A DNA stretch of 64,000 nucleotides, from NCBI GenBank assembly GCA_009733575.1, contig ML769701.1, positions 1 to 64,000 on the forward strand, read 5' to 3'. Below the pieces are notes generated by a model. That model was not told where the DNA came from and searched no databases. It saw only the letters and a list, made by a program, of their open reading frames with translations. Below are positions 1-64,000 of the stretch, piece by piece (the stretch's first letter is position 1; the number at the start of each line of letters is the position of its first letter). The stretch is from Gymnopus androsaceus JB14 (taxonomy: Eukaryota; Basidiomycota; Agaricomycetes; Agaricales; Omphalotaceae). The translations under genes and the position numbers were made by a program.

Positions 1-12
1 AGTTGATATTTC

Positions 13-189
13 ATGAAAACCATCCTAATAGAAGGTTTAGAGAAATTCCATCCCCTCATTGTACCTGCCATAACTAGCATTCTGGAGTCCTTGAAAGATG
101 CAGATGAAGATAACCAAACGGCAGCAGCTTGCTGCTTGTTTGAGCTGTCCAAGCACATGGGCCTGAGCTTCATCCATCTTATTGAGTAA
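13..189 (+). CDS. C-terminal fragment of a HEAT-repeat-like protein
   Basis: The frame 13-189 encodes 58 residues ending in TAA. It has the helix-turn-helix pattern of HEAT repeats: a run like FHPLIVPAITSILESLKD followed by an Ala-rich helix containing TAAACCLFELSKHMG. HEAT arrays are protein-interaction scaffolds. An in-frame TGA at 4-6 means this is either a last exon, with its acceptor just upstream, or a fragment. The rest of the gene would lie left of the window. No catalytic residues are expected. Confidence 0.45.
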   Translation: MKTILIEGLEKFHPLIVPAITSILESLKDADEDNQTAAACCLFELSKHMGLSFIHLIE

Positions 190-369
190 ATGTATATGAC
201 ATGCTCTTTAAACCAATTTCATGATGCTTCCAAATGCATTGCTAATTATTGTAAGGTTTTTTGAGCACCGTAATCAAGCAAGCATATGTATCAATAAATC
301 AATCTCATCATCAAGCAAGCTGCAAAACCTAGGTGATGTTCATAAATTTTCTGTGATTGTATCATGGTG

Positions 370-549
370 CATCAGAAAAAACTGTTTTGGGCCCAGGAGG
401 ATCCAAGGTCCCAGGACATTTAGGATGACTAGGATACCTGAGGCGTCCAAAGTTTCACCCTTTTTCCTGGGCCAACTAGGTTGCCTCAGGTGCCTAAGAG
501 GACTAGGTGACTTTGGATCCTCCTGGGCTCAAAACAGTTTTTGCTGATG
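370..549. mobile_element. Palindromic MITE, CATCAG family (copy M1)
   Basis: This 180-bp element begins CATCAGAAAAAACTGTTTTG and ends with its near-exact inverse, CAAAACAGTTTTTGCTGATG. The next inner block, GGGCCCAGGAGGATCC, is also mirrored. It has no coding capacity. Related copies sit at 39200-39563 and 40753-41016. Possible 2-bp TG flanks are present, but the target duplication is not certain. It abuts the Copia LTR starting at 550. Confidence 0.75.
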
Positions 550-857
550 TGTTGGAGGACAAGTCTAGAAATGGAAACAGAAATGAGGAAACCTCAGACT
601 ATTGAATGTTGTGACAAACAGCTATATTAAATACCTAGAAATGGAAATGGAAACAAGAAAACTAATGATCAGTAAGTAAGTATCTAGGTATGACCAAAAA
701 GGAGAAACATACCCCTCAGACTGTCGAACATAGTGAGAGCAAACAGCTGAGGGGCAATGGTGGGAATGGGAAGCATATGAGCTTCACAGTCACATGAGTA
801 ATAGGACTAAACTGGATAAGGATGCAAAGTGAGGGCAATAAGATATGACATCCAACA
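550..857 (-). repeat. Copia-type LTR (3' LTR of a minus-strand element)
   Basis: The 308-bp block starts TGTTGGA and ends TCCAACA, the short inverted TG...CA termini typical of Ty1/Copia LTRs. Immediately to its right, read on the minus strand, is a G-rich tract (CTGCTGGGGGTG) fitting a polypurine tract. Further right lies a Copia RNase H C-terminus. The block is therefore the 3' LTR of an element on the minus strand. No matching 5' LTR was seen in the window. Confidence 0.6.
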
Positions 858-1250
858 CACCCCCAGCAGACAAAAGGGAAAGTCCAAGAAGAACAAGAAT
901 CAATGAGAAACTAGTCCAAGAGATATGCAGTGTGTGTAATGTAAATCAGAAGAAAGGGACTTTGTAAATATGTTGGCACCAGGACTGTGCTGTTATAAAC
1001 ATTAATCCTGATGAGTACTGGCCATGGAGCTCAATGAATGGTAGGTTGATCTCTCCAGTGTTGCTGCTGGTGGCTCACTGGCATTTTTCAAAGATCACTC
1101 AGTAGTTGCAGTCAAGATGATATTTTCCCCTGTTCAGCCAAGAAAACCAGCAAAACAAATCCCTGGAATGCACCAATTTTTTGCCTATTGCAAATGATTT
1201 AATGTAGTTCCTCAAGAACCTCCTCCTTCAAAATATCCATACCTTCCCTT
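858..1250 (-). pseudogene. Remnant of Copia pol, RNase H C-terminus
   Basis: On the minus strand, just upstream of the LTR, the sequence reads SPGANIFTKSLSSDLHYTH then LGLV. This corresponds to the conserved end of Copia polyproteins (QxADIFTKxL...LGL). Further upstream the frame is full of stops. Only the 3' end of the element can be recognised; the remainder is lost or too diverged. Confidence 0.5.
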
Positions 1251-2445
1251 TTCAGTGCATGGGATAATCATAAACCTGACTGTTACAAACATTCTTATCT
1301 TATCTCATGCCAGATGGATTATTACTTATCATTTCCTTTGTTTACCTTTATATATCCTTGGCACTCACTTAAGCATGCACTTGTTTAGGCACATGGCTGT
1401 GTTGTTTACTTATGTTTGCTTCTTTATAAGTTCATTGACACATGTACAATCTTGTATGATTGTTTGATCCTTGATCAATGATCATAGGTTTTGATCATAC
1501 AATCATCCTTTGATTACTTCAATCACACCTCATGCTAGGATGCTGCATTCAGTGCTGTATATGTATGTACAATCACTTATTACTTACAGACATTGATACT
1601 GTTGTACTTCATAGTTTCATGCATTGTTACCTTATGTATAGGGTAGAGGGTTATGGGTCTAGGGCTTGTACAGTAGTATATAAGTATAGTAGTTGTAGCT
1701 GTAGCATAGTCCTTAGCTTCAATCTTGTCAATACTTCCTGGTCCTCAATACATTCTTTTTCTCTTTTCCTCATTGTTTGTCTCTTTGCCTAAGTTGGAAG
1801 TCATGACACCTGGTACCTTGTGTTGTGAGGAACTATTCACTGACACTGACTATTTTTCAGGATGTTATATTCTGAAGCAGGCAAGAAGAAGCAACCTTTT
1901 GGTGATATTATTCCATTGATGCAATTCTGAGCTTTTGCTGATCTTATTGCTCACATTCAAGGGAAAGCTAATCACCAATTTTCCTCATTTACAAGCTTTC
2001 ATTTGAATGAAGAATTTCTCTTCAATAAATACTGTGATAATGAAATTTACCATATATTGGAGCACACAGATCCTTGTTCATAAGTAGGTAGAGACTAGAG
2101 TAGAGTTAGGGACTATATATATATATATATTACTTGACTAGTAAGGTAGTGGCGGTGCACTGCGCATGTCAGAAAAGCATGCTAGGGACAGATGATGAGA
2201 TGCCGAAATGGGTTAACAGCTGCATTTGACAGCTCATTGATTGCACAGAAGCTTATGGGAACTATAGCAAGTCATAGCATTTCATAGCACTATAGCTGCT
2301 CTGATATGCTATGGCCATTGTCCAGGTTTTGCTGATGCTATCTATCATCTTGATTTATTATTATCATACATAACTCCTGGCTTCTTACTTGCTTATGACT
2401 ATAATTATGACCGACTCTTGAGTTGACTCAAGTGAGTATGCAGCC
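1251..2445. other. No recognisable gene; AT-rich relic sequence
   Basis: I see no supported gene. A TATA-like stretch (AGTATATAAGTATA near 1673-1688) and a (TA)n microsatellite around 2113-2131 are present. A short protein-like stretch on the plus strand (about 1930-2083, containing AHIQGKANHQFSSF) ends in TAA and may be a fragment of an unidentified repeat. Confidence 0.4.
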
Positions 2446-2707
2446 TTGAACAATGTTCACAGTTCACATATTCACATGAACATTATTCACAATACCGTAG
2501 CCTTTCCGTACATTCCGTTGGACCTTCGAGCAGCAGTTGTACGGCACGGATCCGGCTTCAAACATACCATACAAGTCTCTTATGACCTACGATTCCAATT
2601 AACGACTACGATGTGTGTAGTACTGTCTGACTTCGATCTTGCGGCCTCTGAGAGTCTGAACGAAATCCTTAGAGGAAGCGCCTACTCCTTGGACCTTTCC
2701 CATAACA

Positions 2708-3775
2708 ATGACTCGGCACTGTCTACCACCAGAAGGCAAGCAAAATAGCACAGAGGGTCCAGATGAATCTTTCTCTGTGGAAAATCCGCATCTCGGTGCT
2801 CAGAAGCATCCCAGGAGCGAACATGACGAGGAACTCGACGAAGACTTGGAAGCGGAAGAGACCGTTAGGAAGAGAGCCAAGAAAATTCCTTCCAATACTG
2901 ATTGACAATTTACTATCGTGCCCACCTTGAAGAGCAAGAAGAGAGTGCCCCCGGAATTCAGGAAAGTTAAAGGCAAGTTTGGCCTCTTGGAGAAATTTGC
3001 GAAAGATGCACCTTTGGACATTTTCTTTCATGGTTTCTGGAGATCAACTCTCAAGTATATACATTAGATATATATGCACCTTGAACCAGGTAACTTGCTT
3101 CAACTTGCCCTCAGCTCGAGGAATCTACGGAACGTTCTACTACACAAATCCTCCGAGAGCATTTGGCATACTGCCAGGTCAAACGTGGGTCTCCTGCCTC
3201 CTCCCGATGATTTGAGCAAACCACGGTATGCCCACTTGGTTTTCTTCATTGCTTACTGCCATGTGAGTTTTCAGTATCCAACCATTGTAGCAGATAGCCA
3301 AAACTCGTGTTATGTAGAGAAGCCTAGGCCACATTCTCATTGCAGTAGAAGGGTGTTTTGGGTCTTGCGAATGAGATGTTGCAAAACCTGTGCTTCAAAA
3401 CTGTGTGTATTACAGCTTGCTTATCTGAGCATATTATTTAACACACAAGGAACCTGGGATACAGGCTCACTACTCTGGATAAGGCGAAAAAATCATTGAA
3501 AATAGATGATCTTGTAGCGAATGTAATTCCATGTGAGGAACTTCCTGGAGGCAGTCAGTCCGAGTTGCTTCTTCATTTTCATTACTATCATCATTCAAAA
3601 ACCACTTAATCTAGAATTCCTCAAACTGCTGCAAGATCTCCACTATAATGATTATTACGCTGTGCAATCCTCCACAGCGGTGATATATCAAGCTGAATTC
3701 AATGCACTTGAGACCAACGAAGAACGAGTTGCTTGGCTGGAGAGTATGAAGAACGTAAAAGAAACACAGTTGCAG
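2708..3775 (+). pseudogene. F-box family pseudogene (copy A)
   Basis: This is a multi-exon relative of the F-box proteins expanded in Agaricomycetes, presumably SCF ubiquitin-ligase adaptors. Exon 1 from ATG 2708 has an acidic/basic N-terminus and the family block GKFGLLEKFAKDAPLDIFF. Exon 2 holds the F-box helices (MHLEPGNLLQLALSSRNLRN, then SSESIWHTARSNV and DDLSKPRYAH) and ends at a GTGAGT donor at 3263. A Cys-rich exon (RMRCCKTCASKLC) and an exon with YQAEFNALETNEERVAWLE follow, ending before GTAAGC at 3776. An in-frame TGA at 2903-2905 interrupts exon 1. Compared with copies D and E, about 16 bp carrying the first intron's donor are missing near 3010. Non-functional as it stands. Confidence 0.7.
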
Positions 3776-4234
3776 GTAAGCAGTTTGGCGCAAGTTTCAT
3801 ATTCTGAGTCCATCTCACAAGATATGTATTAGCATGCTACTCATTACCATCAATGGGAAGTTGCTCGCAACCAGGAATGAAATGCACCGTTTGTCGAGCA
3901 TCTGATGGTGTTGAGTGCTGCTGTGGTATCTCAGTGGACCGCGGCGGGGAGGGTTTTTTAGTGTATATTCTTGCATGAAGGCATTGAATCTGGTTCATTG
4001 GTTTGCATTCCTACAATCCCGAATCCCGGGCTTTCTCATACATACTGTACATATATTGCCGCTTGAAAATGTTAAATTACCTGTGTAGGCTTGCATGTAA
4101 ACGTCTGGTTCAACGAAGTATCTTACTCTTCTTCGAAATATATAACCAGAAGTTTTCAACGTGTATGATAATTATGTACGGTGCTCGACGTGCACCATTC
4201 CAATTATATGCTTGACAAGAAAGAGAAGACAACT

Positions 4235-4725
4235 CGCCCACGATGTCTTCTATCTGAGTTCCTATGTTACAACTTGGACCCCAGCCTCCTACTCCAGATC
4301 ATAAAGCGACTAGCTGCTTCGACACGCCATCCGATTTCTGCCAGTCAGTCGAGAATACTAGAGAAAAAAAGGTGAGCATATAAATCTCCGATTAAATTCA
4401 TCAGAGTCTTACTTTACTTGCCGCGTTCATGCATGTGAGCAGCGTATTGGTCCCGGCAAATGCAGCATACAAGATGCTAGAAAATTTTCAGAAAATAATA
4501 TGTAGTGCCCAAATAGCTTCTTACCATAGTATAGACCCCGGCTTGCATATCCTTCATGCGTTCAAGGAAAGCATCTTGCTCTTTCTTGGTGCATCAAACT
4601 CGGCTTGGTACGCTGCCAACTTGGAAGGCCTGTGATAAAGTACAAGCCCCACATGCTCAACTTCAAAGGCTGCATGACGATTGAGCCAATTTTGGCTCGG
4701 TACTGGAATCTGTGGAAAAAATTAA
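4235..4725 (-). pseudogene. F-box family 3' fragment, cut off by the Ngaro element
   Basis: The minus-strand sequence 4550-4720 matches the C-terminal exon of the family (QAEFDAL...E.DAFLERMKD pattern) seen in copies C, D and E. The stretch 4240-4360 matches the next exon (LxEIGWR-like). It runs opposite to copy A and stops where Ngaro repeat A1 begins at 4726. The 5' half is missing on this side. It may have belonged to copy B (32660-33511) beyond the insertion, but both pieces carry a similar GAGCCxAATTTT stretch, so they may be separate genes. Confidence 0.5.
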
Positions 4726-5018
4726 TTGAATTTAAAAAATATGTTTACAAAAGTCTAATCAACGAGGTAAGAGAACCTAGCTTCTCTTCTCACTCTCTAC
4801 TCACTGATGGTCAGTGTACGCTCCGCGCGCCTCAGACTCAGGTCTCCTTTCCATTGGTGAAGCCCTAGTCAGTCAGGTACGCTCTGTGCGCTTGCAGGTC
4901 GTCTGCCCTTTTCTGACTCAGGTGCTCAGCTCTGCAGCCAATCATCTTATGTCTTACATTCTCTTGTTCCTTTTGATATTTATTGCGTAGAGAGTTTGGG
5001 AGTCAGCACCCTTTCTCA
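4726..5018 (+). repeat. Ngaro split direct repeat A1
   Basis: About 290 bp beginning TTGAATTTAAAAAATATG, repeated as A2 at 30584-30880. I count about 13 transitions and one transversion between A1 and A2. It forms the left terminus of the element and probably carries its promoter. Confidence 0.8.
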
Positions 5019-5770
5019 ATCGTGCTTCTAGCTCCAAAGTCAAACTCTCGGAGTCACTTGAGAAGACTCGAACTATCCTTGCAAACCTCGCCCGAGAACC
5101 GAAGTATGCACAATCTACCATACAATCCCATCTTCTCATCAGATGATTGGGATGACATTGTTACTGGGAAACCAGCGCATTTCGACCACATCTTCTCATC
5201 CATGCATGCCACCACTCCCATAGAACACCAGACTCAAAAGGTTGGTGAAGTTGAGCTCAAGTTTGGGCCGCCAGTTGCTGGTAAGAAAGTAGCAACTCAG
5301 GAGACTGGCAGATTGTCTTTGCCAAATACACCAAAGCACTCATCTTTGTTTTCCCACATTGCACCGACAAACTTCAAAAGTACAGCGAGCATATCATTCG
5401 ACTCTTCGGAGCACTTCCAGAAGTTGATCACCACAAAGTCCTTGACTATGACAAAGCCATCAGATATTGAGTCTCACAAACTCATCAGTATGAACTCACC
5501 AATTTTGGGGAATTCCAGGACCTCTTCATGTACTGGATTTAAGCCCCATCTTCCAAGAGTCGCGAGTCTCCCCAGTCCAACAAGTCCAACAAGAACAAGC
5601 AGCGAGAGCCGTGTAAACAATACAATGAAGGAAGGTGCCCCAACTCTGCTCAGTCATGCAGATATGCCCATATCTGTGGCAAGTGTTGAAAAAACAATCA
5701 TGCTGCAAGCAATTGTACGAACTGAGCGGGGGTCCCATCATCCTTACTATGCTTGTTCACTTATTTGGGA
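4983..5770 (+). pseudogene. Ngaro gag-like protein with CCCH zinc finger (frameshifted)
   Basis: The N-terminal part (from about 5100) contains IFSSDDWDDIVTGKPAHFDH and IEHQTQKVGEVELKFG, typical of the first ORF of Agaricomycete DIRS-like elements. The reading frame shifts after about 5300. Around 5620-5710 another frame gives a CCCH finger (CKQYNEGRCPNSAQSCRYAH) followed by a CCHC-like knuckle (CGKC-stop-KNNHAASNC). The TGA at 5687-5689 replaces the expected Trp, a G-to-A change. An uninterrupted 285-codon frame spans 4983-5840, but its second half is out of the correct frame. Confidence 0.65.
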
Positions 5771-5849
5771 TAGCGTTGGACAACCCACGGAGAGAATGGT
5801 TTTGGTGGATACCACAGTGTATATGTCTTCCTTGCCTTGACCTCCTGCG

Positions 5850-6050
5850 AACGAGGTCTTGAATGAAGTTGCATTGAATACTATCAAAAATAATCCACAT
5901 CTTTTCGGTATTACCACTCCTATCAACATTGATTGTTTCGAAATTCTTCTGCGCTCGCACCCAAACCAGCCTCTAGTCCAATCTGTGTGTACAGGCTTGC
6001 GACAAGGCTTCTGGCCTCAAGCTTACATTGACAATCCAGATGATATGCCG
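5850..6050 (+). pseudogene. Ngaro RT ORF, N-terminal segment
   Basis: The sequence LNEVALNTIKNNPHLFGITT, then INIDCFEILLRSHPNQPL and GLRQGFWPQAYIDNPDD, is the region that precedes the reverse transcriptase in Agaricomycete DIRS-like elements. It breaks off near 6050, where unrelated GC-richer sequence begins. The matching continuation starts near 8099 (IPVVLDCSCELRDPKHLEFA). Confidence 0.65.
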
Positions 6051-8098
6051 ATTTTTCGGCTAAAGCTGAAACTGTACAGAATTGATAATCCTAGATTCTG
6101 TATTATACTCAATATGGTTATACCGAGAACTATAGTGAGCCCGAGCTGATAGTTGAAGTCTATTGAGAGTCTATTGTACTCTAGAGATTGCAGAGTGATG
6201 GTACACGTTAATGGTATCTCACTTAACTTTGTGAATGCATCTCGTTCCAAGTCCTATGCATTGTATGGTGTAGCAAGTCAAGCTCGGCGGATACCGAGTT
6301 GATGAGCAAGGCTATTCCGAGCCCACATATAATTATTACTAGGCTAGACAATCAAAAGACATACCCGAGGGATTGAAGTTTCCGAGGCAGCACTTGGTGC
6401 AGCCCAACGAGTTGGTTATACAAAATTTACAATGTTACTCTGCCGAGATGAAAACTCTTGACCAGATGAAAGCTTGCCTAGGCAATCTCGTCGCAGAATG
6501 TCCGGTAACTCCGGCCCGGAGCTGCCGCGATGAAGGGAAACACTCCCGCGATGTCATAAGTCTCTTGACCGAGATGATAAAAGCAACATGGATGACAGAA
6601 TCATCTAGGCGAGCTAAACTCTCCAAGACCAAATGTTGTACTAGCTGGATGCCCGAGGCTCCGTTAGGACTCCGAGGCAAGTGTAATGGATGGGGTATTT
6701 TTGGGTTGCGCATTGCTAGAGGGTGCCGAGGTATACCTGCCGCGGCATCACCAACGCGGCCACCTGATCAACCTCATCGCAACCACTCTTAGAGCAAGGA
6801 ATGACTAGGAATAATTCCTGTCCGAGCTTCAGTGTTGTTCCGAGACCCATGTGCTACAAGGCATCTAGGCTTGAGTCCACACGGAACTAGGCATAATGTC
6901 TAGCTCGCTATTGGCAAGGCAAAAATGGATATACTTCCGAGGGCTGTTCATGGAATGTTTCGAACACCATAGAACTTCACCGAGTCATAAATTTGGAGGA
7001 CCTGCACAGTTTCCGAGGCAAAAGAAAGTGACTCGAGTTCATCTAGGACCAAATTCCAAGCATTGCCATTCCGAGTTATGAATTTCCCAAGATTAGGTGT
7101 GCCGAGATGATTTATTGAGGAAGATTATTTATTATTTTACATTTATGGACATGTCTCGATCTCTTTCATATTATTTCTTTGTTTTAGTATTTTTCCGAGA
7201 TGTACCAGTATATAAGGGTAGCTACATTCTACGTGGCAATCCAAGTTAGACTTGATACCTGAAACGCATTTCTATCTTAGGACCTGTAGTGATTCGTACA
7301 CGCTCAGACGCGTCTGCATCGTCCTCTACAACCTTTGAAACGGGTGGCCTTCTTGTAACCTCGATAATACTGAGGCTGTTCATTCTACTTCCCGGCTATT
7401 AAGTCGAGCATTCCTGGTTTTCATCTCGAAGAGAGGTCACATCAGTCTTAGGACCGCAGGTGGAGCCTAACGTGCACACCTCGACGAGCCCGTTGTTAAT
7501 TAGGAAAGGTCTTGGACCCAACTGTCGGCTTGGTCTAGTTTTAGGGAGGAAGCTTCTCGGAGTGTTACCTAGCTTTACCAACAGATTCTACCCCTTGCCC
7601 GCTCTTCGCTGAGTGTGTTAAAAACGCCTACTCGAGTGACTTGCGCGGCGGTCGTATAAGCTTGTTAGGTAACTCGCGGGAATCCCTGAGAGTTGGAGTA
7701 TCATTGCGCGGCGACGTAAAGGCTCCCGAGATACGCAAAGTCGTTTGTTGAGTCGGCGTACTTGACCCGTGCTTTGGTGTTTCACCGCGGATACGCAAAG
7801 TCGTTTGTTGAGTCGGCGTACTTGACCCGTGCTTTGGTGTTTGCTTTCCCCTCGATTAGTTCAGCGCGTCGTCGTACGTTAGTTGGCTTTTCAAAACCTC
7901 CCTCCAAATATAAAACCTTGTTCATTGCGCACTATCTGTGTCAACTGTCAAGTGCTTTTCTCTTCGAATCAATTAGTAGTCGAGGGAACCTTTGACAACC
8001 TCCTTCCTCGCATTAAATTAAACCTTTTGGATTATATCTGATTGGGGTGATTGTTGTTTGGTTGGTTTTCATACCCAGCACATAGCTAACTCATCACA
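6051..8098. mobile_element. ~2.05-kb unidentified insertion within the Ngaro RT ORF
   Basis: This block separates two halves of the RT ORF that would otherwise be continuous. It is rich in CCGAG motifs, unlike its surroundings. It has a TATA-like stretch (GTATATAAGG near 7211) and no convincing ORF. It may be a solo LTR or a non-autonomous element. I could not define termini or a target duplication; the flanks share at most a short ATA. The boundaries are approximate. Confidence 0.45.
7731..7842. repeat. Tandem duplication with 60-bp period
   Basis: A 52-bp stretch beginning ATACGCAAAGTCGTTTGTTG occurs at 7731-7782 and again, identically, at 7791-7842. Period is 60 bp. It lies inside the 2-kb insertion and looks recent. 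Confidence 0.85.
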
Positions 8099-9442
8099 GA
8101 AATACCTGTCGTTCTTGATTGTTCTTGTGAGCTTCGCGATCCGAAACACCTGGAATTTGCTCGTGAGCAGAGGGCCAAGGAGATTACCAAACATTGTTTC
8201 TCACCCACATTTCCAACACTCTTACCAGGGATGCAATGTGTTCCTGTCATTGTAGCACCAAAACCTCACTCCAACAAATTTTGTCTTGCGGTAGACCATA
8301 GTGCAGAACCTTTTCCGTTGAACTTGTTCATCAATCACAGTGATGTCTGGATCAAGATGGATGACTTACATGATTTAGGGGCCATACTTCTACATGTCTG
8401 TCGCGTATACGGGCGGCACAGGAGGTTGGTCTTATTCAAGTCAGATGTCTCCGCTGCCTATTGATGTCTTCCTATGGATCCGAGATGGCAAATAAAGCAA
8501 GTAGTGGGGTTCGGAGATGGGTTTAATGTCAACAAGTGCAATAATTTTGGCAGTCAAGATGGAGGTGGTCTGTGGGGAACATTCATGGGTTTGGTGCTCT
8601 GGATTTTGATCTATGTCAAGTTGCTCGCAGACTTGCTCGCCTACATCAATGACAATTTTAGTTGGGAATTTGGAGATAATATCACATTCTATGCACCATA
8701 CAATGACTATTACCCCACAAAACAGACAAGGTTGCTAGAGTGTTGGGATGAGCTCGGTATTCCGCATGACAAACCCAAGCAGCTTTGGGGCCCAAGTCTC
8801 CTAATTGTTGGTTTCAAGGTTGACCCAAATACAATGACCATTACCATGCCACTTGAAGCTCGGTCAGACTTGCTTGAAGAAATCCAGAGGTTTGCTGGTG
8901 TTGGCAAGCATTGGACGCTGAAAGAATATCAGCATCTAGGCGGTTGGATTAATTGGTCATTAAATGTCTACCCTCTTCTTCACCCAGGCCTTTTGGCTTT
9001 ATATGAGAAAATGGCAGGGAAGAGTAGGCTGAATGACCAAATCTGGACAAATAAAGCAGTCATTTGGGAGCTCCTTTGGTTTGCTGAAAAGGTCGAGATA
9101 TTGGATGGCATGAGGATGCTGGATAATGAAGAGTGGGGTGTGGAAGAAGCAGATTTAGTTTTGTATTGTGATGCGTGTCCGGCAGGCTTGGGATTTTGGT
9201 TGTGTTTGGACGGCAAGGCCCTAGGTTACCAGTGCATGATCCCCGATGATGCCACACAACCCATCTTTTACTTTGAAGCACTCACCGTTGTATCCACCAT
9301 CCTCTATGCCATTGAGCTTCCTTCTGTCCACCGTGTTTTCATTTTCACCAATAACACAAACACAGTGGACATGTTTAATTCTTTAAAGGTGAAACAAATT
9401 TACAACCCCCTTCTTCTCACTGCCGTTGACCACGCTATTTGA
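8099..9442 (+). pseudogene. Ngaro reverse transcriptase / RNase H
   Basis: After the insertion the RT resumes (EFAREQRAKEITKH, LLPGMQCVPVIVAPKPHSN, KSDVSAAY). An in-frame TGA at 8462-8464 fits CGA-to-TGA in the family motif AYRCLP. The palm then continues (MDPRWQIKQVVGFGDG...). The catalytic box reads YINDNFS where the family has Y-[IV]-D-D, so the first catalytic Asp is Asn (a GAT-to-AAT change). The RNase H-like part follows (LYCDACPAGLGFWL, FTNNTNTVDMFNSLK). This segment would copy the element RNA to DNA in a functional element; here it is inactive. Its 3' part from 9271 is repeated at 17845 by assembly error. Confidence 0.75.
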
Positions 9443-9662
9443 AGCAATGTCCAATTTCATGTTGGCCATATTCCAGGGGAAGAGAACAGCATTGCTGACA
9501 CTCTTTCATGTTTCGATTATACATGGATCTCTGAGCTTGCACCCTCAATGGAAATTTTTAGTTTTACACCCCCTCAATTGGTGCTGGGGGCTGAAAAATT
9601 ATGAACTTTCCACCTCCCTCCTCCAGACAGCTGGTTCATGAGGGGTCTGGAGTTGGGAACAC

Positions 9663-10385
9663 TTGCTGCATGAGTGTAATATTGCGCTTGGCAGCGTACT
9701 CGAACCTTCATCTTTGTCTTCTTACACCTCCACGGTACAATCCTATGTTACCTTTTGCCGAAACCATGACTTCCCCATTGATCCCACAACCAACACCCTT
9801 TCCTTCTACATAACTTACATGTGCCACCATATCAAACTGAAATCCATCTCCAGTTATCTATCAGGGATTTGCAACCAACTCAAGGTTTTCTACCCTGATA
9901 TATGTCAAAACTGCACTCATCCAATTGTTAAATGCACACTCAAAGGTTGCAGGAAGATACACAAATCTATCGCCTCGAGGAAATGCCCGCTTCAGCATAC
10001 GGAAATCACCGAGGTTTTTAACAAACTTCATTCTTCCTCTTCCTTCAATGACCTCCTATTTCTTGCCCTACTATTCATTGGTTTTTTTGCACTCATGTGG
10101 TTGGGAGAATTGGTCTTTCCCGACAAACTTGAACTTCAGGATTTTGGGAAGGTGATTATGCGGGCATCTTTCAAGGGCGATGACAAGCATATCGAGTTTA
10201 ACTTGCCCACTCACAAAGCAGATCGTACTTTTGAGGGGAATAGGATTCTGATCAAGGCTACAGGTGACAGGGATGACCTGGTGAGGATTGCTCAGAGTTA
10301 TGTCCATGAACGAGACCGTCGCTTCCCGGGGTTACCGCATTCATGGGTCCGCTCTGATGGATCCGTTCCGACTCGTTCTTGGTTT
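9663..10385 (+). pseudogene. Ngaro tyrosine recombinase, N-terminal two thirds
   Basis: The frame encodes a phage-integrase-like protein: an N-terminal SAM-like region (SSLSSYTSTVQSYVTFCRNH, TYMCHHIKLKSISSYLSGI) and a catalytic core start (ALLFIGFFALMWLGELVFPD, the usual first-Arg region 'RxGEL' reading WLGEL). It runs to DGSVPTRSWF, where the LINE is inserted. The remainder lies at 30188-30411 in the same frame. The enzyme would insert a circular cDNA by recombination. Between RT/RNase H and this ORF (9443-9662) the linker is frameshifted. Confidence 0.75.
10372..10385 (+). repeat. LINE target-site duplication, left copy
   Basis: CTCGTTCTTGGTTT, identical to 30188-30201. It abuts the A-rich LINE tail. 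A degraded-assembly repeat of this copy is at 18944-18957. Confidence 0.85.
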
Positions 10386-10431
10386 TTATTTTTTATTTTT
10401 TATTTTTATTTTATTTTATTTTATTTTGTAT
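10386..10431 (-). repeat. LINE 3' A-rich tail
   Basis: On the plus strand this is T-rich, made of ATTTT/ATTTTTT units. Read on the minus strand it is an (AAAAT)n-like tail next to the target duplication, as expected for target-primed reverse transcription. It is repeated with errors at 18958-19003. Confidence 0.8.
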
Positions 10432-10692
10432 CTTTGTTTATTGCCCGTTGTCCCGAGGGATATGGTAGGCATTACTCTACATCTTGTATATACAAGAAGG
10501 TGTCTGTCCGTATATAGTCCTAATCAAAGTGGTATTGCTATGTCAAAGTGCGTTGAGACTATGAGTGTCTCGCAGCAAAGGGGTTGCTGTGGGGATTGTA
10601 TACTCTGTGTGGAGTGGCTGTAAAGTAAGTATTTTGTGTGTGTTGCGTGGGGCGTTTGGAGTGTATAGTAGAGGGACAGGTAGAGTAAGAAC

Positions 10693-10723
<31 letters not shown>

Positions 10724-10931
10724 GAGGTGGAGTCTGTTTGGGTGACCTTCAGTGCATCCCATCTTCGTCGTCATTGTCTGCAAGCGGTGGAAGGGTACCG
10801 AAAGTGTTTCTGAACCTCCCTGTGTCGTTGATGAACTGGAAGAGTGGTCTCAGCGAGTCTTTGCTGTTCAATAGCTTCTCACTATTCATGTTCCTGGATC
10901 CAACTTCGGCTCTCAAACAGGCTCGGGCTCT

Positions 10932-11861
10932 TCAGTGCGCTGGGCATTGTAGGAGGAAATGGTAGACTGTTTCTGGCTCTCGTTTGCATGCCGGGCAATG
11001 CGGTGAGTCGATCTTTCTTATGCAGTGGAGATGGGCGTAAAGATAGCAGTGGCCGGTGCGTAGGTGTACAAGTATGCTGATATGAGGTTTTACGAGGCCT
11101 TTGGTGATGGTTTGGAATTTTTGTGCTACCGTTGTTGCATCTCCCTTTGCCACTTTCTGGAATCTGGTGAATCTGGGGGATTGGCGGAACATGTCGTCTC
11201 GGGTTTTGTTGAGGTCTTTCGCGAACATCTTCCGGGCAGCTGAGCTACTCATCGGAAAGGATTTTCGGAAGGTATGGGGCAGTAGCTGTTTCGGGCTCAA
11301 CCCGCGTACAGCTGCTTCCTTGGCCTCCTCATCTGCTGCCTCGTTCCCTTCGACGCCTTCATGTCCCGGTACCCATCCCACCATGATCATTAGATTGGGG
11401 TGATGTTGTTTAAGTCGAGAGTATAGAGAGTGAAAGTGGTCCATTAAGTAGTGCGCTGGTCCGGATGCCATTGAGCCCGTTGCTGAGATTGCCGCTGTGT
11501 TGTCTATCCATAGGGAGACCGTCGAGACACTTCGTTCCTTCTTCAGCAGCTCTAGACCCAGAGACGGGCCCACCGACTCCCCTTTGAACACCTCGTGCTC
11601 CGTTTCCTTGCCTAACTGCATCTGAAGGGATGATATCCTCCTTCCTCCCTTGTACAGCACTGCTGAGCTTCCCACCATTCCTTTGATTCCTGATCCATCC
11701 GTAAAGAGTTGGTGCTCTGCGTCATCCTCCTCAATCTGCTTCAGAGCATCTTCCTTCCCTTCCCACTGACGAATCCGTATCTCTGATTCCCAGTCTGCTT
11801 GCTTCCTCACTGCCTGTCTCTTCTCCATCTTCTTCGGGTTTAGGTTGTACATGTTCATCAA
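10932..11861 (-). CDS. LINE ORF2 C-terminal part: RNase H and Cys-rich tail
   Basis: The open frame encodes 309 residues. RNase H signatures are FTDGSGIKGMVGSSAVLY (first Asp), EVFKGESVGP (Glu), LWIDNTAAISA (Asp) and VGWVPGHEGVEGNEAADEEA (His/Asp). The C-terminus has CPACKREPETVYHFLLQCP, the zinc-knuckle-like tail common at the end of fungal LINE ORF2. It digests the RNA strand during retrotransposition. Upstream it is separated from the RT by the satellite element (11924-16461). The segment itself is uninterrupted, in contrast to the error-ridden repeat at 19113-20331. Confidence 0.75.
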   Translation of the reverse strand: MMNMYNLNPKKMEKRQAVRKQADWESEIRIRQWEGKEDALKQIEEDDAEHQLFTDGSGIKGMVGSSAVLYKGGRRISSLQMQLGKETEHEVFKGESVGPSLGLELLKKERSVSTVSLWIDNTAAISATGSMASGPAHYLMDHFHSLYSRLKQHHPNLMIMVGWVPGHEGVEGNEAADEEAKEAAVRGLSPKQLLPHTFRKSFPMSSSAARKMFAKDLNKTRDDMFRQSPRFTRFQKVAKGDATTVAQKFQTITKGLVKPHISILVHLRTGHCYLYAHLHCIRKIDSPHCPACKREPETVYHFLLQCPAH

Positions 11862-11952
11862 GTCGTGGAGTGGCGAGAAGTGTGATTTAATGAACTTTCT
11901 GCTAGCTGCGTCCTGGGTGTGTTCACTTCAGGCTGCCCCAATTTATATCTTC

Positions 11953-12060
11953 TTAGATAGTCCAAAGTGTAACAATCCAGTAACTAATATGATCAAAATC
12001 CACAGGAAATCCAGGGCCCTGGAATCCAGGGGCCCCGCCTGGAATCCATACACCCTGCCT
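11953..12060. repeat. Subterminal inverted repeat, left arm
   Basis: It starts TTAGATAGTCCAAAGTGTAA and is the reverse complement of 16335-16432. The left arm carries a 14-bp internal duplication (GGCCCTGGAATCCAG-like), absent from the right arm. Confidence 0.85.
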
Positions 12061-12925
12061 GGATTCCATGCATGTTGCATGGATTCCATGCCCTAGGGAA
12101 TAGTAGTGTATGGATTCCAGGCATGTTGCATGGAATCCATGCACTAGTAAAAATAGTAGTGTATGGATTCCATGCATGTTGCATGGAATCCATGCACTAG
12201 TAAAAATAGTGGTGTATGGATTCCAGGCATGTTGCATGGAATCCATGCACTAGAAAAAATAGTAGTGTATGGATTCCAGGCATGTCGCATGGAATCCATG
12301 AACTAGTAAAAATAGTAGTGTATGGATTCCAGGCATGTTGCATGGAATCCATGCACTAGTAAAAATAGTAGTGTATGGATTCCATGCATGTTGCATGGAT
12401 TCCATGCACTAGTAAAAATAGTAGTGTATGGATTCCAGGCATGTTGCATGGAATCCATGCACTAGTAAAAATAGTAGTGTATGGATTCCAGGCATGTTGC
12501 ATGGATTCCATGCACTAGTCAAAATAGTAGTGTATGGATTCCAGGCATGTCGCATGGAATCCATGCACTGGTAAAAATAGTAGCATATGGATTCCAGGCA
12601 TGTCGCATGGAATCCATGCACTGGTAAAAATAGTAGTGTATGGATTCCAGGCATGTTGCATGGAATCCATGCACTGGTAAAAATAGTAGTGTATGGATTC
12701 CAGGCATGTTGCATGGAATCCATGCACTGGTAAAAATAGTAGTGTATGGATTCCAGGCATGTTGCATGGAATCCATGCACTGGTAAAAATAGTAGTGTAT
12801 GGATTCCAGGCATGTTGCATGGAATCCATGCACTAGTAAAAATAGTAGCGTATGGATTCCAGGCATGTTGCATGGATTCCATGCACTAGTAAAAATAGTA
12901 GTGTATGGATTCCATGCATCTCACA
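12060..12925 (-). repeat. 53-bp satellite array 1 (about 16 units, minus orientation)
   Basis: Tandem 53-bp units built around the palindrome GCATGGAATCCATGC, with GGAATCCATACACTACTA and ACTAGT motifs. Units alternate between CTAGT and CTGGT variants and between TTGCATG and TCGCATG. Because 53 is not divisible by 3 and the unit lacks stops in this strand, long but meaningless open frames run through it. It is in opposite orientation to the array at 14221-16345. Confidence 0.9.
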
Positions 12926-13565
12926 TTAGTACTAGTTCGACCATTAGATTAGTTACTAGTCCAAGTTATCAGTACTAGTACCACCATTAGGTTAGTTACT
13001 AGTTCGAGTTATTAGTACTAGTACAACCATTAGGTTAGTTACTAGTATGACTTATTGGTACTAGTACAACCATTAGATTCGTTACTAGTATGAGTTATTC
13101 GTACTAGTACCACCATTAGGTTAGTTACTAGTTCGATTTATTAGTACCATTATAAGCATTAGATTCGTTACTAGTACAACTTATTAGTACTAGTACCACC
13201 ATTAGATTAGTTACTAGTCCGAGTTATTAGTACTAGTACAACCATTAGGTAGTTACTAGTATGACTTATTGGTACTGGTACAACCATTAGATTAGTTACT
13301 AGTCCGAGTTATTCATACTAGTACCACCATTAGGTTAGTTACTAGTTCGAGTTATTAGTACCATTATAAGCATTAGATTCATTACTAGTACAACTTATTA
13401 GTACTAGTTCAACCATTAGATTAGTTACTAGTCCGAGTTATTTACTAGTACCACCATTAGATTAGTTACTAGTCCGAGTTATCAGTACTAGTACCACCAT
13501 TAGGTTAGTTACTAGTACGACTTATTGGTACCAGTACAACCATTAGCTTCCTTACTAGTATGACC
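12926..13565. repeat. 43-bp satellite array (about 15 units)
   Basis: Degenerate units like CCACCATTAGGTTAGTTACT plus AGTTCGAGTTATTAGTACTAGTA, period near 43 bp, rich in ACTAGT and TAGTACTA palindromes. It lies in the centre of the element between the two 53-bp arrays. Confidence 0.8.
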
Positions 13566-13574
13566 TTATGCCCA

Positions 13575-13930
13575 CCCTCCCGGTGCTTATGGGCGCTTAT
13601 TTATCCAAAAAATGTCGGGAATCAGGCTTGATAAATCCTTCAAAAATCATCAAAGATTATCAAAATATTTCGGCATTATTGTTCCCCCCCAGTGTATATG
13701 GGCACATATGGGTGCTCATTTTACTGCAGAACATTGGAAATTGAGCTTGATAAATTCTGGAAAAATCGTGAAAATAGTGAAAATATTTGGGCATTGTTAT
13801 CCCGCCCACCAGCACTTTTGGGTGTGTATTTTCCTGCCAAATAACGGGAATGGAGCTTGATAAATCTCGGAAAAAGGATAAAAAATCATGAAAATATTTA
13901 GGGATTGTTTTTCCACCTCCCACTGATTAT
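13575..13930. repeat. Three diverged ~115-bp repeats
   Basis: Three copies contain GCTTGATAAAT (near 13625, 13745 and 13855), followed by an A-rich stretch with AAAATATTT and then a C-rich run. Spacing is 110-120 bp. No coding function is evident. Confidence 0.65.
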
Positions 13931-13944
13931 GGCACCTCATGTCC

Positions 13945-14190
13945 GAATAAGGTCATGTAACACATGTGACACTGTCACACTACATATATGGTATACCTTA
14001 ACTGTAACTCTCCTTCTGGAATTCATCCTCATTGCAATCAAAAGTGTAATTTGTAGTTTGTGTGACAGTGTCACATGCAGGCTGATGGGATCAGCAGAGG
14101 TAGGTTGCTGGGTGTAGATGAGAAAGTCATCACTGTAACTATCAATCGCTATTTCACAAATTTCAATTTGTACTGTGTGACAGTGTCACG
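13945..14190. repeat. Three 13-bp GTGACA-N-TGTCAC palindromes
   Basis: Perfect 6-bp inverted arms around one base occur at 13966-13978, 14062-14074 and 14177-14189. Multiple spaced palindromes near the array could be protein-binding sites, for instance subterminal transposase sites. That role is inferred from position only. Confidence 0.6.
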
Positions 14191-14220
14191 TGACTATTAC
14201 TATACTTCGCATGCACTACT

Positions 14221-16345
14221 ATATTTACTAGTGCATGGAATCCATGCGACATGCCTGGGAATCCATACACTACTATTTTTACTAGTGCATGGATTCCATG
14301 CAACATGCCTGGAATCCATACACTACTATTTTTCCTAGTGCATGGAATCCATGCAACATGCCTGGAATCCATACACTACTATTTTTACCAGTGCATGGAT
14401 TCCATGCGACATGCCTGGAATCCATACACTACTATTTTTACCAGTGCATGGAATCCATGCAACATGCCTGGAATCCATACACTACTATTTTTACTAGTGC
14501 ATGGATTCCATGCAACATGCCTGGAATCCATACACTACTATTTTTACCAGTGCATGGATTCCATGCAACATGCCTGGAATCCATACACTACTATTTTTAC
14601 CAGTGCATGGATTCCATGCAACATGCCTGGAATCCATACACTACTATTTTTACTAGTGCATGGATTCCATGCAACATGCCTGGAATCCATACACTACTAT
14701 TTTTACTAGTGCATGGAATCCATGCAACATGCCTGGAATCCATACACTACTATTTTACTAGTGCATGGAATCCATGCAACATGCCTGGAATCCATACACT
14801 ACTATTTTTACTAGTGCATGGAATCCATGCAACATGCCTGGAATCCATACACTACTATTTTTACTAGTGCATGGAATCCATGCAACATGCCTGGAATCCA
14901 TACACTACTATTTTTACTAGTGCATGGATTCCATGCAACATGCCTGGAATCCATACACTACTATTTTTACTAGTGTATGGATTCCATACACTACTATTTT
15001 TACTAGTGCATGGATTCCATGCAACATGCTGGAATCCATACACTACTATTTTTACCAGTGCATGGATTCCATGCGAACATGCCTGGAATCCATACACTAC
15101 TATTTTTACCAGTGCATGGATTCCATGCAACATGCCTGGAATCCATACACTACTATTTTTACCAGTGCATGGATTCCATGCAACATGCCTGGAATCCATA
15201 CACTACTATTTTTACTAGTGCATGGATTCCATGCAACATGCCTGGAATCCATACACTACTATTTTTACTAGTGCATGGAATCCATGCAACATGCCTGGAA
15301 TCCATACACTACTATTTTTACTAGTGCATGGAATCCATGCAACATGCCTGGAATCCATACACTACTATTTTTACTAGTGCATGGAATCCATGCAACATGC
15401 CTGGAATCCATACACTACTATTTTTACCAGTGCATGGATTCCATGCAACATGCCTGGAATCCATACACTACTATTTTTACTAGTGCATGGATTCCATGCA
15501 ACATGCCTGGAATCCATACACTACTATTTTACTAGTGCATGGAATCCATGCAACATGCCTGGAATCCATACACTACTATTTTTACTAGTGCATGGAATCC
15601 ATGCAACATGCCTGGAATCCATACACTACTATTTTTACTAGTGCATGGAATCCATGCAACATGCCTGGAATCCATACACTACTATTTTTACCAGTGCATG
15701 GATTCCATGCAACATGCCTGGAATCCATACACTACTATTTTTACTAGTGCATGGATTCCATGCAACATGCCTGGAATCCATACACTACTATTTTACTAGT
15801 GCATGGAATCCATGCAACATGCCTGGAATCCATACACTACTATTTTTACTAGTGCATGGAATCCATGCAACATGCCTGGAATCCATACACTACTATTTTT
15901 ACTAGTGCATGGAATCCATGCAACATGCCTGGAATCCATACACTACTATTTTTACCAGTGCATGGATTCCATGCAACATGCCTGGAATCCATACACTACT
16001 ATTTTTACTAGTGCATGGATTCCATGCAACATGCCTGGAATCCATACACTACTATTTTTACTAGTGTATGGATTCCATACACTACTATTTTTACTAGTGC
16101 ATGGATTCCATGCAACATGCCTGGAATCCATACACTACTATTTTTACCAGTGCATGGATCCATGTGACATGCTGGAATCCATACACTACTATTTTTACCA
16201 GTGCATGGATTCCATGCAACATGCATGGAATCCATACACTACTATTTTTACCAGTGCATGGATTCCATGCAACATGCCTGGAATCCATACACTACTATTT
16301 TTACCAGTGCATGGATTCCATGCAACATGCCTGGAATCCAGGTGG
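14221..16345 (+). repeat. 53-bp satellite array 2 (about 40 units, plus orientation)
   Basis: Tandem 53-bp units (GCATGGAATCCATGCAACAT, then GCCTGGAATCCATACACTAC, then TATTTTTACTAGT) with very high identity. Occasional units differ in length (for example the 32-bp unit near 14970-15002 and 16060-16090). Higher-order repetition is visible: a block of about five units (264 bp) recurs near 15270, 15539 and 15803. Same family as array 1 but inverted. Confidence 0.9.
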
Positions 16346-16432
16346 GGTGTATGGATTCCAGGCGGGGCCCCTGGATTTCCTGTGGATTTTGATCATATTA
16401 GTTACTGGATTGTTACACTTTGGACTATCTAA
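16335..16432. repeat. Subterminal inverted repeat, right arm
   Basis: It ends GGATTGTTACACTTTGGACT then ATCTAA and is complementary to 11953-12060. The same sequence recurs at 38806-38904 without the rest of the element. Confidence 0.85.
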
Positions 16433-16502
16433 CTAGTTACTTTTCCTGGTAGACTGGAATGGTGTGTTTGTTGAGTGGGTGTATGGTCGGTAGGGTAGCT
16501 AT

Positions 16503-17819
16503 TCAGACAGCTGCTCTTTGGTGGGTCATGTCTATGGCTAGCGGCATGGGCAGGAGATTTGAGTGGATGTCGAGGAGGTTGGTTGGAGTGGATGAAAGAG
16601 CTCCTGTGATCATGAGCGAGACTTGACATTGGATAGAGGTGAGTTTTTGGATGATGTTGTGTCTAGCTTCGCGTTTCAGCTGTTTCTGTCCCTTGTTTGC
16701 CCCTGGGTGTCGTTGTGGAACAAGAAAGATGTCAGAGGCATACAACATCCTGCTGCGTAGCATCGCAATATACCATTCCCGTGCGTACTCGGAGGTGGCT
16801 CCTGCCATCACCCTTGATAACCGTCTGAATTGTGCGAGCCAAGCCTGTCCTTTGGCTATCACCGCTGAACCCTGTTCTTTGAATCGTAACTCGCTGTCGA
16901 GTATCACCCCTACTAGCTTTATTCCTTCCTTTCTCTTCACCAACTTTCCTCCAACCTTGATATCTGTTCCTCGAAGTGGAATTGTCTTTTTGGGTTGGAC
17001 TGGATGGCAAGTGCGTTTCCTGGTGTAGTCGGCTAGTTGAAACTTCTCCAGGCCAAAGGAACAGTTATGCTCCCTGGCCCAGTCTAGGACTCCCCCTGGA
17101 TTGTTCATCAGTTGTTCGAGTCGGGTGTGGGTTTCTGTGAATGAGTCGCCTTGTGCGACGAGTTTTGCATCGTCCATGAAGAGGAGGCTGAGATCTTTTG
17201 TTTTTTGATTAATGAGTTTGAGTAGGCCTGCATTGTAGAAGAGGTATTGGACGACTGCAAATGGGTCTCCTTGGTCTAGACCTCCTGGCGGTTTGAATGG
17301 TTCAGAGGTGAAGTCTTCAAATAGAATGCGGGTTTTCCGGCTTGCATATCTCCTTTTTATCCAGTCAACTATCTCCTTTGGACACTGGCCATCCTCATCT
17401 CATGGTATAGCATTTCCAGGTCCACGCTAGGGTAAAGCTCCCTTAACATCCAGTGCCAGCGCTGAGACCACCTTGCCCTTCCTCCATGCCTTCTTAACCG
17501 TTGAAATGAACAGGTGGAGTGAGTCGGTTGTACTTCACCCTGGTCTTCCACCAAACTGCATTTACGGTAGAAGGCCATGTAGCTCTGCTCCCCTGACCGT
17601 GATATCTGCAACAACACTGTTGGAGGGACAACCCCAACCGCTGGACAACACTAAGGGCCTCCACGTTCCTGGTAGCTGATAGTTCGGTTTTCCTGGTTTA
17701 CGAGCGACAAAGGTCTCGTTAGTTTGCCAATCATTGGGATAGTGCTGGGAATATAGTGTGGGAATGGTGAACCTGCTCGGAGAAGGGGGCCAAAAAGGGG
17801 GGCAATCAGCTCAAGCGAA
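16503..17819 (-). pseudogene. LINE ORF2 reverse transcriptase, copy at the left contig end
   Basis: It encodes the RT palm end and thumb (FMDDAKLVAQGDS; EFVQ-like thumb; ITGALSSTPTNLLDIHSNLL). It duplicates 25104-26398. Toward 17819 it accumulates small insertions relative to the other copy (for example GGGTAAAGCTCCC against GGGTAAGCTCCC), consistent with poor consensus at a contig end. Treat it as a redundant copy. Confidence 0.7.
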
Positions 17820-17844
17820 NNNNNNNNNNNNNNNNNNNNNNNNN
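17820..17844. other. Assembly gap (25 N)
   Basis: A run of 25 N separates two overlapping contig ends: the sequence after the gap restarts at the equivalent of position 9271. Confidence 0.99.
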
Positions 17845-18957
17845 TTTGAAGCACTCACCGTTGTATCCACCATCCTCTATGCCATTGAGCTTCCTTCGTC
17901 CACCGTGTTTTCATTTTCACCAATAACACAAACACAGTGGACATGTTTTAATTCTTTAAAGGTGAAACAAATTACCAACCCCCTTCTTCTCACTTGCCGT
18001 TGAACCACGCTATTTGAAGCAATGTCCAATTTCATGTTGGCCATATTCCAGGGAAGAGAACAGCATTGCTGACACTCTTTCATGTTTCGATTATACATGG
18101 ATCTCTGAGCTTGCACCTCAATGGAAATTTTTAGTTTTACACCCCCTCAATTGGTGCTGGGGGCTGAAAAATATGAACTTTCCACCTCCCTCCTCCAGAC
18201 AGCTGGTTCATGAGGGTCTGGGAGTTGGGAACACTTGCTGCATGGAGTGTAATATTGCGCTTGGCAGCGTACTCGAACCTTCATCTTTGTCTTCTTACAC
18301 CTCCACGGTACAATCCTATGTTACCTTTTGCCGAAACCATGACTTCCCCATTGATCCCACAACCAACACCCTTCCTTCTACATTAACTTACATGTGCCAC
18401 CATATCAAACTGAAATCCATCTCCAGTTATCTATCAGGGATTGCAACCAACTCAAGGTTTTCTACCCTGTAGTATGTCAAAACTGCCACTATCCAATTGC
18501 TTAAATGCACACTCAAAGGATTGCAGGAAGTACACAAATCTATCGCCTCGAGGGAAATGCCCGCTTCAGCATACGGAAATCACCGAGGTTTTTAACAAAC
18601 TTCATTCTTCCTCTTCCTTCAATGACCTCCTTTTCTTGCCCTACTATTCATGGTTTTTTGCACTCATGTGGTTGGGAGAATTGGTCCTTTCCCGACAAAC
18701 TTGAACTTCAGGATTTTGGGAAGGCTGATTATGCGGGCATCTTTCAAGGGCGATGACAAGCATATCGAGTTTAACTTGGCCCACTCACAAAGCAGATCGT
18801 ACTTTTGAGGGGAATAGGATTCTGATCAAGGCTACAGGTGACAGGGGATGACCTTGTGAGGATTGCTCAGAGTTATGTCCATGAACGAGACCGTCGCTCC
18901 GGGGTTTAGCATCATGGGTCCGCTCTGGATGGATCCGTTCCGACTCGTTCTTGGTTT
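17845..18957 (+). pseudogene. Repeat copy of Ngaro RNase H end and tyrosine recombinase
   Basis: Corresponds to 9271-10385 with many one-base indels, so the frame is broken about every 100-200 bp. It ends with the LINE target duplication copy at 18944-18957. Confidence 0.7.
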
Positions 18958-20512
18958 TTATTTTTTATTTTTTATTTTTATTTTATTTTTATTTTTTTTT
19001 TGATCTTTGTTTATTGCCCGTTGTCCCGGGGGATCATGGCTAGGCATTACTCTACATCTTGTATATACAAGAAGGTGTCTTCCGTATATAGTCCTAATTC
19101 AAAGTGGTATTGCTATGTCATAGTGCGTTGAGACTTATGAGTGTCTCGCAGCAAAGGGTTGCTGTGGGGATTGTAATACTCTGTGGTGGAGTGGCTGTAA
19201 AGTAAGTATTTTGTTGTTGTTGCGTGGGCGTTTGGGAGTGTATAGTAGGAGGGACAGGTAGGAGTAAAACAAAAAAAAAAAAAAAAAAAAAAGAAGAAAA
19301 GGAGGTGGAGGTCTGTTTGGGTGACCTTCATGCATCCCATCTTCGTCGTCATTGTCTGCAAGCGGTGGAACGGTACCGAAAGTGTTTCTGAACCCCTGTG
19401 TCGTTGATGAACTGGGAAGAGTGGTCTCAGCGAGTCTTTGCTGTTCAATAGCTTCTCACTATTCATGTTCCTGGATCCAACTTCGGGCTCTCAAACAGGG
19501 CTCGGGCTCTTCAGTGTGCGCTGGGCATTGTTAGGAGGAAATGGTAGACTGTTTCTGGGCTCTCGTTGCCATGCCGGGGCAATTGCGGTGAGTCGTTTTT
19601 CTTATGCCAGTGGAGATGGGCGTAAAGATAGCAGTGGGCCGGTGCGTAGGTGTACAAGTTATGCTGATATGAGGTTTTACGGAGGCCTTTGGTGATGGTT
19701 GGAATTTTTTTGCTACCGTTGTTGCATCTCCCTTTGCGCACTTTCTGGAATCTGGTGAATCTGGGGGATTGGCGGAACATGTCGTCTTCGGGTTTTGTGG
19801 AGGTCTTTCGCGAACATTCTTCCGGGCAGCTGAGCTACTCATCGGGAAAGGATTTTCGGAAGGTATGGGGCAGTAGCTGTTTCGGGCTCAACCCGCGTAC
19901 AGCTGCTTCCTTGGCCTCCTCATCTGCTGCCTCGTTCCCTTCGACGCCCTTCATGTCCCGGTACCCATCCCACCATGATCATTAGATTGGGGCTGATGTT
20001 GTTTAAGTCGAGGAGTATAGAGACAGTAAGTGGTCATTACAGTAGTGCGCTGCGTCCGGATGCCATTGAGCCCGTTGCTGAGATTGCCGCTGTGTTGTCT
20101 ATCCATAGGGAAGACCGTCGAGACACTTCGTTCCTTCTTCAGCAGCTCTAGACCCAGAGACGGGCCCACCGACTCCCCTTTGAACACCTCGTGCTCCGTT
20201 TCCTTGCCTAACTGCATCTGAAGGGGATGATATCTCCTTCCTCCCCTTGTACAGCACTGCTGAGCTTCCCACCATTCCTTTGATTCCTGATCCATCCGTA
20301 AAGAGTTGGTGCTCTGCGTCATCCTCCTCAATCTGCTTCAGAGCATCTTCCTTCCCTTTCCCACTGACGAATCCGTATCTCTGATTCCCAGTCTGCTTGC
20401 TTCCTCACTGCCTGTCTCTTCTCCATCTTCTTCGGGTTTAGGTTGTACATGTTCATCAAGTCGTGGAGTGGCGAGAAGGTGATTTAATGAACTTTCTGCT
20501 AGCTGCGTCCTG
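18958..20512 (-). pseudogene. Repeat copy of LINE 3' end and RNase H
   Basis: Corresponds to 10386-11923. The RNase H frame, open in the first copy, is split here into fragments by homopolymer-type indels (for example GGGG for GGG). Probably sequencing error rather than mutation. Confidence 0.65.
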
Positions 20513-20520
20513 GGTGTGTT

Positions 20521-23500
20521 CACTTCAGGCTGCCCCAATTTATACTTCTTAGATAGTCCAAAGTTTAACAATCCAGTAACTAATATGATCAAAACCACAG
20601 GAAATCCAGGGCCCTGGAATCCAGGGGCCCCGCCTGGAATCCATACACCCTGCCTGGATTCCATGCATGTTGCATGGATTCCATGCCCTAGGGAATAGTA
20701 GGTGTATGGATCCAGCATGTTGCATGGAATCCATGCACTAGTAAAAATAGTAGTGTATGGATTCCATGCATGTTGCATGGAATCCATGCACTAGTAAAAA
20801 TAGTGGTGTATGGATCCAGGCATGTTGCATGGAATCCATGCACTAGAAAAAATAGTAGTGTATGGATTCCAGCATGTCGCCATGGAACCATGAACTAGTA
20901 AAAATAGTAGTGTATGGATTCCAGGCATGTTGCATGGAATCCATGCACTAGTAAAAATAGTAGTGTATGGATTCCATGCATGTTGCATGGATTCCAGCAC
21001 TAGTAAAAATAGAGTGTTATGGATTCCAGGCATGTTGCATGGATCCATGCCACTAGTAAAAAAATAGTAGGTGTATGGATTCCAGGCATGTTGCATGGAT
21101 TCCATGCACTAGTCAAAAATAGTAGTGTATGGATTCCAGGCATGTCGCATGGAATCCATGCACTTGGTAAAATAGTAGCATATGGATTCCAGGCATGTCG
21201 CATGGAATCCATGCACTGGTAAAATAGTAGTGTATGGATTCCAGGCATGTTGCATGGAATCCATGCACTGGTAAAAATAGTTAGTGTATGGATTCCAGGC
21301 ATGTTGCATGGAATCCATGCACTGGTAAAAATAGTAGTGTATGGATTCCAGGCATGTTGCATGGAATCCATGCACTGGTAAAAATAGTAGTGTATGGATT
21401 CCAGGCATGTTGCATGGAATCCATGCACTAGTAAAAATAGTAGCGTATGGATTCCAGGCATGTTGCATGGATTCCATGCACTAGTAAAAATAGTAGTGTA
21501 TGGATTCCATGCATCTCACATTAGTACTAGTTCGACCATTAGATTAGTTACTAGTCCAAGTTATCAGTACTAGTACCACCATTAGGTTAGTTACTAGTTC
21601 GAGTTATTAGTACTAGTACAACCATTAGGTTAGTTACTAGTATGACTTATTGGTACTAGTACAACCATTAGATTCGTTACTAGTATGGAGTTATTCGTAC
21701 TAGTACCACCATTAGGTTAGTTACTAGTTCGATTTATTAGTACCATTATAAGCATTAGATTCGTTACTAGTACAACTTATTAGTACTAGTACCACCATTA
21801 GATTAGTTACTAGTCCGAGTTATTAGTACTAGTACAACCATTAGGTAGTTACTAGTATGACTTATTGGTACTGGTACAACCATTAGATTAGTTACTAGTC
21901 CGAGTTATTCATACTAGTACCACCATTAGGTTAGTTACTAGTTCGAGTTATTAGTACCATTATAAGCATTAGATTCATTACTAGTACAACTTATTAGTAC
22001 TAGTTCAACCATTAGATTAGTTACTAGTCCGAGTTATTTACTAGTACCACCATTAGATTAGTTACTAGTCCGAGTTATCAGTACTAGTACCACCATTAGG
22101 TTAGTTACTAGTACGACTTATTGGTACCAGTACAACCATTAGCTTCCTTACTAGTATGACCTTATGCCCACCCTCCCGGTGCTTATGGGCGCTTATTTAT
22201 CCAAAAAAATGTCGGGAATCAGGCTTGATAAATCCTTCAAAAATCATCAAAGATTATCAAAATATTTCGGCATTATTGTTCCCCCCAGTGTATATGGGCA
22301 CATATGGGTGCTCATTTTACTGCAGAACATTGGAAATTGAGCTTGATAAATTCTGGAAAAATCGTGAAAATAGTGAAAATATTTGGGCATTGTTATCCCG
22401 CCCACCAGCACTTTTGGGTGTGTATTTTCCTGCCAAATAACGGGAATGGAGCTTGATAAATCTCGGAAAAAGGATAAAAAATCATGAAAATATTTAGGGA
22501 TTGTTTTTCCACCTCCCACTGATTATGGCACCTCATGTCCGAATAAGGTCATGTAACACATGTGACACTGTCACACTACATATATGGTATACCTTAACTG
22601 TAACTCTCCTTCTGGAATTCATCCTCATTGCAATCAAAAGTGTAATTTGTAGTTTGTGTGACAGTGTCACATGCAGGCTGATGGGATCAGCAGAGGTAGG
22701 TTGCTGGGTGTAGATGAGAAAGTCATCACTGTAACTATCAATCGCTATTTCACAAATTTCAATTTGTACTGTGTGACAGTGTCACGTGACTATTACTATA
22801 CTTCGCATGCACTACTATATTTACTAGTGCATGGAATCCATGCGACATGCCTGGGAATCCATACACTACTATTTTTTACTAGTGCATGGATTCCATGCAA
22901 CATGCCTGGAATCCATACACTACTATTTTTCCTAGTGCATGGAATCCATGCAACATGCCTGGAATCCATACACTACTATTTTTACCAGTGCATGGATTCC
23001 ATGCGACATGCCTGGAATCCATACACTACTATTTTTACCAGTGCATGGAATCCATGCAACATGCCTGGAATCCATACACTACTATTTTTACTAGTGCATG
23101 GATTCCATGCAACATGCCTGGAATCCATACACTACTATTTTTACCAGTGCATGGATTCCATGCAACATGCCTGGAATCCATACACTACTATTTTTACCAG
23201 TGCATGGATTCCATGAAACATGCCTGGAATCCATACACTACTATTTTTACTAGTGCATGGATTCCATGCAACATGCCTGGAATCCATACACTACTATTTT
23301 TACTTAGTGCATGGAATCCATGCAACATGCCTGGAATCCATACACTACTATTTTTTACTAGTGCATGGAATCCATGCAACATGCTGGAATCCATACACTA
23401 CTATTTTTACTAGTGCATGGAATCCATGCAACATGCCTGGAATCCATACACTACTATTTTTACTAGTGCATGGAATCCATGCAACATGCCTGGAATCCAT

Positions 23501-25062
23501 ACACTACTATTTTTACTAGTGCATGGATTCCATGCAACATGCCTGGAATCCATACACTACTTATTTTACTAGTGTATGGATTCATACACTACTATTTTTA
23601 CTAGTGCATGGATTCCATGCAACATGCCTGGAATCCATACACTACTATTTTTACCAGTGCATGGATTCCATGTGACATGCCTGGAATCCATACACTACTA
23701 TTTTTACCAGTGCATGGATTCCATGCAACATGCCTGGAATCCATACACTACTATTTTTACCAGTGCATGGATTCCATGCAACATGCCTGGAATCCATACA
23801 CTACTATTTTTACTAGTGCATGGATTCCATGCAACATGCCTGGAATCCATACACTACTATTTTTACTAGTGCATGGAATCCATGCAACATGCCTGGAATC
23901 CATACACTACTATTTTTACTAGTGCATGGAATCCATGCAACATGCCTGGAATCCATACACTACTATTTTTACTAGTGCATGGAATCCATGCAACATGCCT
24001 GGAATCCATACACTACTATTTTTACCAGTGCATGGATTCCATGCAACATGCCTGGAATCCATACACTACTATTTTACTAGTGCATGGATTCCATGCAACA
24101 TGCCTGGAATCCATACACTACTATTTTTACTAGTGCATGGAATCCATGCAACATGCCTGGAATCCATACACTACTATTTTACTAGTGCATGGAATCCATG
24201 CAACATGCCTGGAATCCATACACTACTATTTTTACTAGTGCATGGAATCCATGCAACATGCCTGGAATCCATACACTACTATTTTTACCAGTGCATGGAT
24301 TCCATGCAACATGCCTGGAATCCATACACTACTATTTTTACTAGTGCATGGATTCCATGCAACATGCCTGGAATCCATACACTACTATTTTTACTAGTGC
24401 ATGGAATCCATGCAACATGCCTGGAATCCATACACTACTATTTTTACTAGTGCATGGAATCCATGCAACATGCCTGGAATCCATACACTACTATTTTTAC
24501 TAGTGCATGGAATCCATGCAACATGCCTGGAATCCATACACTACTATTTTTACCAGTGCATGGATTCCATGCAACATGCCTGGAATCCATACACTACTAT
24601 TTTTACTAGTGCATGGATTCCATGCAACATGCCTGGAATCCATACACTACTATTTTTACTAGTGTATGGATTCCATACACTACTATTTTTACTAGTGCAT
24701 GGATTCCATGCAACATGCCTGGAATCCATACACTACTATTTTTACCAGTGCATGGATTCCATGTGACATGCCTGGAATCCATACACTACTATTTTTACCA
24801 GTGCATGGATTCCATGCAACATGCATGGAATCCATACACTACTATTTTTACCAGTGCATGGATTCCATGCAAACATGCCTGGAATCCATACACTACTATT
24901 TTTACCAGTGCATGGATTCCATGCAACATGCCTGGAATCCAGGTGGGGTGTATGGATTCCAGGCGGGGCCCCTGGATTTCCTGTGGATTTTGATCATATT
25001 AGTTACTGGATTGTTACACTTTGGACTATCTAACTAGTTACTTTTCCTGGTAGACTGGAATG
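20521..25062. mobile_element. Second copy of the satellite-packed element (assembly repeat)
   Basis: Same ends, same flanking GTGTGTT and same internal order as 11924-16461: 53-bp array about 20650-21515, 43-bp array 21516-22155, ~115-bp repeats 22165-22520, palindromes, 53-bp array 22812-24945. Total length differs by only a few bases. Confidence 0.75.
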
Positions 25063-25103
25063 GTGTGTTTGTTGAGTGGGTGTATGGTCGGTAGGGTAGC
25101 TAT

Positions 25104-26890
25104 TCAGACAGCTGCTCTTTGGTGGGTCATGTCTATGGCTAGCGGCATGGGCAGGAGATTTGAGTGGATGTCGAGGAGGTTGGTTGGAGTGGATGAAAGA
25201 GCTCCTGTGATCATGAGCGAGACTTGACATTGGATAGAGGTGAGTTTTTGGATGATGTTGTGTCTAGCTTCGCGTTTCAGCTGTTTCTGTCCCTTGTTTG
25301 CCCCTGGGTGTCGTTGTGGAACAAGAAAGATGTCAGAGGCATACAACATCCTGCTGCGTAGCATCGCAATATACCATTCCCGTGCGTACTCGGAGGTGGC
25401 TCCTGCCATCACCCTTGATAACCGTCTGAATTGTGCGAGCCAAGCCTGTCCTTTGGCTATCACCGCTGAACCCTGTTCTTTGAATCGTAACTCGCTGTCG
25501 AGTATCACCCCTACTAGCTTTATTCCTTCCTTTCTCTTCACCAACTTTCCTCCAACCTTGATATCTGTTCCTCGAAGTGGAATTGTCTTTTTGGGTTGGA
25601 CTGGATGGCAAGTGCGTTTCCTGGTGTAGTCGGCTAGTTGAAACTTCTCCAGGCCAAAGGAACAGTTATGCTCCCTGGCCCAGTCTAGGACTCCCCCTGG
25701 ATTGTTCATCAGTTGTTCGAGTCGGGTGTGGGTTTCTGTGAATGAGTCGCCTTGTGCGACGAGTTTTGCATCGTCCATGAAGAGGAGGCTGAGATCTTTT
25801 GTTTTTTGATTAATGAGTTTGAGTAGGCCTGCATTGTAGAAGAGGTATTGGACGACTGCAAATGGGTCTCCTTGGTCTAGACCTCCTGGCGGTTTGAATG
25901 GTTCAGAGGTGAAGTCTTCAAATAGAATGCGGGTTTTCCGGCTTGCATATCTCCTTTTTATCCAGTCAACTATCTCCTTTGGGACACTGGCCATCCTCAT
26001 CTCATGGTATAGCATTTCCAGGTCCACGCTAGGGTAAGCTCCCTTAACATCCAGTGCCAGCGCTGAGACCACCTTGCCCTTCCTCCATGCCTTCTTAACC
26101 GTTGAAATGAACAGGTGGAGTGAGTCGGTTGTACTTCACCCTGGTCTTCCACCAAACTGCATTTACGGTAGAAGGCCATGTAGCTCTGCTCCCCTGACCG
26201 TGATATCTGCAACAACACTGTTGGAGGGACAACCCCAACCGCTGGACAACACTAAGGGCCTCCACGTTCCTGGTAGCTGATAGTTCGGTTTTCCTGGTTT
26301 ACGAGCGACAAAGGTCTCGTTAGTTTGCCAATCATTGGGATAGTGTGGGATGGTGAACCCTGCTCGGAGAAGGGGGCCAAAAAGGGGGGCAATCAGCTCA
26401 GCGCATTCCCTAAATAGGATGTTGGGGAGAGAGTCGCTTTGGGTCACCTTGTAAGGTTTCATTCTCCTAAATGCTCTGATGATTTGGTGATTGGCTGGTA
26501 GCTGGAATTTCCAAGCTGCTGGGGGGTATTCTGCATCTGCCGGAGCTTGGGGAGCAGGCGGAGCTGGGGGGAAGAATGAGTCTTTGAATGCCTCGGCTTT
26601 ACTTGTGCTGTCCGAGACCAACTTCTTTCGACCTCTTTCCTCGACCTCCAAATCTGGGACTCGGGACATTCCTCCATCCGTGAAGCCTCTCTTCATCAGC
26701 TTTGCCACGTCCCAGTGGTTATCTCTGCGTAGTTCTAGCAGAAATTCGTCCCAGTGCTTCTTCTTCTTCATATGTTCCATCTCCCTGGCTAAATCCTGAC
26801 ATGTCCTTTGGTACTCTTCATGGATAGGGTGATCTGGGATGTGACGTTTGTGGTGAGATTTATTTGCCAGGTTTTTCTTTTTGGTGTTTA
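25104..26890 (-). pseudogene. LINE ORF2 reverse transcriptase domain
   Basis: Read from 26890 down. The N-terminal linker (KKKKHWDEFLLELRRDNHWD) and fingers (FRRMKPYKVTQSDSLPN, KPGKPNYQLPGTWRPL) lie in one frame to about 26163. After a frameshift the palm follows (ALDVKGAYPSVD, PPGGLDQGDPFAVVQY, LLFMDDAKLVAQGD). The catalytic pair of FMDD is present. The thumb ends at THQRAAV, with TGA at 25104. Function in an intact element is target-primed cDNA synthesis. A TGA at 26890-26892 separates it from the endonuclease although the frame is the same. This is the better-quality copy of the RT. Confidence 0.75.
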
Positions 26891-26891
26891 G

Positions 26892-27905
26892 TCATTTTAG
26901 CTCCTCATTGTACCATCGTCGTGTGTACGGGGATGGTTTCACCATGGGGACATGCTTCTCAACCAGCTTCGTAATGGTCTCGTCGAGGGCTGCAAAGCCT
27001 GCATCGAACTCCTCTCTCATCTGGATTTCAGCAGGTGCGTCTAACTTCTCAAACTTGTCTTTTAGTTCCTCTCTGAAGGTCTCCCTGTCTACTTTCCTCC
27101 AGTTCCTCTTGGGATGTTCCATTGTTAGGTCAACTGCTAGGGAGATTTTGATGATGATTTCATAGTGGTTGGTTAAGGGAGGACGGAGGGAGGGGTCGAC
27201 AGAGCAGCTTAAAATTTGATCAAGGAGGTGCGTGCTGCAGAAGATGTTGTCTATGCGCATCTCGTTTTTGGTTCTGAGGGACTCGAGGGTTGGAGTACCA
27301 GGGGCTAGGGTCATCTGCATGTTGTTGGAGGAGAAGAGGTCTATGAGGAGTTTGGCAGCTCTCAGGTTGGCTGGAGTGAATAGGTGTGAGTTACGTGGTT
27401 CATCCCACATAGGGTGGTGTTGGTTAAAATCTCCAAGCCAGACATAGTGAAGCAGGGCACGAGTGGTCAGAAGGGCGTCGGTACTGCGTAAGTAATCACA
27501 CAAAGTTATCAGGGCACTGTCGTGTTTGCCGTCAATGTACAAGTTGAAGAGTCGCAATGTGCCGTAAGTTCCTGAGATCTGAACCGCGGTGATATCGGGA
27601 TGGCGGATCGGGATTGGCTTCCAAGAGCCGGTAGATAGTCTCTTGCTTATCAGTAGCACCGATCTCGTTTTCGTTTTGCTTTCTTCACTATCGAGGTGCG
27701 TAGCGGGATAGATGGAATGGAATTTATAGATGGATTTTGTGTTACCAAACTTGTCGATATTTGGCTCCTGCATCGCCAGGATGTCGAAAGATTCGTCAGT
27801 ATTGAATAACATGTTGAATTGGGCTTGGGGAGATTTATTGAGATTTTGTTGCCAGATCTTTAGGTGCAGCCTCGGTGCGTGTTTGTTTGGTTGTTCGTTA
27901 TTCAT
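26892..27905 (-). CDS. LINE ORF2 N-terminal APE-type endonuclease
   Basis: This segment encodes 337 residues. APE-like endonuclease motifs in order: KIWQQNLNKS (N), ILAMQEPN (E), YVWLGDFNQHHPMWD (D, N), MRIDNIFCS (D) and PPLTNHYEI in place of the usual SDH. The catalytic Asp of the final motif is Asn, so cleavage activity is doubtful. It would nick target DNA at T-rich sites, consistent with the insertion next to GGTTT. The ATG at 27903-27905 overlaps the ORF1 stop as ATGA. A premature TGA ends it at 26892. Confidence 0.75.
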   Translation of the reverse strand: MNNEQPNKHAPRLHLKIWQQNLNKSPQAQFNMLFNTDESFDILAMQEPNIDKFGNTKSIYKFHSIYPATHLDSEESKTKTRSVLLISKRLSTGSWKPIPIRHPDITAVQISGTYGTLRLFNLYIDGKHDSALITLCDYLRSTDALLTTRALLHYVWLGDFNQHHPMWDEPRNSHLFTPANLRAAKLLIDLFSSNNMQMTLAPGTPTLESLRTKNEMRIDNIFCSTHLLDQILSCSVDPSLRPPLTNHYEIIIKISLAVDLTMEHPKRNWRKVDRETFREELKDKFEKLDAPAEIQMREEFDAGFAALDETITKLVEKHVPMVKPSPYTRRWYNEELK

Positions 27906-30034
27906 TCTGATGGGGTGTTTAGACGCGCTGGGCTAGGGGGAAGGGATGTGGATCTCGTTCTGGTAGGGAGGGTTGTAGGGGGAGAGTTTCGTGTGTCATT
28001 ACGAACATTGTCCTGGGTTCGAAGCCAGTCGTCATATCCCTGCCTTTCCAGCTCCTCCAATTCTCTGATCTCCTGCATAGATTGTCCTGCTCTATACATC
28101 CGAGGGCCCATATCCGCAAGGAATGCGTCCATTGTGCGCTGTTTGCCGAAGTTTCTGGATGTGGCAGTGGCGGCTGTGTGGGTTTTTAGGTTTTGCGATC
28201 CTCCCCCTTTGCCTCTCATGCCTCCTGCTAGTCTCCCTGTGCTGCGCCTTTCAACCCTTTGCCAGCCTTCATCCCTCTGGCACACTTCCTCCCTCCACGA
28301 GTTGTCAAAGTCCTCTTTCTGGAACAACTTCACCTTTGTCCAAGTCTCAGGCTCGTTCATGACAAAAAGCCTGTAGTTTGAGCCTGCTCTTTGGTTGTGG
28401 AGGGATGCTACTTGGTGGGTGAACACTGGGCAGCTTCTGTCAGATGCTGCGTGTCCTCTGCGCTTGCAGAGGGTGCATTTAAGCTCTTCTATGGGTGCCG
28501 TGCATGTTGAGGTTTGGTGTGGTTCAGTGCATCTGGCACACACATCGTTGCTGTGCTTGCATTCTTTTGCAAAGTGCCCAAACCTCTGGCATTTCAAGCA
28601 TTGTTTGGGGTCGGAGAGGGATTTGTGCATTTCGAGGGATTTGTTTTGGATGATGACTCCGTTCTGGAGGATGTAGTTCGCTGCCCCTGGTGAGTTGAAT
28701 GAGAATATTGCGTGTGCAACTTTCTGATTGGGTTTTCTGCGTTCAGGTGGTTTGATCCAGCGCGCCTTTAATATTGAGTCTCCTTGCAAGCTGTTATCGG
28801 CTTCAATCGCCCTTAGCACACTGTCTTCCCCCAATTCCTCCGAGACTGGGACCATCTGCACCACCACCTCGTATGAGTTGAAGTGAGCTGTGATCTCTTC
28901 CTCCCATTTCTTCGTCCATTCATCTAGCCTGTCTGCGCTCCTTAGCCATTCCATCCCTTCCAGAGTCATCATATACAGCAGTGCTCCTCCGGGAATCTTT
29001 CTGGCTGAGATGAATTTGGTTGTGGATGTGCCATTCGTGGCGCCCTCAATGCCAATCTCCTTGAGGCCGTGGTTTGCTCTTTCCACGAGCTGTTTCTCTC
29101 CCATCCCCTCTAGAAGTCCTGTCCCGCCGGTGCGGTCCTTGGGTCGAATGATTATCTTCCGTTGGTCGGCGTCAGCTTCCAGAATGGCTCGGGTGTGTTG
29201 AGCACGAATCACATTGCCCACGGCCTTGTCGGCCACTTGCTCAGCTCGTGCTTCAGCTCCTACTTTCAGGGCTACGGTGAAGGTCATGTTGAGTTTGCCA
29301 TGTGAGTTAACCACGGTGTCGAGTTTATCTGCTGCTTGGACCCATCTTCCAAACAGTTCGCCATCTATCCCGCTGGTTCCCATCATCTTCTCCTCGAGCT
29401 GCTTCATCCTTGTTGTGGCCTCTTCCATCTTCTTCGCCACTTCATTAAACCGTTCGTGAGCTCTGACTGCGATGGATGCTGCTGCAGATTCTACTGATGA
29501 GAGCTTTTTCTCTAGTGATTCGATAGTGTTGTTGAGCTGTTTTTCGACCTGATCTCCCACTATGCCCGCAAAGTGGGCTTCATCTTGTATTTTGAGGGTT
29601 GTATAGGTTTCTGCAATCGAGTCGAGTTTGTTTTTGAAGGACATGATGACGGCGTTGGCCAGGCTGTCCGTGACATCTCCTGACAGGAGACCTTTGGGGG
29701 AAGAGGATTCATTTGTTCCCATGCACCTTTCTATGCCTTTGTGGACCTTTTCCGTAATCTGTTCGACCATCTTGTCTTCCTTCGCATTTTCGAATTGTTC
29801 TTTCAGGAAGATGGCCACCCACTGCACTCTCTGCCATTCTTCCTTCTTTGCTTGTATGGCTGCGCCGCCTTCCGAGTATGTCTTCACTGTTTTGATCATT
29901 CTGCCCAGGCAGTCTTGGACCTCACTTCTGTTGTCCAAGATCCATCCGCATTTCCGAAGATTTTTCTCTGCTTCTTGCATTTTCTGACTGGGTGTGCGCT
30001 GTGAGGACGACGGTGTGGATGACACTGTGTCCAT
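27902..30034 (-). CDS. LINE ORF1, gag-like RNA-binding protein (intact)
   Basis: An uninterrupted 710-codon frame. The N-terminal half is helical and charged, with a coiled-coil-like stretch (residues about 60-260, heptad-like EE/K runs such as MEEATTRMKQLEEKMMG). Around residues 480-570 it has an RRM-like segment followed by three zinc knuckles: CLKCQRFGHFAKEC, CARCTEPHQTSTC and CTLCKRRGHAASDRSC. The C-terminus is Pro/Thr-rich. Such ORF1 proteins coat element RNA. It overlaps ORF2 by ATGA, suggesting reinitiation-coupled translation. Unusually for this locus it has no stops, so the LINE is younger than the Ngaro element around it. Confidence 0.85.
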   Translation of the reverse strand: MDTVSSTPSSSQRTPSQKMQEAEKNLRKCGWILDNRSEVQDCLGRMIKTVKTYSEGGAAIQAKKEEWQRVQWVAIFLKEQFENAKEDKMVEQITEKVHKGIERCMGTNESSSPKGLLSGDVTDSLANAVIMSFKNKLDSIAETYTTLKIQDEAHFAGIVGDQVEKQLNNTIESLEKKLSSVESAAASIAVRAHERFNEVAKKMEEATTRMKQLEEKMMGTSGIDGELFGRWVQAADKLDTVVNSHGKLNMTFTVALKVGAEARAEQVADKAVGNVIRAQHTRAILEADADQRKIIIRPKDRTGGTGLLEGMGEKQLVERANHGLKEIGIEGATNGTSTTKFISARKIPGGALLYMMTLEGMEWLRSADRLDEWTKKWEEEITAHFNSYEVVVQMVPVSEELGEDSVLRAIEADNSLQGDSILKARWIKPPERRKPNQKVAHAIFSFNSPGAANYILQNGVIIQNKSLEMHKSLSDPKQCLKCQRFGHFAKECKHSNDVCARCTEPHQTSTCTAPIEELKCTLCKRRGHAASDRSCPVFTHQVASLHNQRAGSNYRLFVMNEPETWTKVKLFQKEDFDNSWREEVCQRDEGWQRVERRSTGRLAGGMRGKGGGSQNLKTHTAATATSRNFGKQRTMDAFLADMGPRMYRAGQSMQEIRELEELERQGYDDWLRTQDNVRNDTRNSPPTTLPTRTRSTSLPPSPARLNTPSE

Positions 30035-30187
30035 GATACTACAAACTGCTCAATTTAGGTATATATTTGCTGTACTAGCTCCTAAATAGTACAGGGAATA
30101 TATATTTTGGGTTTTGTCAGTCAGATTGTCGCGTTAGTGGCGTGTGAAAATTTTCGGGATGATGGTAGTTAAGGATGAAGGAGCCTC
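30035..30187 (-). promoter_or_regulatory. LINE 5' untranslated region
   Basis: The 153 bp between the ORF1 start and the right target duplication. Internal promoter function is expected for LINEs, but no specific motif can be named. Confidence 0.45.
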
Positions 30188-30411
30188 CTCGTTCTTGGTT
30201 TATCCATTGCCTCCTTGCTCATTTCTCTGATAACATTGCTGGTTACTCTCTTCACTCCAGTGGAGCGACATGGTTAGCTTCATTGAGTGTTCCTATGGAG
30301 CTTATCCAGGCAATCGGTTGTTGGGCATCGGAATTGTTCAAGATCTACATTAGAACACACCCCGTTCTTCTCACGGCACTACTCTTTTCACAACAACCAG
30401 CCACTGCTTGA
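30188..30411 (+). pseudogene. Ngaro tyrosine recombinase, C-terminal catalytic part
   Basis: It continues 9663-10385 in frame after the LINE (RSWFIHCLLAHFSDNI). The catalytic H-x-x-R box reads GYSLHSSGATW where relatives read like GHSLRSGGATW: H is Tyr and R is His. The later GRW motif reads GCW. The nucleophile region IYIRTHP is retained. All three substitutions are explained by C-to-T or G-to-A changes, so the enzyme is dead. The first 14 bases are the right target duplication (30188-30201). Confidence 0.75.
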
Positions 30412-30453
30412 TCTCGCTCCTCCTCATCATCATTCTTCATCACTATAACCCTT

Positions 30454-30583
30454 TACCCATTCTGTTGCTCAAATCCAGTTTATTACAGGGTGTAGCCGCT
30501 GTTTCAGGGCTGCACCTGTGTCCTCCTAAACCTTGTGCATTTCTCCCAGGAGCAGCAATGAAAATGACGCCTCCGTTGATTAG
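30454..30583 (+). repeat. Ngaro split direct repeat B1
   Basis: About 130 bp (ACCCATTCTGTTGCTC... to CTCCGTTGATTAG) repeated as B2 at 31020-31149. I count about 12 differences, all transitions. Confidence 0.85.
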
Positions 30584-30880
30584 TTGAATTTAAAAAATAT
30601 GTTTACAAAAGTCTAATCAATGAGGTAAGAGAACCTAGCTTCTCTTCTCACTCTCTACTCACTGATGGTCAGTGTACGCTCCGCGTGCCTCAGACTCAGG
30701 TCTCCTTTCCATCAGTGAAGCCCTAGTCAGTCAGGTACACTCCGCATGCTTGCAGGTTGCCTGCCCTTTTCTGACTCAGATGCTCAGCTCTGCAGCCAAT
30801 CATCTTATGTCTTACATTCTCTTGTTCCTTTTGATATTTATTGCGTAGAGACTTCGGGAGTCAGCACCCTTTCTGACTCG
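30584..30880 (+). repeat. Ngaro split direct repeat A2
   Basis: Repeat of A1 (4726-5018), joined directly to B1. About 140 bp of further non-repeated sequence separates it from B2, so either A2 is longer than its recognisable match with A1 or a spacer is present. Confidence 0.8.
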
Positions 30881-31019
30881 AACTCTCAGGTGTGTACAGT
30901 ATCTACGGATTTTTATTCTTTCTGACTCGCCAAATATCTCAGCGTTGTTTTTGTATTTCGTATTACCCGCCTTCCCATTCCCTCTGTGCACATAATCTAC
31001 TTGTACTTTACATTTCATG

Positions 31020-31149
31020 TACCCATTCCATCACTCAAATCCAGTTTATTACAGGGTGTAGCCGCTGTTTCAGGGTTGCACCCATGTCCTCCTAAACCTT
31101 GTGCATTTCTCCCAGGAGCAGTGATGAAAACAACACCTCCGTTGATTAG
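31020..31149 (+). repeat. Ngaro split direct repeat B2 (right terminus)
   Basis: Matches B1 and ends CTCCGTTGATTAG, after which flanking sequence ATTAATTAAAATA begins. Confidence 0.85.
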
Positions 31150-31405
31150 ATTAATTAAAATAAAAGAAGGGAATACTAACTATATCTTATCACTTATCTG
31201 TTGGCTCTTGTGTAATGGGTGCTTATGAGTGCCGGTGCCTATACTGTATGCTGATATTCAATGTTAGAATAAGTCCTAAGGCATTCAAAGGTATTGATTG
31301 GAAATTTTACAAAAAATTCTACATCATATGTAGGCAAGTATAAGAGACTTGGTTTATGAACCGAATCCCATATTTTGGATTTTTGAGCGTTACCACTGCA
31401 AACCT
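31150..31405. other. Flank between Ngaro and the inverted-repeat unit; nothing recognised
   Basis: AT-rich sequence without coding potential or repeats that I can identify. Confidence 0.4.
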
Positions 31406-31450
31406 TTACGGCAAGGATACCGGGAAGGATACCAAATAACGGACCGCCAT
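31406..31450. repeat. Left inverted repeat around the zinc-cluster gene
   Basis: GGCAAGGATACCGGGAAGGA followed by TACCAAATAACGGACC. It is the inverse of 32577-32625 (GGACCGCTATCCGGTATCCT, then TCCTGGTATCCTTCCC) with a few mismatches. Confidence 0.65.
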
Positions 31451-31630
31451 TTGATTCGGCAAAATCACTGTGCATTGAATGTTTGATGCACTTGTTAGCT
31501 ATGTAGTTCAAAAAATCAATGTTTTTCATTCAAAGATATAGTTCCTACTAGTTAGTGAAGTCTGAGGGATATCCGAAACTAGTAAATAAAGGAAATATGA
31601 GGTGAATCAAGAGTGAATAAACCGAGAACT

Positions 31631-32514
31631 TCAATCATTATTTTCAACTTGACTAGGATGTGGCTGAGATACCTGTAAATTAGCCATAGTGGTACATACA
31701 CTCCTTGGGAATTTTGAGCTTCTCCCTAAACAATTTGATGTACCGCAGTCACGGCACTTGTTCTTGCACTTGCTTGCACCCATTTTCCCAACACACTCAG
31801 GAATTGCACATTTTGGACATGTTCGCTTTTTCACCTTTTTGGGCTCAGGCTGTGGCATCAAAATAGAGTCAGCAGCATGTTTCTGTGAGATTATTGCAGC
31901 CATTGTTTGTAGGCCTGGTCCTGCTATGGCATTTGAGCCTAGTAATAGATGTAATTTCAATGAGACTTCAATCCAGTAAAGAAATATCTTTATAGAACCA
32001 CATACTATCTGTATATCCACTGCCATTCCCTGTGCTTGTGGACTCAATAGCATCAAAATGAGCATTATTATCATGCTCTATACTGTGGCCAACTAAATCA
32101 GAGCTAAGGCTCTCAGCCCACCTATCAGAGTCTACCTCAGGGAGTGATGGTAGAGAAATAAAACCCTGAGATGCTTGATGAACAGTATGCTCTGATTCTG
32201 CTACCTTGAGTCCAAAAGAGCGGTTTGGATCTAGGTTTGATTGTCTGATTGGAACACATATGTTGGCTGTAAGTGATTTTGTCTGTTTTATATTGACTGC
32301 TTTCTTCCAATCACCATTGTAATAGACCTTCAACTGCTCAGTTAACTGTGTAGGGCTTGTAAGTTTGAAATTCTAACACCAAATCCGAAAAAAATCATAC
32401 CTTATATGCAATTGGCAACTTTTCACCTAGACTATCTGCATATGCATCCCAGCTTGACACAATTAAAGGCCATTTTGGGCCTGAGGTGGGATCATTATAT
32501 TCAGATTCTGACAT
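31631..32514 (-). CDS. Hypothetical protein with CxxC zinc cluster (3 exons, apparently intact)
   Basis: Exons: 32514-32401, 32333-32006 and 31938-31631. Introns of 67 bp each have GTATGA...CAG (32334-32400) and GTATGT...CTAG (31939-32005), and phases match, giving 249 residues from ATG 32514. The N-terminus starts MSESEYNDPTSGPKWPLIVS. Near residue 180 a basic PEPKKVKKR resembles a nuclear localisation signal. Residues about 188-217 form a cysteine cluster CxxC-x4-C-x8-C-x3-C-xx-C-x4-C (CPKCAIPEC, CKNKCRDCGTSNC). Similar clusters occur in uncharacterised basidiomycete proteins. The role is unknown; nucleic-acid binding is an inference. Inverted repeats flank the gene on both sides. Confidence 0.65.
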
Positions 32515-32576
32515 GATGAAATGGAAATGCTTGCGTTCCTCATCATTACTGACAGGATGTATTGACCGTCACATAA

Positions 32577-32625
32577 ACAGTGGACCGCTATCCGGTATCC
32601 TTCCTGGTATCCTTCCCAGTATCCA
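32577..32625. repeat. Right inverted repeat around the zinc-cluster gene
   Basis: Partner of 31406-31450. It contains the duplicated word GGTATCCTTCC and lies about 60 bp upstream of the gene's start codon. Confidence 0.65.
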
Positions 32626-32659
32626 CCACAGAAGTGAGTATCGAGCCCAATTTTTGACA

Positions 32660-33511
32660 TCGCGAAGAATGAAGAAACTAATGTTCACCATTGTCATCAA
32701 TGTCCCAGGCCCAGAAAAACACACTCTTTAAACATATATCCGGGTTGATGGTGCCCCACATCTCTTCTGCCATAGAGTATCTGTATTCTGCATGGGTTAA
32801 TAGAACAAGGAGTTTAATTTTCTAAAATACATACAATTCCAGCAAAAAATCCTTGCAGCATCTAATTTGAAAGTGCTCAGACAAGCTTACTTTCCCAGTG
32901 CTTTTGTGCAAGCATTTCTAGTAGATGTTTTAGTGCCTTGTTGCGGATGACATTAATGACTTACATGGCAGTAGGTATCAAAAAAGAGCAAGTGTGCATA
33001 TTCAGGTTCACTCAAATCATCTGGAAGACATGGAAGACCAGGCTTGACATTCTTGCGAGCTGTACATCAAATGCTCTTGGACGATTTGCTCATCAAGATG
33101 TTTCATAGATCTTTTGACATGCAAGTGAGTTGGAGTAAATTGCCTGGTTCAAGGTGCATGAAGATCTGAAGAAAATACTTGAATTGACATTTAGAAACCA
33201 TGAAAAAATGCGCTCACCTCAAAGAAAATTTTCAAAGGTGCATCTTTTGCAAGTTTCTCCAAGAGTCCCTTCTTGCCTCAAATTTTCTTGGATCCCTGAA
33301 GCATTTTCTTCATCCCCTTTACAGCATATTCATCACCCTGACCAGAAAAGCCTTTTCCAGCCGTCTTTTTCACTCTTCGACTCTTGTCTTCTTCCTCTGC
33401 TTTGCTCCTGTGATGCTTGCAATCATCAGTGCTAAGATCGGCATTGTCTGCAGAGGGGGCCATTTCAGATTTGTCTGTGGTTTTATCTTGAAGCCTAAGA
33501 GAATGTCTCAT
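32660..33511 (-). pseudogene. F-box family pseudogene (copy B)
   Basis: The start codon is at 33511 (MRHSLRLQDKTTDKSE). Exon 1 reaches KGMKKMLQGSKKI, then an in-frame TGA at 33278-33280, and continues GKKGLLEKLAKDAPLKIFFE to a GTGAGC donor. Exon 2 has FMHLEPGNLLQLTCMSKDL-stop-NILMSKSS, a second stop in SI-stop-CTAR, then PDDLSEPEYAHLLFFDTYCH and a GTAAGT donor. The stops fit CGA-to-TGA and TGG-to-TGA changes. The C-terminal exons are missing here; 4235-4725 may be the lost end. Confidence 0.65.
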
Positions 33512-33519
33512 CTGTGCAT

Positions 33520-34189
33520 TTGGGCGATTGTGGATTGAAGGACAAGTTGATGGGTGCTAGCAAGTCACCACTCTTGCTCTATTCACAACCAAAAGGATAT
33601 CTATACGCGATCCTTTCCCCTTTCAAGCTTCACTTCTCATTATTCTATTATATTTTATGTGTTAATCTTGCACCTATGAATGTGGCGATCAGTCTTTGCA
33701 TCTGTATTTTGTTTCTTCTTTTGGAGGCCATGTACAGTGAGTTTTTTGTTCTCTAGGCTCATGCAAATCTTTAGATGGTGAATTTATTTTTCATTCTCAT
33801 ATAGCTGCTTTCCTGCTTTCCATTTCAGCCTGGCAGCAGCCTACCATAGATAGCTGCCAAAAATAACTAGTCATCACTCTGGTATTTGTTCCAATCTTGA
33901 GGATACACTCTGGACAACTGGTCATCCAGCCTTAACACATTGACCTCCCAATAACACTTCTCACCAAACAACGGACAATGAGAACATATCTTTCAGTGAG
34001 CTGATCTACATATGCGAATGTCATTCTGGTAATCTAGTCTGCACTTTTAGTATCCACATCATTTCCAGCATGTACCCAGAATTCCCATGACATGCTGATC
34101 ATCCAGTGCATTGGAATATTGCACACAATTGCCATGGGGACAAACAAGGCCATTGTCAGAAATCATGCTTTGTCTTTGATTGACAAGCT
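33520..34189. other. No recognisable gene
   Basis: No supported coding frame or repeat family was seen in this stretch. Confidence 0.4.
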
Positions 34190-34362
34190 ATGAGGATCTT
34201 GTTGGCCAGTTGAGGCTGCTATCAAACGACATGCTTCTGGGACTGGGAGGGCGTCTCCTCGTCTGGTTTAAGTGACACTGAGGGTGAGGTGGCTACACCA
34301 CTGGGTTATTCGGATTTCAAAGAAGATGATATTGGTGAACAGGATATGTTGAAGGAGAAGTA
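34190..34362 (+). pseudogene. Fragment related to 53297-53531
   Basis: It contains a short frame with GYSDFKEDDIGEQDM, resembling SSDFEEEDIIEQGYG at 53297-53531. The family is not identified. It ends at the CATCAG element beginning at 34363. Confidence 0.3.
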
Positions 34363-34550
34363 CATCAGCAAAAATGGTCTGGGCCTTGGATGACCTGAGG
34401 ATACCTAAGGACTACCTAGGTCTCCTAGGACACCCAGGACACCCAGGACACCTAGGTCTCCCAGGCTTTCATAAGTCCACCCCCTTATTCCTGGGCTTCT
34501 TGAAGGAATCCTGAGGGAGCCTGAGGGAACCTGAGGAAACCTGAGCCTAT
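34363..34550. mobile_element. CATCAG-family element (copy M4, TGGTCTGGGCC subtype)
   Basis: It begins CATCAGCAAAAATGGTCTGG, then CCTAGG/CCCAGG-type tandem words. The opposite terminus of this subtype (CCAGACCATTTTTGCTGATG) is seen at 48727-48746 and not here, so this copy is truncated or its right end is diverged. Confidence 0.5.
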
Positions 34551-34689
34551 TAATGTATGATATGACTTGTATAAATTTTTATTTACTTTAGTAAGTGTAC
34601 GCTGCAGGACTAACTTAAACAGGTACCTGCAGGTATACCTGTGGGTATCTGTGTTGACCTGCGATGCAGGTACCTGCGGGTTTGACCTG

Positions 34690-34790
34690 CATCAGGAAAA
34701 GTCTTTTGGACTCAAACTAACTTCAAGTCAACTTGGGTAATTGTCATGTACCTAAGTTACCCAAGTTACCTGAGTTGGCCCAAAAGAGGA
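34690..34790. repeat. CATCAGGAAAA-type repeat (copy M6)
   Basis: About 95 bp starting CATCAGGAAAAGTCTTTTGG, essentially identical to 43366-43460. Preceded by tandem GGTACCTGCAGG-like words. Confidence 0.65.
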
Positions 34791-34799
34791 GATAAACCT

Positions 34800-35889
34800 A
34801 CTTTAATGTTGTATGTAGCCCGCAATTATTTCTATGAGTGTTAAAGTTTTTTTACATATAATGATAGGCGATAACAATAGTCCCATAAACATGCTTGCTC
34901 AAGTCCTGGAAGGTGCCCACCTATTTCACCTTCTCCCCTTGAGCACCATTGCTTCATGCAATGAGCTTTGGTGAGTCGATGTCATATCCTTGGATAAGCA
35001 ATGGGAATCAAGAGACTTAATTAATGATCTACTGGATTCAAAATGTAAAATATACTGTCTAGATGGGTTCCCGATAGGTCCGGGACATATCCACAATCAT
35101 CTGACTGCTCAAGCTCGTCGTTTCGAGCACTGAGTACGAGCTAAGCGCCCAAGGACCGCATTTCCGGACGTCTTCGAACGTCCAATTTAGAGGCGACAAA
35201 TGGTCATGAAGTGTTTTCCTTCACGGAGCAGACATAGATAAGGTATGTTAGCATGCTTCCGTGCTTTATAATGGCGGCGCTCAATTTTTTTTTTTTAGCA
35301 TGTAACCGTGCATCCTATGACCTTGCAGTCAGGTCATGTGGACTGTTCAAATACTCAATGGTCGTTATTATTGACTACGTTTCTATTTATCGGATTTTAC
35401 AAGTAGGGATACTACATATCCCATTGTCATAATGGGTGGGGAGGCGGGGACAGTGAGCGGGAAAGCGGGATGTACATATGTCATGGCGGTGACGTGAGAG
35501 GGGTGGTGATGTACTGTCTGATGGCATGAGTGATGGTAAGTCGGTCATGATATCTGAAGGCGCCTGCACAAGCCTTTGGATTTCAAACCCGCGCACCCAA
35601 GTCTTAGCCTCAGTAAACTCATTAGTATATTACTAGTACTTTACAATGTTTCGCTAAATCTGTCCTATTACCCTTAACGCTATCTTTACATAGCGAAGAC
35701 AATCCTATCAATGCTATGTAAAGATACCATCATTGGGTAATATCAGGTGGTGGGGAGAGAGGGATCAATGAGCGGGAGGCATATGCATATGATTGGTAGT
35801 GACATTGATTGACTTTGGCAGGGAGTCAGTCATGATTTCCGGGATCCGAAGGCGTCTTCACGTACCTATATAAATTATCTATCACTCAT
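34800..35889. other. No gene; two diverged copies of a ~130-bp block
   Basis: No coding frame is supported. Blocks around 35430-35570 and 35750-35870 share words (GTGGGGAG, GAGCGGGA, TCAGTCATGAT-like, GAAGGCG) and look like an old direct duplication. Confidence 0.35.
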
Positions 35890-36118
35890 ACCCTACTATT
35901 TTTACTAGTGCATGGATTCCATGCGACATGTATGGAATCCATACACCACTATTTTTACTAGTGCATGGATTCCATGTAACATGCATGGAATCCATAAACT
36001 ACTATTTTTACTAGTGCATGGATTCCATGCAACATGCATGGAATCCATAAATTACTATTTTTACTAGTTCATGGATTCCATGCATGTGCATGGAATCCAT
36101 ACACTACTATTTTTACTA
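35890..36118 (+). repeat. Short 53-bp satellite array (about 4 units)
   Basis: Same family as in 14221-16345, but with GCATGG instead of GCCTGG in the second half-unit. It begins and ends with ACTATTTTTACTA. No inverted-repeat ends are present. Confidence 0.8.
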
Positions 36119-37270
36119 CACCACCAAAACGTCTTGATCGGGGTGAGAGCTTGAGATTTGATATTGATGGATGTTGTAGTCGAGGTTGTAGAATACGCTG
36201 ACAAAACATTTTGTAAACCTCAAGTTATAACGTTGTCACAGATATTGTATAAATAGTGAATACAACAGTTTGAAAACATCGATTCAAATCTCAAAACAAC
36301 ATTTACGTACTCTATGTAATCTATCTATCTATAAAACTCCCCTCTTGGTGTTCTTCAATATCATGTAAAAGCCAAGTTAAACAGTTTCTATACGCAGCCG
36401 AAGCATTTATTTCCAGTGAAACTTGTAAGCAATATTGAAGCATGCTGCATCCCGCCTGCGGCTATGAATGTATGAGTGGTGGGAGCTAAATTCCAAAAAT
36501 ATACAAATGCTGTACCGGCTTTGTCCCGGCTCCTCGATCATGTGATGAGATATTCATATAAGAAGCGCGGAAACACGAAACAATCTGTCATTATTCTTTC
36601 TTCCTTTTCCCCCCACAACCACCCAGCGACCACTGTACTTCCATCCATCCAAGTCCTCAAGCTTTTTTCCTCAAGGTTGTCAATGCTCAAGGACCACAAC
36701 CACTCAAATGTAATACCTCAACCACAACCATGCTCGACATATTCAACTCATGATTCGACATGGGACATGGCAATACTAATTATCCTCCATAATAGTATAT
36801 TATTTGTATCTATATATATTCCCTGTGTTGCTTTTGCATCTATGATCCCCAATGATAAATTTGTCCATACATTTGTCTCAAGGCTGATTCAGAGCAAAAA
36901 ATAATAACTATTGAACATTTATGAGATATGCTTCGAAGGGTCTGAACGTTGTGATACAGATGATTTTAGACAGATTGAGATAATGTAGCGCTACTGACTG
37001 CAACGATCATTGTAAAATGACAGGCCCGATCACTCAGATATATCATATTAGATGTACTGTAGCTATGTATGACAACCTTGCTCCATTCTCAACATGGAGG
37101 TTGAGTAAAGATTGTGAGGGAACGTCATGGCAATGTTGACCTCAAATAATCTCAATTGATTCCGGTAATCAACGTCAAGCAATGTCTGGAGCGACATTGG
37201 TTGACATCAACTCAACATATTTTCAAGCGTATCCGTTGAAGGTCTACAAAATCTTTCCTCGATTTGGCGG
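36119..37270. other. No recognisable gene
   Basis: One longer open frame (36476-36904) has low-complexity composition and no family resemblance. I do not call it a gene. Confidence 0.4.
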
Positions 37271-37274
37271 TGTA

Positions 37275-37970
37275 GTGCATGGATTCCATGCAACATGCAT
37301 GGAATCCATACACTACTATATTTTTACTAGTGCATGGATTCCATGCAACATGCATGGAATCCATACACCACTATTTTTACTAGTGCATGGATTCCATGCG
37401 ACATGCATGGAATCCATACACTACTATTTTTACTAGTGCATGGATTCCATGCAACACGTATGGAATCCATACACTACTACTTTTACTAGTGCATGGAATC
37501 CATACACTACTATTTTTACTAGTGCATGGATTCCATGCAACACGTATGGAATCCATACACTACTATTTTTATAGTGCATGGATTCCATGCAACACGTATG
37601 GAATCCATACCACTACTATTTTTACTAGTGTATGGATTCCATGCAACATGTATGGAATCCATACACTACTATTTTCACTAGTGCATGGATTCCATGCGAC
37701 ATGTATGGAATCCATACACTACTATTTTTACGAGTGCATGGATTTCCATGCAACAGGTATGGAATCCCTACACTACTATTTTTACCAGTGCATGGATTCC
37801 ATGCAACACGTATGGAATCCATACACTACTATTTTTACATAGTGCATGGATTCCATGCGACATGTATGGAATCCATGCACTACTATTTTTACTAGTGCAT
37901 GGAATCCATACGCTAACTATTTTACTAGTGCATGGATTCCATGCAACATGCATGGAATCCATATCCAAAG
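37275..37970 (+). repeat. 53-bp satellite array (about 13 units)
   Basis: Units like GCATGGATTCCATGCAACAT then GCATGGAATCCATACACTAC. They are more diverged among themselves than in 14221-16345 (CACGTATGG variants dominate), suggesting an older array. Confidence 0.85.
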
Positions 37971-38805
37971 GGTGGCAGAGGTCCTAGCCGTATGGATTCC
38001 AGGCAGGGCGTATGGATTCCAGTGTGGAAGGGTTACCTGCTCGCCAGGTAGAATTCCGCGTTACGACCATCTTTGTTCCCAGTCCACACCGGACATTCAA
38101 TTCCCCGACCTTGCTTCTATCGCTTCTTTATTATTCGGTTTGTACATTATTCAAGATATTGGCACAAATTCTACTTTATTCTTTTATTCGTTCATTTTAT
38201 TATTACTTACTATTGGTATGGTTCTGGGGAGGTGAAGATGATGTACTGGGCCTATTCCCAGCGTGTCTTTTGCATGGGAATTACAGCCAAGGCATATATA
38301 TGCCTTGGTTTGCATATTCTATTGCACGGACGCGACTTGAAGTCTAATCCGATCCGATTAGAGATTAAAATTGTATGTATTTCTTACTTTAATATTTGTA
38401 CCTATTTTCGAGTATAAAGGACCTCACGTCCAAACAAATAGATACGTTCTTCCTGTCCCAAACCACCAACGAGTGGTAAGCTCAACGTAGCTGCAGGGCT
38501 CGTCACCGTCGTGTATTTTGAGCTCATTATCCGTTCATCGCACCAATCGATCTGTTTGATCATCTACAGCTGCTCGGACTGTCGCGTCCAGTAGTTCTTT
38601 TTACTCGTTCTCATTGTCTATCTACGCGGACATCGATTCCGTACCGATAGACCTCTCTGGCTGGTTCCATTACCCCCAACACCCACTCACTCTTGGTCCA
38701 GGTGCCTGTAGACACCTCCGGCCATCCCGATTCACCCTTAGACGCGTCTCTCTCTTCACGACTGTTTAGTCTCGGTTCCCCAGCGAACCAAACTCCTCCT
38801 CTACA
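37971..38805. other. Possible LTR-like sequence, no gene
   Basis: Two GTATGGATTCCAG words near 37990-38020 echo the satellite element. The remainder has a TATA-like stretch (AGTATAAAGG near 38411) and pyrimidine-rich sequence, but no defined ends or ORF. Confidence 0.3.
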
Positions 38806-38904
38806 CCAGGGCCCTGGATTTCCTGTGGATTTTGATCATATTAGTTACTGGATTGTTACACTTTGGACTATCTAACTAGTTACTTTTCCTGGTAGACTGG
38901 AATG
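38806..38904. mobile_element. Solitary right end of the satellite-packed element
   Basis: Essentially identical to 16363-16461 from CCCTGGATTTCCTGTGGATT to GTAGACTGGAATG, then different sequence. Together with the array at 37275-37970 it may be the eroded right half of another copy. Confidence 0.75.
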
Positions 38905-39882
38905 CATTTAACAACATTGGAAATGCAATGTCATCAAGGTATTGATGAAAACCAATATTTATGGCATCTTATCAAAACAACAGCATCCCAATTAAAAGTC
39001 CTGAATGTGGTATTATTGGATCTTAAATGCACAGGCAAGTTTTTATTTAGAAAAATTGTGTTAGAATGCAAACAATTAACAACAATTTAACTGAATTATG
39101 TTAATAGACTTTATCAAGAAATTGTTTTCATTCAGCTATCCATCTTTACAATCATTACATATCACGGTACTGATAGGAGAAAACCAACATGTAACATCGC
39201 ATCAGCAAAAACTGATTTGGGCCCAGGAGGATCTAAGGTCACCTAGTCCTCTTAGGCAACCTGAGGCATCACTAGTTGGCCCAGGAAAAAGGGTAAAACT
39301 TTGGACAGCTCAGGTATCCTAGTCATCCTAGGTGTCCTGGGATATCCTGGGATGTCCTGGGGCATCCTACAATAGAACTTTTATCCTAGGATGCCCCAGG
39401 ATGCCCCAGGACATCCCAGGATATCAGGACACCTAGGATGACTAGGATACCTGAGCTGTCCAAAGTTTTACCCTTTTTCCTGGGCCAACTAGGATGCCTC
39501 AGGTTGCCTAAGAGGACTAGGTGACCTTAGATCCTCCTGGGCCCAAATCAGTTTTTTCTGATGCTCCTATCCCATCTTTGTTGTGATTCCTACAGTTTTG
39601 CAACAACTGGCAACTTCGCAGACTGTAACTCTCTCAATCTCACCCACTGGAACACCTTTATCTTATCTGGATAAATGCATCTTTGATACTTTGGATAAAG
39701 CAGTAGTACAAAAATGTGCAGAACATACACATTTTCAAGGTATCCTAGTCATTTTGATCTGGCAGAAGGATGCTTGGCCTGTTAACCAAGTAGTCGAGAT
39801 AGCTAAACGTCAGATTGAAAAGAAGTTTGCTTTATCAATATCAAGTGGTTGTTTTAAATTAGACACTGCTTTGAGTAGCTAA
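38905..39882 (+). pseudogene. LRR-like protein fragment split by a MITE
   Basis: The left part (38902-39199) encodes TTLEMQCHQGIDENQYLWH, LKVLNVVLLDLKC and SYPSLQSLHITVLIGENQHV, with a Leu pattern like the LRR-like half of fungal F-box/LRR proteins. The MITE at 39200-39563 follows. The right part (39564-39882) continues with PTVLQQLATSQTVTLSISPTG and ends VEIAKRQIEKKF...ALSS, stop at 39880-39882. The left half has an intron-like break around 39085. Function unknown. Confidence 0.45.
39200..39563. mobile_element. Palindromic MITE, CATCAG family (copy M2)
   Basis: A 364-bp nearly perfect long palindrome: CATCAGCAAAAACTGATTTG on the left and CAAATCAGTTTTTTCTGATG on the right. Arms of about 150 bp contain tandem TCCTGGGATG/CATCCCAGGA words that meet near 39370. 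It would form a long hairpin if transcribed. Confidence 0.8.
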
Positions 39883-40153
39883 TATGCTTACTGCTGTTAT
39901 CTTGTACAATAAATGTTTTTTGTATCTATTCATAACTTGTTCTACTTCAGTTTCCTTCCCAGGCTTCAGGACTTTACAGTGTGTTTAAGCCAAATTGTCA
40001 GGCTTGGACTATTTTCCAGACACTTGCCGTGCTTGTTAACCATGCACTGATGTTTCCCAAAAACATTAATAACCCTCTTATTATCAGTCTTTTATATGCT
40101 CTCTGTATATAACAGTTTACTAATATTTCTGAAGCCAAAAGTAATAATAAAGT
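39883..40153. other. No recognisable gene
   Basis: A 270-bp spacer between two converging gene fragments; nothing identified. Confidence 0.4.
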
Positions 40154-40752
40154 CTAGGGAATATTTGTAAGATACCAACAAGTTATTAAGACAAAATTTG
40201 TTATATATTGGGGATCTTTGATACATTTCAAACTAAGCCAGTCACCTAATTTCTCTGTATTGATCTTTAGTTCTTGTTTAGCTGCAGCATATAACTTTGT
40301 ATCCCCATATATCTTAACCACAATTCCCATCATAAAAACCCAATGCTTGCAGCTCTCTTTCCTGCTATATTGAGGATGAATAAGTTCACCAGGTAGCTGT
40401 GGCAAGTGACAGTGATAGCAGACACTCCCATATTTATTCTTCTCATCCCTAGTAGGAGTTTTATATGATAGGCCATTCCAGACATTCTTGATAATACCAC
40501 CATTTGTTGCAGAGCATGTATTAATGGCATGCCAAGGATTGCCACATGATGTACACTGATTGGCAAACAGTGCAAAGCCACGTTCAAGAGGATCAATGAC
40601 ATGCTGGACAAGAATACTATGTTGATTGTGATAATCATTTGCACTTTGTACTGCATCCTGAAATGTTGTAGATGCAGATACTGAGGGTGATGTCATTAAA
40701 ACTAGCCACTCGTATGCAGGAATATGGGATGTTACTATAGTAGTAGGGAGTA
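40154..40752 (-). pseudogene. C-terminal Cys-rich fragment of a RecQ-helicase-like protein
   Basis: The minus-strand frame carries ANQCTSCGNPWHAINTC and YGSVCYHCHLPQLPGELIHP, then KESCKHWVF. This CxxC...CYHCHxPQ...H...C arrangement resembles the C-terminal zinc region of the RecQ-like helicase genes that are repeated in Agaricomycete genomes. The helicase core is absent. The frame is cut at its 5' side by the MITE-derived sequence at 40753, whose bases extend the open frame artificially to 40795. Confidence 0.4.
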
Positions 40753-41016
40753 CATCAGAAAAAACTGTTTTGGGCCCAGGAGGATCTAAGGTCACCTAGT
40801 CCTCTTAGGCAACCTGAGGCATCCTAGTTGGCCCAGGAAAAAGGGTAAAACTTTGGACACCTCAGGTATCCTAGTCATCCTAGGTGTCCTGGGAGATCCT
40901 GGGATGTCCTGGGGTATGGTATCCTGGGGCATCCTGAGGCATCCTAGGATAAAAGTTCCATCCCAGGATGCCTCAGGATGCCCCAGGATGCCCCAGGATG
41001 CCCCAGGACATCCCAG
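40753..41016. mobile_element. CATCAG-family MITE, left half only (copy M3)
   Basis: It begins CATCAGAAAAAACTGTTTTG like copy M1 and follows copy M2 through the tandem CCCCAGGATG words, then stops at a Copia fragment near 41017. The right arm is missing. Confidence 0.7.
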
Positions 41017-41018
41017 AT

Positions 41019-41115
41019 GCAGTGGATGTATTGACAAAACCATTGGGGGCGGCAGCACTCAGGAACTGTGTACACACACACTAGGCTTGGATTTTACAGA
41101 TCGGGGGGAGTGAGA
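41019..41115 (+). pseudogene. Copia pol 3' end in inverted orientation
   Basis: It encodes AVDVLTKPLGAAALRNCV then LGLDFTDRGE and a stop, the end of a Copia RNase H. Bases 41028-41068 are the inverse of 41208-41250 in the minus-strand Copia next to it, so the ends of two related elements (or a rearranged one) face each other. Confidence 0.55.
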
Positions 41116-41187
41116 TAAGTGATCTGTACATATATCTGCTTCGATATTTCCTTTGTAGATGCTTACTTCTGTTCACATTTTCCTCTT

Positions 41188-43303
41188 TTACTTCTGCTCA
41201 TGCAGCTTACTAATACTGCCGAGTGCTGCCGCCCCCAATGGTTTTGTCAATACATCCACTGCATTGTCCCTAGACCTGATTTGATTCACCATAATCTTCT
41301 TCTTCTTCACCCTCTTGTGAATAGCATGGTATGCCATGTCAATCGCCTTAACCACTGCTAATTTCTTTGAATTCTGAGTCTGTGCAATGGTGCCTGTACA
41401 GTTGTTCCTGATTTCAAGGTTGTTCCAAAGGTAAACTGGCCTCAGACATAAACAATTTCAGCCAGATTGCTTGGTCGGAAGCCACAGCTAGTCCAATATA
41501 CTCTGCACCAGTTGTAGAATGCATCACCTCTGGTTGTTGTTGTCTGGCACTCCAGCATATTGGTCCTCCTGCCATGAAGAAGACATAACCCCCTGTTGAT
41601 CTCCTAGTGTCCATGCATCCACCATAATCTAAGTCCAAGAAGCCCAATGGTTGGAGACTATCACCAGGTGTTTTCTTTTGTGGCAGTGGTTGGTAGGTGA
41701 TGGCATAGTGTATCAACCATCTGATGTATCCTGCCAACCATTCTACACAATCCCAATGACTTTGACCTGGATTGAGTTGATACCATGCTAATAGACCTAC
41801 CGCAAATGAGATGTCTGGGCATGTGAGTCCCTGTCTCCAAACGAACTCCCTATATGGCTTCCCGTTCATGAATTCTCGCTCTTCATCTGATAGTGGGACT
41901 GGTGATTCCTCCAGTTTGACTCCTGGAGGTAAGGGTATGTGACATGGGTGTATGTCCTGGAATTTGAAGTGGTCTAGCATCTTCTCAAAATATACCTTCT
42001 GCAATAAAGTAACACTGCCAGTTATGGTATCCTGCGTAATCTGAATGCTGAGAAGCATCCCATTTCCAACTTCATTTGATTCCCAACGTTTCCGGAGTTC
42101 TTCCACAATCTTTCATTTTTTCCCTGACATACCACCAAAGACATGGTCTCCATATGTCCCATGGATGGTGTACCTGCCTTTCTCCTTCTGGATGCGAACC
42201 GACAGGTTGGCATTCAATGTCAAATAACCATCTTCCCTATACACTTTCCCCAGCGTGACCTGCCAGTCATGGGATTCTTGTTTGAGACCATATATTGTGC
42301 ATTTCAACTTGCATACTAAGCATTCCTGGCCTGGCTTGCTGAATCCATGGGGTTGTTCCATGTAGACATCATGGGATATAGGACTATTGAGGAATGCGGC
42401 TTTGAAGTTGATGTGAAAGAATGAGAGACAGAGGACAACAATGATTGCAATAATAATATGCAGGGACTTGAATCTGGTAACACTCCTGTAAGTTTCCTTG
42501 TAATTGATGCCAAAGACTTGCATGAATCCTTGCGCCACCCATCTAGCCTTCCACTTGTCTACCTCCTTGTTTGCTGTCCACTTTATAGCATAGACCCATC
42601 TCCCCTTTGTCAGGTTAGCTCCCAGCAGTAATTCCACTAATTCCCAAACACCCTTCTCCAGGAGTGTCTTGTATTCCATTTCCATTGCTGGTACTCATAG
42701 TTCCGGCCTTTTCATCACCTGACTGTACGGCTTTGGAATGAATGTGTCAGAGTTTTCCATTGAGGATGCAAATGCCCAGGGGTTTTTTGCTACTAATGTG
42801 AGCATGGTCTGTTCGCAGTTATCTCGTTTATCTGCAGCTGACCATCCCATCTGCCTTTGGACCAATGTGTCAACATTGAGGATATCCTGGTGCAATCAAT
42901 CCCAAAGATTCCGAGTGGGAGGTGCTGCTGGAGGTGATGGAGGATGAGGATTGGGAGGAGAGGATAGTGGAGAGGAGTACCAAGATTGATTCCTTAGTAT
43001 CACAACATCCTTGGTATCACTGCTGTCAGGATCTGGATACCAATCAACCATTACCTCACCGTCAGGCCCCTGTTTGGTTAATTGGACCTCACTGCTTTCC
43101 ACTGTATGTTGACCATTTCCCTCCTCAAAACAAACATCCCTCAACTCCAAGATCTCCCTCCAATCTGGTACCCAGATTTGGTAGCCCCACCACCCTATGA
43201 ATCCCAGCAACTTTCCTTTTACCACCTGCCTTGCTAGCTTTCCTGTTCTCCAGACTTTCAGTAGTGTAACCCAGCAGTCACAACCAAATGGGCATAGGTA
43301 CAA
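41188..43303 (-). pseudogene. Ty1/Copia polyprotein, integrase tail to RNase H
   Basis: Order on the minus strand: integrase C-terminal region (PFGCDCWVTLLKV, KGKLLGFIGWWGYQIWVPDW, ELRDVCFEEG; 43303-42896), a linker, RVT_2 reverse transcriptase (KGRWVYAIKWTANKE, KARWVAQGFMQVFGINYKET; 42685-42113), then the RNase H portion (STGGYVFFMAGGPICWSARQ, TTGAEYIGLAVASDQAIWLK; 42106-41414) and the LTKPLGAAAL end (stop at 41188-41190). It is split by stops and frameshifts. The RT site that should read YVDD reads YGDH and the FKAAFLN motif lacks its Asp, so it is inactive. The 5' half is missing; the sequence ends at another repeat at 43366. Confidence 0.75.
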
Positions 43304-43365
43304 AATGTCCTGTTGTTTCTTTGTCCAGACCTCGGTAGGGATGTTGTCTGGGAATCGGGAAGAGC

Positions 43366-43560
43366 ATCAGGAAAAGTCTTTTGGACTCAAACTAACTTCA
43401 AGTCAACTTGGGTAATTGTCATGTACCTAAGTTACCCAAGTTACCTGAGTTGGCCCAAGTTAACCTCAGTGACTCCAGCTAACTTGAGTATTACAATACT
43501 ACCAGAGTCATCTTAAGATACCTCAGGTAGACTTGAGAATATACTTACTGTTTGAGCTAA
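43366..43560. repeat. CATCAGGAAAA-type repeat (copy M7)
   Basis: Starts CATCAGGAAAAGTCTTTTGG. The first 95 bp match 34690-34785. It then continues with degenerate tandem words AACTTGAGT/ACCTCAGGT. Confidence 0.65.
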
Positions 43561-44058
43561 CTCAATGCAACATAAGCAAGTCTAGGTCTCAAGAAAGAAA
43601 CATAATATTAATCAAGTACAGTACTCAATGTACAATGTTTTATATGTATATATACTACTCCAATTATTAACATAGAATGATGAAAAGATGTCAAGAACAT
43701 TTGAGGATCCATATGCCAAAGAATGAGAAGGGTGCTTGTAGAAATTAGGTATAAGCATACATGACTGATGTATGTTTGAAAGAGGAATAATAGACCATGG
43801 AGTAGAACCATCTTTTAACTTGGGAGCCTCCTGCACAGTAGCCATACTGTGCAACTTAGCTGCAGATAATGAAAGAGAAGGAGCAGTATACCACTCAATA
43901 AATGCCAGTGCATCTTTTGGCCACCATGATGGTGCTTGACTTTTAATGGAACCAATCATCTTGAGCTGACTGGGGAGGCAGAAGATCACTTTAACACGTC
44001 CAATGCGTGTTCCTAGTCCAATATACATTGTCAATACAAGTACAGAAAAAAAAAGCAT
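43561..44058. other. No recognisable gene; 3' flank of the Plavaka gene
   Basis: AT-rich sequence, possibly the subterminal part of the Plavaka element. No termini were identified. Confidence 0.35.
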
Positions 44059-46834
44059 TCAAGAGTCACCTGTGAAACTAACAGCTTCTGCAGTATCTCC
44101 TGTAAGAACAACAACCGTATCAAACCTTCCACCATGCAGAGGTGATGCCTTCACTACATCTTTCTCATCAACATCATCCTCCAAGCTGGTGGGTGCAGAT
44201 TTGAATGAATTATAAACATTAACTCGTTCAAAAGGGATGGGGTAGTTAACAGCATCCTGAATAGAAGATTTTGTAGCTGCTGGATCAAGCATACCCAAAT
44301 ATTCTTTAATATGGCATGAAAAGAGAGGAACACAATGTGTTCTTTCAATATCAGAGAGCTTTTTGTTGGGTGATGTTGGTGTTTTGGGAAGATACACATG
44401 TGAAGATGAAATAGAAGGTCCAGAAGAGGATGGAGTGGCAATGGTGGAAGAAGATAGAGAAGGAGATTGCATATGAATTTCATGTTGCTCCAGAACCCAA
44501 GAAAGTTCTTGGTTAAATGTCTGGATATTCTCCTGCTGTGAAAGCCAACGAGTCATTTGGGGGAACTCGTCTCGCTTATTGGAAGCACGCCAGCCCTTTT
44601 TAGCAAAATCAATATGAAGACGCTCAAACATTTCGGTATTGAAGTTATCTGTGGTACCAAAGAAACGGATCATATCCAGGTAATGTTCAAGAGCATGGAA
44701 CTTGGGAATGTTCAGGCTCTCATGGACCTCCAGGGTTATAAAACAAGCCTTGTTCTGATGCCACCTACTGAGAGCATCCCTCATGTAGCCAAGGGTATCT
44801 TCATCATGAGTGGGATATTGAGCAAGGTAGATAAAGTCGAGTATGGCACGGACTGCTGAAATGGCTTGATTGGGCATATTCGAACCTATCAAACAACCCA
44901 AAAGAATCTTCCCCATATTCTTCCGCTCTTTCCCAGATATTTGTGATAGAGCAGAAATACCATTGGAGAAGTGGCGAACTCCATAGGCTGGGGGAAGACA
45001 CCGGATACGGCGATCAAGCTCATCTGTCCCAAGAATAATTTGACACCAGGAGATAAGGTGCTTCAATACTCCTTGGTAGAGCTGATGAAGGATATCAGGT
45101 GTAATGCTGAAGTGGATATCGGCAAAGGGAAGATTGTCCCAGAATGGCCTATAAACATAGCCAGAGACTTCATCCTTCATACAAGCTTTGAAATATTGAG
45201 CAGATGAAGAGGTAGAGGTACGTGCATTGTACATAATGTCTAGTGTCCATGCTTGAGTCCTGAGAGGTGCTGATCGTGGCTCTGAGAGTGCATCTGCCTG
45301 GACCTGGCATTTGTGACAGGTGCCATATTTTGAACATGTCACCATGCACTGCTCAGGAAAATCGGCAACATAGCTTGCAAGAACTGGATGAACTCGTCGG
45401 ATTGCACCATCTGCACTAGCCATTTCCACACCTTCCTTTCCTGCCTCTACAAGTGGAGAAAATACATGGCGCATAGCATCATGAAAGAGCCGTTGATGAC
45501 GCCCACTGTACTCTCGCTGCGAATGACCCTCCTTGCTGATTTTCTCTACAGGAAGATAGGCAAGCAGAATACAAGCCTGCTGAGAAGGCTTTCGACGAAG
45601 AGATTTTGGAATATTTCCAAGGGTGAGATAGACAGGATACGCCTGCTTGCTCCCTGAAACTGAGTTAGTTGAGTTTTATCGGTAGCAATGATGAGGGGCG
45701 CAATAGTAGCACCTGGCGCTAAACGGTCCTGGGAAATATATGAGATGGTGTCTGTGATCACAAGAATCAAGAATGTACCTGTGTATACTGCCACCATTTT
45801 CCTGTCCACATCTCTGAATAACATCTCTTCTCTTTCTCAGCATCCTGAAAAACCTTCTTCGGGCGATAAACCAGGTGTTTTGCAAGGGCTGGATCTCCCC
45901 ATAAGCTCTTCACTGCCTCCAGGATATCACGATATCGTAGGATGAAAGCTTCATCTGGTCTATCCTTGAAACGCAAGCGTCGGACTTTCCATTCACCTGC
46001 TCGTGGCCGGATTGAGTCTACCGCCTTATGCAGGCCAGCTACATTCTTGTAGGATAAACCAAGCTTCTCAACAACCTAAAGAAGAAATTAGTACCTTATG
46101 TAGCGGTGGACTTAATAATAATAACTTACACCAGGAATAGATAGTAAGCGGTCAAAAGATTTGTGTCCTATGCTATCCTTCACCACCCACTCTGCTATAC
46201 GCCAGTCCATCTCTGATGCAAATGGGGAAAACATCTGGTCTCGGAGAGATGGTGAAGTCGAAGGATTAATGGGCAAAGGTAAAGGATTGTTTGGCGGGTC
46301 TTCAGAATGGTTAAGCTCGTCCTCAGGAGGCAGGTTATGGATCTCCCTCCAACGAGTATGAAGGGAAGCATCCATGCGGATGCACACTCCTCCCGTCGGA
46401 TGTTCTTCCTCTACTCTCTGTGTTTCCTCATCATCAAGAACTTGGACCTTGGCACCAAGTTGTCTTTCCAAAAGACGTTGCTGAAAGGCCTGTGTTGAGG
46501 GACCAGGACCTGGCTCTCCAATCTCCAGTTGTCGATCTAGTGGGACAAAATGGAAGATGTCATTATCTTCCTCAAATTCTCGAAGCGCCTCTCCAGCTTC
46601 ATCTGAGCTTACAGCTCCAGATACAGCATCACCCTCTGCTTCCCTTTGCATGTACTCATCCCCCAACTCATTGTGGACTACTGTCAATGAGGAACGGAGA
46701 ATGTTCTCCAAGGCTGCAGTCTTTTCATAGGTACGATACCAAGAGCAAGACACTGCTTGAGTAATGTGGCTGTTTCGAGCCTGTGAAGTGCCAAAAACTT
46801 TTCCACAACCAGCTGGGCAGGTAAGTGATTCCAT
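44059..46834 (-). pseudogene. Plavaka-type (KDZ) transposase, 3 exons, one-base frameshift
   Basis: Exon 1 (46834-46130) starts with a C2H2-like finger (MESLTCPAGCGKVFGTSQ...ARNSHITQ) and ends DRLLSIPG. Intron 46076-46129 is GTAAGT...TTTAG. Exon 2 (46075-45779) has VVEKLGLSYKNVAGLHK and ends GKWWQYTQ. Intron 45729-45778 is GTACAT...CCCAG. Exon 3 (45728-44059) has APLIIATDKTQLTQF, then YPVYLTLGNIPKSLRRKPSQ and the DDE-type core (DIHFSITPDILHQLYQGVLK, FNTEMFERLHIDFAKKGWRA). A single base is missing near 45662 (GGG where GGGG keeps frame). With it the lengths are 705, 297 and 1671 nt, exactly 890 codons plus stop. The enzyme would cut and paste its element. It is either barely inactivated or intact with a sequencing error. 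Confidence 0.8.
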
Positions 46835-46839
46835 TGGAA

Positions 46840-47175
46840 TGCAGTTCCAGTACTTCTACTTCTACTACTGTCACTACTCCTATGGGTAATCTTGCTGCTT
46901 CTACTGCTGTTCTTCTTCCTTCTTCAGTTGTTACTCCTACTTTAGTCATTACTCCTACTCCTACTATTCCTACCCCTGGTTCTGCTTCTACTGTTGCTGC
47001 TAATAGTACTGCCTAGTGGGTACATTTAATCTTTCATTGCTTTATTCATTGATATAATATATCCTTTTAATGTTCATTACTTCTACTTCAGTTATTACTC
47101 CTACCTCCATTGTTACTCCTACTTCTTCTCCTGGTTCTGCTTCTACTGTTACTACCAATAGTGCTGCCTAGTGCA
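46840..47175 (+). repeat. ACT/CTT-rich degenerate tandem repeat, partly duplicated
   Basis: Low-complexity CTACTCCTACT words. The block ending GGTTCTGCTTCTACTGTTGC...CTGCCTAGTG (about 46976-47020) is repeated near 47132-47173. It could encode Ser/Thr-rich peptide, but no start or family is convincing. Confidence 0.5.
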
Positions 47176-47349
47176 TATGTTCAATCTTTCATTATTTCAT
47201 CCATTAATATAAAATATCCTTTTAATTTATTCTTTTGTCATATGTGGTTTGCTTGAATTTTTTTTGGTTTTTAATCTATTTTATACCAATGCAGTCATGG
47301 CATTGATCATTCATATTTCTTTTGCCATTTTCACACCTAAGTTAAATTT

Positions 47350-47814
47350 AGACTATATTGGGATTAACTGAAGATAGATCAAAGTGAACCCTAGGCTAGA
47401 TAGTAGCAGCCAAGATTGTTACAGGAGCAATATATGACAACTTGATGTCAACTCAAAGACATCTCTATCTAGTTTAGGGTGACAAGAGGTTATTTCAGAA
47501 ACAACTTAAAGTGGATAAAAACAACTCTAAGTAGTCTTGGACTGGACTAGGTCAAGTTCAGGTTAATCCAAAGATAACTTCATTGCTTTTAAGACAGAAT
47601 TTGACTGATTTAAGTAGACCTGAAGTCAGTTCAAGTCATCTTGAGAGTTGATTTAGGCTAACTTGAGTTGACTTTGGTATGACTTGGGACAAAATATCTG
47701 GTAGACCTTGACCCAAGTCACTCAGGTTAACTTTTTTGCTTGGTTGCTTTAAGTTAACATGAGTCATCAAGGTTAACTAGTGCTGGCTTGAGTATAAGGG
47801 GTACTTTCCTGATG
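47350..47814. repeat. CATCAGGAAA-type element in inverse orientation (copy M8)
   Basis: Ends GTACTTTCCTGATG at 47801-47814, the inverse of CATCAGGAAAG. The interior is made of degenerate AACTTGAGT/CAAGTC words as in 43366-43560. The left boundary is uncertain. It is followed to about 48000 by GGTACCTGCAG-like words also found before copy M6. Confidence 0.45.
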
Positions 47815-47999
47815 TGCGTGAGTCCCGGTCATACTCAACCTGGCTCCCACAGGTTTTAACTGGTCACAGGTCAGGGTATTACCCCAGGTACCTGCAGTAC
47901 GGATCCCGGTATACTGGGATTGACTTGTGAAGAACCTTAACCTGAGGAAGCCTGAGGCAACTTGAGGTAACCTAGGGATACTTCTGCTGAGTTATACAA

Positions 48000-48400
48000 C
48001 CCAAAAGATAATTCTCATACTTTATTATTCAGCTGTATCTTTTTGCTCAATTTCCACATTTATATTACTTAAACCTTATTATCTTATTAAACTCATGGAT
48101 TTTTGACTTATTTCAAAGTGAACTTATTTTTCAAGACTCATTAATGTTTTACTGGCCTTAACTTATGACTCGGAACACCTCACTTAAGTATTTTTAACTC
48201 AAGTTCAAGTAGACTAACATATTTATCAAGTTAACTGTTACTTCATGATGAATCTGATTTGACCCCATCAACAGACTTTTAATTATACACAGTCTACAGG
48301 TGCCCATGCAGTTTGGTGCTTATTTGGGCACTTACTTTATGCAATTATATGTTGATAAATTCCAATAATTGGGGTGTCTACTGTTCTTTTAATGATATTT
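48000..48400. other. No recognisable gene
   Basis: AT-rich spacer with scattered AACTTATT and TTAACT words; nothing identified. Confidence 0.35.
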
Positions 48401-48469
48401 ATACACATTATAATTCAATGTACTAGTTTATTGAAGCTATTGAGCTTGTAATCCTAGTTCTAGATAAAT

Positions 48470-48746
48470 CTCAGGCTTCCTCAGGCTTCCTCAGGCTTCT
48501 CCAGGCTGCCCCAGGTTCCCTCAGGTTGTACTCAGGTTGCACTCAGGTTGTGCTCAGGCTGCAAGGAGGCTCCCTCTGGTGATATCAGGATTTGGGCATA
48601 TTCCTAGGTAGCCTAAGTCACCCTCAAGTGATATCGTGATTTGGGCATATTCCTAGGTGACCTAAGTCACCCAGGTTGCCCAGGTTGCCCAGGTCATATT
48701 AGTCTAACCTATAGGCTATCCCAGGCCCAGACCATTTTTGCTGATG
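48470..48746. mobile_element. CATCAG-family element, right half (copy M5)
   Basis: It ends CCAGACCATTTTTGCTGATG, the inverse of the start of copy M4 (34363). The interior consists of tandem CCTCAGGCTT, CTCAGGTTG and CCCAGGTTG words and a duplicated GATTTGGGCATATTCCTAGG block (48593 and 48639). Confidence 0.6.
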
Positions 48747-48754
48747 TAGGGAAG

Positions 48755-49400
48755 GATGGGAAGGAGTGGCTACCAAGGTTCCTCCACTGTCATCAATTGT
48801 CTGCCTCAAATCTCAATCCAATTCCAACTCCTACGCTGGCTACAGATGCTATTGCTATCTCACCACTAACCTTCCCTCCTCACATATCTACCTCTTGCAT
48901 CAGCTCCAGCAACTCCATTGTTACTGCATGTATTGGATAGAGTGGAGAAGGCTAAGAGAGTTACCTTTACTGCCACCGCCAATGAAGATGAGGATGAGCA
49001 AGATGCAATGGAAGCGGAAGCAGGGAGGTCAGCATTGGGATGAGTTTTGGAAGGAGGTGAAGGCTACTAAGAAAAAGGAAAAGTAAGGAGGTTAGGAGGT
49101 GACAACTTCTGGTGTCTTGTTACTGCGTGACTCCCCGGCTTCTGCTTTGTATTCGCGAAACCCCCCACCCCATCTTTCTTTCTTTCACTGGATACACCTT
49201 CCACTTCCTATCGTGTCTTCATCTGCATTGCACTCGATATCTGGACTCTGCATCTTTACCTACTTGTCTCCCTCTCAGCTGCCTCTGTCTTCGGTCCTAC
49301 GTTCTTCTTACTTGTGACGTTTCCTAATGGTGTTGTGCTAGCACTATCTCCATCTCATCTTTCATCCCTCTTACTTACTACCATGATAGTTCTTATTGCT
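48755..49400 (+). repeat. Diverged ~0.7-kb duplication, copy 1 (partner 54285-54960)
   Basis: It shares CTCACCACTAACCT, TGGATAGAGTGGAGAAGGCT and GGAGGTGAAGGCT with 54285-54960 in the same order. The downstream CT-rich stretches also match (CACTATCTCC...CTCATCTTT). A short frame ends WKEVKATKKKEK. This may be the remnant of an unidentified gene or repeat; indels prevent one continuous frame. Confidence 0.5.
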
Positions 49401-49528
49401 CTCTATAGCTATGATTTCACCACATGCTACAATTAATGCCTATGAGCTATTCATGATTTTTTACATTCCCAACATGCATGTATGTACAGTATATAGTTAA
49501 GCTATACTATCATGAATACACCCTATTT

Positions 49529-51046
49529 TTAAAGATAAAATATACTGAGGAAAGGTCTCATTTCATGGCCATCTTTATACCTGGCCAATATTTCCATCAG
49601 CTCTGTTTTCATGTTGTTCCAACCTTGAGGAGAAATAGGGTGAATACAGAGACTGGGAGCCTTTAATAACACATCAAGTATCATACCGCAATCAGTGAGC
49701 TTCTTGCTTTGATTGACGAGCTTGTGTTTTGAGAAAGGGTCATCTCCCCATGGTGTAATCATAATCTCTGCTTCCTCACGCCATCCGATTTTGCCCAGTC
49801 AATTGAGGATACTATAACAACCAAGAAAAAGATGAATAGATGATCCTCTGAATATATCTTGTATCTTACTCTGCTTTTCTTTGCTTGCAAATAGCAACTA
49901 GCTCATCTGTACGAGCACAGTCTTGATTCCTCCCTCTCAATACAGGAAATGATATGTTAAACATTTTCAGATTGGAGAGATACCTGACTTATATTCCTTA
50001 CCTGCCAGCCCTTTTTTTCTAGTTCCTTCATGTGTTGAAGCCAAGCATCTTGCTCATCTTGACTTTGAAGTGCATCGAACTCAGCTTTATATGCCATCAC
50101 TATGGAGGACTTGTGATATAACACAGGCCCTTTACGGAGAGCTTGATCTAACATTGAGCCAAGTTTGAGCAGTGAAGGAGTAAAGAAACTGACCAGTGGG
50201 ATTAAGGTATTTGCAAGGCAACATGAGTCATGACATCCTTTATGCACATATCCAGGTCAAGTGAATTCTTAACCTTGCCCAGCATAGACCATCTGTATTC
50301 TATGGGTTAATTGAACTTGGAGGCAACTTTAACAAATGTACAATCTCGGATGGCAATCATGACAATGTCTTATAAGAAAGGCCCCAGACATATGTAATTT
50401 CCTTCTTTTACACAGGCAGTTCTAGTAGAAGTTTTATTTTAGTGCCCGGTTGCAGATAATATTGATGACTTACATGACAGTATGAGTTGAAGAAGAGAAA
50501 GTGGGTGTATTCAGGTTTGCTCAAATCATCTGGAAGGGGTGGGAGGTGATCTACGTTAGATCGAGCCATATGCCAAACACTTTCAGAAGATTTGCTCATC
50601 AAGATGTTCCATAGATCCTTTGAGGTATGCACAAGTCGAAGAAGATCACCTGGATCAAGGTGCATGAAGATCTATAAAAAATACTCAGTTGAGCCAGTGC
50701 AGAAACTCTAAAAATACTTGCTTGCCTCAAAGAAAATGTCCAAAGGCACATCTTTCGCAAGTTTCTCCAAGAGTCCAAACTTGCCTTGAGCTTCTTTGAA
50801 CTCCTGAGGCATCTTCTTCCTCTTTGAGACTGTGCTACTAGATTCAGATTTTTCACCCTCATCAGATGCAATATTCCGAGCTTTCTTTCTCATTCTTTGA
50901 GGTGTCTCTTCTCCATCAATGTTGTCATTTTCAATCCAAGGATGCTTGCAATCCTCAATACTGAGACCAACATTGTCTGCAGATAGAGAATGTGTTTGCA
51001 GGATATCTGTGGCTTTGTCTCAAAGTTGAATGGAGCATCTAGCCAT
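49529..51046 (-). pseudogene. F-box family pseudogene (copy C)
   Basis: Start ATG at 51046 (MARCSIQL). Codon 9 is TGA (51020-51022), where relatives read CGA (LRDKAT). Exon 1 ends KFGLLEKLAKDVPLDIFFE at 50726, followed by GCAAGC instead of the family's GTGAGC donor. Exon 2 (50670-50474) has FMHLDPGDLLRLVHTSKDLW and PDDLSKPEYTHFLFF. Later exons carry YKAEFDALQSQDEQDAWLQ (50247-49957) and SPQGWNNMKTELMEILARYK (49762-49529). Most exons are otherwise open, so it is among the best-preserved members. Confidence 0.65.
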
Positions 51047-51690
51047 TTGCAAAATCCAAGTTGAATGCAGAAAGGAACAAAAGAAGCAACAGGCACTTAT
51101 CAACATGTGGCATTCAGGCACGTCTGTTTGCACATCCATAAGCTTGAAGCTTCCTTCCTTGTTCCTTCCACGCAGGTTCAACAATGTTCAAGAATCCATG
51201 GCTACTTTATGACCTTTTTCAATGTAGTCCTCCTTATATATGTGAACTTACAACACCTCATAGATCTAGCTCACCTACTGCTATTTCAAGTATCAAGCGG
51301 TGGTGCAACTGAGAAGGTCAGGATTCAGCAAGCAGGTTCTTACTATAATGGATGACACTTCACATACCCATAAGCTTGTAAGTTATTTAGCTTTTAGACA
51401 GCTAAGCATCCTCAACACTGCTGTGAATAATGTTCGATTAGCCAAAGCTGCATACTCACCCTCACTCTGAATCATACACAGGCCAGTTAAAGTAGGGTAA
51501 TGTATATAGCTAAGCTGCATCGAAAACAAATTATGATCATTAGTCGTTAATCATGAAAAAGGAGAGAGACTTGAGAGTAGCCAGTTGTAACTATGATCAT
51601 AAACAAGCAAGCAAGTATGTGTAAGAAAAGAATTAATTGACAATGATGATAAGTAATAAGGACAAAAGACAAGTTATTCCAACCTTGAGG
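51047..51690. other. Spacer between F-box copies C and D; nothing recognised
   Basis: No coding frame with family resemblance. The two F-box copies are in the same orientation, so this contains the promoter region of C and the 3' flank of D. Confidence 0.4.
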
Positions 51691-52961
51691 AGAAATGGGA
51701 TGAGCAAACAGAGGTTTCAATAGTACCATACCATGATTATTGGTGAGCATGCATTGACTGCCAGTGCTTTGTCACACCATCCCATTTCTCCCAATCAGTC
51801 GAGAATGCTGGTGAAGACCAATGAAGAGCTAGGATACTCGTGAGCAGCATCTCTGTGGGCCTCCCAGTAGACACATGATATGATATGCTAAAAGTTTTCA
51901 GAATATAATGTGTAACACCTGAATTGGCTCTTACCAGCCAGATCTCAGACTGTATTTTCTTCATGCATTCAAGGAAAGCATCTTGCTCTTCCTTAATTTG
52001 GAGTGCATCAAACTCAGCTTGGTAGGCTGCCAGCATAGAGGGCTTGTAATAAAATGCAGATGGGTCTCCAACTTTACAGGCTGCATCTGATGCTTGAGAT
52101 AATTTTCAGCATTGCAGAGAACAAAGAGACTAACCAGTTCCATCAGTTTTTCCAATGTTCCAGAACAACAAAATCACCTCCTTTAAATGTATATCAAGGT
52201 TGAGGGAGGTCCACATCTCTTTTGCAGTAGAAGATCTGCATTCTGTATGGGTTAATTGAAGAACCGGATGAGTGCAATGCATACAATTTTAGGTGACAAA
52301 TATTGCAGCATCTCATGCAATAATTCTCAGACAAGCTTACTTTCCTGCCATTGTGCAAGCAATACTAGTAGATGTTTTAGTGCCTTGCTATGTATAATAT
52401 TGTGACTTATGTGGCAATACGAGTCAAAAAAGAGCTAGTGTGTGTATTCAGGTTCACTCATGTCATTTGGAATATCTGGAAGGCCTCCTTTCATGTTTGA
52501 CCGGGTGGCATGCCAAATGCTCTCTGACGATTTGTTCATTAAGATGTTTTGTAAGTCCTTCAAGGTACGAGCAAGTTGGAGAAGATCACCAGGTTGAAGG
52601 TGCATGAAGATCTGTGAGAATACTTGAATTGATGCTGTAGAAACCATGAAAATACATACTCACCTTGAAGAAATTTTCCAAAGGTGCATTTTTTGCAAGC
52701 TTTTCTAAGAGTCCCCACTTGCCTTCGGACCTTTCCTGAACTCCACTGGCATGTTCTTTATCCCCTTTGAGAGTGCTACAACAGCACATTCTTCACCCTT
52801 GCCAGAATGTCCTTTTCTAGCCTTCTTTTTTGCTCTTCGAATCTTGTCTTCTTCCTCTTCTGTGCAAGTTCTTATTTGCAATAGTCAGCACTGGAACCAA
52901 AATTATCTGCAGATGCCGAGTTCGTAGCTTTATCTGAAAGCCTCAGAGAGCGTCTAGCCAT
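51691..52961 (-). pseudogene. F-box family pseudogene (copy D)
   Basis: Start ATG at 52961 (MARRSLRLSDKATNSAS), truncated by TAA after SADYCK. The exon 1 end KWGLLEKLAKNAPLENFFK precedes GTGAGT. Exon 2 has FMHLQPGDLLQLARTLKDLQ, KSSESIWHATRSN and DMSEPEYTH. Further exons carry YQAEFDALQIKEEQDAFLE (about 52036-51960) and SPQGWNN (51690-51750). Exon 1 is frameshifted; the F-box exon is intact. Presumed ubiquitin-ligase adaptor family, now non-functional. Confidence 0.65.
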
Positions 52962-53296
52962 CTGTAGAAGAGAAGATCAAGAAGCGTGAAGTGATGTGTC
53001 TCTGTGAGCGCACTATCACGTGTGCGTTTGGCTGCTCTTTCAGCTACTTTTTCGACTTTATTGTTCAACTCCCAAGCCCCAAGGGATCACAATCTGGTCC
53101 TCGTCAATTGCTTGTCAATCCTCAGACTGTCCTTTAATATCCATAACTGGCACAGCTGAGAGCGCTTTTCACTGCTCAGAATGGTCTAGACAGTCTGAAA
53201 CTGCCAGAAGCCAAACAATGTTGAATTCAAAACTTTGAAGCTCTCAACAACTTACAGTATCAAATATTCTATCCTCAAAGTTCTCTTCAAATATAT

Positions 53297-53531
53297 GGCG
53301 TCAGCTTCTGTCGACCCAGCAGGTGGCTCCTGCACAGATTCAGTCATCCTCACTGCCAATGGTGTGTCATTGGCAAATACCAGTTTAACCACTGACTATA
53401 TTGCGGAGTATCTGAAATTGGACCTTCATGCATCATCGGATTTCGAAGAGGAAGATATCATTGAACAGGGATATGGATATAGATGGTGTGGAAGGGATGC
53501 ATATGCAACCCGTAGAATCCAGACAACATGA
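53297..53531 (+). CDS. Short hypothetical protein, unidentified
   Basis: It encodes about 77 residues starting MASASVDPAGGSCTDSVIL, with an acidic SSDFEEEDIIEQGYG. A related fragment lies at 34190-34362, so it is probably a repeat-derived N-terminus (for example of a transposon first ORF) rather than a free-standing gene. It stops at 53529-53531. Confidence 0.3.
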
Positions 53532-54284
53532 CCATTCCACACCTTAAGCGCTTCCTTATTTCTGACTTCACTCCCTTACCACAACAACCGCAAACTCCTT
53601 TGCTGTCATCCCTTTTGACATGACTTCTTTTCCAGACTCAATACCACTGACTACAAATACGACTCTACCAATGTCTTGTACTTATGCTGGGACCTGGAGG
53701 AGGAGAGAGGAGAACAAGATACCTGGTCTGACACTGGAGGACCCTCGCCTTGAGCAAGCAACGCTGAAGCTTGAGGACCCTCAGATTGTACTCCAGGGGA
53801 ACGCGCTAATTGGTAGTCCAGTATTGACTTCGAATTAATCCAAATCCGGTTTCTTGGCATCCTACAATATAACTTCTTTTTTACTTTGCGTTTCACTCCA
53901 ATTTTCAAGACTTATACATGAGCATCCCACAATTTTAATCATTCATTTTTGCCCCCAAACCACCATTGTTGTGAAAGGCCATTGTAGCCAGCAAACTCAT
54001 CTCTCGCTCACTTTTTCCTTCTAGTTCTCACAAATCAACATCTCAAACCAACTTAGTTACTTTGAGATCCTCACGAACCTTGAGCCTTACTCAAGAAAGG
54101 TTCAGTTCTGCCTGCTTCTATGCTAGGTACACTCCTTCCATCTCTCTCTCTCCCTTCTCTGCTCCCCACTTGGTCCAGACGCTCTGCAGACATCTGTATT
54201 TCCCTCTTTCTCAGGTAAATGCTCCCACTCCTAGCATGACTAGGTTCCTCTTGTTCTCCCAGAGAACAACCCTTCCTTCTGCAA
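53532..54284. other. No confident gene
   Basis: Pro/Leu-rich frames occur, including QDTWSDTGGPSP-like acidic text near 53710-53800, but none is continuous or family-related. It may extend the repeat-derived ORF of 53297. Confidence 0.3.
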
Positions 54285-54960
54285 TGGGGAGAAGGGCTGG
54301 ACAACAAAGTTCAAATTTTACAGTGGCAGGTGCCATCTCACCACTAACCTCACTCTCCTTACACCTCTTCCTCTCCGGCACCAGTACCAGCTGCACATCA
54401 TTACTGCATGCATTGGATAGAGTGGAGAAGGCTAAGAGGAATGTGTTTTTTGCCATGAGAGGCTCTGCAGCTGCTGAGGCTGGGGCTAGCTCTCCTTTTG
54501 CAGTAGCTGTACCTCTATCTCTATGTCCGGAGTTGCAGGAGTCTGAAATGGAGATGTAGGTGGAGATAGGGAAGGTGGTACAGGGAGAGGACATGGCCAA
54601 GGTCAATGCTGAGAGTTTTCAAGGGAGGTGAAGGCTGTCAATGATAAGGATAAGGAAATTTGACAGAGGGCTTGTGTGAGAGACTGCATCTTCATGAAAC
54701 CCCCATCTTTCCTTTCTGCACTCGCTGTCTCTTGGCTATAACTTCCGCATTTTATTGTGTCTTCCTCTGGGTCTCGATGTCCACACTCTGCATCCTTACT
54801 TACTTGCTTGCTTGCTTACTCTTCTCACTCTCACTATGCACACGCCTCTGTCTTTCATGCTTCATCCTTATTACTTATGATGCTTCCTATAAGTGTTGCT
54901 AGCACTATCTCCCTCTCATCTTTGATCAGTCCCTCTTACTTATTATCATTATCATTTACT
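54285..54960 (+). repeat. Diverged ~0.7-kb duplication, copy 2 (partner 48755-49400)
   Basis: Same order of shared blocks as 48755-49400. A 165-codon open frame (54062-54559) overlaps it and contains LHALDRVEKAKR, which has its counterpart in the other copy; the homologous frame there is broken. Not called as a gene. Confidence 0.5.
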
Positions 54961-55231
54961 TATCTTCTCCTTGCCTGCTGCTTAGGATTATAGATATGGC
55001 TCTCTTATGACTTACTATGCATAACTCATGATTTTTTTATGATGCATTATGTATGTAACTTAGCTATACTGTCAGTGTATACTTGCTATATACTATACCC
55101 TACCCAAATCCAACTTGGCTGTGTTTGACTCTGTCGCTTGAAGGATGAATAGTCATATCTTGCCCATAATTTACAGCATCTTTGGCTTCCACATTCTACA
55201 TTGCTATGTACATGCACAAAAAAAAAGTATT

Positions 55232-55957
55232 TCATGTCACTCTAATATCCATCACTGCTGCAATCACCTTTGTCTCCGGAAGCCTTTTTATCTCCAGTTC
55301 TACCTCCTCCTCCTTCTGACCATTTTCTCCCCCAGCCTTTTCTGGCTCATTCCCCATGCTTATATATCCCCGTACAGGTGCCTCTGTATCTAGCTTCAAC
55401 TCAGCCATCTGTATCCTAACCATTCCATTGCATGGCTTGCTTGTACATTCCGCCGGTCCTTTGCCTTGTCCCACTTGCAAGGTGAAATATCCATAAGCAA
55501 TACTGGGGTGGCCCTGAGGATCCTTCACCCACGCACACATTTCCAGTATGAAGCTGTATATGGGCTTGTATAGGTCAAGCTTGTTGGTCAACAATTTCAT
55601 CATCTTCTCCACCATCACTACCATCATCTTATCCTGGCTTCAGTACATGATGGAATGGTGGTATGCTTAATCCCTGTTCTGGCTTTGATTTCCGCAGCGG
55701 TAGAAAAGGTGAATGAGAGTACGGAATTTGGTTTCTGGAGGACATCGCCAATCCTTTCCACTACAGTGCTTGCGGGCTTGGGCTGATGCTGTATATCCAA
55801 GTCTGTCTGTGGAATGAAATGTGTCAATGAGGCTGATATGTACAAGTGATAGATTGAGGCTGTCACTCACACTGATGGGTACCGCACACACCATACATAC
55901 AATGGATGCTAGGACCAGAGCAAGGAATATGGTGGCAAAGAAGCAGTTGAAATGCAT
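55232..55957 (-). CDS. Candidate secreted protein, unidentified (exon 3 junction unresolved)
   Basis: Exon 1 (55957-55871) encodes a signal peptide: MHFNCFFATIFLALVLASIV then CMVCAVPIS. Intron 55807-55870 is GTGAGT...CCACAG, phase 0. Exon 2 continues TDLDIQHQPKPASTVVERIG down to about 55624. An overlapping frame (55627-55232) gives a coherent 131-residue continuation (LYKPIYSFILEMCAWVKDPQ, LQVGQGKGPAECTSKPCNGM, ending VIAAVMDIRVT). A second intron or a frameshift near 55630 must join them. Extracellular location is inferred from the signal peptide only; no known domain was recognised. Confidence 0.5.
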
Positions 55958-56426
55958 TGTTGAATTGGGGAAGGCAGTATTATCACTTGTATTTGCTTTT
56001 GAGCTGCTGTTTTTTAGAGTCAAATTAGCATTGTATGGACTAACAGTATAGAGTAGGCGCGCTTGAACCAGCAAGGTGATGAGTTGACCAGCAAGTGGAG
56101 AATTGGGTATTGGTTTTTATCAGGTTTTATACATATTTTTACTCCGTGATGCTGCTGGATGTAGCAAGGAGGAAAGGAAGGAAGGAAAGATCTTTGATTG
56201 TTGCTGCATCTAAACGCAACATAGCCTATCCGGAAGAACATTTCTGTTAAAGCTTCTGCAATCTGAAGAAAAGCGGGATACTTGCTTAAACCAGGTATCT
56301 TGATTCTTAGGCTTGCATGTAAAGCAGAGAAAGTAGCCCAGCTGCCTGCACGTGGAAGCCTGGAAGAATCTGTCAATAAGTGCCCATCACTTTCTTTGTT
56401 ACTTACTACATTGGATATTTCAACAG
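55958..56426. other. No confident gene
   Basis: An open minus-strand frame (56020-56487) contains SDGHLLTDSSRLPRAGSWAT, but I recognise no family. A GGAAAGGAAGG microsatellite lies near 56170-56190. Confidence 0.3.
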
Positions 56427-57900
56427 ATGACCAGACACTCTCTCCAACTTCGAGATAAACCAACAGAAGACTCGGAAACATAGACACTCTCTACAGAGAT
56501 TCAGATTCTCAGCACTGAAGATTGTAAGCATCCCAGGAATGAAGAATGAGTTGTTAAAGAGAGTCATCAAAGAGTGAGGAAGAAAGTGCGGAATAGCACT
56601 TCTGATGAGGGTGAACAAACTAAATCTAGTATTGCTGTCTCTAAGAGGAAGAAAATGCCTCAGGAATTCAAGAAAGTTCAAGGAAAGTTTGGACTGTTGG
56701 AGAAACTTGCGAAAGACATGCCTCTGGACATTTTCTTCAAAGTGAGTGTGTATTTTCAGAGTTTCTGCAGTGGCTCAACTCCAGTATTCTCTTTAGATTT
56801 TCATGCACCTTGATCCAGGTGATCTTCTTTGACTCACTTGTACCTCAAAGGATCTCCAAAATATCCTCATGACCAAATCTTCTGAGATTATTTGGTATAC
56901 CGCTCAATCCAATGTAGAGGGTCTACCGCCTCTTCCAGATGATTTGAGTGAACCTCATTATGCTCACTTGCTCTTTTTCGACTTGTACTGCCATGTAGGT
57001 CATTCATATCATCCACAATCAATCGGGTGCTAAAATGTTTGTTAGAACTGCTTGCGCAAAAGCAGGAAATTAAGGTTGTCTGGGATCTATAGAGTAAGAT
57101 GCTGCAATAATTGCTTTATAAAATTGTACATGCTGCAGTCATCCAGTTCTTCCATTGACCCATACAGAATACAGACTCCCTATGGTGCAAGAAGTGCAGG
57201 ACTCCCTCAACTTGAACATACATTTAAGGGAAGTGATTCCATCATTCTGGTACCTGAATGGCAACTGTCAGTTTCTTCATTCTCCATGCTTGTTTGAAAT
57301 TGGCTCAAGCATCAAATGCAGCTGCTCCCATTGATCCTGAAGGGCCTGCATTCTATCATAAGCCCTCCATGCTGGCAGCGTATCAAGCTGAGTTTGATGC
57401 ACTTCCAAGTGAGGAAGAGCAAAATGCTTTCCTTGAACAAATGAAGGAAATGCAGCAAAAGGCCTGGAAGGTAAGGACCGATTCAGGTCATGTTAAACAT
57501 TACCTTCTGAAAACTTCTAGCATACCAACTCATATATTAACTGGGACCAATCTAAAGGAATTGCTTGCATGAATGAACTCATTGCTATCTGCAAGCAAAG
57601 AAAAGCAGAGTAAGATTTGGGATAGATTTGGAGGCACATGTGCTTATCTTTTTTTGGTTTTGTATGATAGTATCCTTGGCTGACTGAGCGAAATTGGATG
57701 GCGTGAGGAAGCAGAAAATATGATTGGTTTTGCAAGACACAAGTTTGTCAATCCCCAGCAAGAAGCTCACTGAACGTGGTAAGATACTCATCATGTTGTT
57801 TCACTTTTCTGTCTGATTTTGTCTTCCTTCAGGCTGGAACAACATGAAAACAGAGCTGGTGCATATATTGACCAACAACAAGAGGAAACGTCTTGCCACA
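56427..57900 (+). pseudogene. F-box family pseudogene (copy E)
   Basis: Exon 1 (56427-56741) starts MTRHSLQLRDKPTEDSET then TAG, and later KMPQEFKKVQGKFGLLEKLA and DMPLDIFFK before GTGAGT. Intron to CTTTAG at 56796. Exon 2 (56797-56994) has FMHLDPGDLL, a TGA at 56830-56832 (family CGA), LTCTSKDLQNILMTKSSE and PDDLSEPHYAHLLFF. A Cys exon (RVRCCNNC) lies near 57080-57130. The exon with YQAEFDALPSEEEQNAFLEQ ends before GTAAGG at 57471. The last exon shows SEIGWREEAENMI and GWNNMKTELVHILTNNKRKR to about 57900. Clearly related exon by exon to C and D. Confidence 0.65.
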
Positions 57901-57909
57901 GTATCATGA

Positions 57910-58780
57910 TTTATATTTCTGAGAGTGTTATATATCCCCTTCTTCCTCTCGTACTGCTGAAATTCATTTTGGAGGTTCAACCATTTTTACACTAGTACAA
58001 AAGAAGTGTGTACAACCTTTCCTGCCATTGCATCGAACCTTACCCTGACTTTGAAGACAATGAGCAGACTGTACATGTCCAATAGTCTATGGCAGGCTCC
58101 AATTGTTCAGCAAGGAAGCTGGGTAGATGTTGGTTGAAGTATTCAAGCAGTTGTAGTAATGCCAGTCATCAATTGTAACTCTCCACCTTGATTCACAGGA
58201 AATTGGCAGTGAATCCGAGTCCTATCCGAGACTTACATGCTGATAACGTGCTGTTCACCTCAGTATAGCTATGTCCACAGGTCACAAAATCAAGCCTGTA
58301 AGTAGTTTCATGTTTTTGGATCATAATGTGTTGTAACCAGCTCCTGGAAGATGGTACATAAATTTAATTGTACCAATCCAAAGGCTTCCACTGTAATTCT
58401 ACTGCTGTGACAGCTGGATACTGCGCAGCTATGCTATTGAATCTGGTATAGCTTTGCGCAGGATATGCATAGTGGCATCTGAGGCTTGGTGTTTCCATCT
58501 GTTCTGGGCTTATATTATAATACAAGTTCGCTTGTAAGGTGACCATCATCCTCTTGACTGTGCTCTTTTCCACCTAATCTTTAGCAGTAGTAGCTCTCAG
58601 GACTACTTCCTACACCAGTACTCACATACTTTCACTCAAAAGACATGATAGCTTCCATTAACTCCAGACACATTTGCACTGGGTTATATGTGATTTTGGT
58701 GTATAGCAATTTCCTTTCAAATTACATTGATACTGAAAAAATGTGTTTTCCATTATGTATATATGTACTGCACATACAGC
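57910..58780. other. No recognisable gene
   Basis: No supported frame or repeat was found in this stretch. Confidence 0.4.
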
Positions 58781-58789
58781 TACTATTCT

Positions 58790-59390
58790 CCTTGACCCTC
58801 TTTGTACTATGCATTGTCAGATCTAGTAATTGCGCTCATGGTACGCATACCTGTAAAACCTTAGGCTGGGAGTGCTGACCTAAATACTGCGTTATCTAGA
58901 TGCAGCAGTCACAGAGCTGCTTTGCACGACATTGGTTTCTTTGATCTGGTGTACTTTGATGTAAGTGTTGTGTAGCTCAACTCGTACTTAATCAGCCAAC
59001 CTAAGCTCATGGTAAATTTTACTGCTAGACTTAGGCTTTGTACATTCTTCTTCAAAAAGTGCAAGGACAGATTCCTCCAATTTTATTGGGAAGAGCTCGC
59101 CGGCTTGATAATTATATGGGTCTTGTGGCTTGGAGGAACTATTGCTCTCTCTGCTTTGGCAAGTATTTTTTTCTCCAATGTCTACATGTATGCAATGCTG
59201 AATTCCATCTATGGTTTGCTTCTAATCTTATAGAACAGCTCATGGTGCCGATGGGGCATGTGTCGAGTTCAGATTGCTATTCTCATGTTTGCTTGGATCG
59301 GGTGCATTGTTTTGATGAAGATGGTTGTCCTCTGTTTGAAGGGGATGGTTCAATCAATTCATGGGTGGCATAAAATCTTCGAAGAGTGGT
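58790..59390 (+). pseudogene. Degraded MARVEL-like four-helix membrane protein
   Basis: Hydrophobic exons in order: LLFSLTLFVLCIV (58785-58840), a short exon HDIGFFDLVYFD (to 58950, GTAAGT donor), EELAGLIIIWVLWLGGTIAL (59090-59165) and, after an intron-like GTATTT...TATAG, IAILMFAWIGCIVLM in a shifted frame. This resembles small fungal MARVEL-domain membrane proteins (xELxxxxxLWVLWLAxxA, then CxxxxAxxAFAW). Frame changes and no clear start indicate decay. The identification rests on the hydrophobic pattern only. Confidence 0.35.
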
Positions 59391-59399
59391 TGCCAACCA

Positions 59400-59834
59400 G
59401 AGAGGGGTGAGTCATGTTGCCTGCGTCTCCAAGCATGGAAGGTCCAGTAATGTTGCCTCCTTTGCCAACTGTTTGATTTTTGGTTTCTCTGTACTGCTAT
59501 TTATGTATCTCACATCTGGATTTTGGACTCAATGCAAATCTGATGAATGAAATTGCTCTTCTGTTAGAGGTCAATAGAGATATATTCAATATAAACTGGT
59601 ATGAAGCAAAGTGCATTGGAAAGGTAATAAACAGTGTGATTTGGTCATACCTGGTACAAGAAAGTAGGAACCAAAAAGGTTTACCCTGAGATGTAAGTAG
59701 AGATGATTACAGTGAAACTAAGCATTAACTTTCTGGGAAGAGGTCTGTGTTCAGATGCTTCAAGTTCCAACTGGCTCTGGACCGGCACTTCTTGGGAGAA
59801 TTGTTAAATTATAGGGGAGTGTACAAAAGTACTT
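59400..59834. other. No recognisable gene
   Basis: AT-rich sequence between the membrane-protein relic and the hAT MITE; nothing identified. Confidence 0.4.
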
Positions 59835-59842
59835 ACTAGAAG

Positions 59843-60568
59843 TAGAGATGGGCACGAATAGCGAATATTCATGAGTATTCATGAATATTTAGCCATTCGT
59901 TACTCGCGAATAATGAGTCACGAGTGACGAATATATTCGTTACACGAGTACTTACTCGAGTATAAATAGCCACTTTGATGTCACAAATATTCGTGGTACT
60001 TTATTCATGAATATTCGCGAATATTCGCCGATATCACGTGCTCGTTAGCACGAGCATGTGAGGTATTCATTACTTAAGCAAAAATTCAATATATAACTTA
60101 ATTTGGCTATGTTTGAATATGTATATAATGTTATTGACATGTAACTGTAATAAAATCTGTGTGGCTTAGTGGTTATGGGCGCCGACTCTGGATTAAGGTC
60201 AGGCCTTCCTGTGATAGCTGACCAGCAGAGTTCAATTCTCAGTACCGCCACAATTTTGTGTCATGTAATAGTACTCGGAAATGTATACAGACTGTATTTA
60301 TATTATTATTAAACACTAATATAGTACTTCAACATTATTACTTACATGTTCGAGCCTATATTTACTTTATTTGTAATGTTGTTAATTAATCACAAGTATA
60401 CTCGAGTATTTGTCCTAAAATACTCGTTATTCACGAATATCTATTCGCGAATATATGTCTGTACAAATATTCGAGTATATACTCGAGTATAAATAGTGGA
60501 TTTGAGGTGACAAATATTCGTACCACGAATAACGAATATACTCGAGTATGTATTCGTGCCCACCTCTA
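59843..60568. mobile_element. hAT-type MITE with 8-bp target duplication
   Basis: Terminal inverted repeats TAGAGATGGGCACGAATA (59843) and TATTCGTGCCCACCTCTA (ending 60568). Both sides are flanked by ACTAGAAG (59835-59842 and 60569-60576), an exact 8-bp target duplication as produced by hAT transposases. The 726-bp body is full of ATTCG, ACTCGAGTA and GAATATTC palindromic words and has no transposase. A tRNA-like segment lies in its centre. Confidence 0.85.
60155..60251 (+). ncRNA. tRNA-like segment with Pol III boxes A and B (SINE head or decayed tRNA)
   Basis: TGGCTTAGTGG (60162-60172) fits box A exactly and AGTTCAATTCT (60229-60239) fits box B. The T-arm pairs at four of five positions. 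The acceptor ends do not pair and no clean anticodon stem is evident, so it is not a functional tRNA. It most likely represents a tRNA-derived SINE fragment captured in the MITE. Confidence 0.45.
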
Positions 60569-60579
60569 ACTAGAAGTAG

Positions 60580-61440
60580 GAGGGAAGTTCACCATTCAAT
60601 GCTCAAACGCTGCTAGAGCTAAGTATTTCCTCGCAAGCAATAGTGGTTTGTCATTTTGGAGAATCCATTAGTTCATAGCAGATCATAAGTAGGAAAGTTT
60701 GAAAGGAGGGCTAGAGTGAGAAGAGTCACAAACTTAAAGTTAAAAGTAGCTCTTGCTCAGTGGCCTGCGTCACAAATATGACACCATATTTCACCAAATA
60801 TTCCAGCTTTAACTTGAAATTCAACTTCTTGTTTTGACTTCAACTTTTAACTTTTGTTACTTTAGCTTTAACTTCAGGGTAACAATACTACTACTTGTGG
60901 TCATGCATATATCAACCATACAATATATTGTTTAACTGGTACCCTATCGATAGGAGCATAACACAATCTGATTGTGCCCTTTTGAGTACTTCATAAGTAC
61001 AAGACTGAAATCATACAAGAATTTCACAGTATTTTCAAGATCTTGGTTGATTTTGGATATTTTATAGAGGTCAAAGCAGTCAGAAATTACTATATAAGGT
61101 CATTTAACCATGCGCTAAGTGGGCGCTTATAAATCTTAATGCCATTTATGAGGTGCTTGAAACAATAGCGGACTTATTTCATGGGTCCCACAGAAGTTAG
61201 ACTTGTTGGGAAATAGATACATCTTATGATCTCAAAGTTGGAATGCCCTTGACTTGCACTAGAATAGTATACATAAAGTTGAAGTTAGTATACACAAAGT
61301 TGAAGTTGACAAACTGAATGTATTCAATTGCCATCAAAACGAATCAGCCAGAAGTCGAAATATTTGGTGAAAAAATACCGTCATACATGAACGCCTCGAT
61401 AAGCGCCCATCACTTCTCTCGTTTCTCAGTTCTGCATTTA
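60580..61440. other. No gene; AACTTC/GAAGTT-rich stretches
   Basis: Tandem-like words TTTAACTT, TTCAACTT and TTGAAGTT occur at 60735-60880 and, inverted, at 61270-61310. They could be eroded inverted-repeat ends, but the match is too weak to define an element. Confidence 0.35.
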
Positions 61441-61452
61441 ACTTGTATTCAG

Positions 61453-62600
61453 GTGCTTAGACACTCTCTTCGACTTCAACATAAAGCCACAGACTACTCT
61501 AAAATAAAGACGCTTAGCATCGAGGATCATAAGCATCCCAGGAGCAAACGAGCCGAAGATGACGAAGAGAGTCCTCGAAATTGAGAAAGAAAGCTCGGAA
61601 ATCTTTTGGGAGTATACAAACTGAATCTAGCAGCGCTGTCTCTAAGGGGAATAAAATGCCACAGTAATTCAAGAAAGCTCGAGGAAAGCTTTGAATGTTG
61701 GAGAAACTCGCGAAAGATGCGCCTTTAGAAATCTTCTTCGAGGTGAGCGCATACATAAATTCAGAGTTTCTGCGCCACTGGCTCAACTCAAGCATATCAG
61801 ATCTTCCTCAACTCGCTCGTATGTCGAAGAAGCTACGCAATATCTCAATGAGCAAATCCTCCGAGGCATTTGGCGCACCGCTCGATTCAATATAGAGGGT
61901 CTCCCTCCTCTTCCAGATGATTTGAGCGAAACCTCAATATGCCCACTTGCTCTTCTTCGACTCGTACTGCCATGTAAGTCGCCCGCATTATCCGAAACTG
62001 AGCGCTTTAACGTTTATTAGAATTGTTTGCGTCATCTAGGGCTGTCTGCGGCCCTTCGAATGAGATGTTGCAAGGCTTGTGTTCCAATATTGTACCTTTG
62101 TTACACTCCCCCGGTACTTCAATTAACCCATGTGATTCAGATTTTCTACGCTGAAGGAGATGCTGGACTCCTTTAACCTAGACATACGATTAAGGAATAC
62201 AATTGGGTCGTTCTTGTACATCAACGGCACTAGTCAGTTTCTTCATTCTTCGTCGTTCAAAACTGGCTTAAGTGTCAAATGCAGCTTTGCGTAGAGGAGC
62301 TGCATTATATCACCAGTCCTCCGTAGTGATGAAATATCAAGGTGAATTTGATGCACTTGAGAGCAAGGATGAGCAAGACGCTTTCCTTGAGCGCATGAAG
62401 GATATACGGGCTAATGTCTGGCGGTAAACCGGCATTACACATTGCCTTTCCGATCATCTGAAAACTTTCCTAGCATACTATATCTTGCATTGATTGGGAC
62501 CGATCCAGAGAGACTGGGAGCACTCCCCAGACACTGCTTGCACTGATCAACTAAGTGTTATTCGCAAGCGAAGAAAAGCAAGGTAGTAGGATTTATCCTG
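61453..62600 (+). pseudogene. F-box family pseudogene (copy F)
   Basis: The N-terminus LRHSLRLQHKATDYSKIK is preceded by GTG where relatives have ATG. A stop follows EESPRN at 61582-61584. The block MLEKLAKDAPLEIFFE ends before GTGAGC at 61743. Exon 2 lacks the MHLDPGDL part and reads LPQLARMSKKLRNISMSKSS, then shifts frame (GIWRTARFNIEGLPPLPDDL). Later parts include RMRCCKAC near 62060 and YQGEFDALESKDEQDAFLER near 62340-62400. The most degraded of the six family members. Confidence 0.6.
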
Positions 62601-62609
62601 TCATCCTCT

Positions 62610-63740
62610 AGACTGCTTTAGGCCAAGTTCTAGTGCTAGGTACTGGAAATATGCGTGTTCTTGCAGCTGCGAACTGCTCATGACTGTTTTTTCTGACTCC
62701 TAAAAGCCTACTTTGACGGTTATCATTGTCGGAACAGGCAATAGAGCAGGAGATGCAGGGTAAAGATGGAACCAGCCTCCCGCTTTTGTTGTATCAAGTA
62801 CTGAAATAGCTCTCTTTCGAAAACATCATGAGAAGTACTAGCGGAACAATAGATCTGTCCTTCATATCTGAATTGTAACTTGTGAGAGAGCCATTTACGA
62901 GCCTTGGCGGGTTGATTTATGTGTGCTCTATTTTATTCTTGACTACGGGCTAACTTTTTTAGAACAAATTTCGATTCGGTAGCAGGCGTTGAGTAGGAAA
63001 ACTCAAAACGAAGATGTTTTACTTTATTCTTCTTCAGAACATGCTGAGTGCTTTTTAGATCAGATTTCGACTCGAGTAATAGAGAACTATTGGTCAATAG
63101 AAAGAAAAAAAAGAGCTCTCCGAGAGGACCAACTTACCAATATTTCACAGAGCTTGAGAAACAGTAAGCAAGGAATGCTGCTCAAAATTCATCGAATGCT
63201 TGAGACTGCACGGTACTAGACAGGCTCTTTCTCATTCAAGAGGCATCAAGTTACCCGACGATATGTTTCCGCCCCGAAGTGTAGTTGCATCTCGCATCGA
63301 TGATCGTCGCGTCGGTACTTGTTAATTAAATCTTTCAATAGATTTACAGCCATTTTGGTCTCTTATCCTTACCATGTATGAATGTTCTCGGTACTAATTA
63401 CCTATGTCACTCCTAAGTAGTAAAGCAGGAACACCCAAATATGGTACTTGAATATTGCTCCCGTCGAGTCCATAGACGGTAACTTGGTCAGGATGTCAGT
63501 ATTCAAAGCTATTTTTTTGTGGGTAAGTCTACAGCAACGACTCGGAAAAACTTTGAAGGGAATTGGAGCTAGTATTGTATCGCCCTAATACACAAAGGGT
63601 ACCCGCGTAGTAGCTTGAGTTATATAGCTCTACGGAGCCATGTCGGTGTTACCTCACGTATAAAAGCTAGTGCCCATTGCTTCATGAGGTCAAAAACAAC
63701 TTACCCAAAGCACCCCATCGCCAACAGACTATACGTGCTT
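62610..63740. other. No confident gene
   Basis: One open frame (62989-63219) encodes NYWSIERKKRALREDQLTN and similar charged text. I recognise no family and it has no splice or promoter support. Confidence 0.35.
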
Positions 63741-63747
63741 AAATACT

Positions 63748-63988
63748 ATGCAGTTGACTCTCATCCTCAACCGCTATGTAGCCCTCATGGCGTGCAGTTT
63801 TCTGCTCGTCGTTAACGGCGCCCTTGGAGCTGTCACTGTTAAACGAAGCGAATCGGTATGCATGATTATTCGAATGTATATTCAATTCCCAGAACTTAGG
63901 AATGTCTTAGATATCCGCGTCATTCCAGGTCACGCCCACCAGTGGTGTGGATGATTCATTCACCTGGAAAGAACTTACTCAGGACTGA
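63748..63988 (+). CDS. Candidate small secreted protein, unidentified
   Basis: Exon 1 (63748-63855) encodes MQLTLILNRYVALMACSFLL then VVNGALGAVTVKRSES, a plausible signal peptide cleaved after an Ala near residue 28, with a KR dipeptide just behind. Intron 63856-63928 (73 bp) is GTATGC...TTCCAG, phase 0. Exon 2 adds VTPTSGVDDSFTWKELTQD and a stop (63986-63988), 55 residues in total. It lies near the window edge, so a different splice pattern could extend it rightward. Confidence 0.4.
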
Positions 63989-64000
63989 GTCAAGTAAGCC

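Follow-up and report, generated by a model that had tools for sequence, protein, structure and literature searches.

A gene-less, foldback-like element with inverted satellite arrays in Gymnopus androsaceus and its probable mobilisation by KDZ-type transposases

In a 64,000-nucleotide stretch of contig ML769701.1 of Gymnopus androsaceus JB14 (the window), a LINE is interrupted by 4538 bp of DNA consisting largely of tandem repeats. This raises the question of what kind of element carries the repeats and which enzyme moves it. The element appears to be a non-autonomous, foldback-like DNA transposon that is probably moved in trans by a KDZ transposase, most likely of the Kyakuja type, from larger relatives in the same genome. 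The basis of this explanation is observed directly and comprises common termini, 7-bp target-site duplications (TSDs), dispersed copies, uninterrupted LINE sites, a relative on contig C341, and KDZ genes whose 3' flanks run into 33/53-bp repeats.

Structure of the window copy and its insertion into a LINE

The element begins with CACTTCAGG and ends with the complement of CATTCCAG, and the coordinates proposed in a preliminary description of the window are exact to the base. The features are as follows.

10932..11927, minus strand: host LINE ORF2, RNase H part, interrupted
11917..11923, no strand: left TSD, GTGTGTT, a site with uninterrupted LINE copies
11924..16461, plus strand: non-autonomous foldback element, probably KDZ-type, 4538 bp, with recurring ends and a TSD
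11924..11952, plus strand: 5'-type outer end, CACTTCAGGCTGCCCC...
11953..12059, plus strand: left inner inverted repeat, finishing in TGGAWTCCA motifs spaced 20 bp
12060..12919, plus strand: left 53-bp array, 16.3 units (tandem-repeat listing)
12925..13560, plus strand: 43-bp array, 14.9 units (tandem-repeat listing)
13561..13960, plus strand: middle block with weak repeats of ~110-119 bp
13966..14189, no strand: three GTGACASTGTCAC palindromes (at 13966, 14062 and 14177)
14210..16340, minus strand: right 53-bp array in opposite orientation, ~40 units (the sum of the pieces in which it is listed)
16341..16432, minus strand: right inner inverted repeat
16433..16461, minus strand: 3'-type outer end, complement of CATTCCAGTCTACC...
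16462..16468, no strand: right TSD, GTGTGTT
16503..17399, minus strand: host LINE ORF2, reverse-transcriptase part, interrupted (RVT_1 lies in the longer duplicate frame, 25104-26135)
20521..25062, plus strand: apparent second copy with identical site and TSD, probably an unmerged overlapping contig of the same locus
34794..38904, minus strand: rearranged relative with a 3'-type end at 38904

The window copy has the long inverted arms built of tandem repeats that characterize foldback-like elements. Over 499 nt the arms are 97% complementary, which rules out a chance origin. Inverted ends of about 100 bp had been described; the inner part is indeed a near-perfect inverted repeat from base 30, but the outermost 29 bp of the two ends match at only 15 positions. 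Four kinds of internal repeat had also been described. The inverted 53-bp arrays, the 43-bp array and the palindromes are present as stated, but the ~115-bp repeats are weak, with best ungapped offsets of 110 and 119 at identities of 42% and 39% in the window copy, and local alignments of 69-73% at an offset of ~119 in sister copies. The open reading frames (ORFs) listed for the window element are repeat-coded frames only, with no transposase gene found among them.

Comparison with other LINE copies supports the claim that the element moved as a unit. The joined LINE flanks gave 13 matches as a query; four of these, the window's own, end at the site, and the remaining nine run across it. The best crossing matches, C49:151558-151872 (88%) and C247:92925-93239 (87%), both span the full 315 bases with no difference in length. 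Judged by this coverage and length they are uninterrupted sites, and their equal length fits a single 7-bp target of the size of GTGTGTT.

A dispersed family and the source of its transposase

Copies with the same ends exist elsewhere in the genome and form a repeated mobile family. The 42-bp inner terminal inverted repeat (TIR) has 188 genomic sites, versus none for a reversed control, and a genome search allowing up to three mismatches found 165 occurrences of the 5'-type end and 77 of the 3'-type end. The TIR had no matches in viral contigs. A perfect 7-bp TSD flanks 22 of the 28 end pairs tested, representing 21 independent insertions: 19 of 22 pairs in a first set and three of six further pairs (TTACTGG at C341, TCACCAT at C58 and CAAGGGC at C385). 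In a control with mismatched pairs, two of 460 reach at least six of seven bases. The duplication had been put at 7-8 bp; 7 bp is correct, and an eighth base agrees at about the chance level (on the left in seven and on the right in six of 19 perfect pairs). No matching TSD was found at two pairs on C438 and one on C482 (13108-29945), and these were rejected as whole elements. The rearranged relative at 34794..38904 shares its foldback middle with the T-type copies described below and has 53-bp repeats with other sequence between; no left end was found for it.

Larger relatives link the family to KDZ genes. The relative at C341:30541-47885 (17.3 kb) has both 5'-type and 3'-type ends, the perfect TSD given above and a possibly broken KDZ gene, with a KDZ match at 34261-35161. 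Two stretches of it are 93% like parts of the gene at locus L047, namely the last coding part (32822-32957) and the 5' region (36060-36467). A stop codon lies in two of its three KDZ pieces, so it is a candidate rather than a working parent; it is characterized by its ends, TSD and matching stretches, with which a KDZ gene nested inside a foreign element would also be formally compatible. The L047 gene has a KDZ domain (8e-55) and CxC1 (9.8e-10), and over 106 bases the adjoining end and TIR share 99% identity with those of the window element. At L067 (C538), however, the sequence upstream of the KDZ gene is unrelated to the TIR, which indicates that the join of TIR and KDZ in L047 is a junction. 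L047 was therefore rejected as an intact autonomous copy, its left part being an inverted partial duplicate.

At five loci the 3' flank of the KDZ gene passes into the family's 33/53-bp repeats, with 98-100% identity at C368, C538 and C174 and 67-69% similarity at C482 and L054; in L055, L054 and C482 the array downstream continues to a TIR and end. The KDZ-bearing copies have T-type units while 43 of 46 units in the window copy are G-type, so the link rests on the ends and the motif rather than on unit subtype. Family ends are also dense within 4 kb of KDZ loci (six inside and five outside, 0.33 expected for each), counted for 34 of 39 KDZ matches, further pieces of an already entered gene being omitted, and for the TIR sites listed (100 of 188 and 100 of 121). 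Since the enrichment is seen outside as well as inside, density alone proves nothing and is not used as proof.

The transposons described as Kyakuja, of the KDZ superfamily in Agaricomycotina, have 7-bp TSDs and CA..TG ends (PMC12730594). The present family is like them in both features and in the KDZ transposase gene, which here is found in relatives such as that bounded by a TSD on C341. Two Laccaria families are described in the same source as having no TIRs and as carrying a TET/JBP gene (PMC12730594), whereas here a near-perfect inverted repeat begins 29 bp inside the end, and a genome search for TET/JBP gave one sub-threshold match, on a contig (C425) other than those of the KDZ elements, so that such a gene in these elements was rejected. 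Because TIRs are present, the family is called KDZ-type and Kyakuja-like, not Kyakuja.

Other parents fit less well. An autonomous hAT had been suggested, and mobilisation by a hAT7-type transposase, with its 7-bp TSD, would have parallels: hAT7 elements with such TSDs are reported from rust fungi (PMC12730594), and non-autonomous elements of the mushroom Marasmius oreades are reported to move with an active hAT (PMC9674265). One relative, C58:35095-46709, has the family ends and its TSD and contains a hAT-C domain that lies 0.57 kb from the right end, which counts in favor of hAT parentage. However, hAT-C matches within 4 kb of an end number three inside and five outside against 1.34 expected for each (139 of the 145 genomic matches, omitting six second pieces of listed genes), so the single case on C58 is consistent with a hAT that nested there by chance. 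The 8.6-kb L066 (C87, TSD TACTCTA), which has the TIR variant seen in C58, gave no hAT match in six of its seven ORFs of at least 90 aa. With hAT domains not clearly enriched inside the ends and a KDZ gene instead in a TSD-bounded relative, hAT parentage is weakened and is now improbable. No transposase of any kind was found in the same six ORFs, and L066 was rejected as an autonomous copy, as was L065 (C545), in which three ORFs were scanned and the longest ORF is a Copia-type gag flanked by LTR-like repeats. Plavaka, represented in the window at 44059-45675, has TSDs of 2-3 bp and TGT..ACA or CATCA..TGATG ends (PMC12730594); it was rejected because the TSD here is 7 bp and the ends are CACTTCAG.

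Repeat units and the growth of the arrays

In the 53-bp unit a 9-bp palindromic motif, TGGAWTCCA, occurs twice, at spacings of 20 and 33 bp. The motif occurs 114 times in the window copy and not once in the 47.5 kb of the window outside the copies, and it is common to the 53-bp units, the element ends and the 3' flank of KDZ genes. The motif core diverges by 1.4-2.2% versus 4.7-9.1% in the spacer, after removal of low-identity spacer-anchored units (27 of 309 G-type and 19 of 87 T-type), and the W position is A or T at 696 of 700 sites. In all 16 sequences with units in both directions, one direction lies on the left and the other on the right.

Tentatively, the arrays may be amplified putative transposase-binding sites selected for recruitment. 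Motifs spaced 20, 33 and 53 bp apart (about 2, 3 and 5 helical turns) would be the docking sites, a role proposed from sequence. Gene-less KDZ derivatives with more sites might have been recruited better, and so competed for the enzyme of their relatives by multiplying the motif. The repeats would have expanded by block duplication, with exchange or conversion keeping the two inverted arms alike within each copy. In this way a transposon end would have become satellite DNA dispersed by cut-and-paste transposition. If so, KDZ would be a foldback-forming superfamily, and the arrays would be a built-in titrator of transposase.

A rather unlikely alternative is that the arrays are ordinary satellite DNA, expanded inside an unremarkable MITE once it had inserted, and do not help transposition. 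Array sizes vary from copy to copy in the assembly, exact internal duplications in the window copy reach 532 bp, and unit identity is higher within copies (95.5-95.6%) than between them (94.3%; none of 500 shuffles as extreme, for units with exact 20/33 spacing and with W2, L062, L064 and L065 left out). Against this, 12 of the 13 G-type copies counted (without the window duplicate) have opposed units in their two arms, the exception being L044 with its single arm, and the motif, which is better conserved than the spacers, also occurs in the ends and the KDZ flank. The preliminary description held that the element disperses ready-made satellite DNA. Dispersed copies do carry arrays, which supports dispersal by the element, but the differences in array size and the greater likeness within copies indicate that spread is also accompanied or followed by changes in the arrays. 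It is highly improbable that the structure is mostly an assembly artifact. The second window copy, probably an artifact itself, and L044 resemble unmerged contig overlaps at 25-N gaps, and, of 200 inner-TIR sites entered, 14 are no more than 700 bp from a contig start, versus 1.6 expected. Perfect TSDs at independent insertions and uninterrupted LINE copies argue against an artifact, and the doubt is confined to array lengths. The family is also an example of arrays that break and distort assemblies.

Relation to known elements

Repeat-rich foldback elements are known mainly from animals. Helentrons, which lack TSDs and have rolling-circle ends, are ruled out here by the TSDs and inverted ends. 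Galileo, of the P superfamily, and foldbacks are described as having, as here, long inverted arms that contain tandem repeats; the Galileo repeats hold extra transposase-binding sites (PMC3688188), while binding in the present family is putative and its probable transposase belongs to another superfamily. Tetris of Drosophila virilis is likewise reported as a non-autonomous foldback with variable tandem repeats in inverted arms, a gene-free middle and a link to satellites; it differs in its 8-10-bp TSD, ~220-bp repeats and proposed Mutator origin with no parent found, whereas a candidate parent group exists here (PMC4079207). The Cg_HINE elements of the Pacific oyster are described as mobile and as dispersing satellite-like arrays, but they are non-autonomous Helentrons with central arrays, in contrast to the TSDs, inverted ends and inverted arrays of this family (PMC7492417). 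The Tm1 Mutator/foldback elements of root-knot nematodes resemble it in composite variable inverted repeats and transposase-bearing relatives, and differ in a reported 9-bp TSD and Mutator-type transposase (PMC3169594).

The idea that the element is undescribed thus applies to the family itself, within the literature searched, but not to satellite-carrying non-autonomous elements or foldbacks with internal tandem repeats in general. No report of KDZ parentage for such an element in a fungus was found in that literature. The results suggest that fungal KDZ transposons form foldback families. One genome holds both a candidate parent group and its gene-less derivative, together with repeats of intermediate form, making the step from transposon end to satellite traceable: L065 has a few 33-bp units, the arrays next to KDZ genes mix 33-bp and 53-bp units, and the window has long 53-bp arrays.

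Structure and insertion site of the window element

The element in the window has two different outer ends and an interior made of repeats. From the left it begins with a 29-bp outer end and the inner inverted repeat (TIR), followed by a 53-bp array (16.3 units) and a 43-bp array (14.9 units). The middle block contains weak ~110-119-bp repeats and three GTGACASTGTCAC palindromes, and the right side consists of an inverted 53-bp array (~40 units), the TIR, and the other 29-bp outer end. The two ends agree at 15 positions within the outer 29 bp, and the two sides are nearly identical from base 30.

11924-16461: whole element, 4538 bp, flanked on either side by GTGTGTT, a 7-bp duplication
10932-11927: interrupted LINE, RNase H part
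16503-17399: interrupted LINE, reverse-transcriptase part

The preliminary description held that the element interrupts the LINE cleanly, and LINE matches elsewhere bear this out. The joined LINE flanks (315 bases) gave 13 matches, four of which are the window's own halves, while the nine others run across the site. On contigs C49 (88%) and C247 (87%) the match across the site spans the full 315 bases without a change in length. These alignments make a clear case for insertion into a LINE that was unbroken until then.

The duplicate copy of the element at 20521-25062 is probably not a second insertion, as the layout is that of an unmerged overlap. A 25-N gap lies at 17820-17844, and positions 9272-17813 and 17845-26400 form ~8.6-kb blocks that match at 98%. 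The right block begins at the first base past the gap, and the left block stops six bases short of it. In 500-base bins, six bins have no substitution, and bins two to five of the right-hand contig have 13-27 substitutions each. In array bins, the alignment of the two blocks contains as many as 318 gap columns. Locus L044 shows the same layout, with 1.09-kb flanks at 98.8% and a single element that appears twice in the assembly, once at 954 bp and once with a longer array. Of 200 TIR sites entered, 14 lie less than 700 bp from a contig start (expected, 1.6), and the interior always runs off. Because of these overlap layouts and contig-start sites, array lengths in the assembly are unreliable. 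Two ORFs at 8465-10517 (+), part of which recurs in the duplicate block, may belong to another retroelement; a weak RVT_thumb match was obtained for the first, and no domain match for the second.

A dispersed family with 7-bp target duplications

The same ends recur throughout the 83.3-Mb assembly (934 contigs). Sites with up to three mismatches number 98+90 for the inner 42-bp repeat (control, 0), 91+74 for the 5'-type end, and 34+43 for the 3'-type end; an older TIR variant has 66+55 exact sites. These are transposon ends with a 7-bp target site duplication (TSD). On fetched loci the TSD is perfect in 19 of 22 end pairs; L059 has 6/7 bases, and L053 (1/7) and L064 (2/7) have no TSD. In a mismatched control with flanks paired across copies, 2 of 460 pairings reached at least 6/7. 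Six further end pairs gave a TSD match on C341, C58, and C385 and none on C438 (two pairings) or C482. The C84 flank is the same as that of C385, and the two are probably the same locus. Leaving out the window duplicate, there are 21 independent insertions with perfect TSDs, so that the flank comparison proposed earlier did find 7-bp duplications at other copies with these ends. The length had been put at 7-8 bp. Seven stands, and eight does not, since lengthening by one base is possible on the left in seven and on the right in six of the 19 perfect pairs, about as often as by chance.

Two Laccaria Kyakuja families are reported to have 7-bp TSDs and CA..TG ends without TIRs; hAT7 of rusts is reported with 7-bp TSDs and Plavaka with 2-3 bp (PMC12730594). 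The window also contains a Plavaka transposase gene at 44059-45675 (-) (E 2.7e-74). An 8.6-kb relative, L066 (C87:88373-96987), has 5'-type ends on both sides and the TSD TACTCTA; it contains 177-bp tandem repeats, and the ORFs scanned include no transposase. At L057 (1441-7257), a copy is nested within another, in the latter's 43-bp satellite, with AGTACTG as TSD.

KDZ genes and the hAT alternative

The gene-less copies, if they move, must do so in trans, and a KDZ-type parent is the preferred source. Gene-bearing relatives were sought by a protein-family search of the genome, which gave 161 KDZ and 145 hAT-C matches. KDZ relatives have the same ends and repeats as the gene-less copies. The strongest case is on C341, known here from its ends, TSD, and matches: a 5'-type end at 30541 and a 3'-type end at 47885 have TTACTGG on both sides. 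Its KDZ match (34261-35161) is in three pieces, with a stop codon in two; 32822-32957 resembles the final coding portion of the L047 gene at 93%, and 36060-36467 its 5' region, also at 93%.

The L047 gene itself (C368; KDZ 8e-55, CxC1 9.8e-10) lies 1.6 kb downstream of a family end with 99% identity to the window end and TIR over 106 bases. This join is a junction, because on C538 (L067) the sequence upstream of the same gene region is unrelated. The 3' side is the firmer link to the family. There the KDZ flank gives way to degenerate units and then to the array on C368, C538, and C174 (98-100%), and 67-69% similar copies of the flank likewise enter the array at C482 and L054. At L055 (whose array contains a 638-N gap), L054 (outer end cut short), and C482, the array continues to the TIR and end. 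An 855-aa open frame at L054 (4107-6674, -) adjoins the family end and diverged KDZ 3' flank and has no Pfam match.

The preliminary description looked to a hAT element instead. On C58 (35095-46709) family ends with a perfect TSD enclose a hAT-C domain near the right end, and hAT families with gene-less partners are reported active in the mushroom Marasmius oreades (PMC9674265). The C58 domain is likely nested, however, and a hAT source of mobility is improbable. Family ends were counted within 4 kb of 34 of 39 KDZ matches and 139 of 145 hAT matches, with 200 of 309 TIR sites entered. KDZ loci had six inward-facing and five outward-facing ends (expected, 0.33 each), and hAT loci three and five (expected, 1.34). 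Enrichment around KDZ loci in both directions shows clustering within the family, and such density by itself is no proof of a KDZ-type parent. Units are T-type in the KDZ-bearing copies L047 (9/9) and L055 (1/1), and also in L040 (28/28), L041 (23/23), and L057 (33/34), whereas those of the window copy are G-type (43/46). The link between the window element and KDZ therefore runs through the ends, TIR, and motif.

Repeat units and array growth

The 53-bp unit contains two copies of TGGAWTCCA, a motif palindromic at every position but W, spaced 20 and 33 bp. It occurs 114 times in the window copy versus 0 in 47,500 window bases outside the copies. In 21 sequences, 219 exact-spacing units read forward and 224 read in reverse. 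In all 16 sequences with both directions, the median position falls in the left half for forward units and in the right half for reverse units. Among units located by spacer (282 of 309 G-type and 68 of 87 T-type kept), divergence at the eight fixed motif positions is 1.4% (G-type) and 2.2% (T-type); the non-anchor spacer diverges more, by 4.7% and 9.1%, respectively. At 696 of 700 sites, W is A or T. The KDZ protein may bind this motif. If so, additional sites would recruit transposase better, and gene-less copies with longer arrays could have outcompeted others. Galileo is a tested precedent, with binding sites within such tandem repeats (PMC3688188).

Unit identity is 95.5% within an arm, 95.6% across the arms of a copy, and 94.3% across copies, a within-copy excess that none of 500 label shuffles reached. 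The window copy contains exact internal duplications of up to 532 bp. Together these suggest that arrays grow by block duplication and that both arms of a copy form a single pool. Both foldbacks that carry tandem arrays and elements that disperse satellites have been described (PMC4079207, PMC3169594, PMC7492417), and the titles and abstract openings of the literature matches listed include no KDZ or fungal example of this kind.

The 5' end of L058 (C142) is preceded by CATTTAA, also the right flank of a third window element (38905-38911), and its left flank has no other match within the window; recombination or mis-joining of an insertion may account for this. The middle common to T-type elements is a different one and is itself a long imperfect foldback (L041 2965-4475, L057 2611-4700, window 34794-35886).
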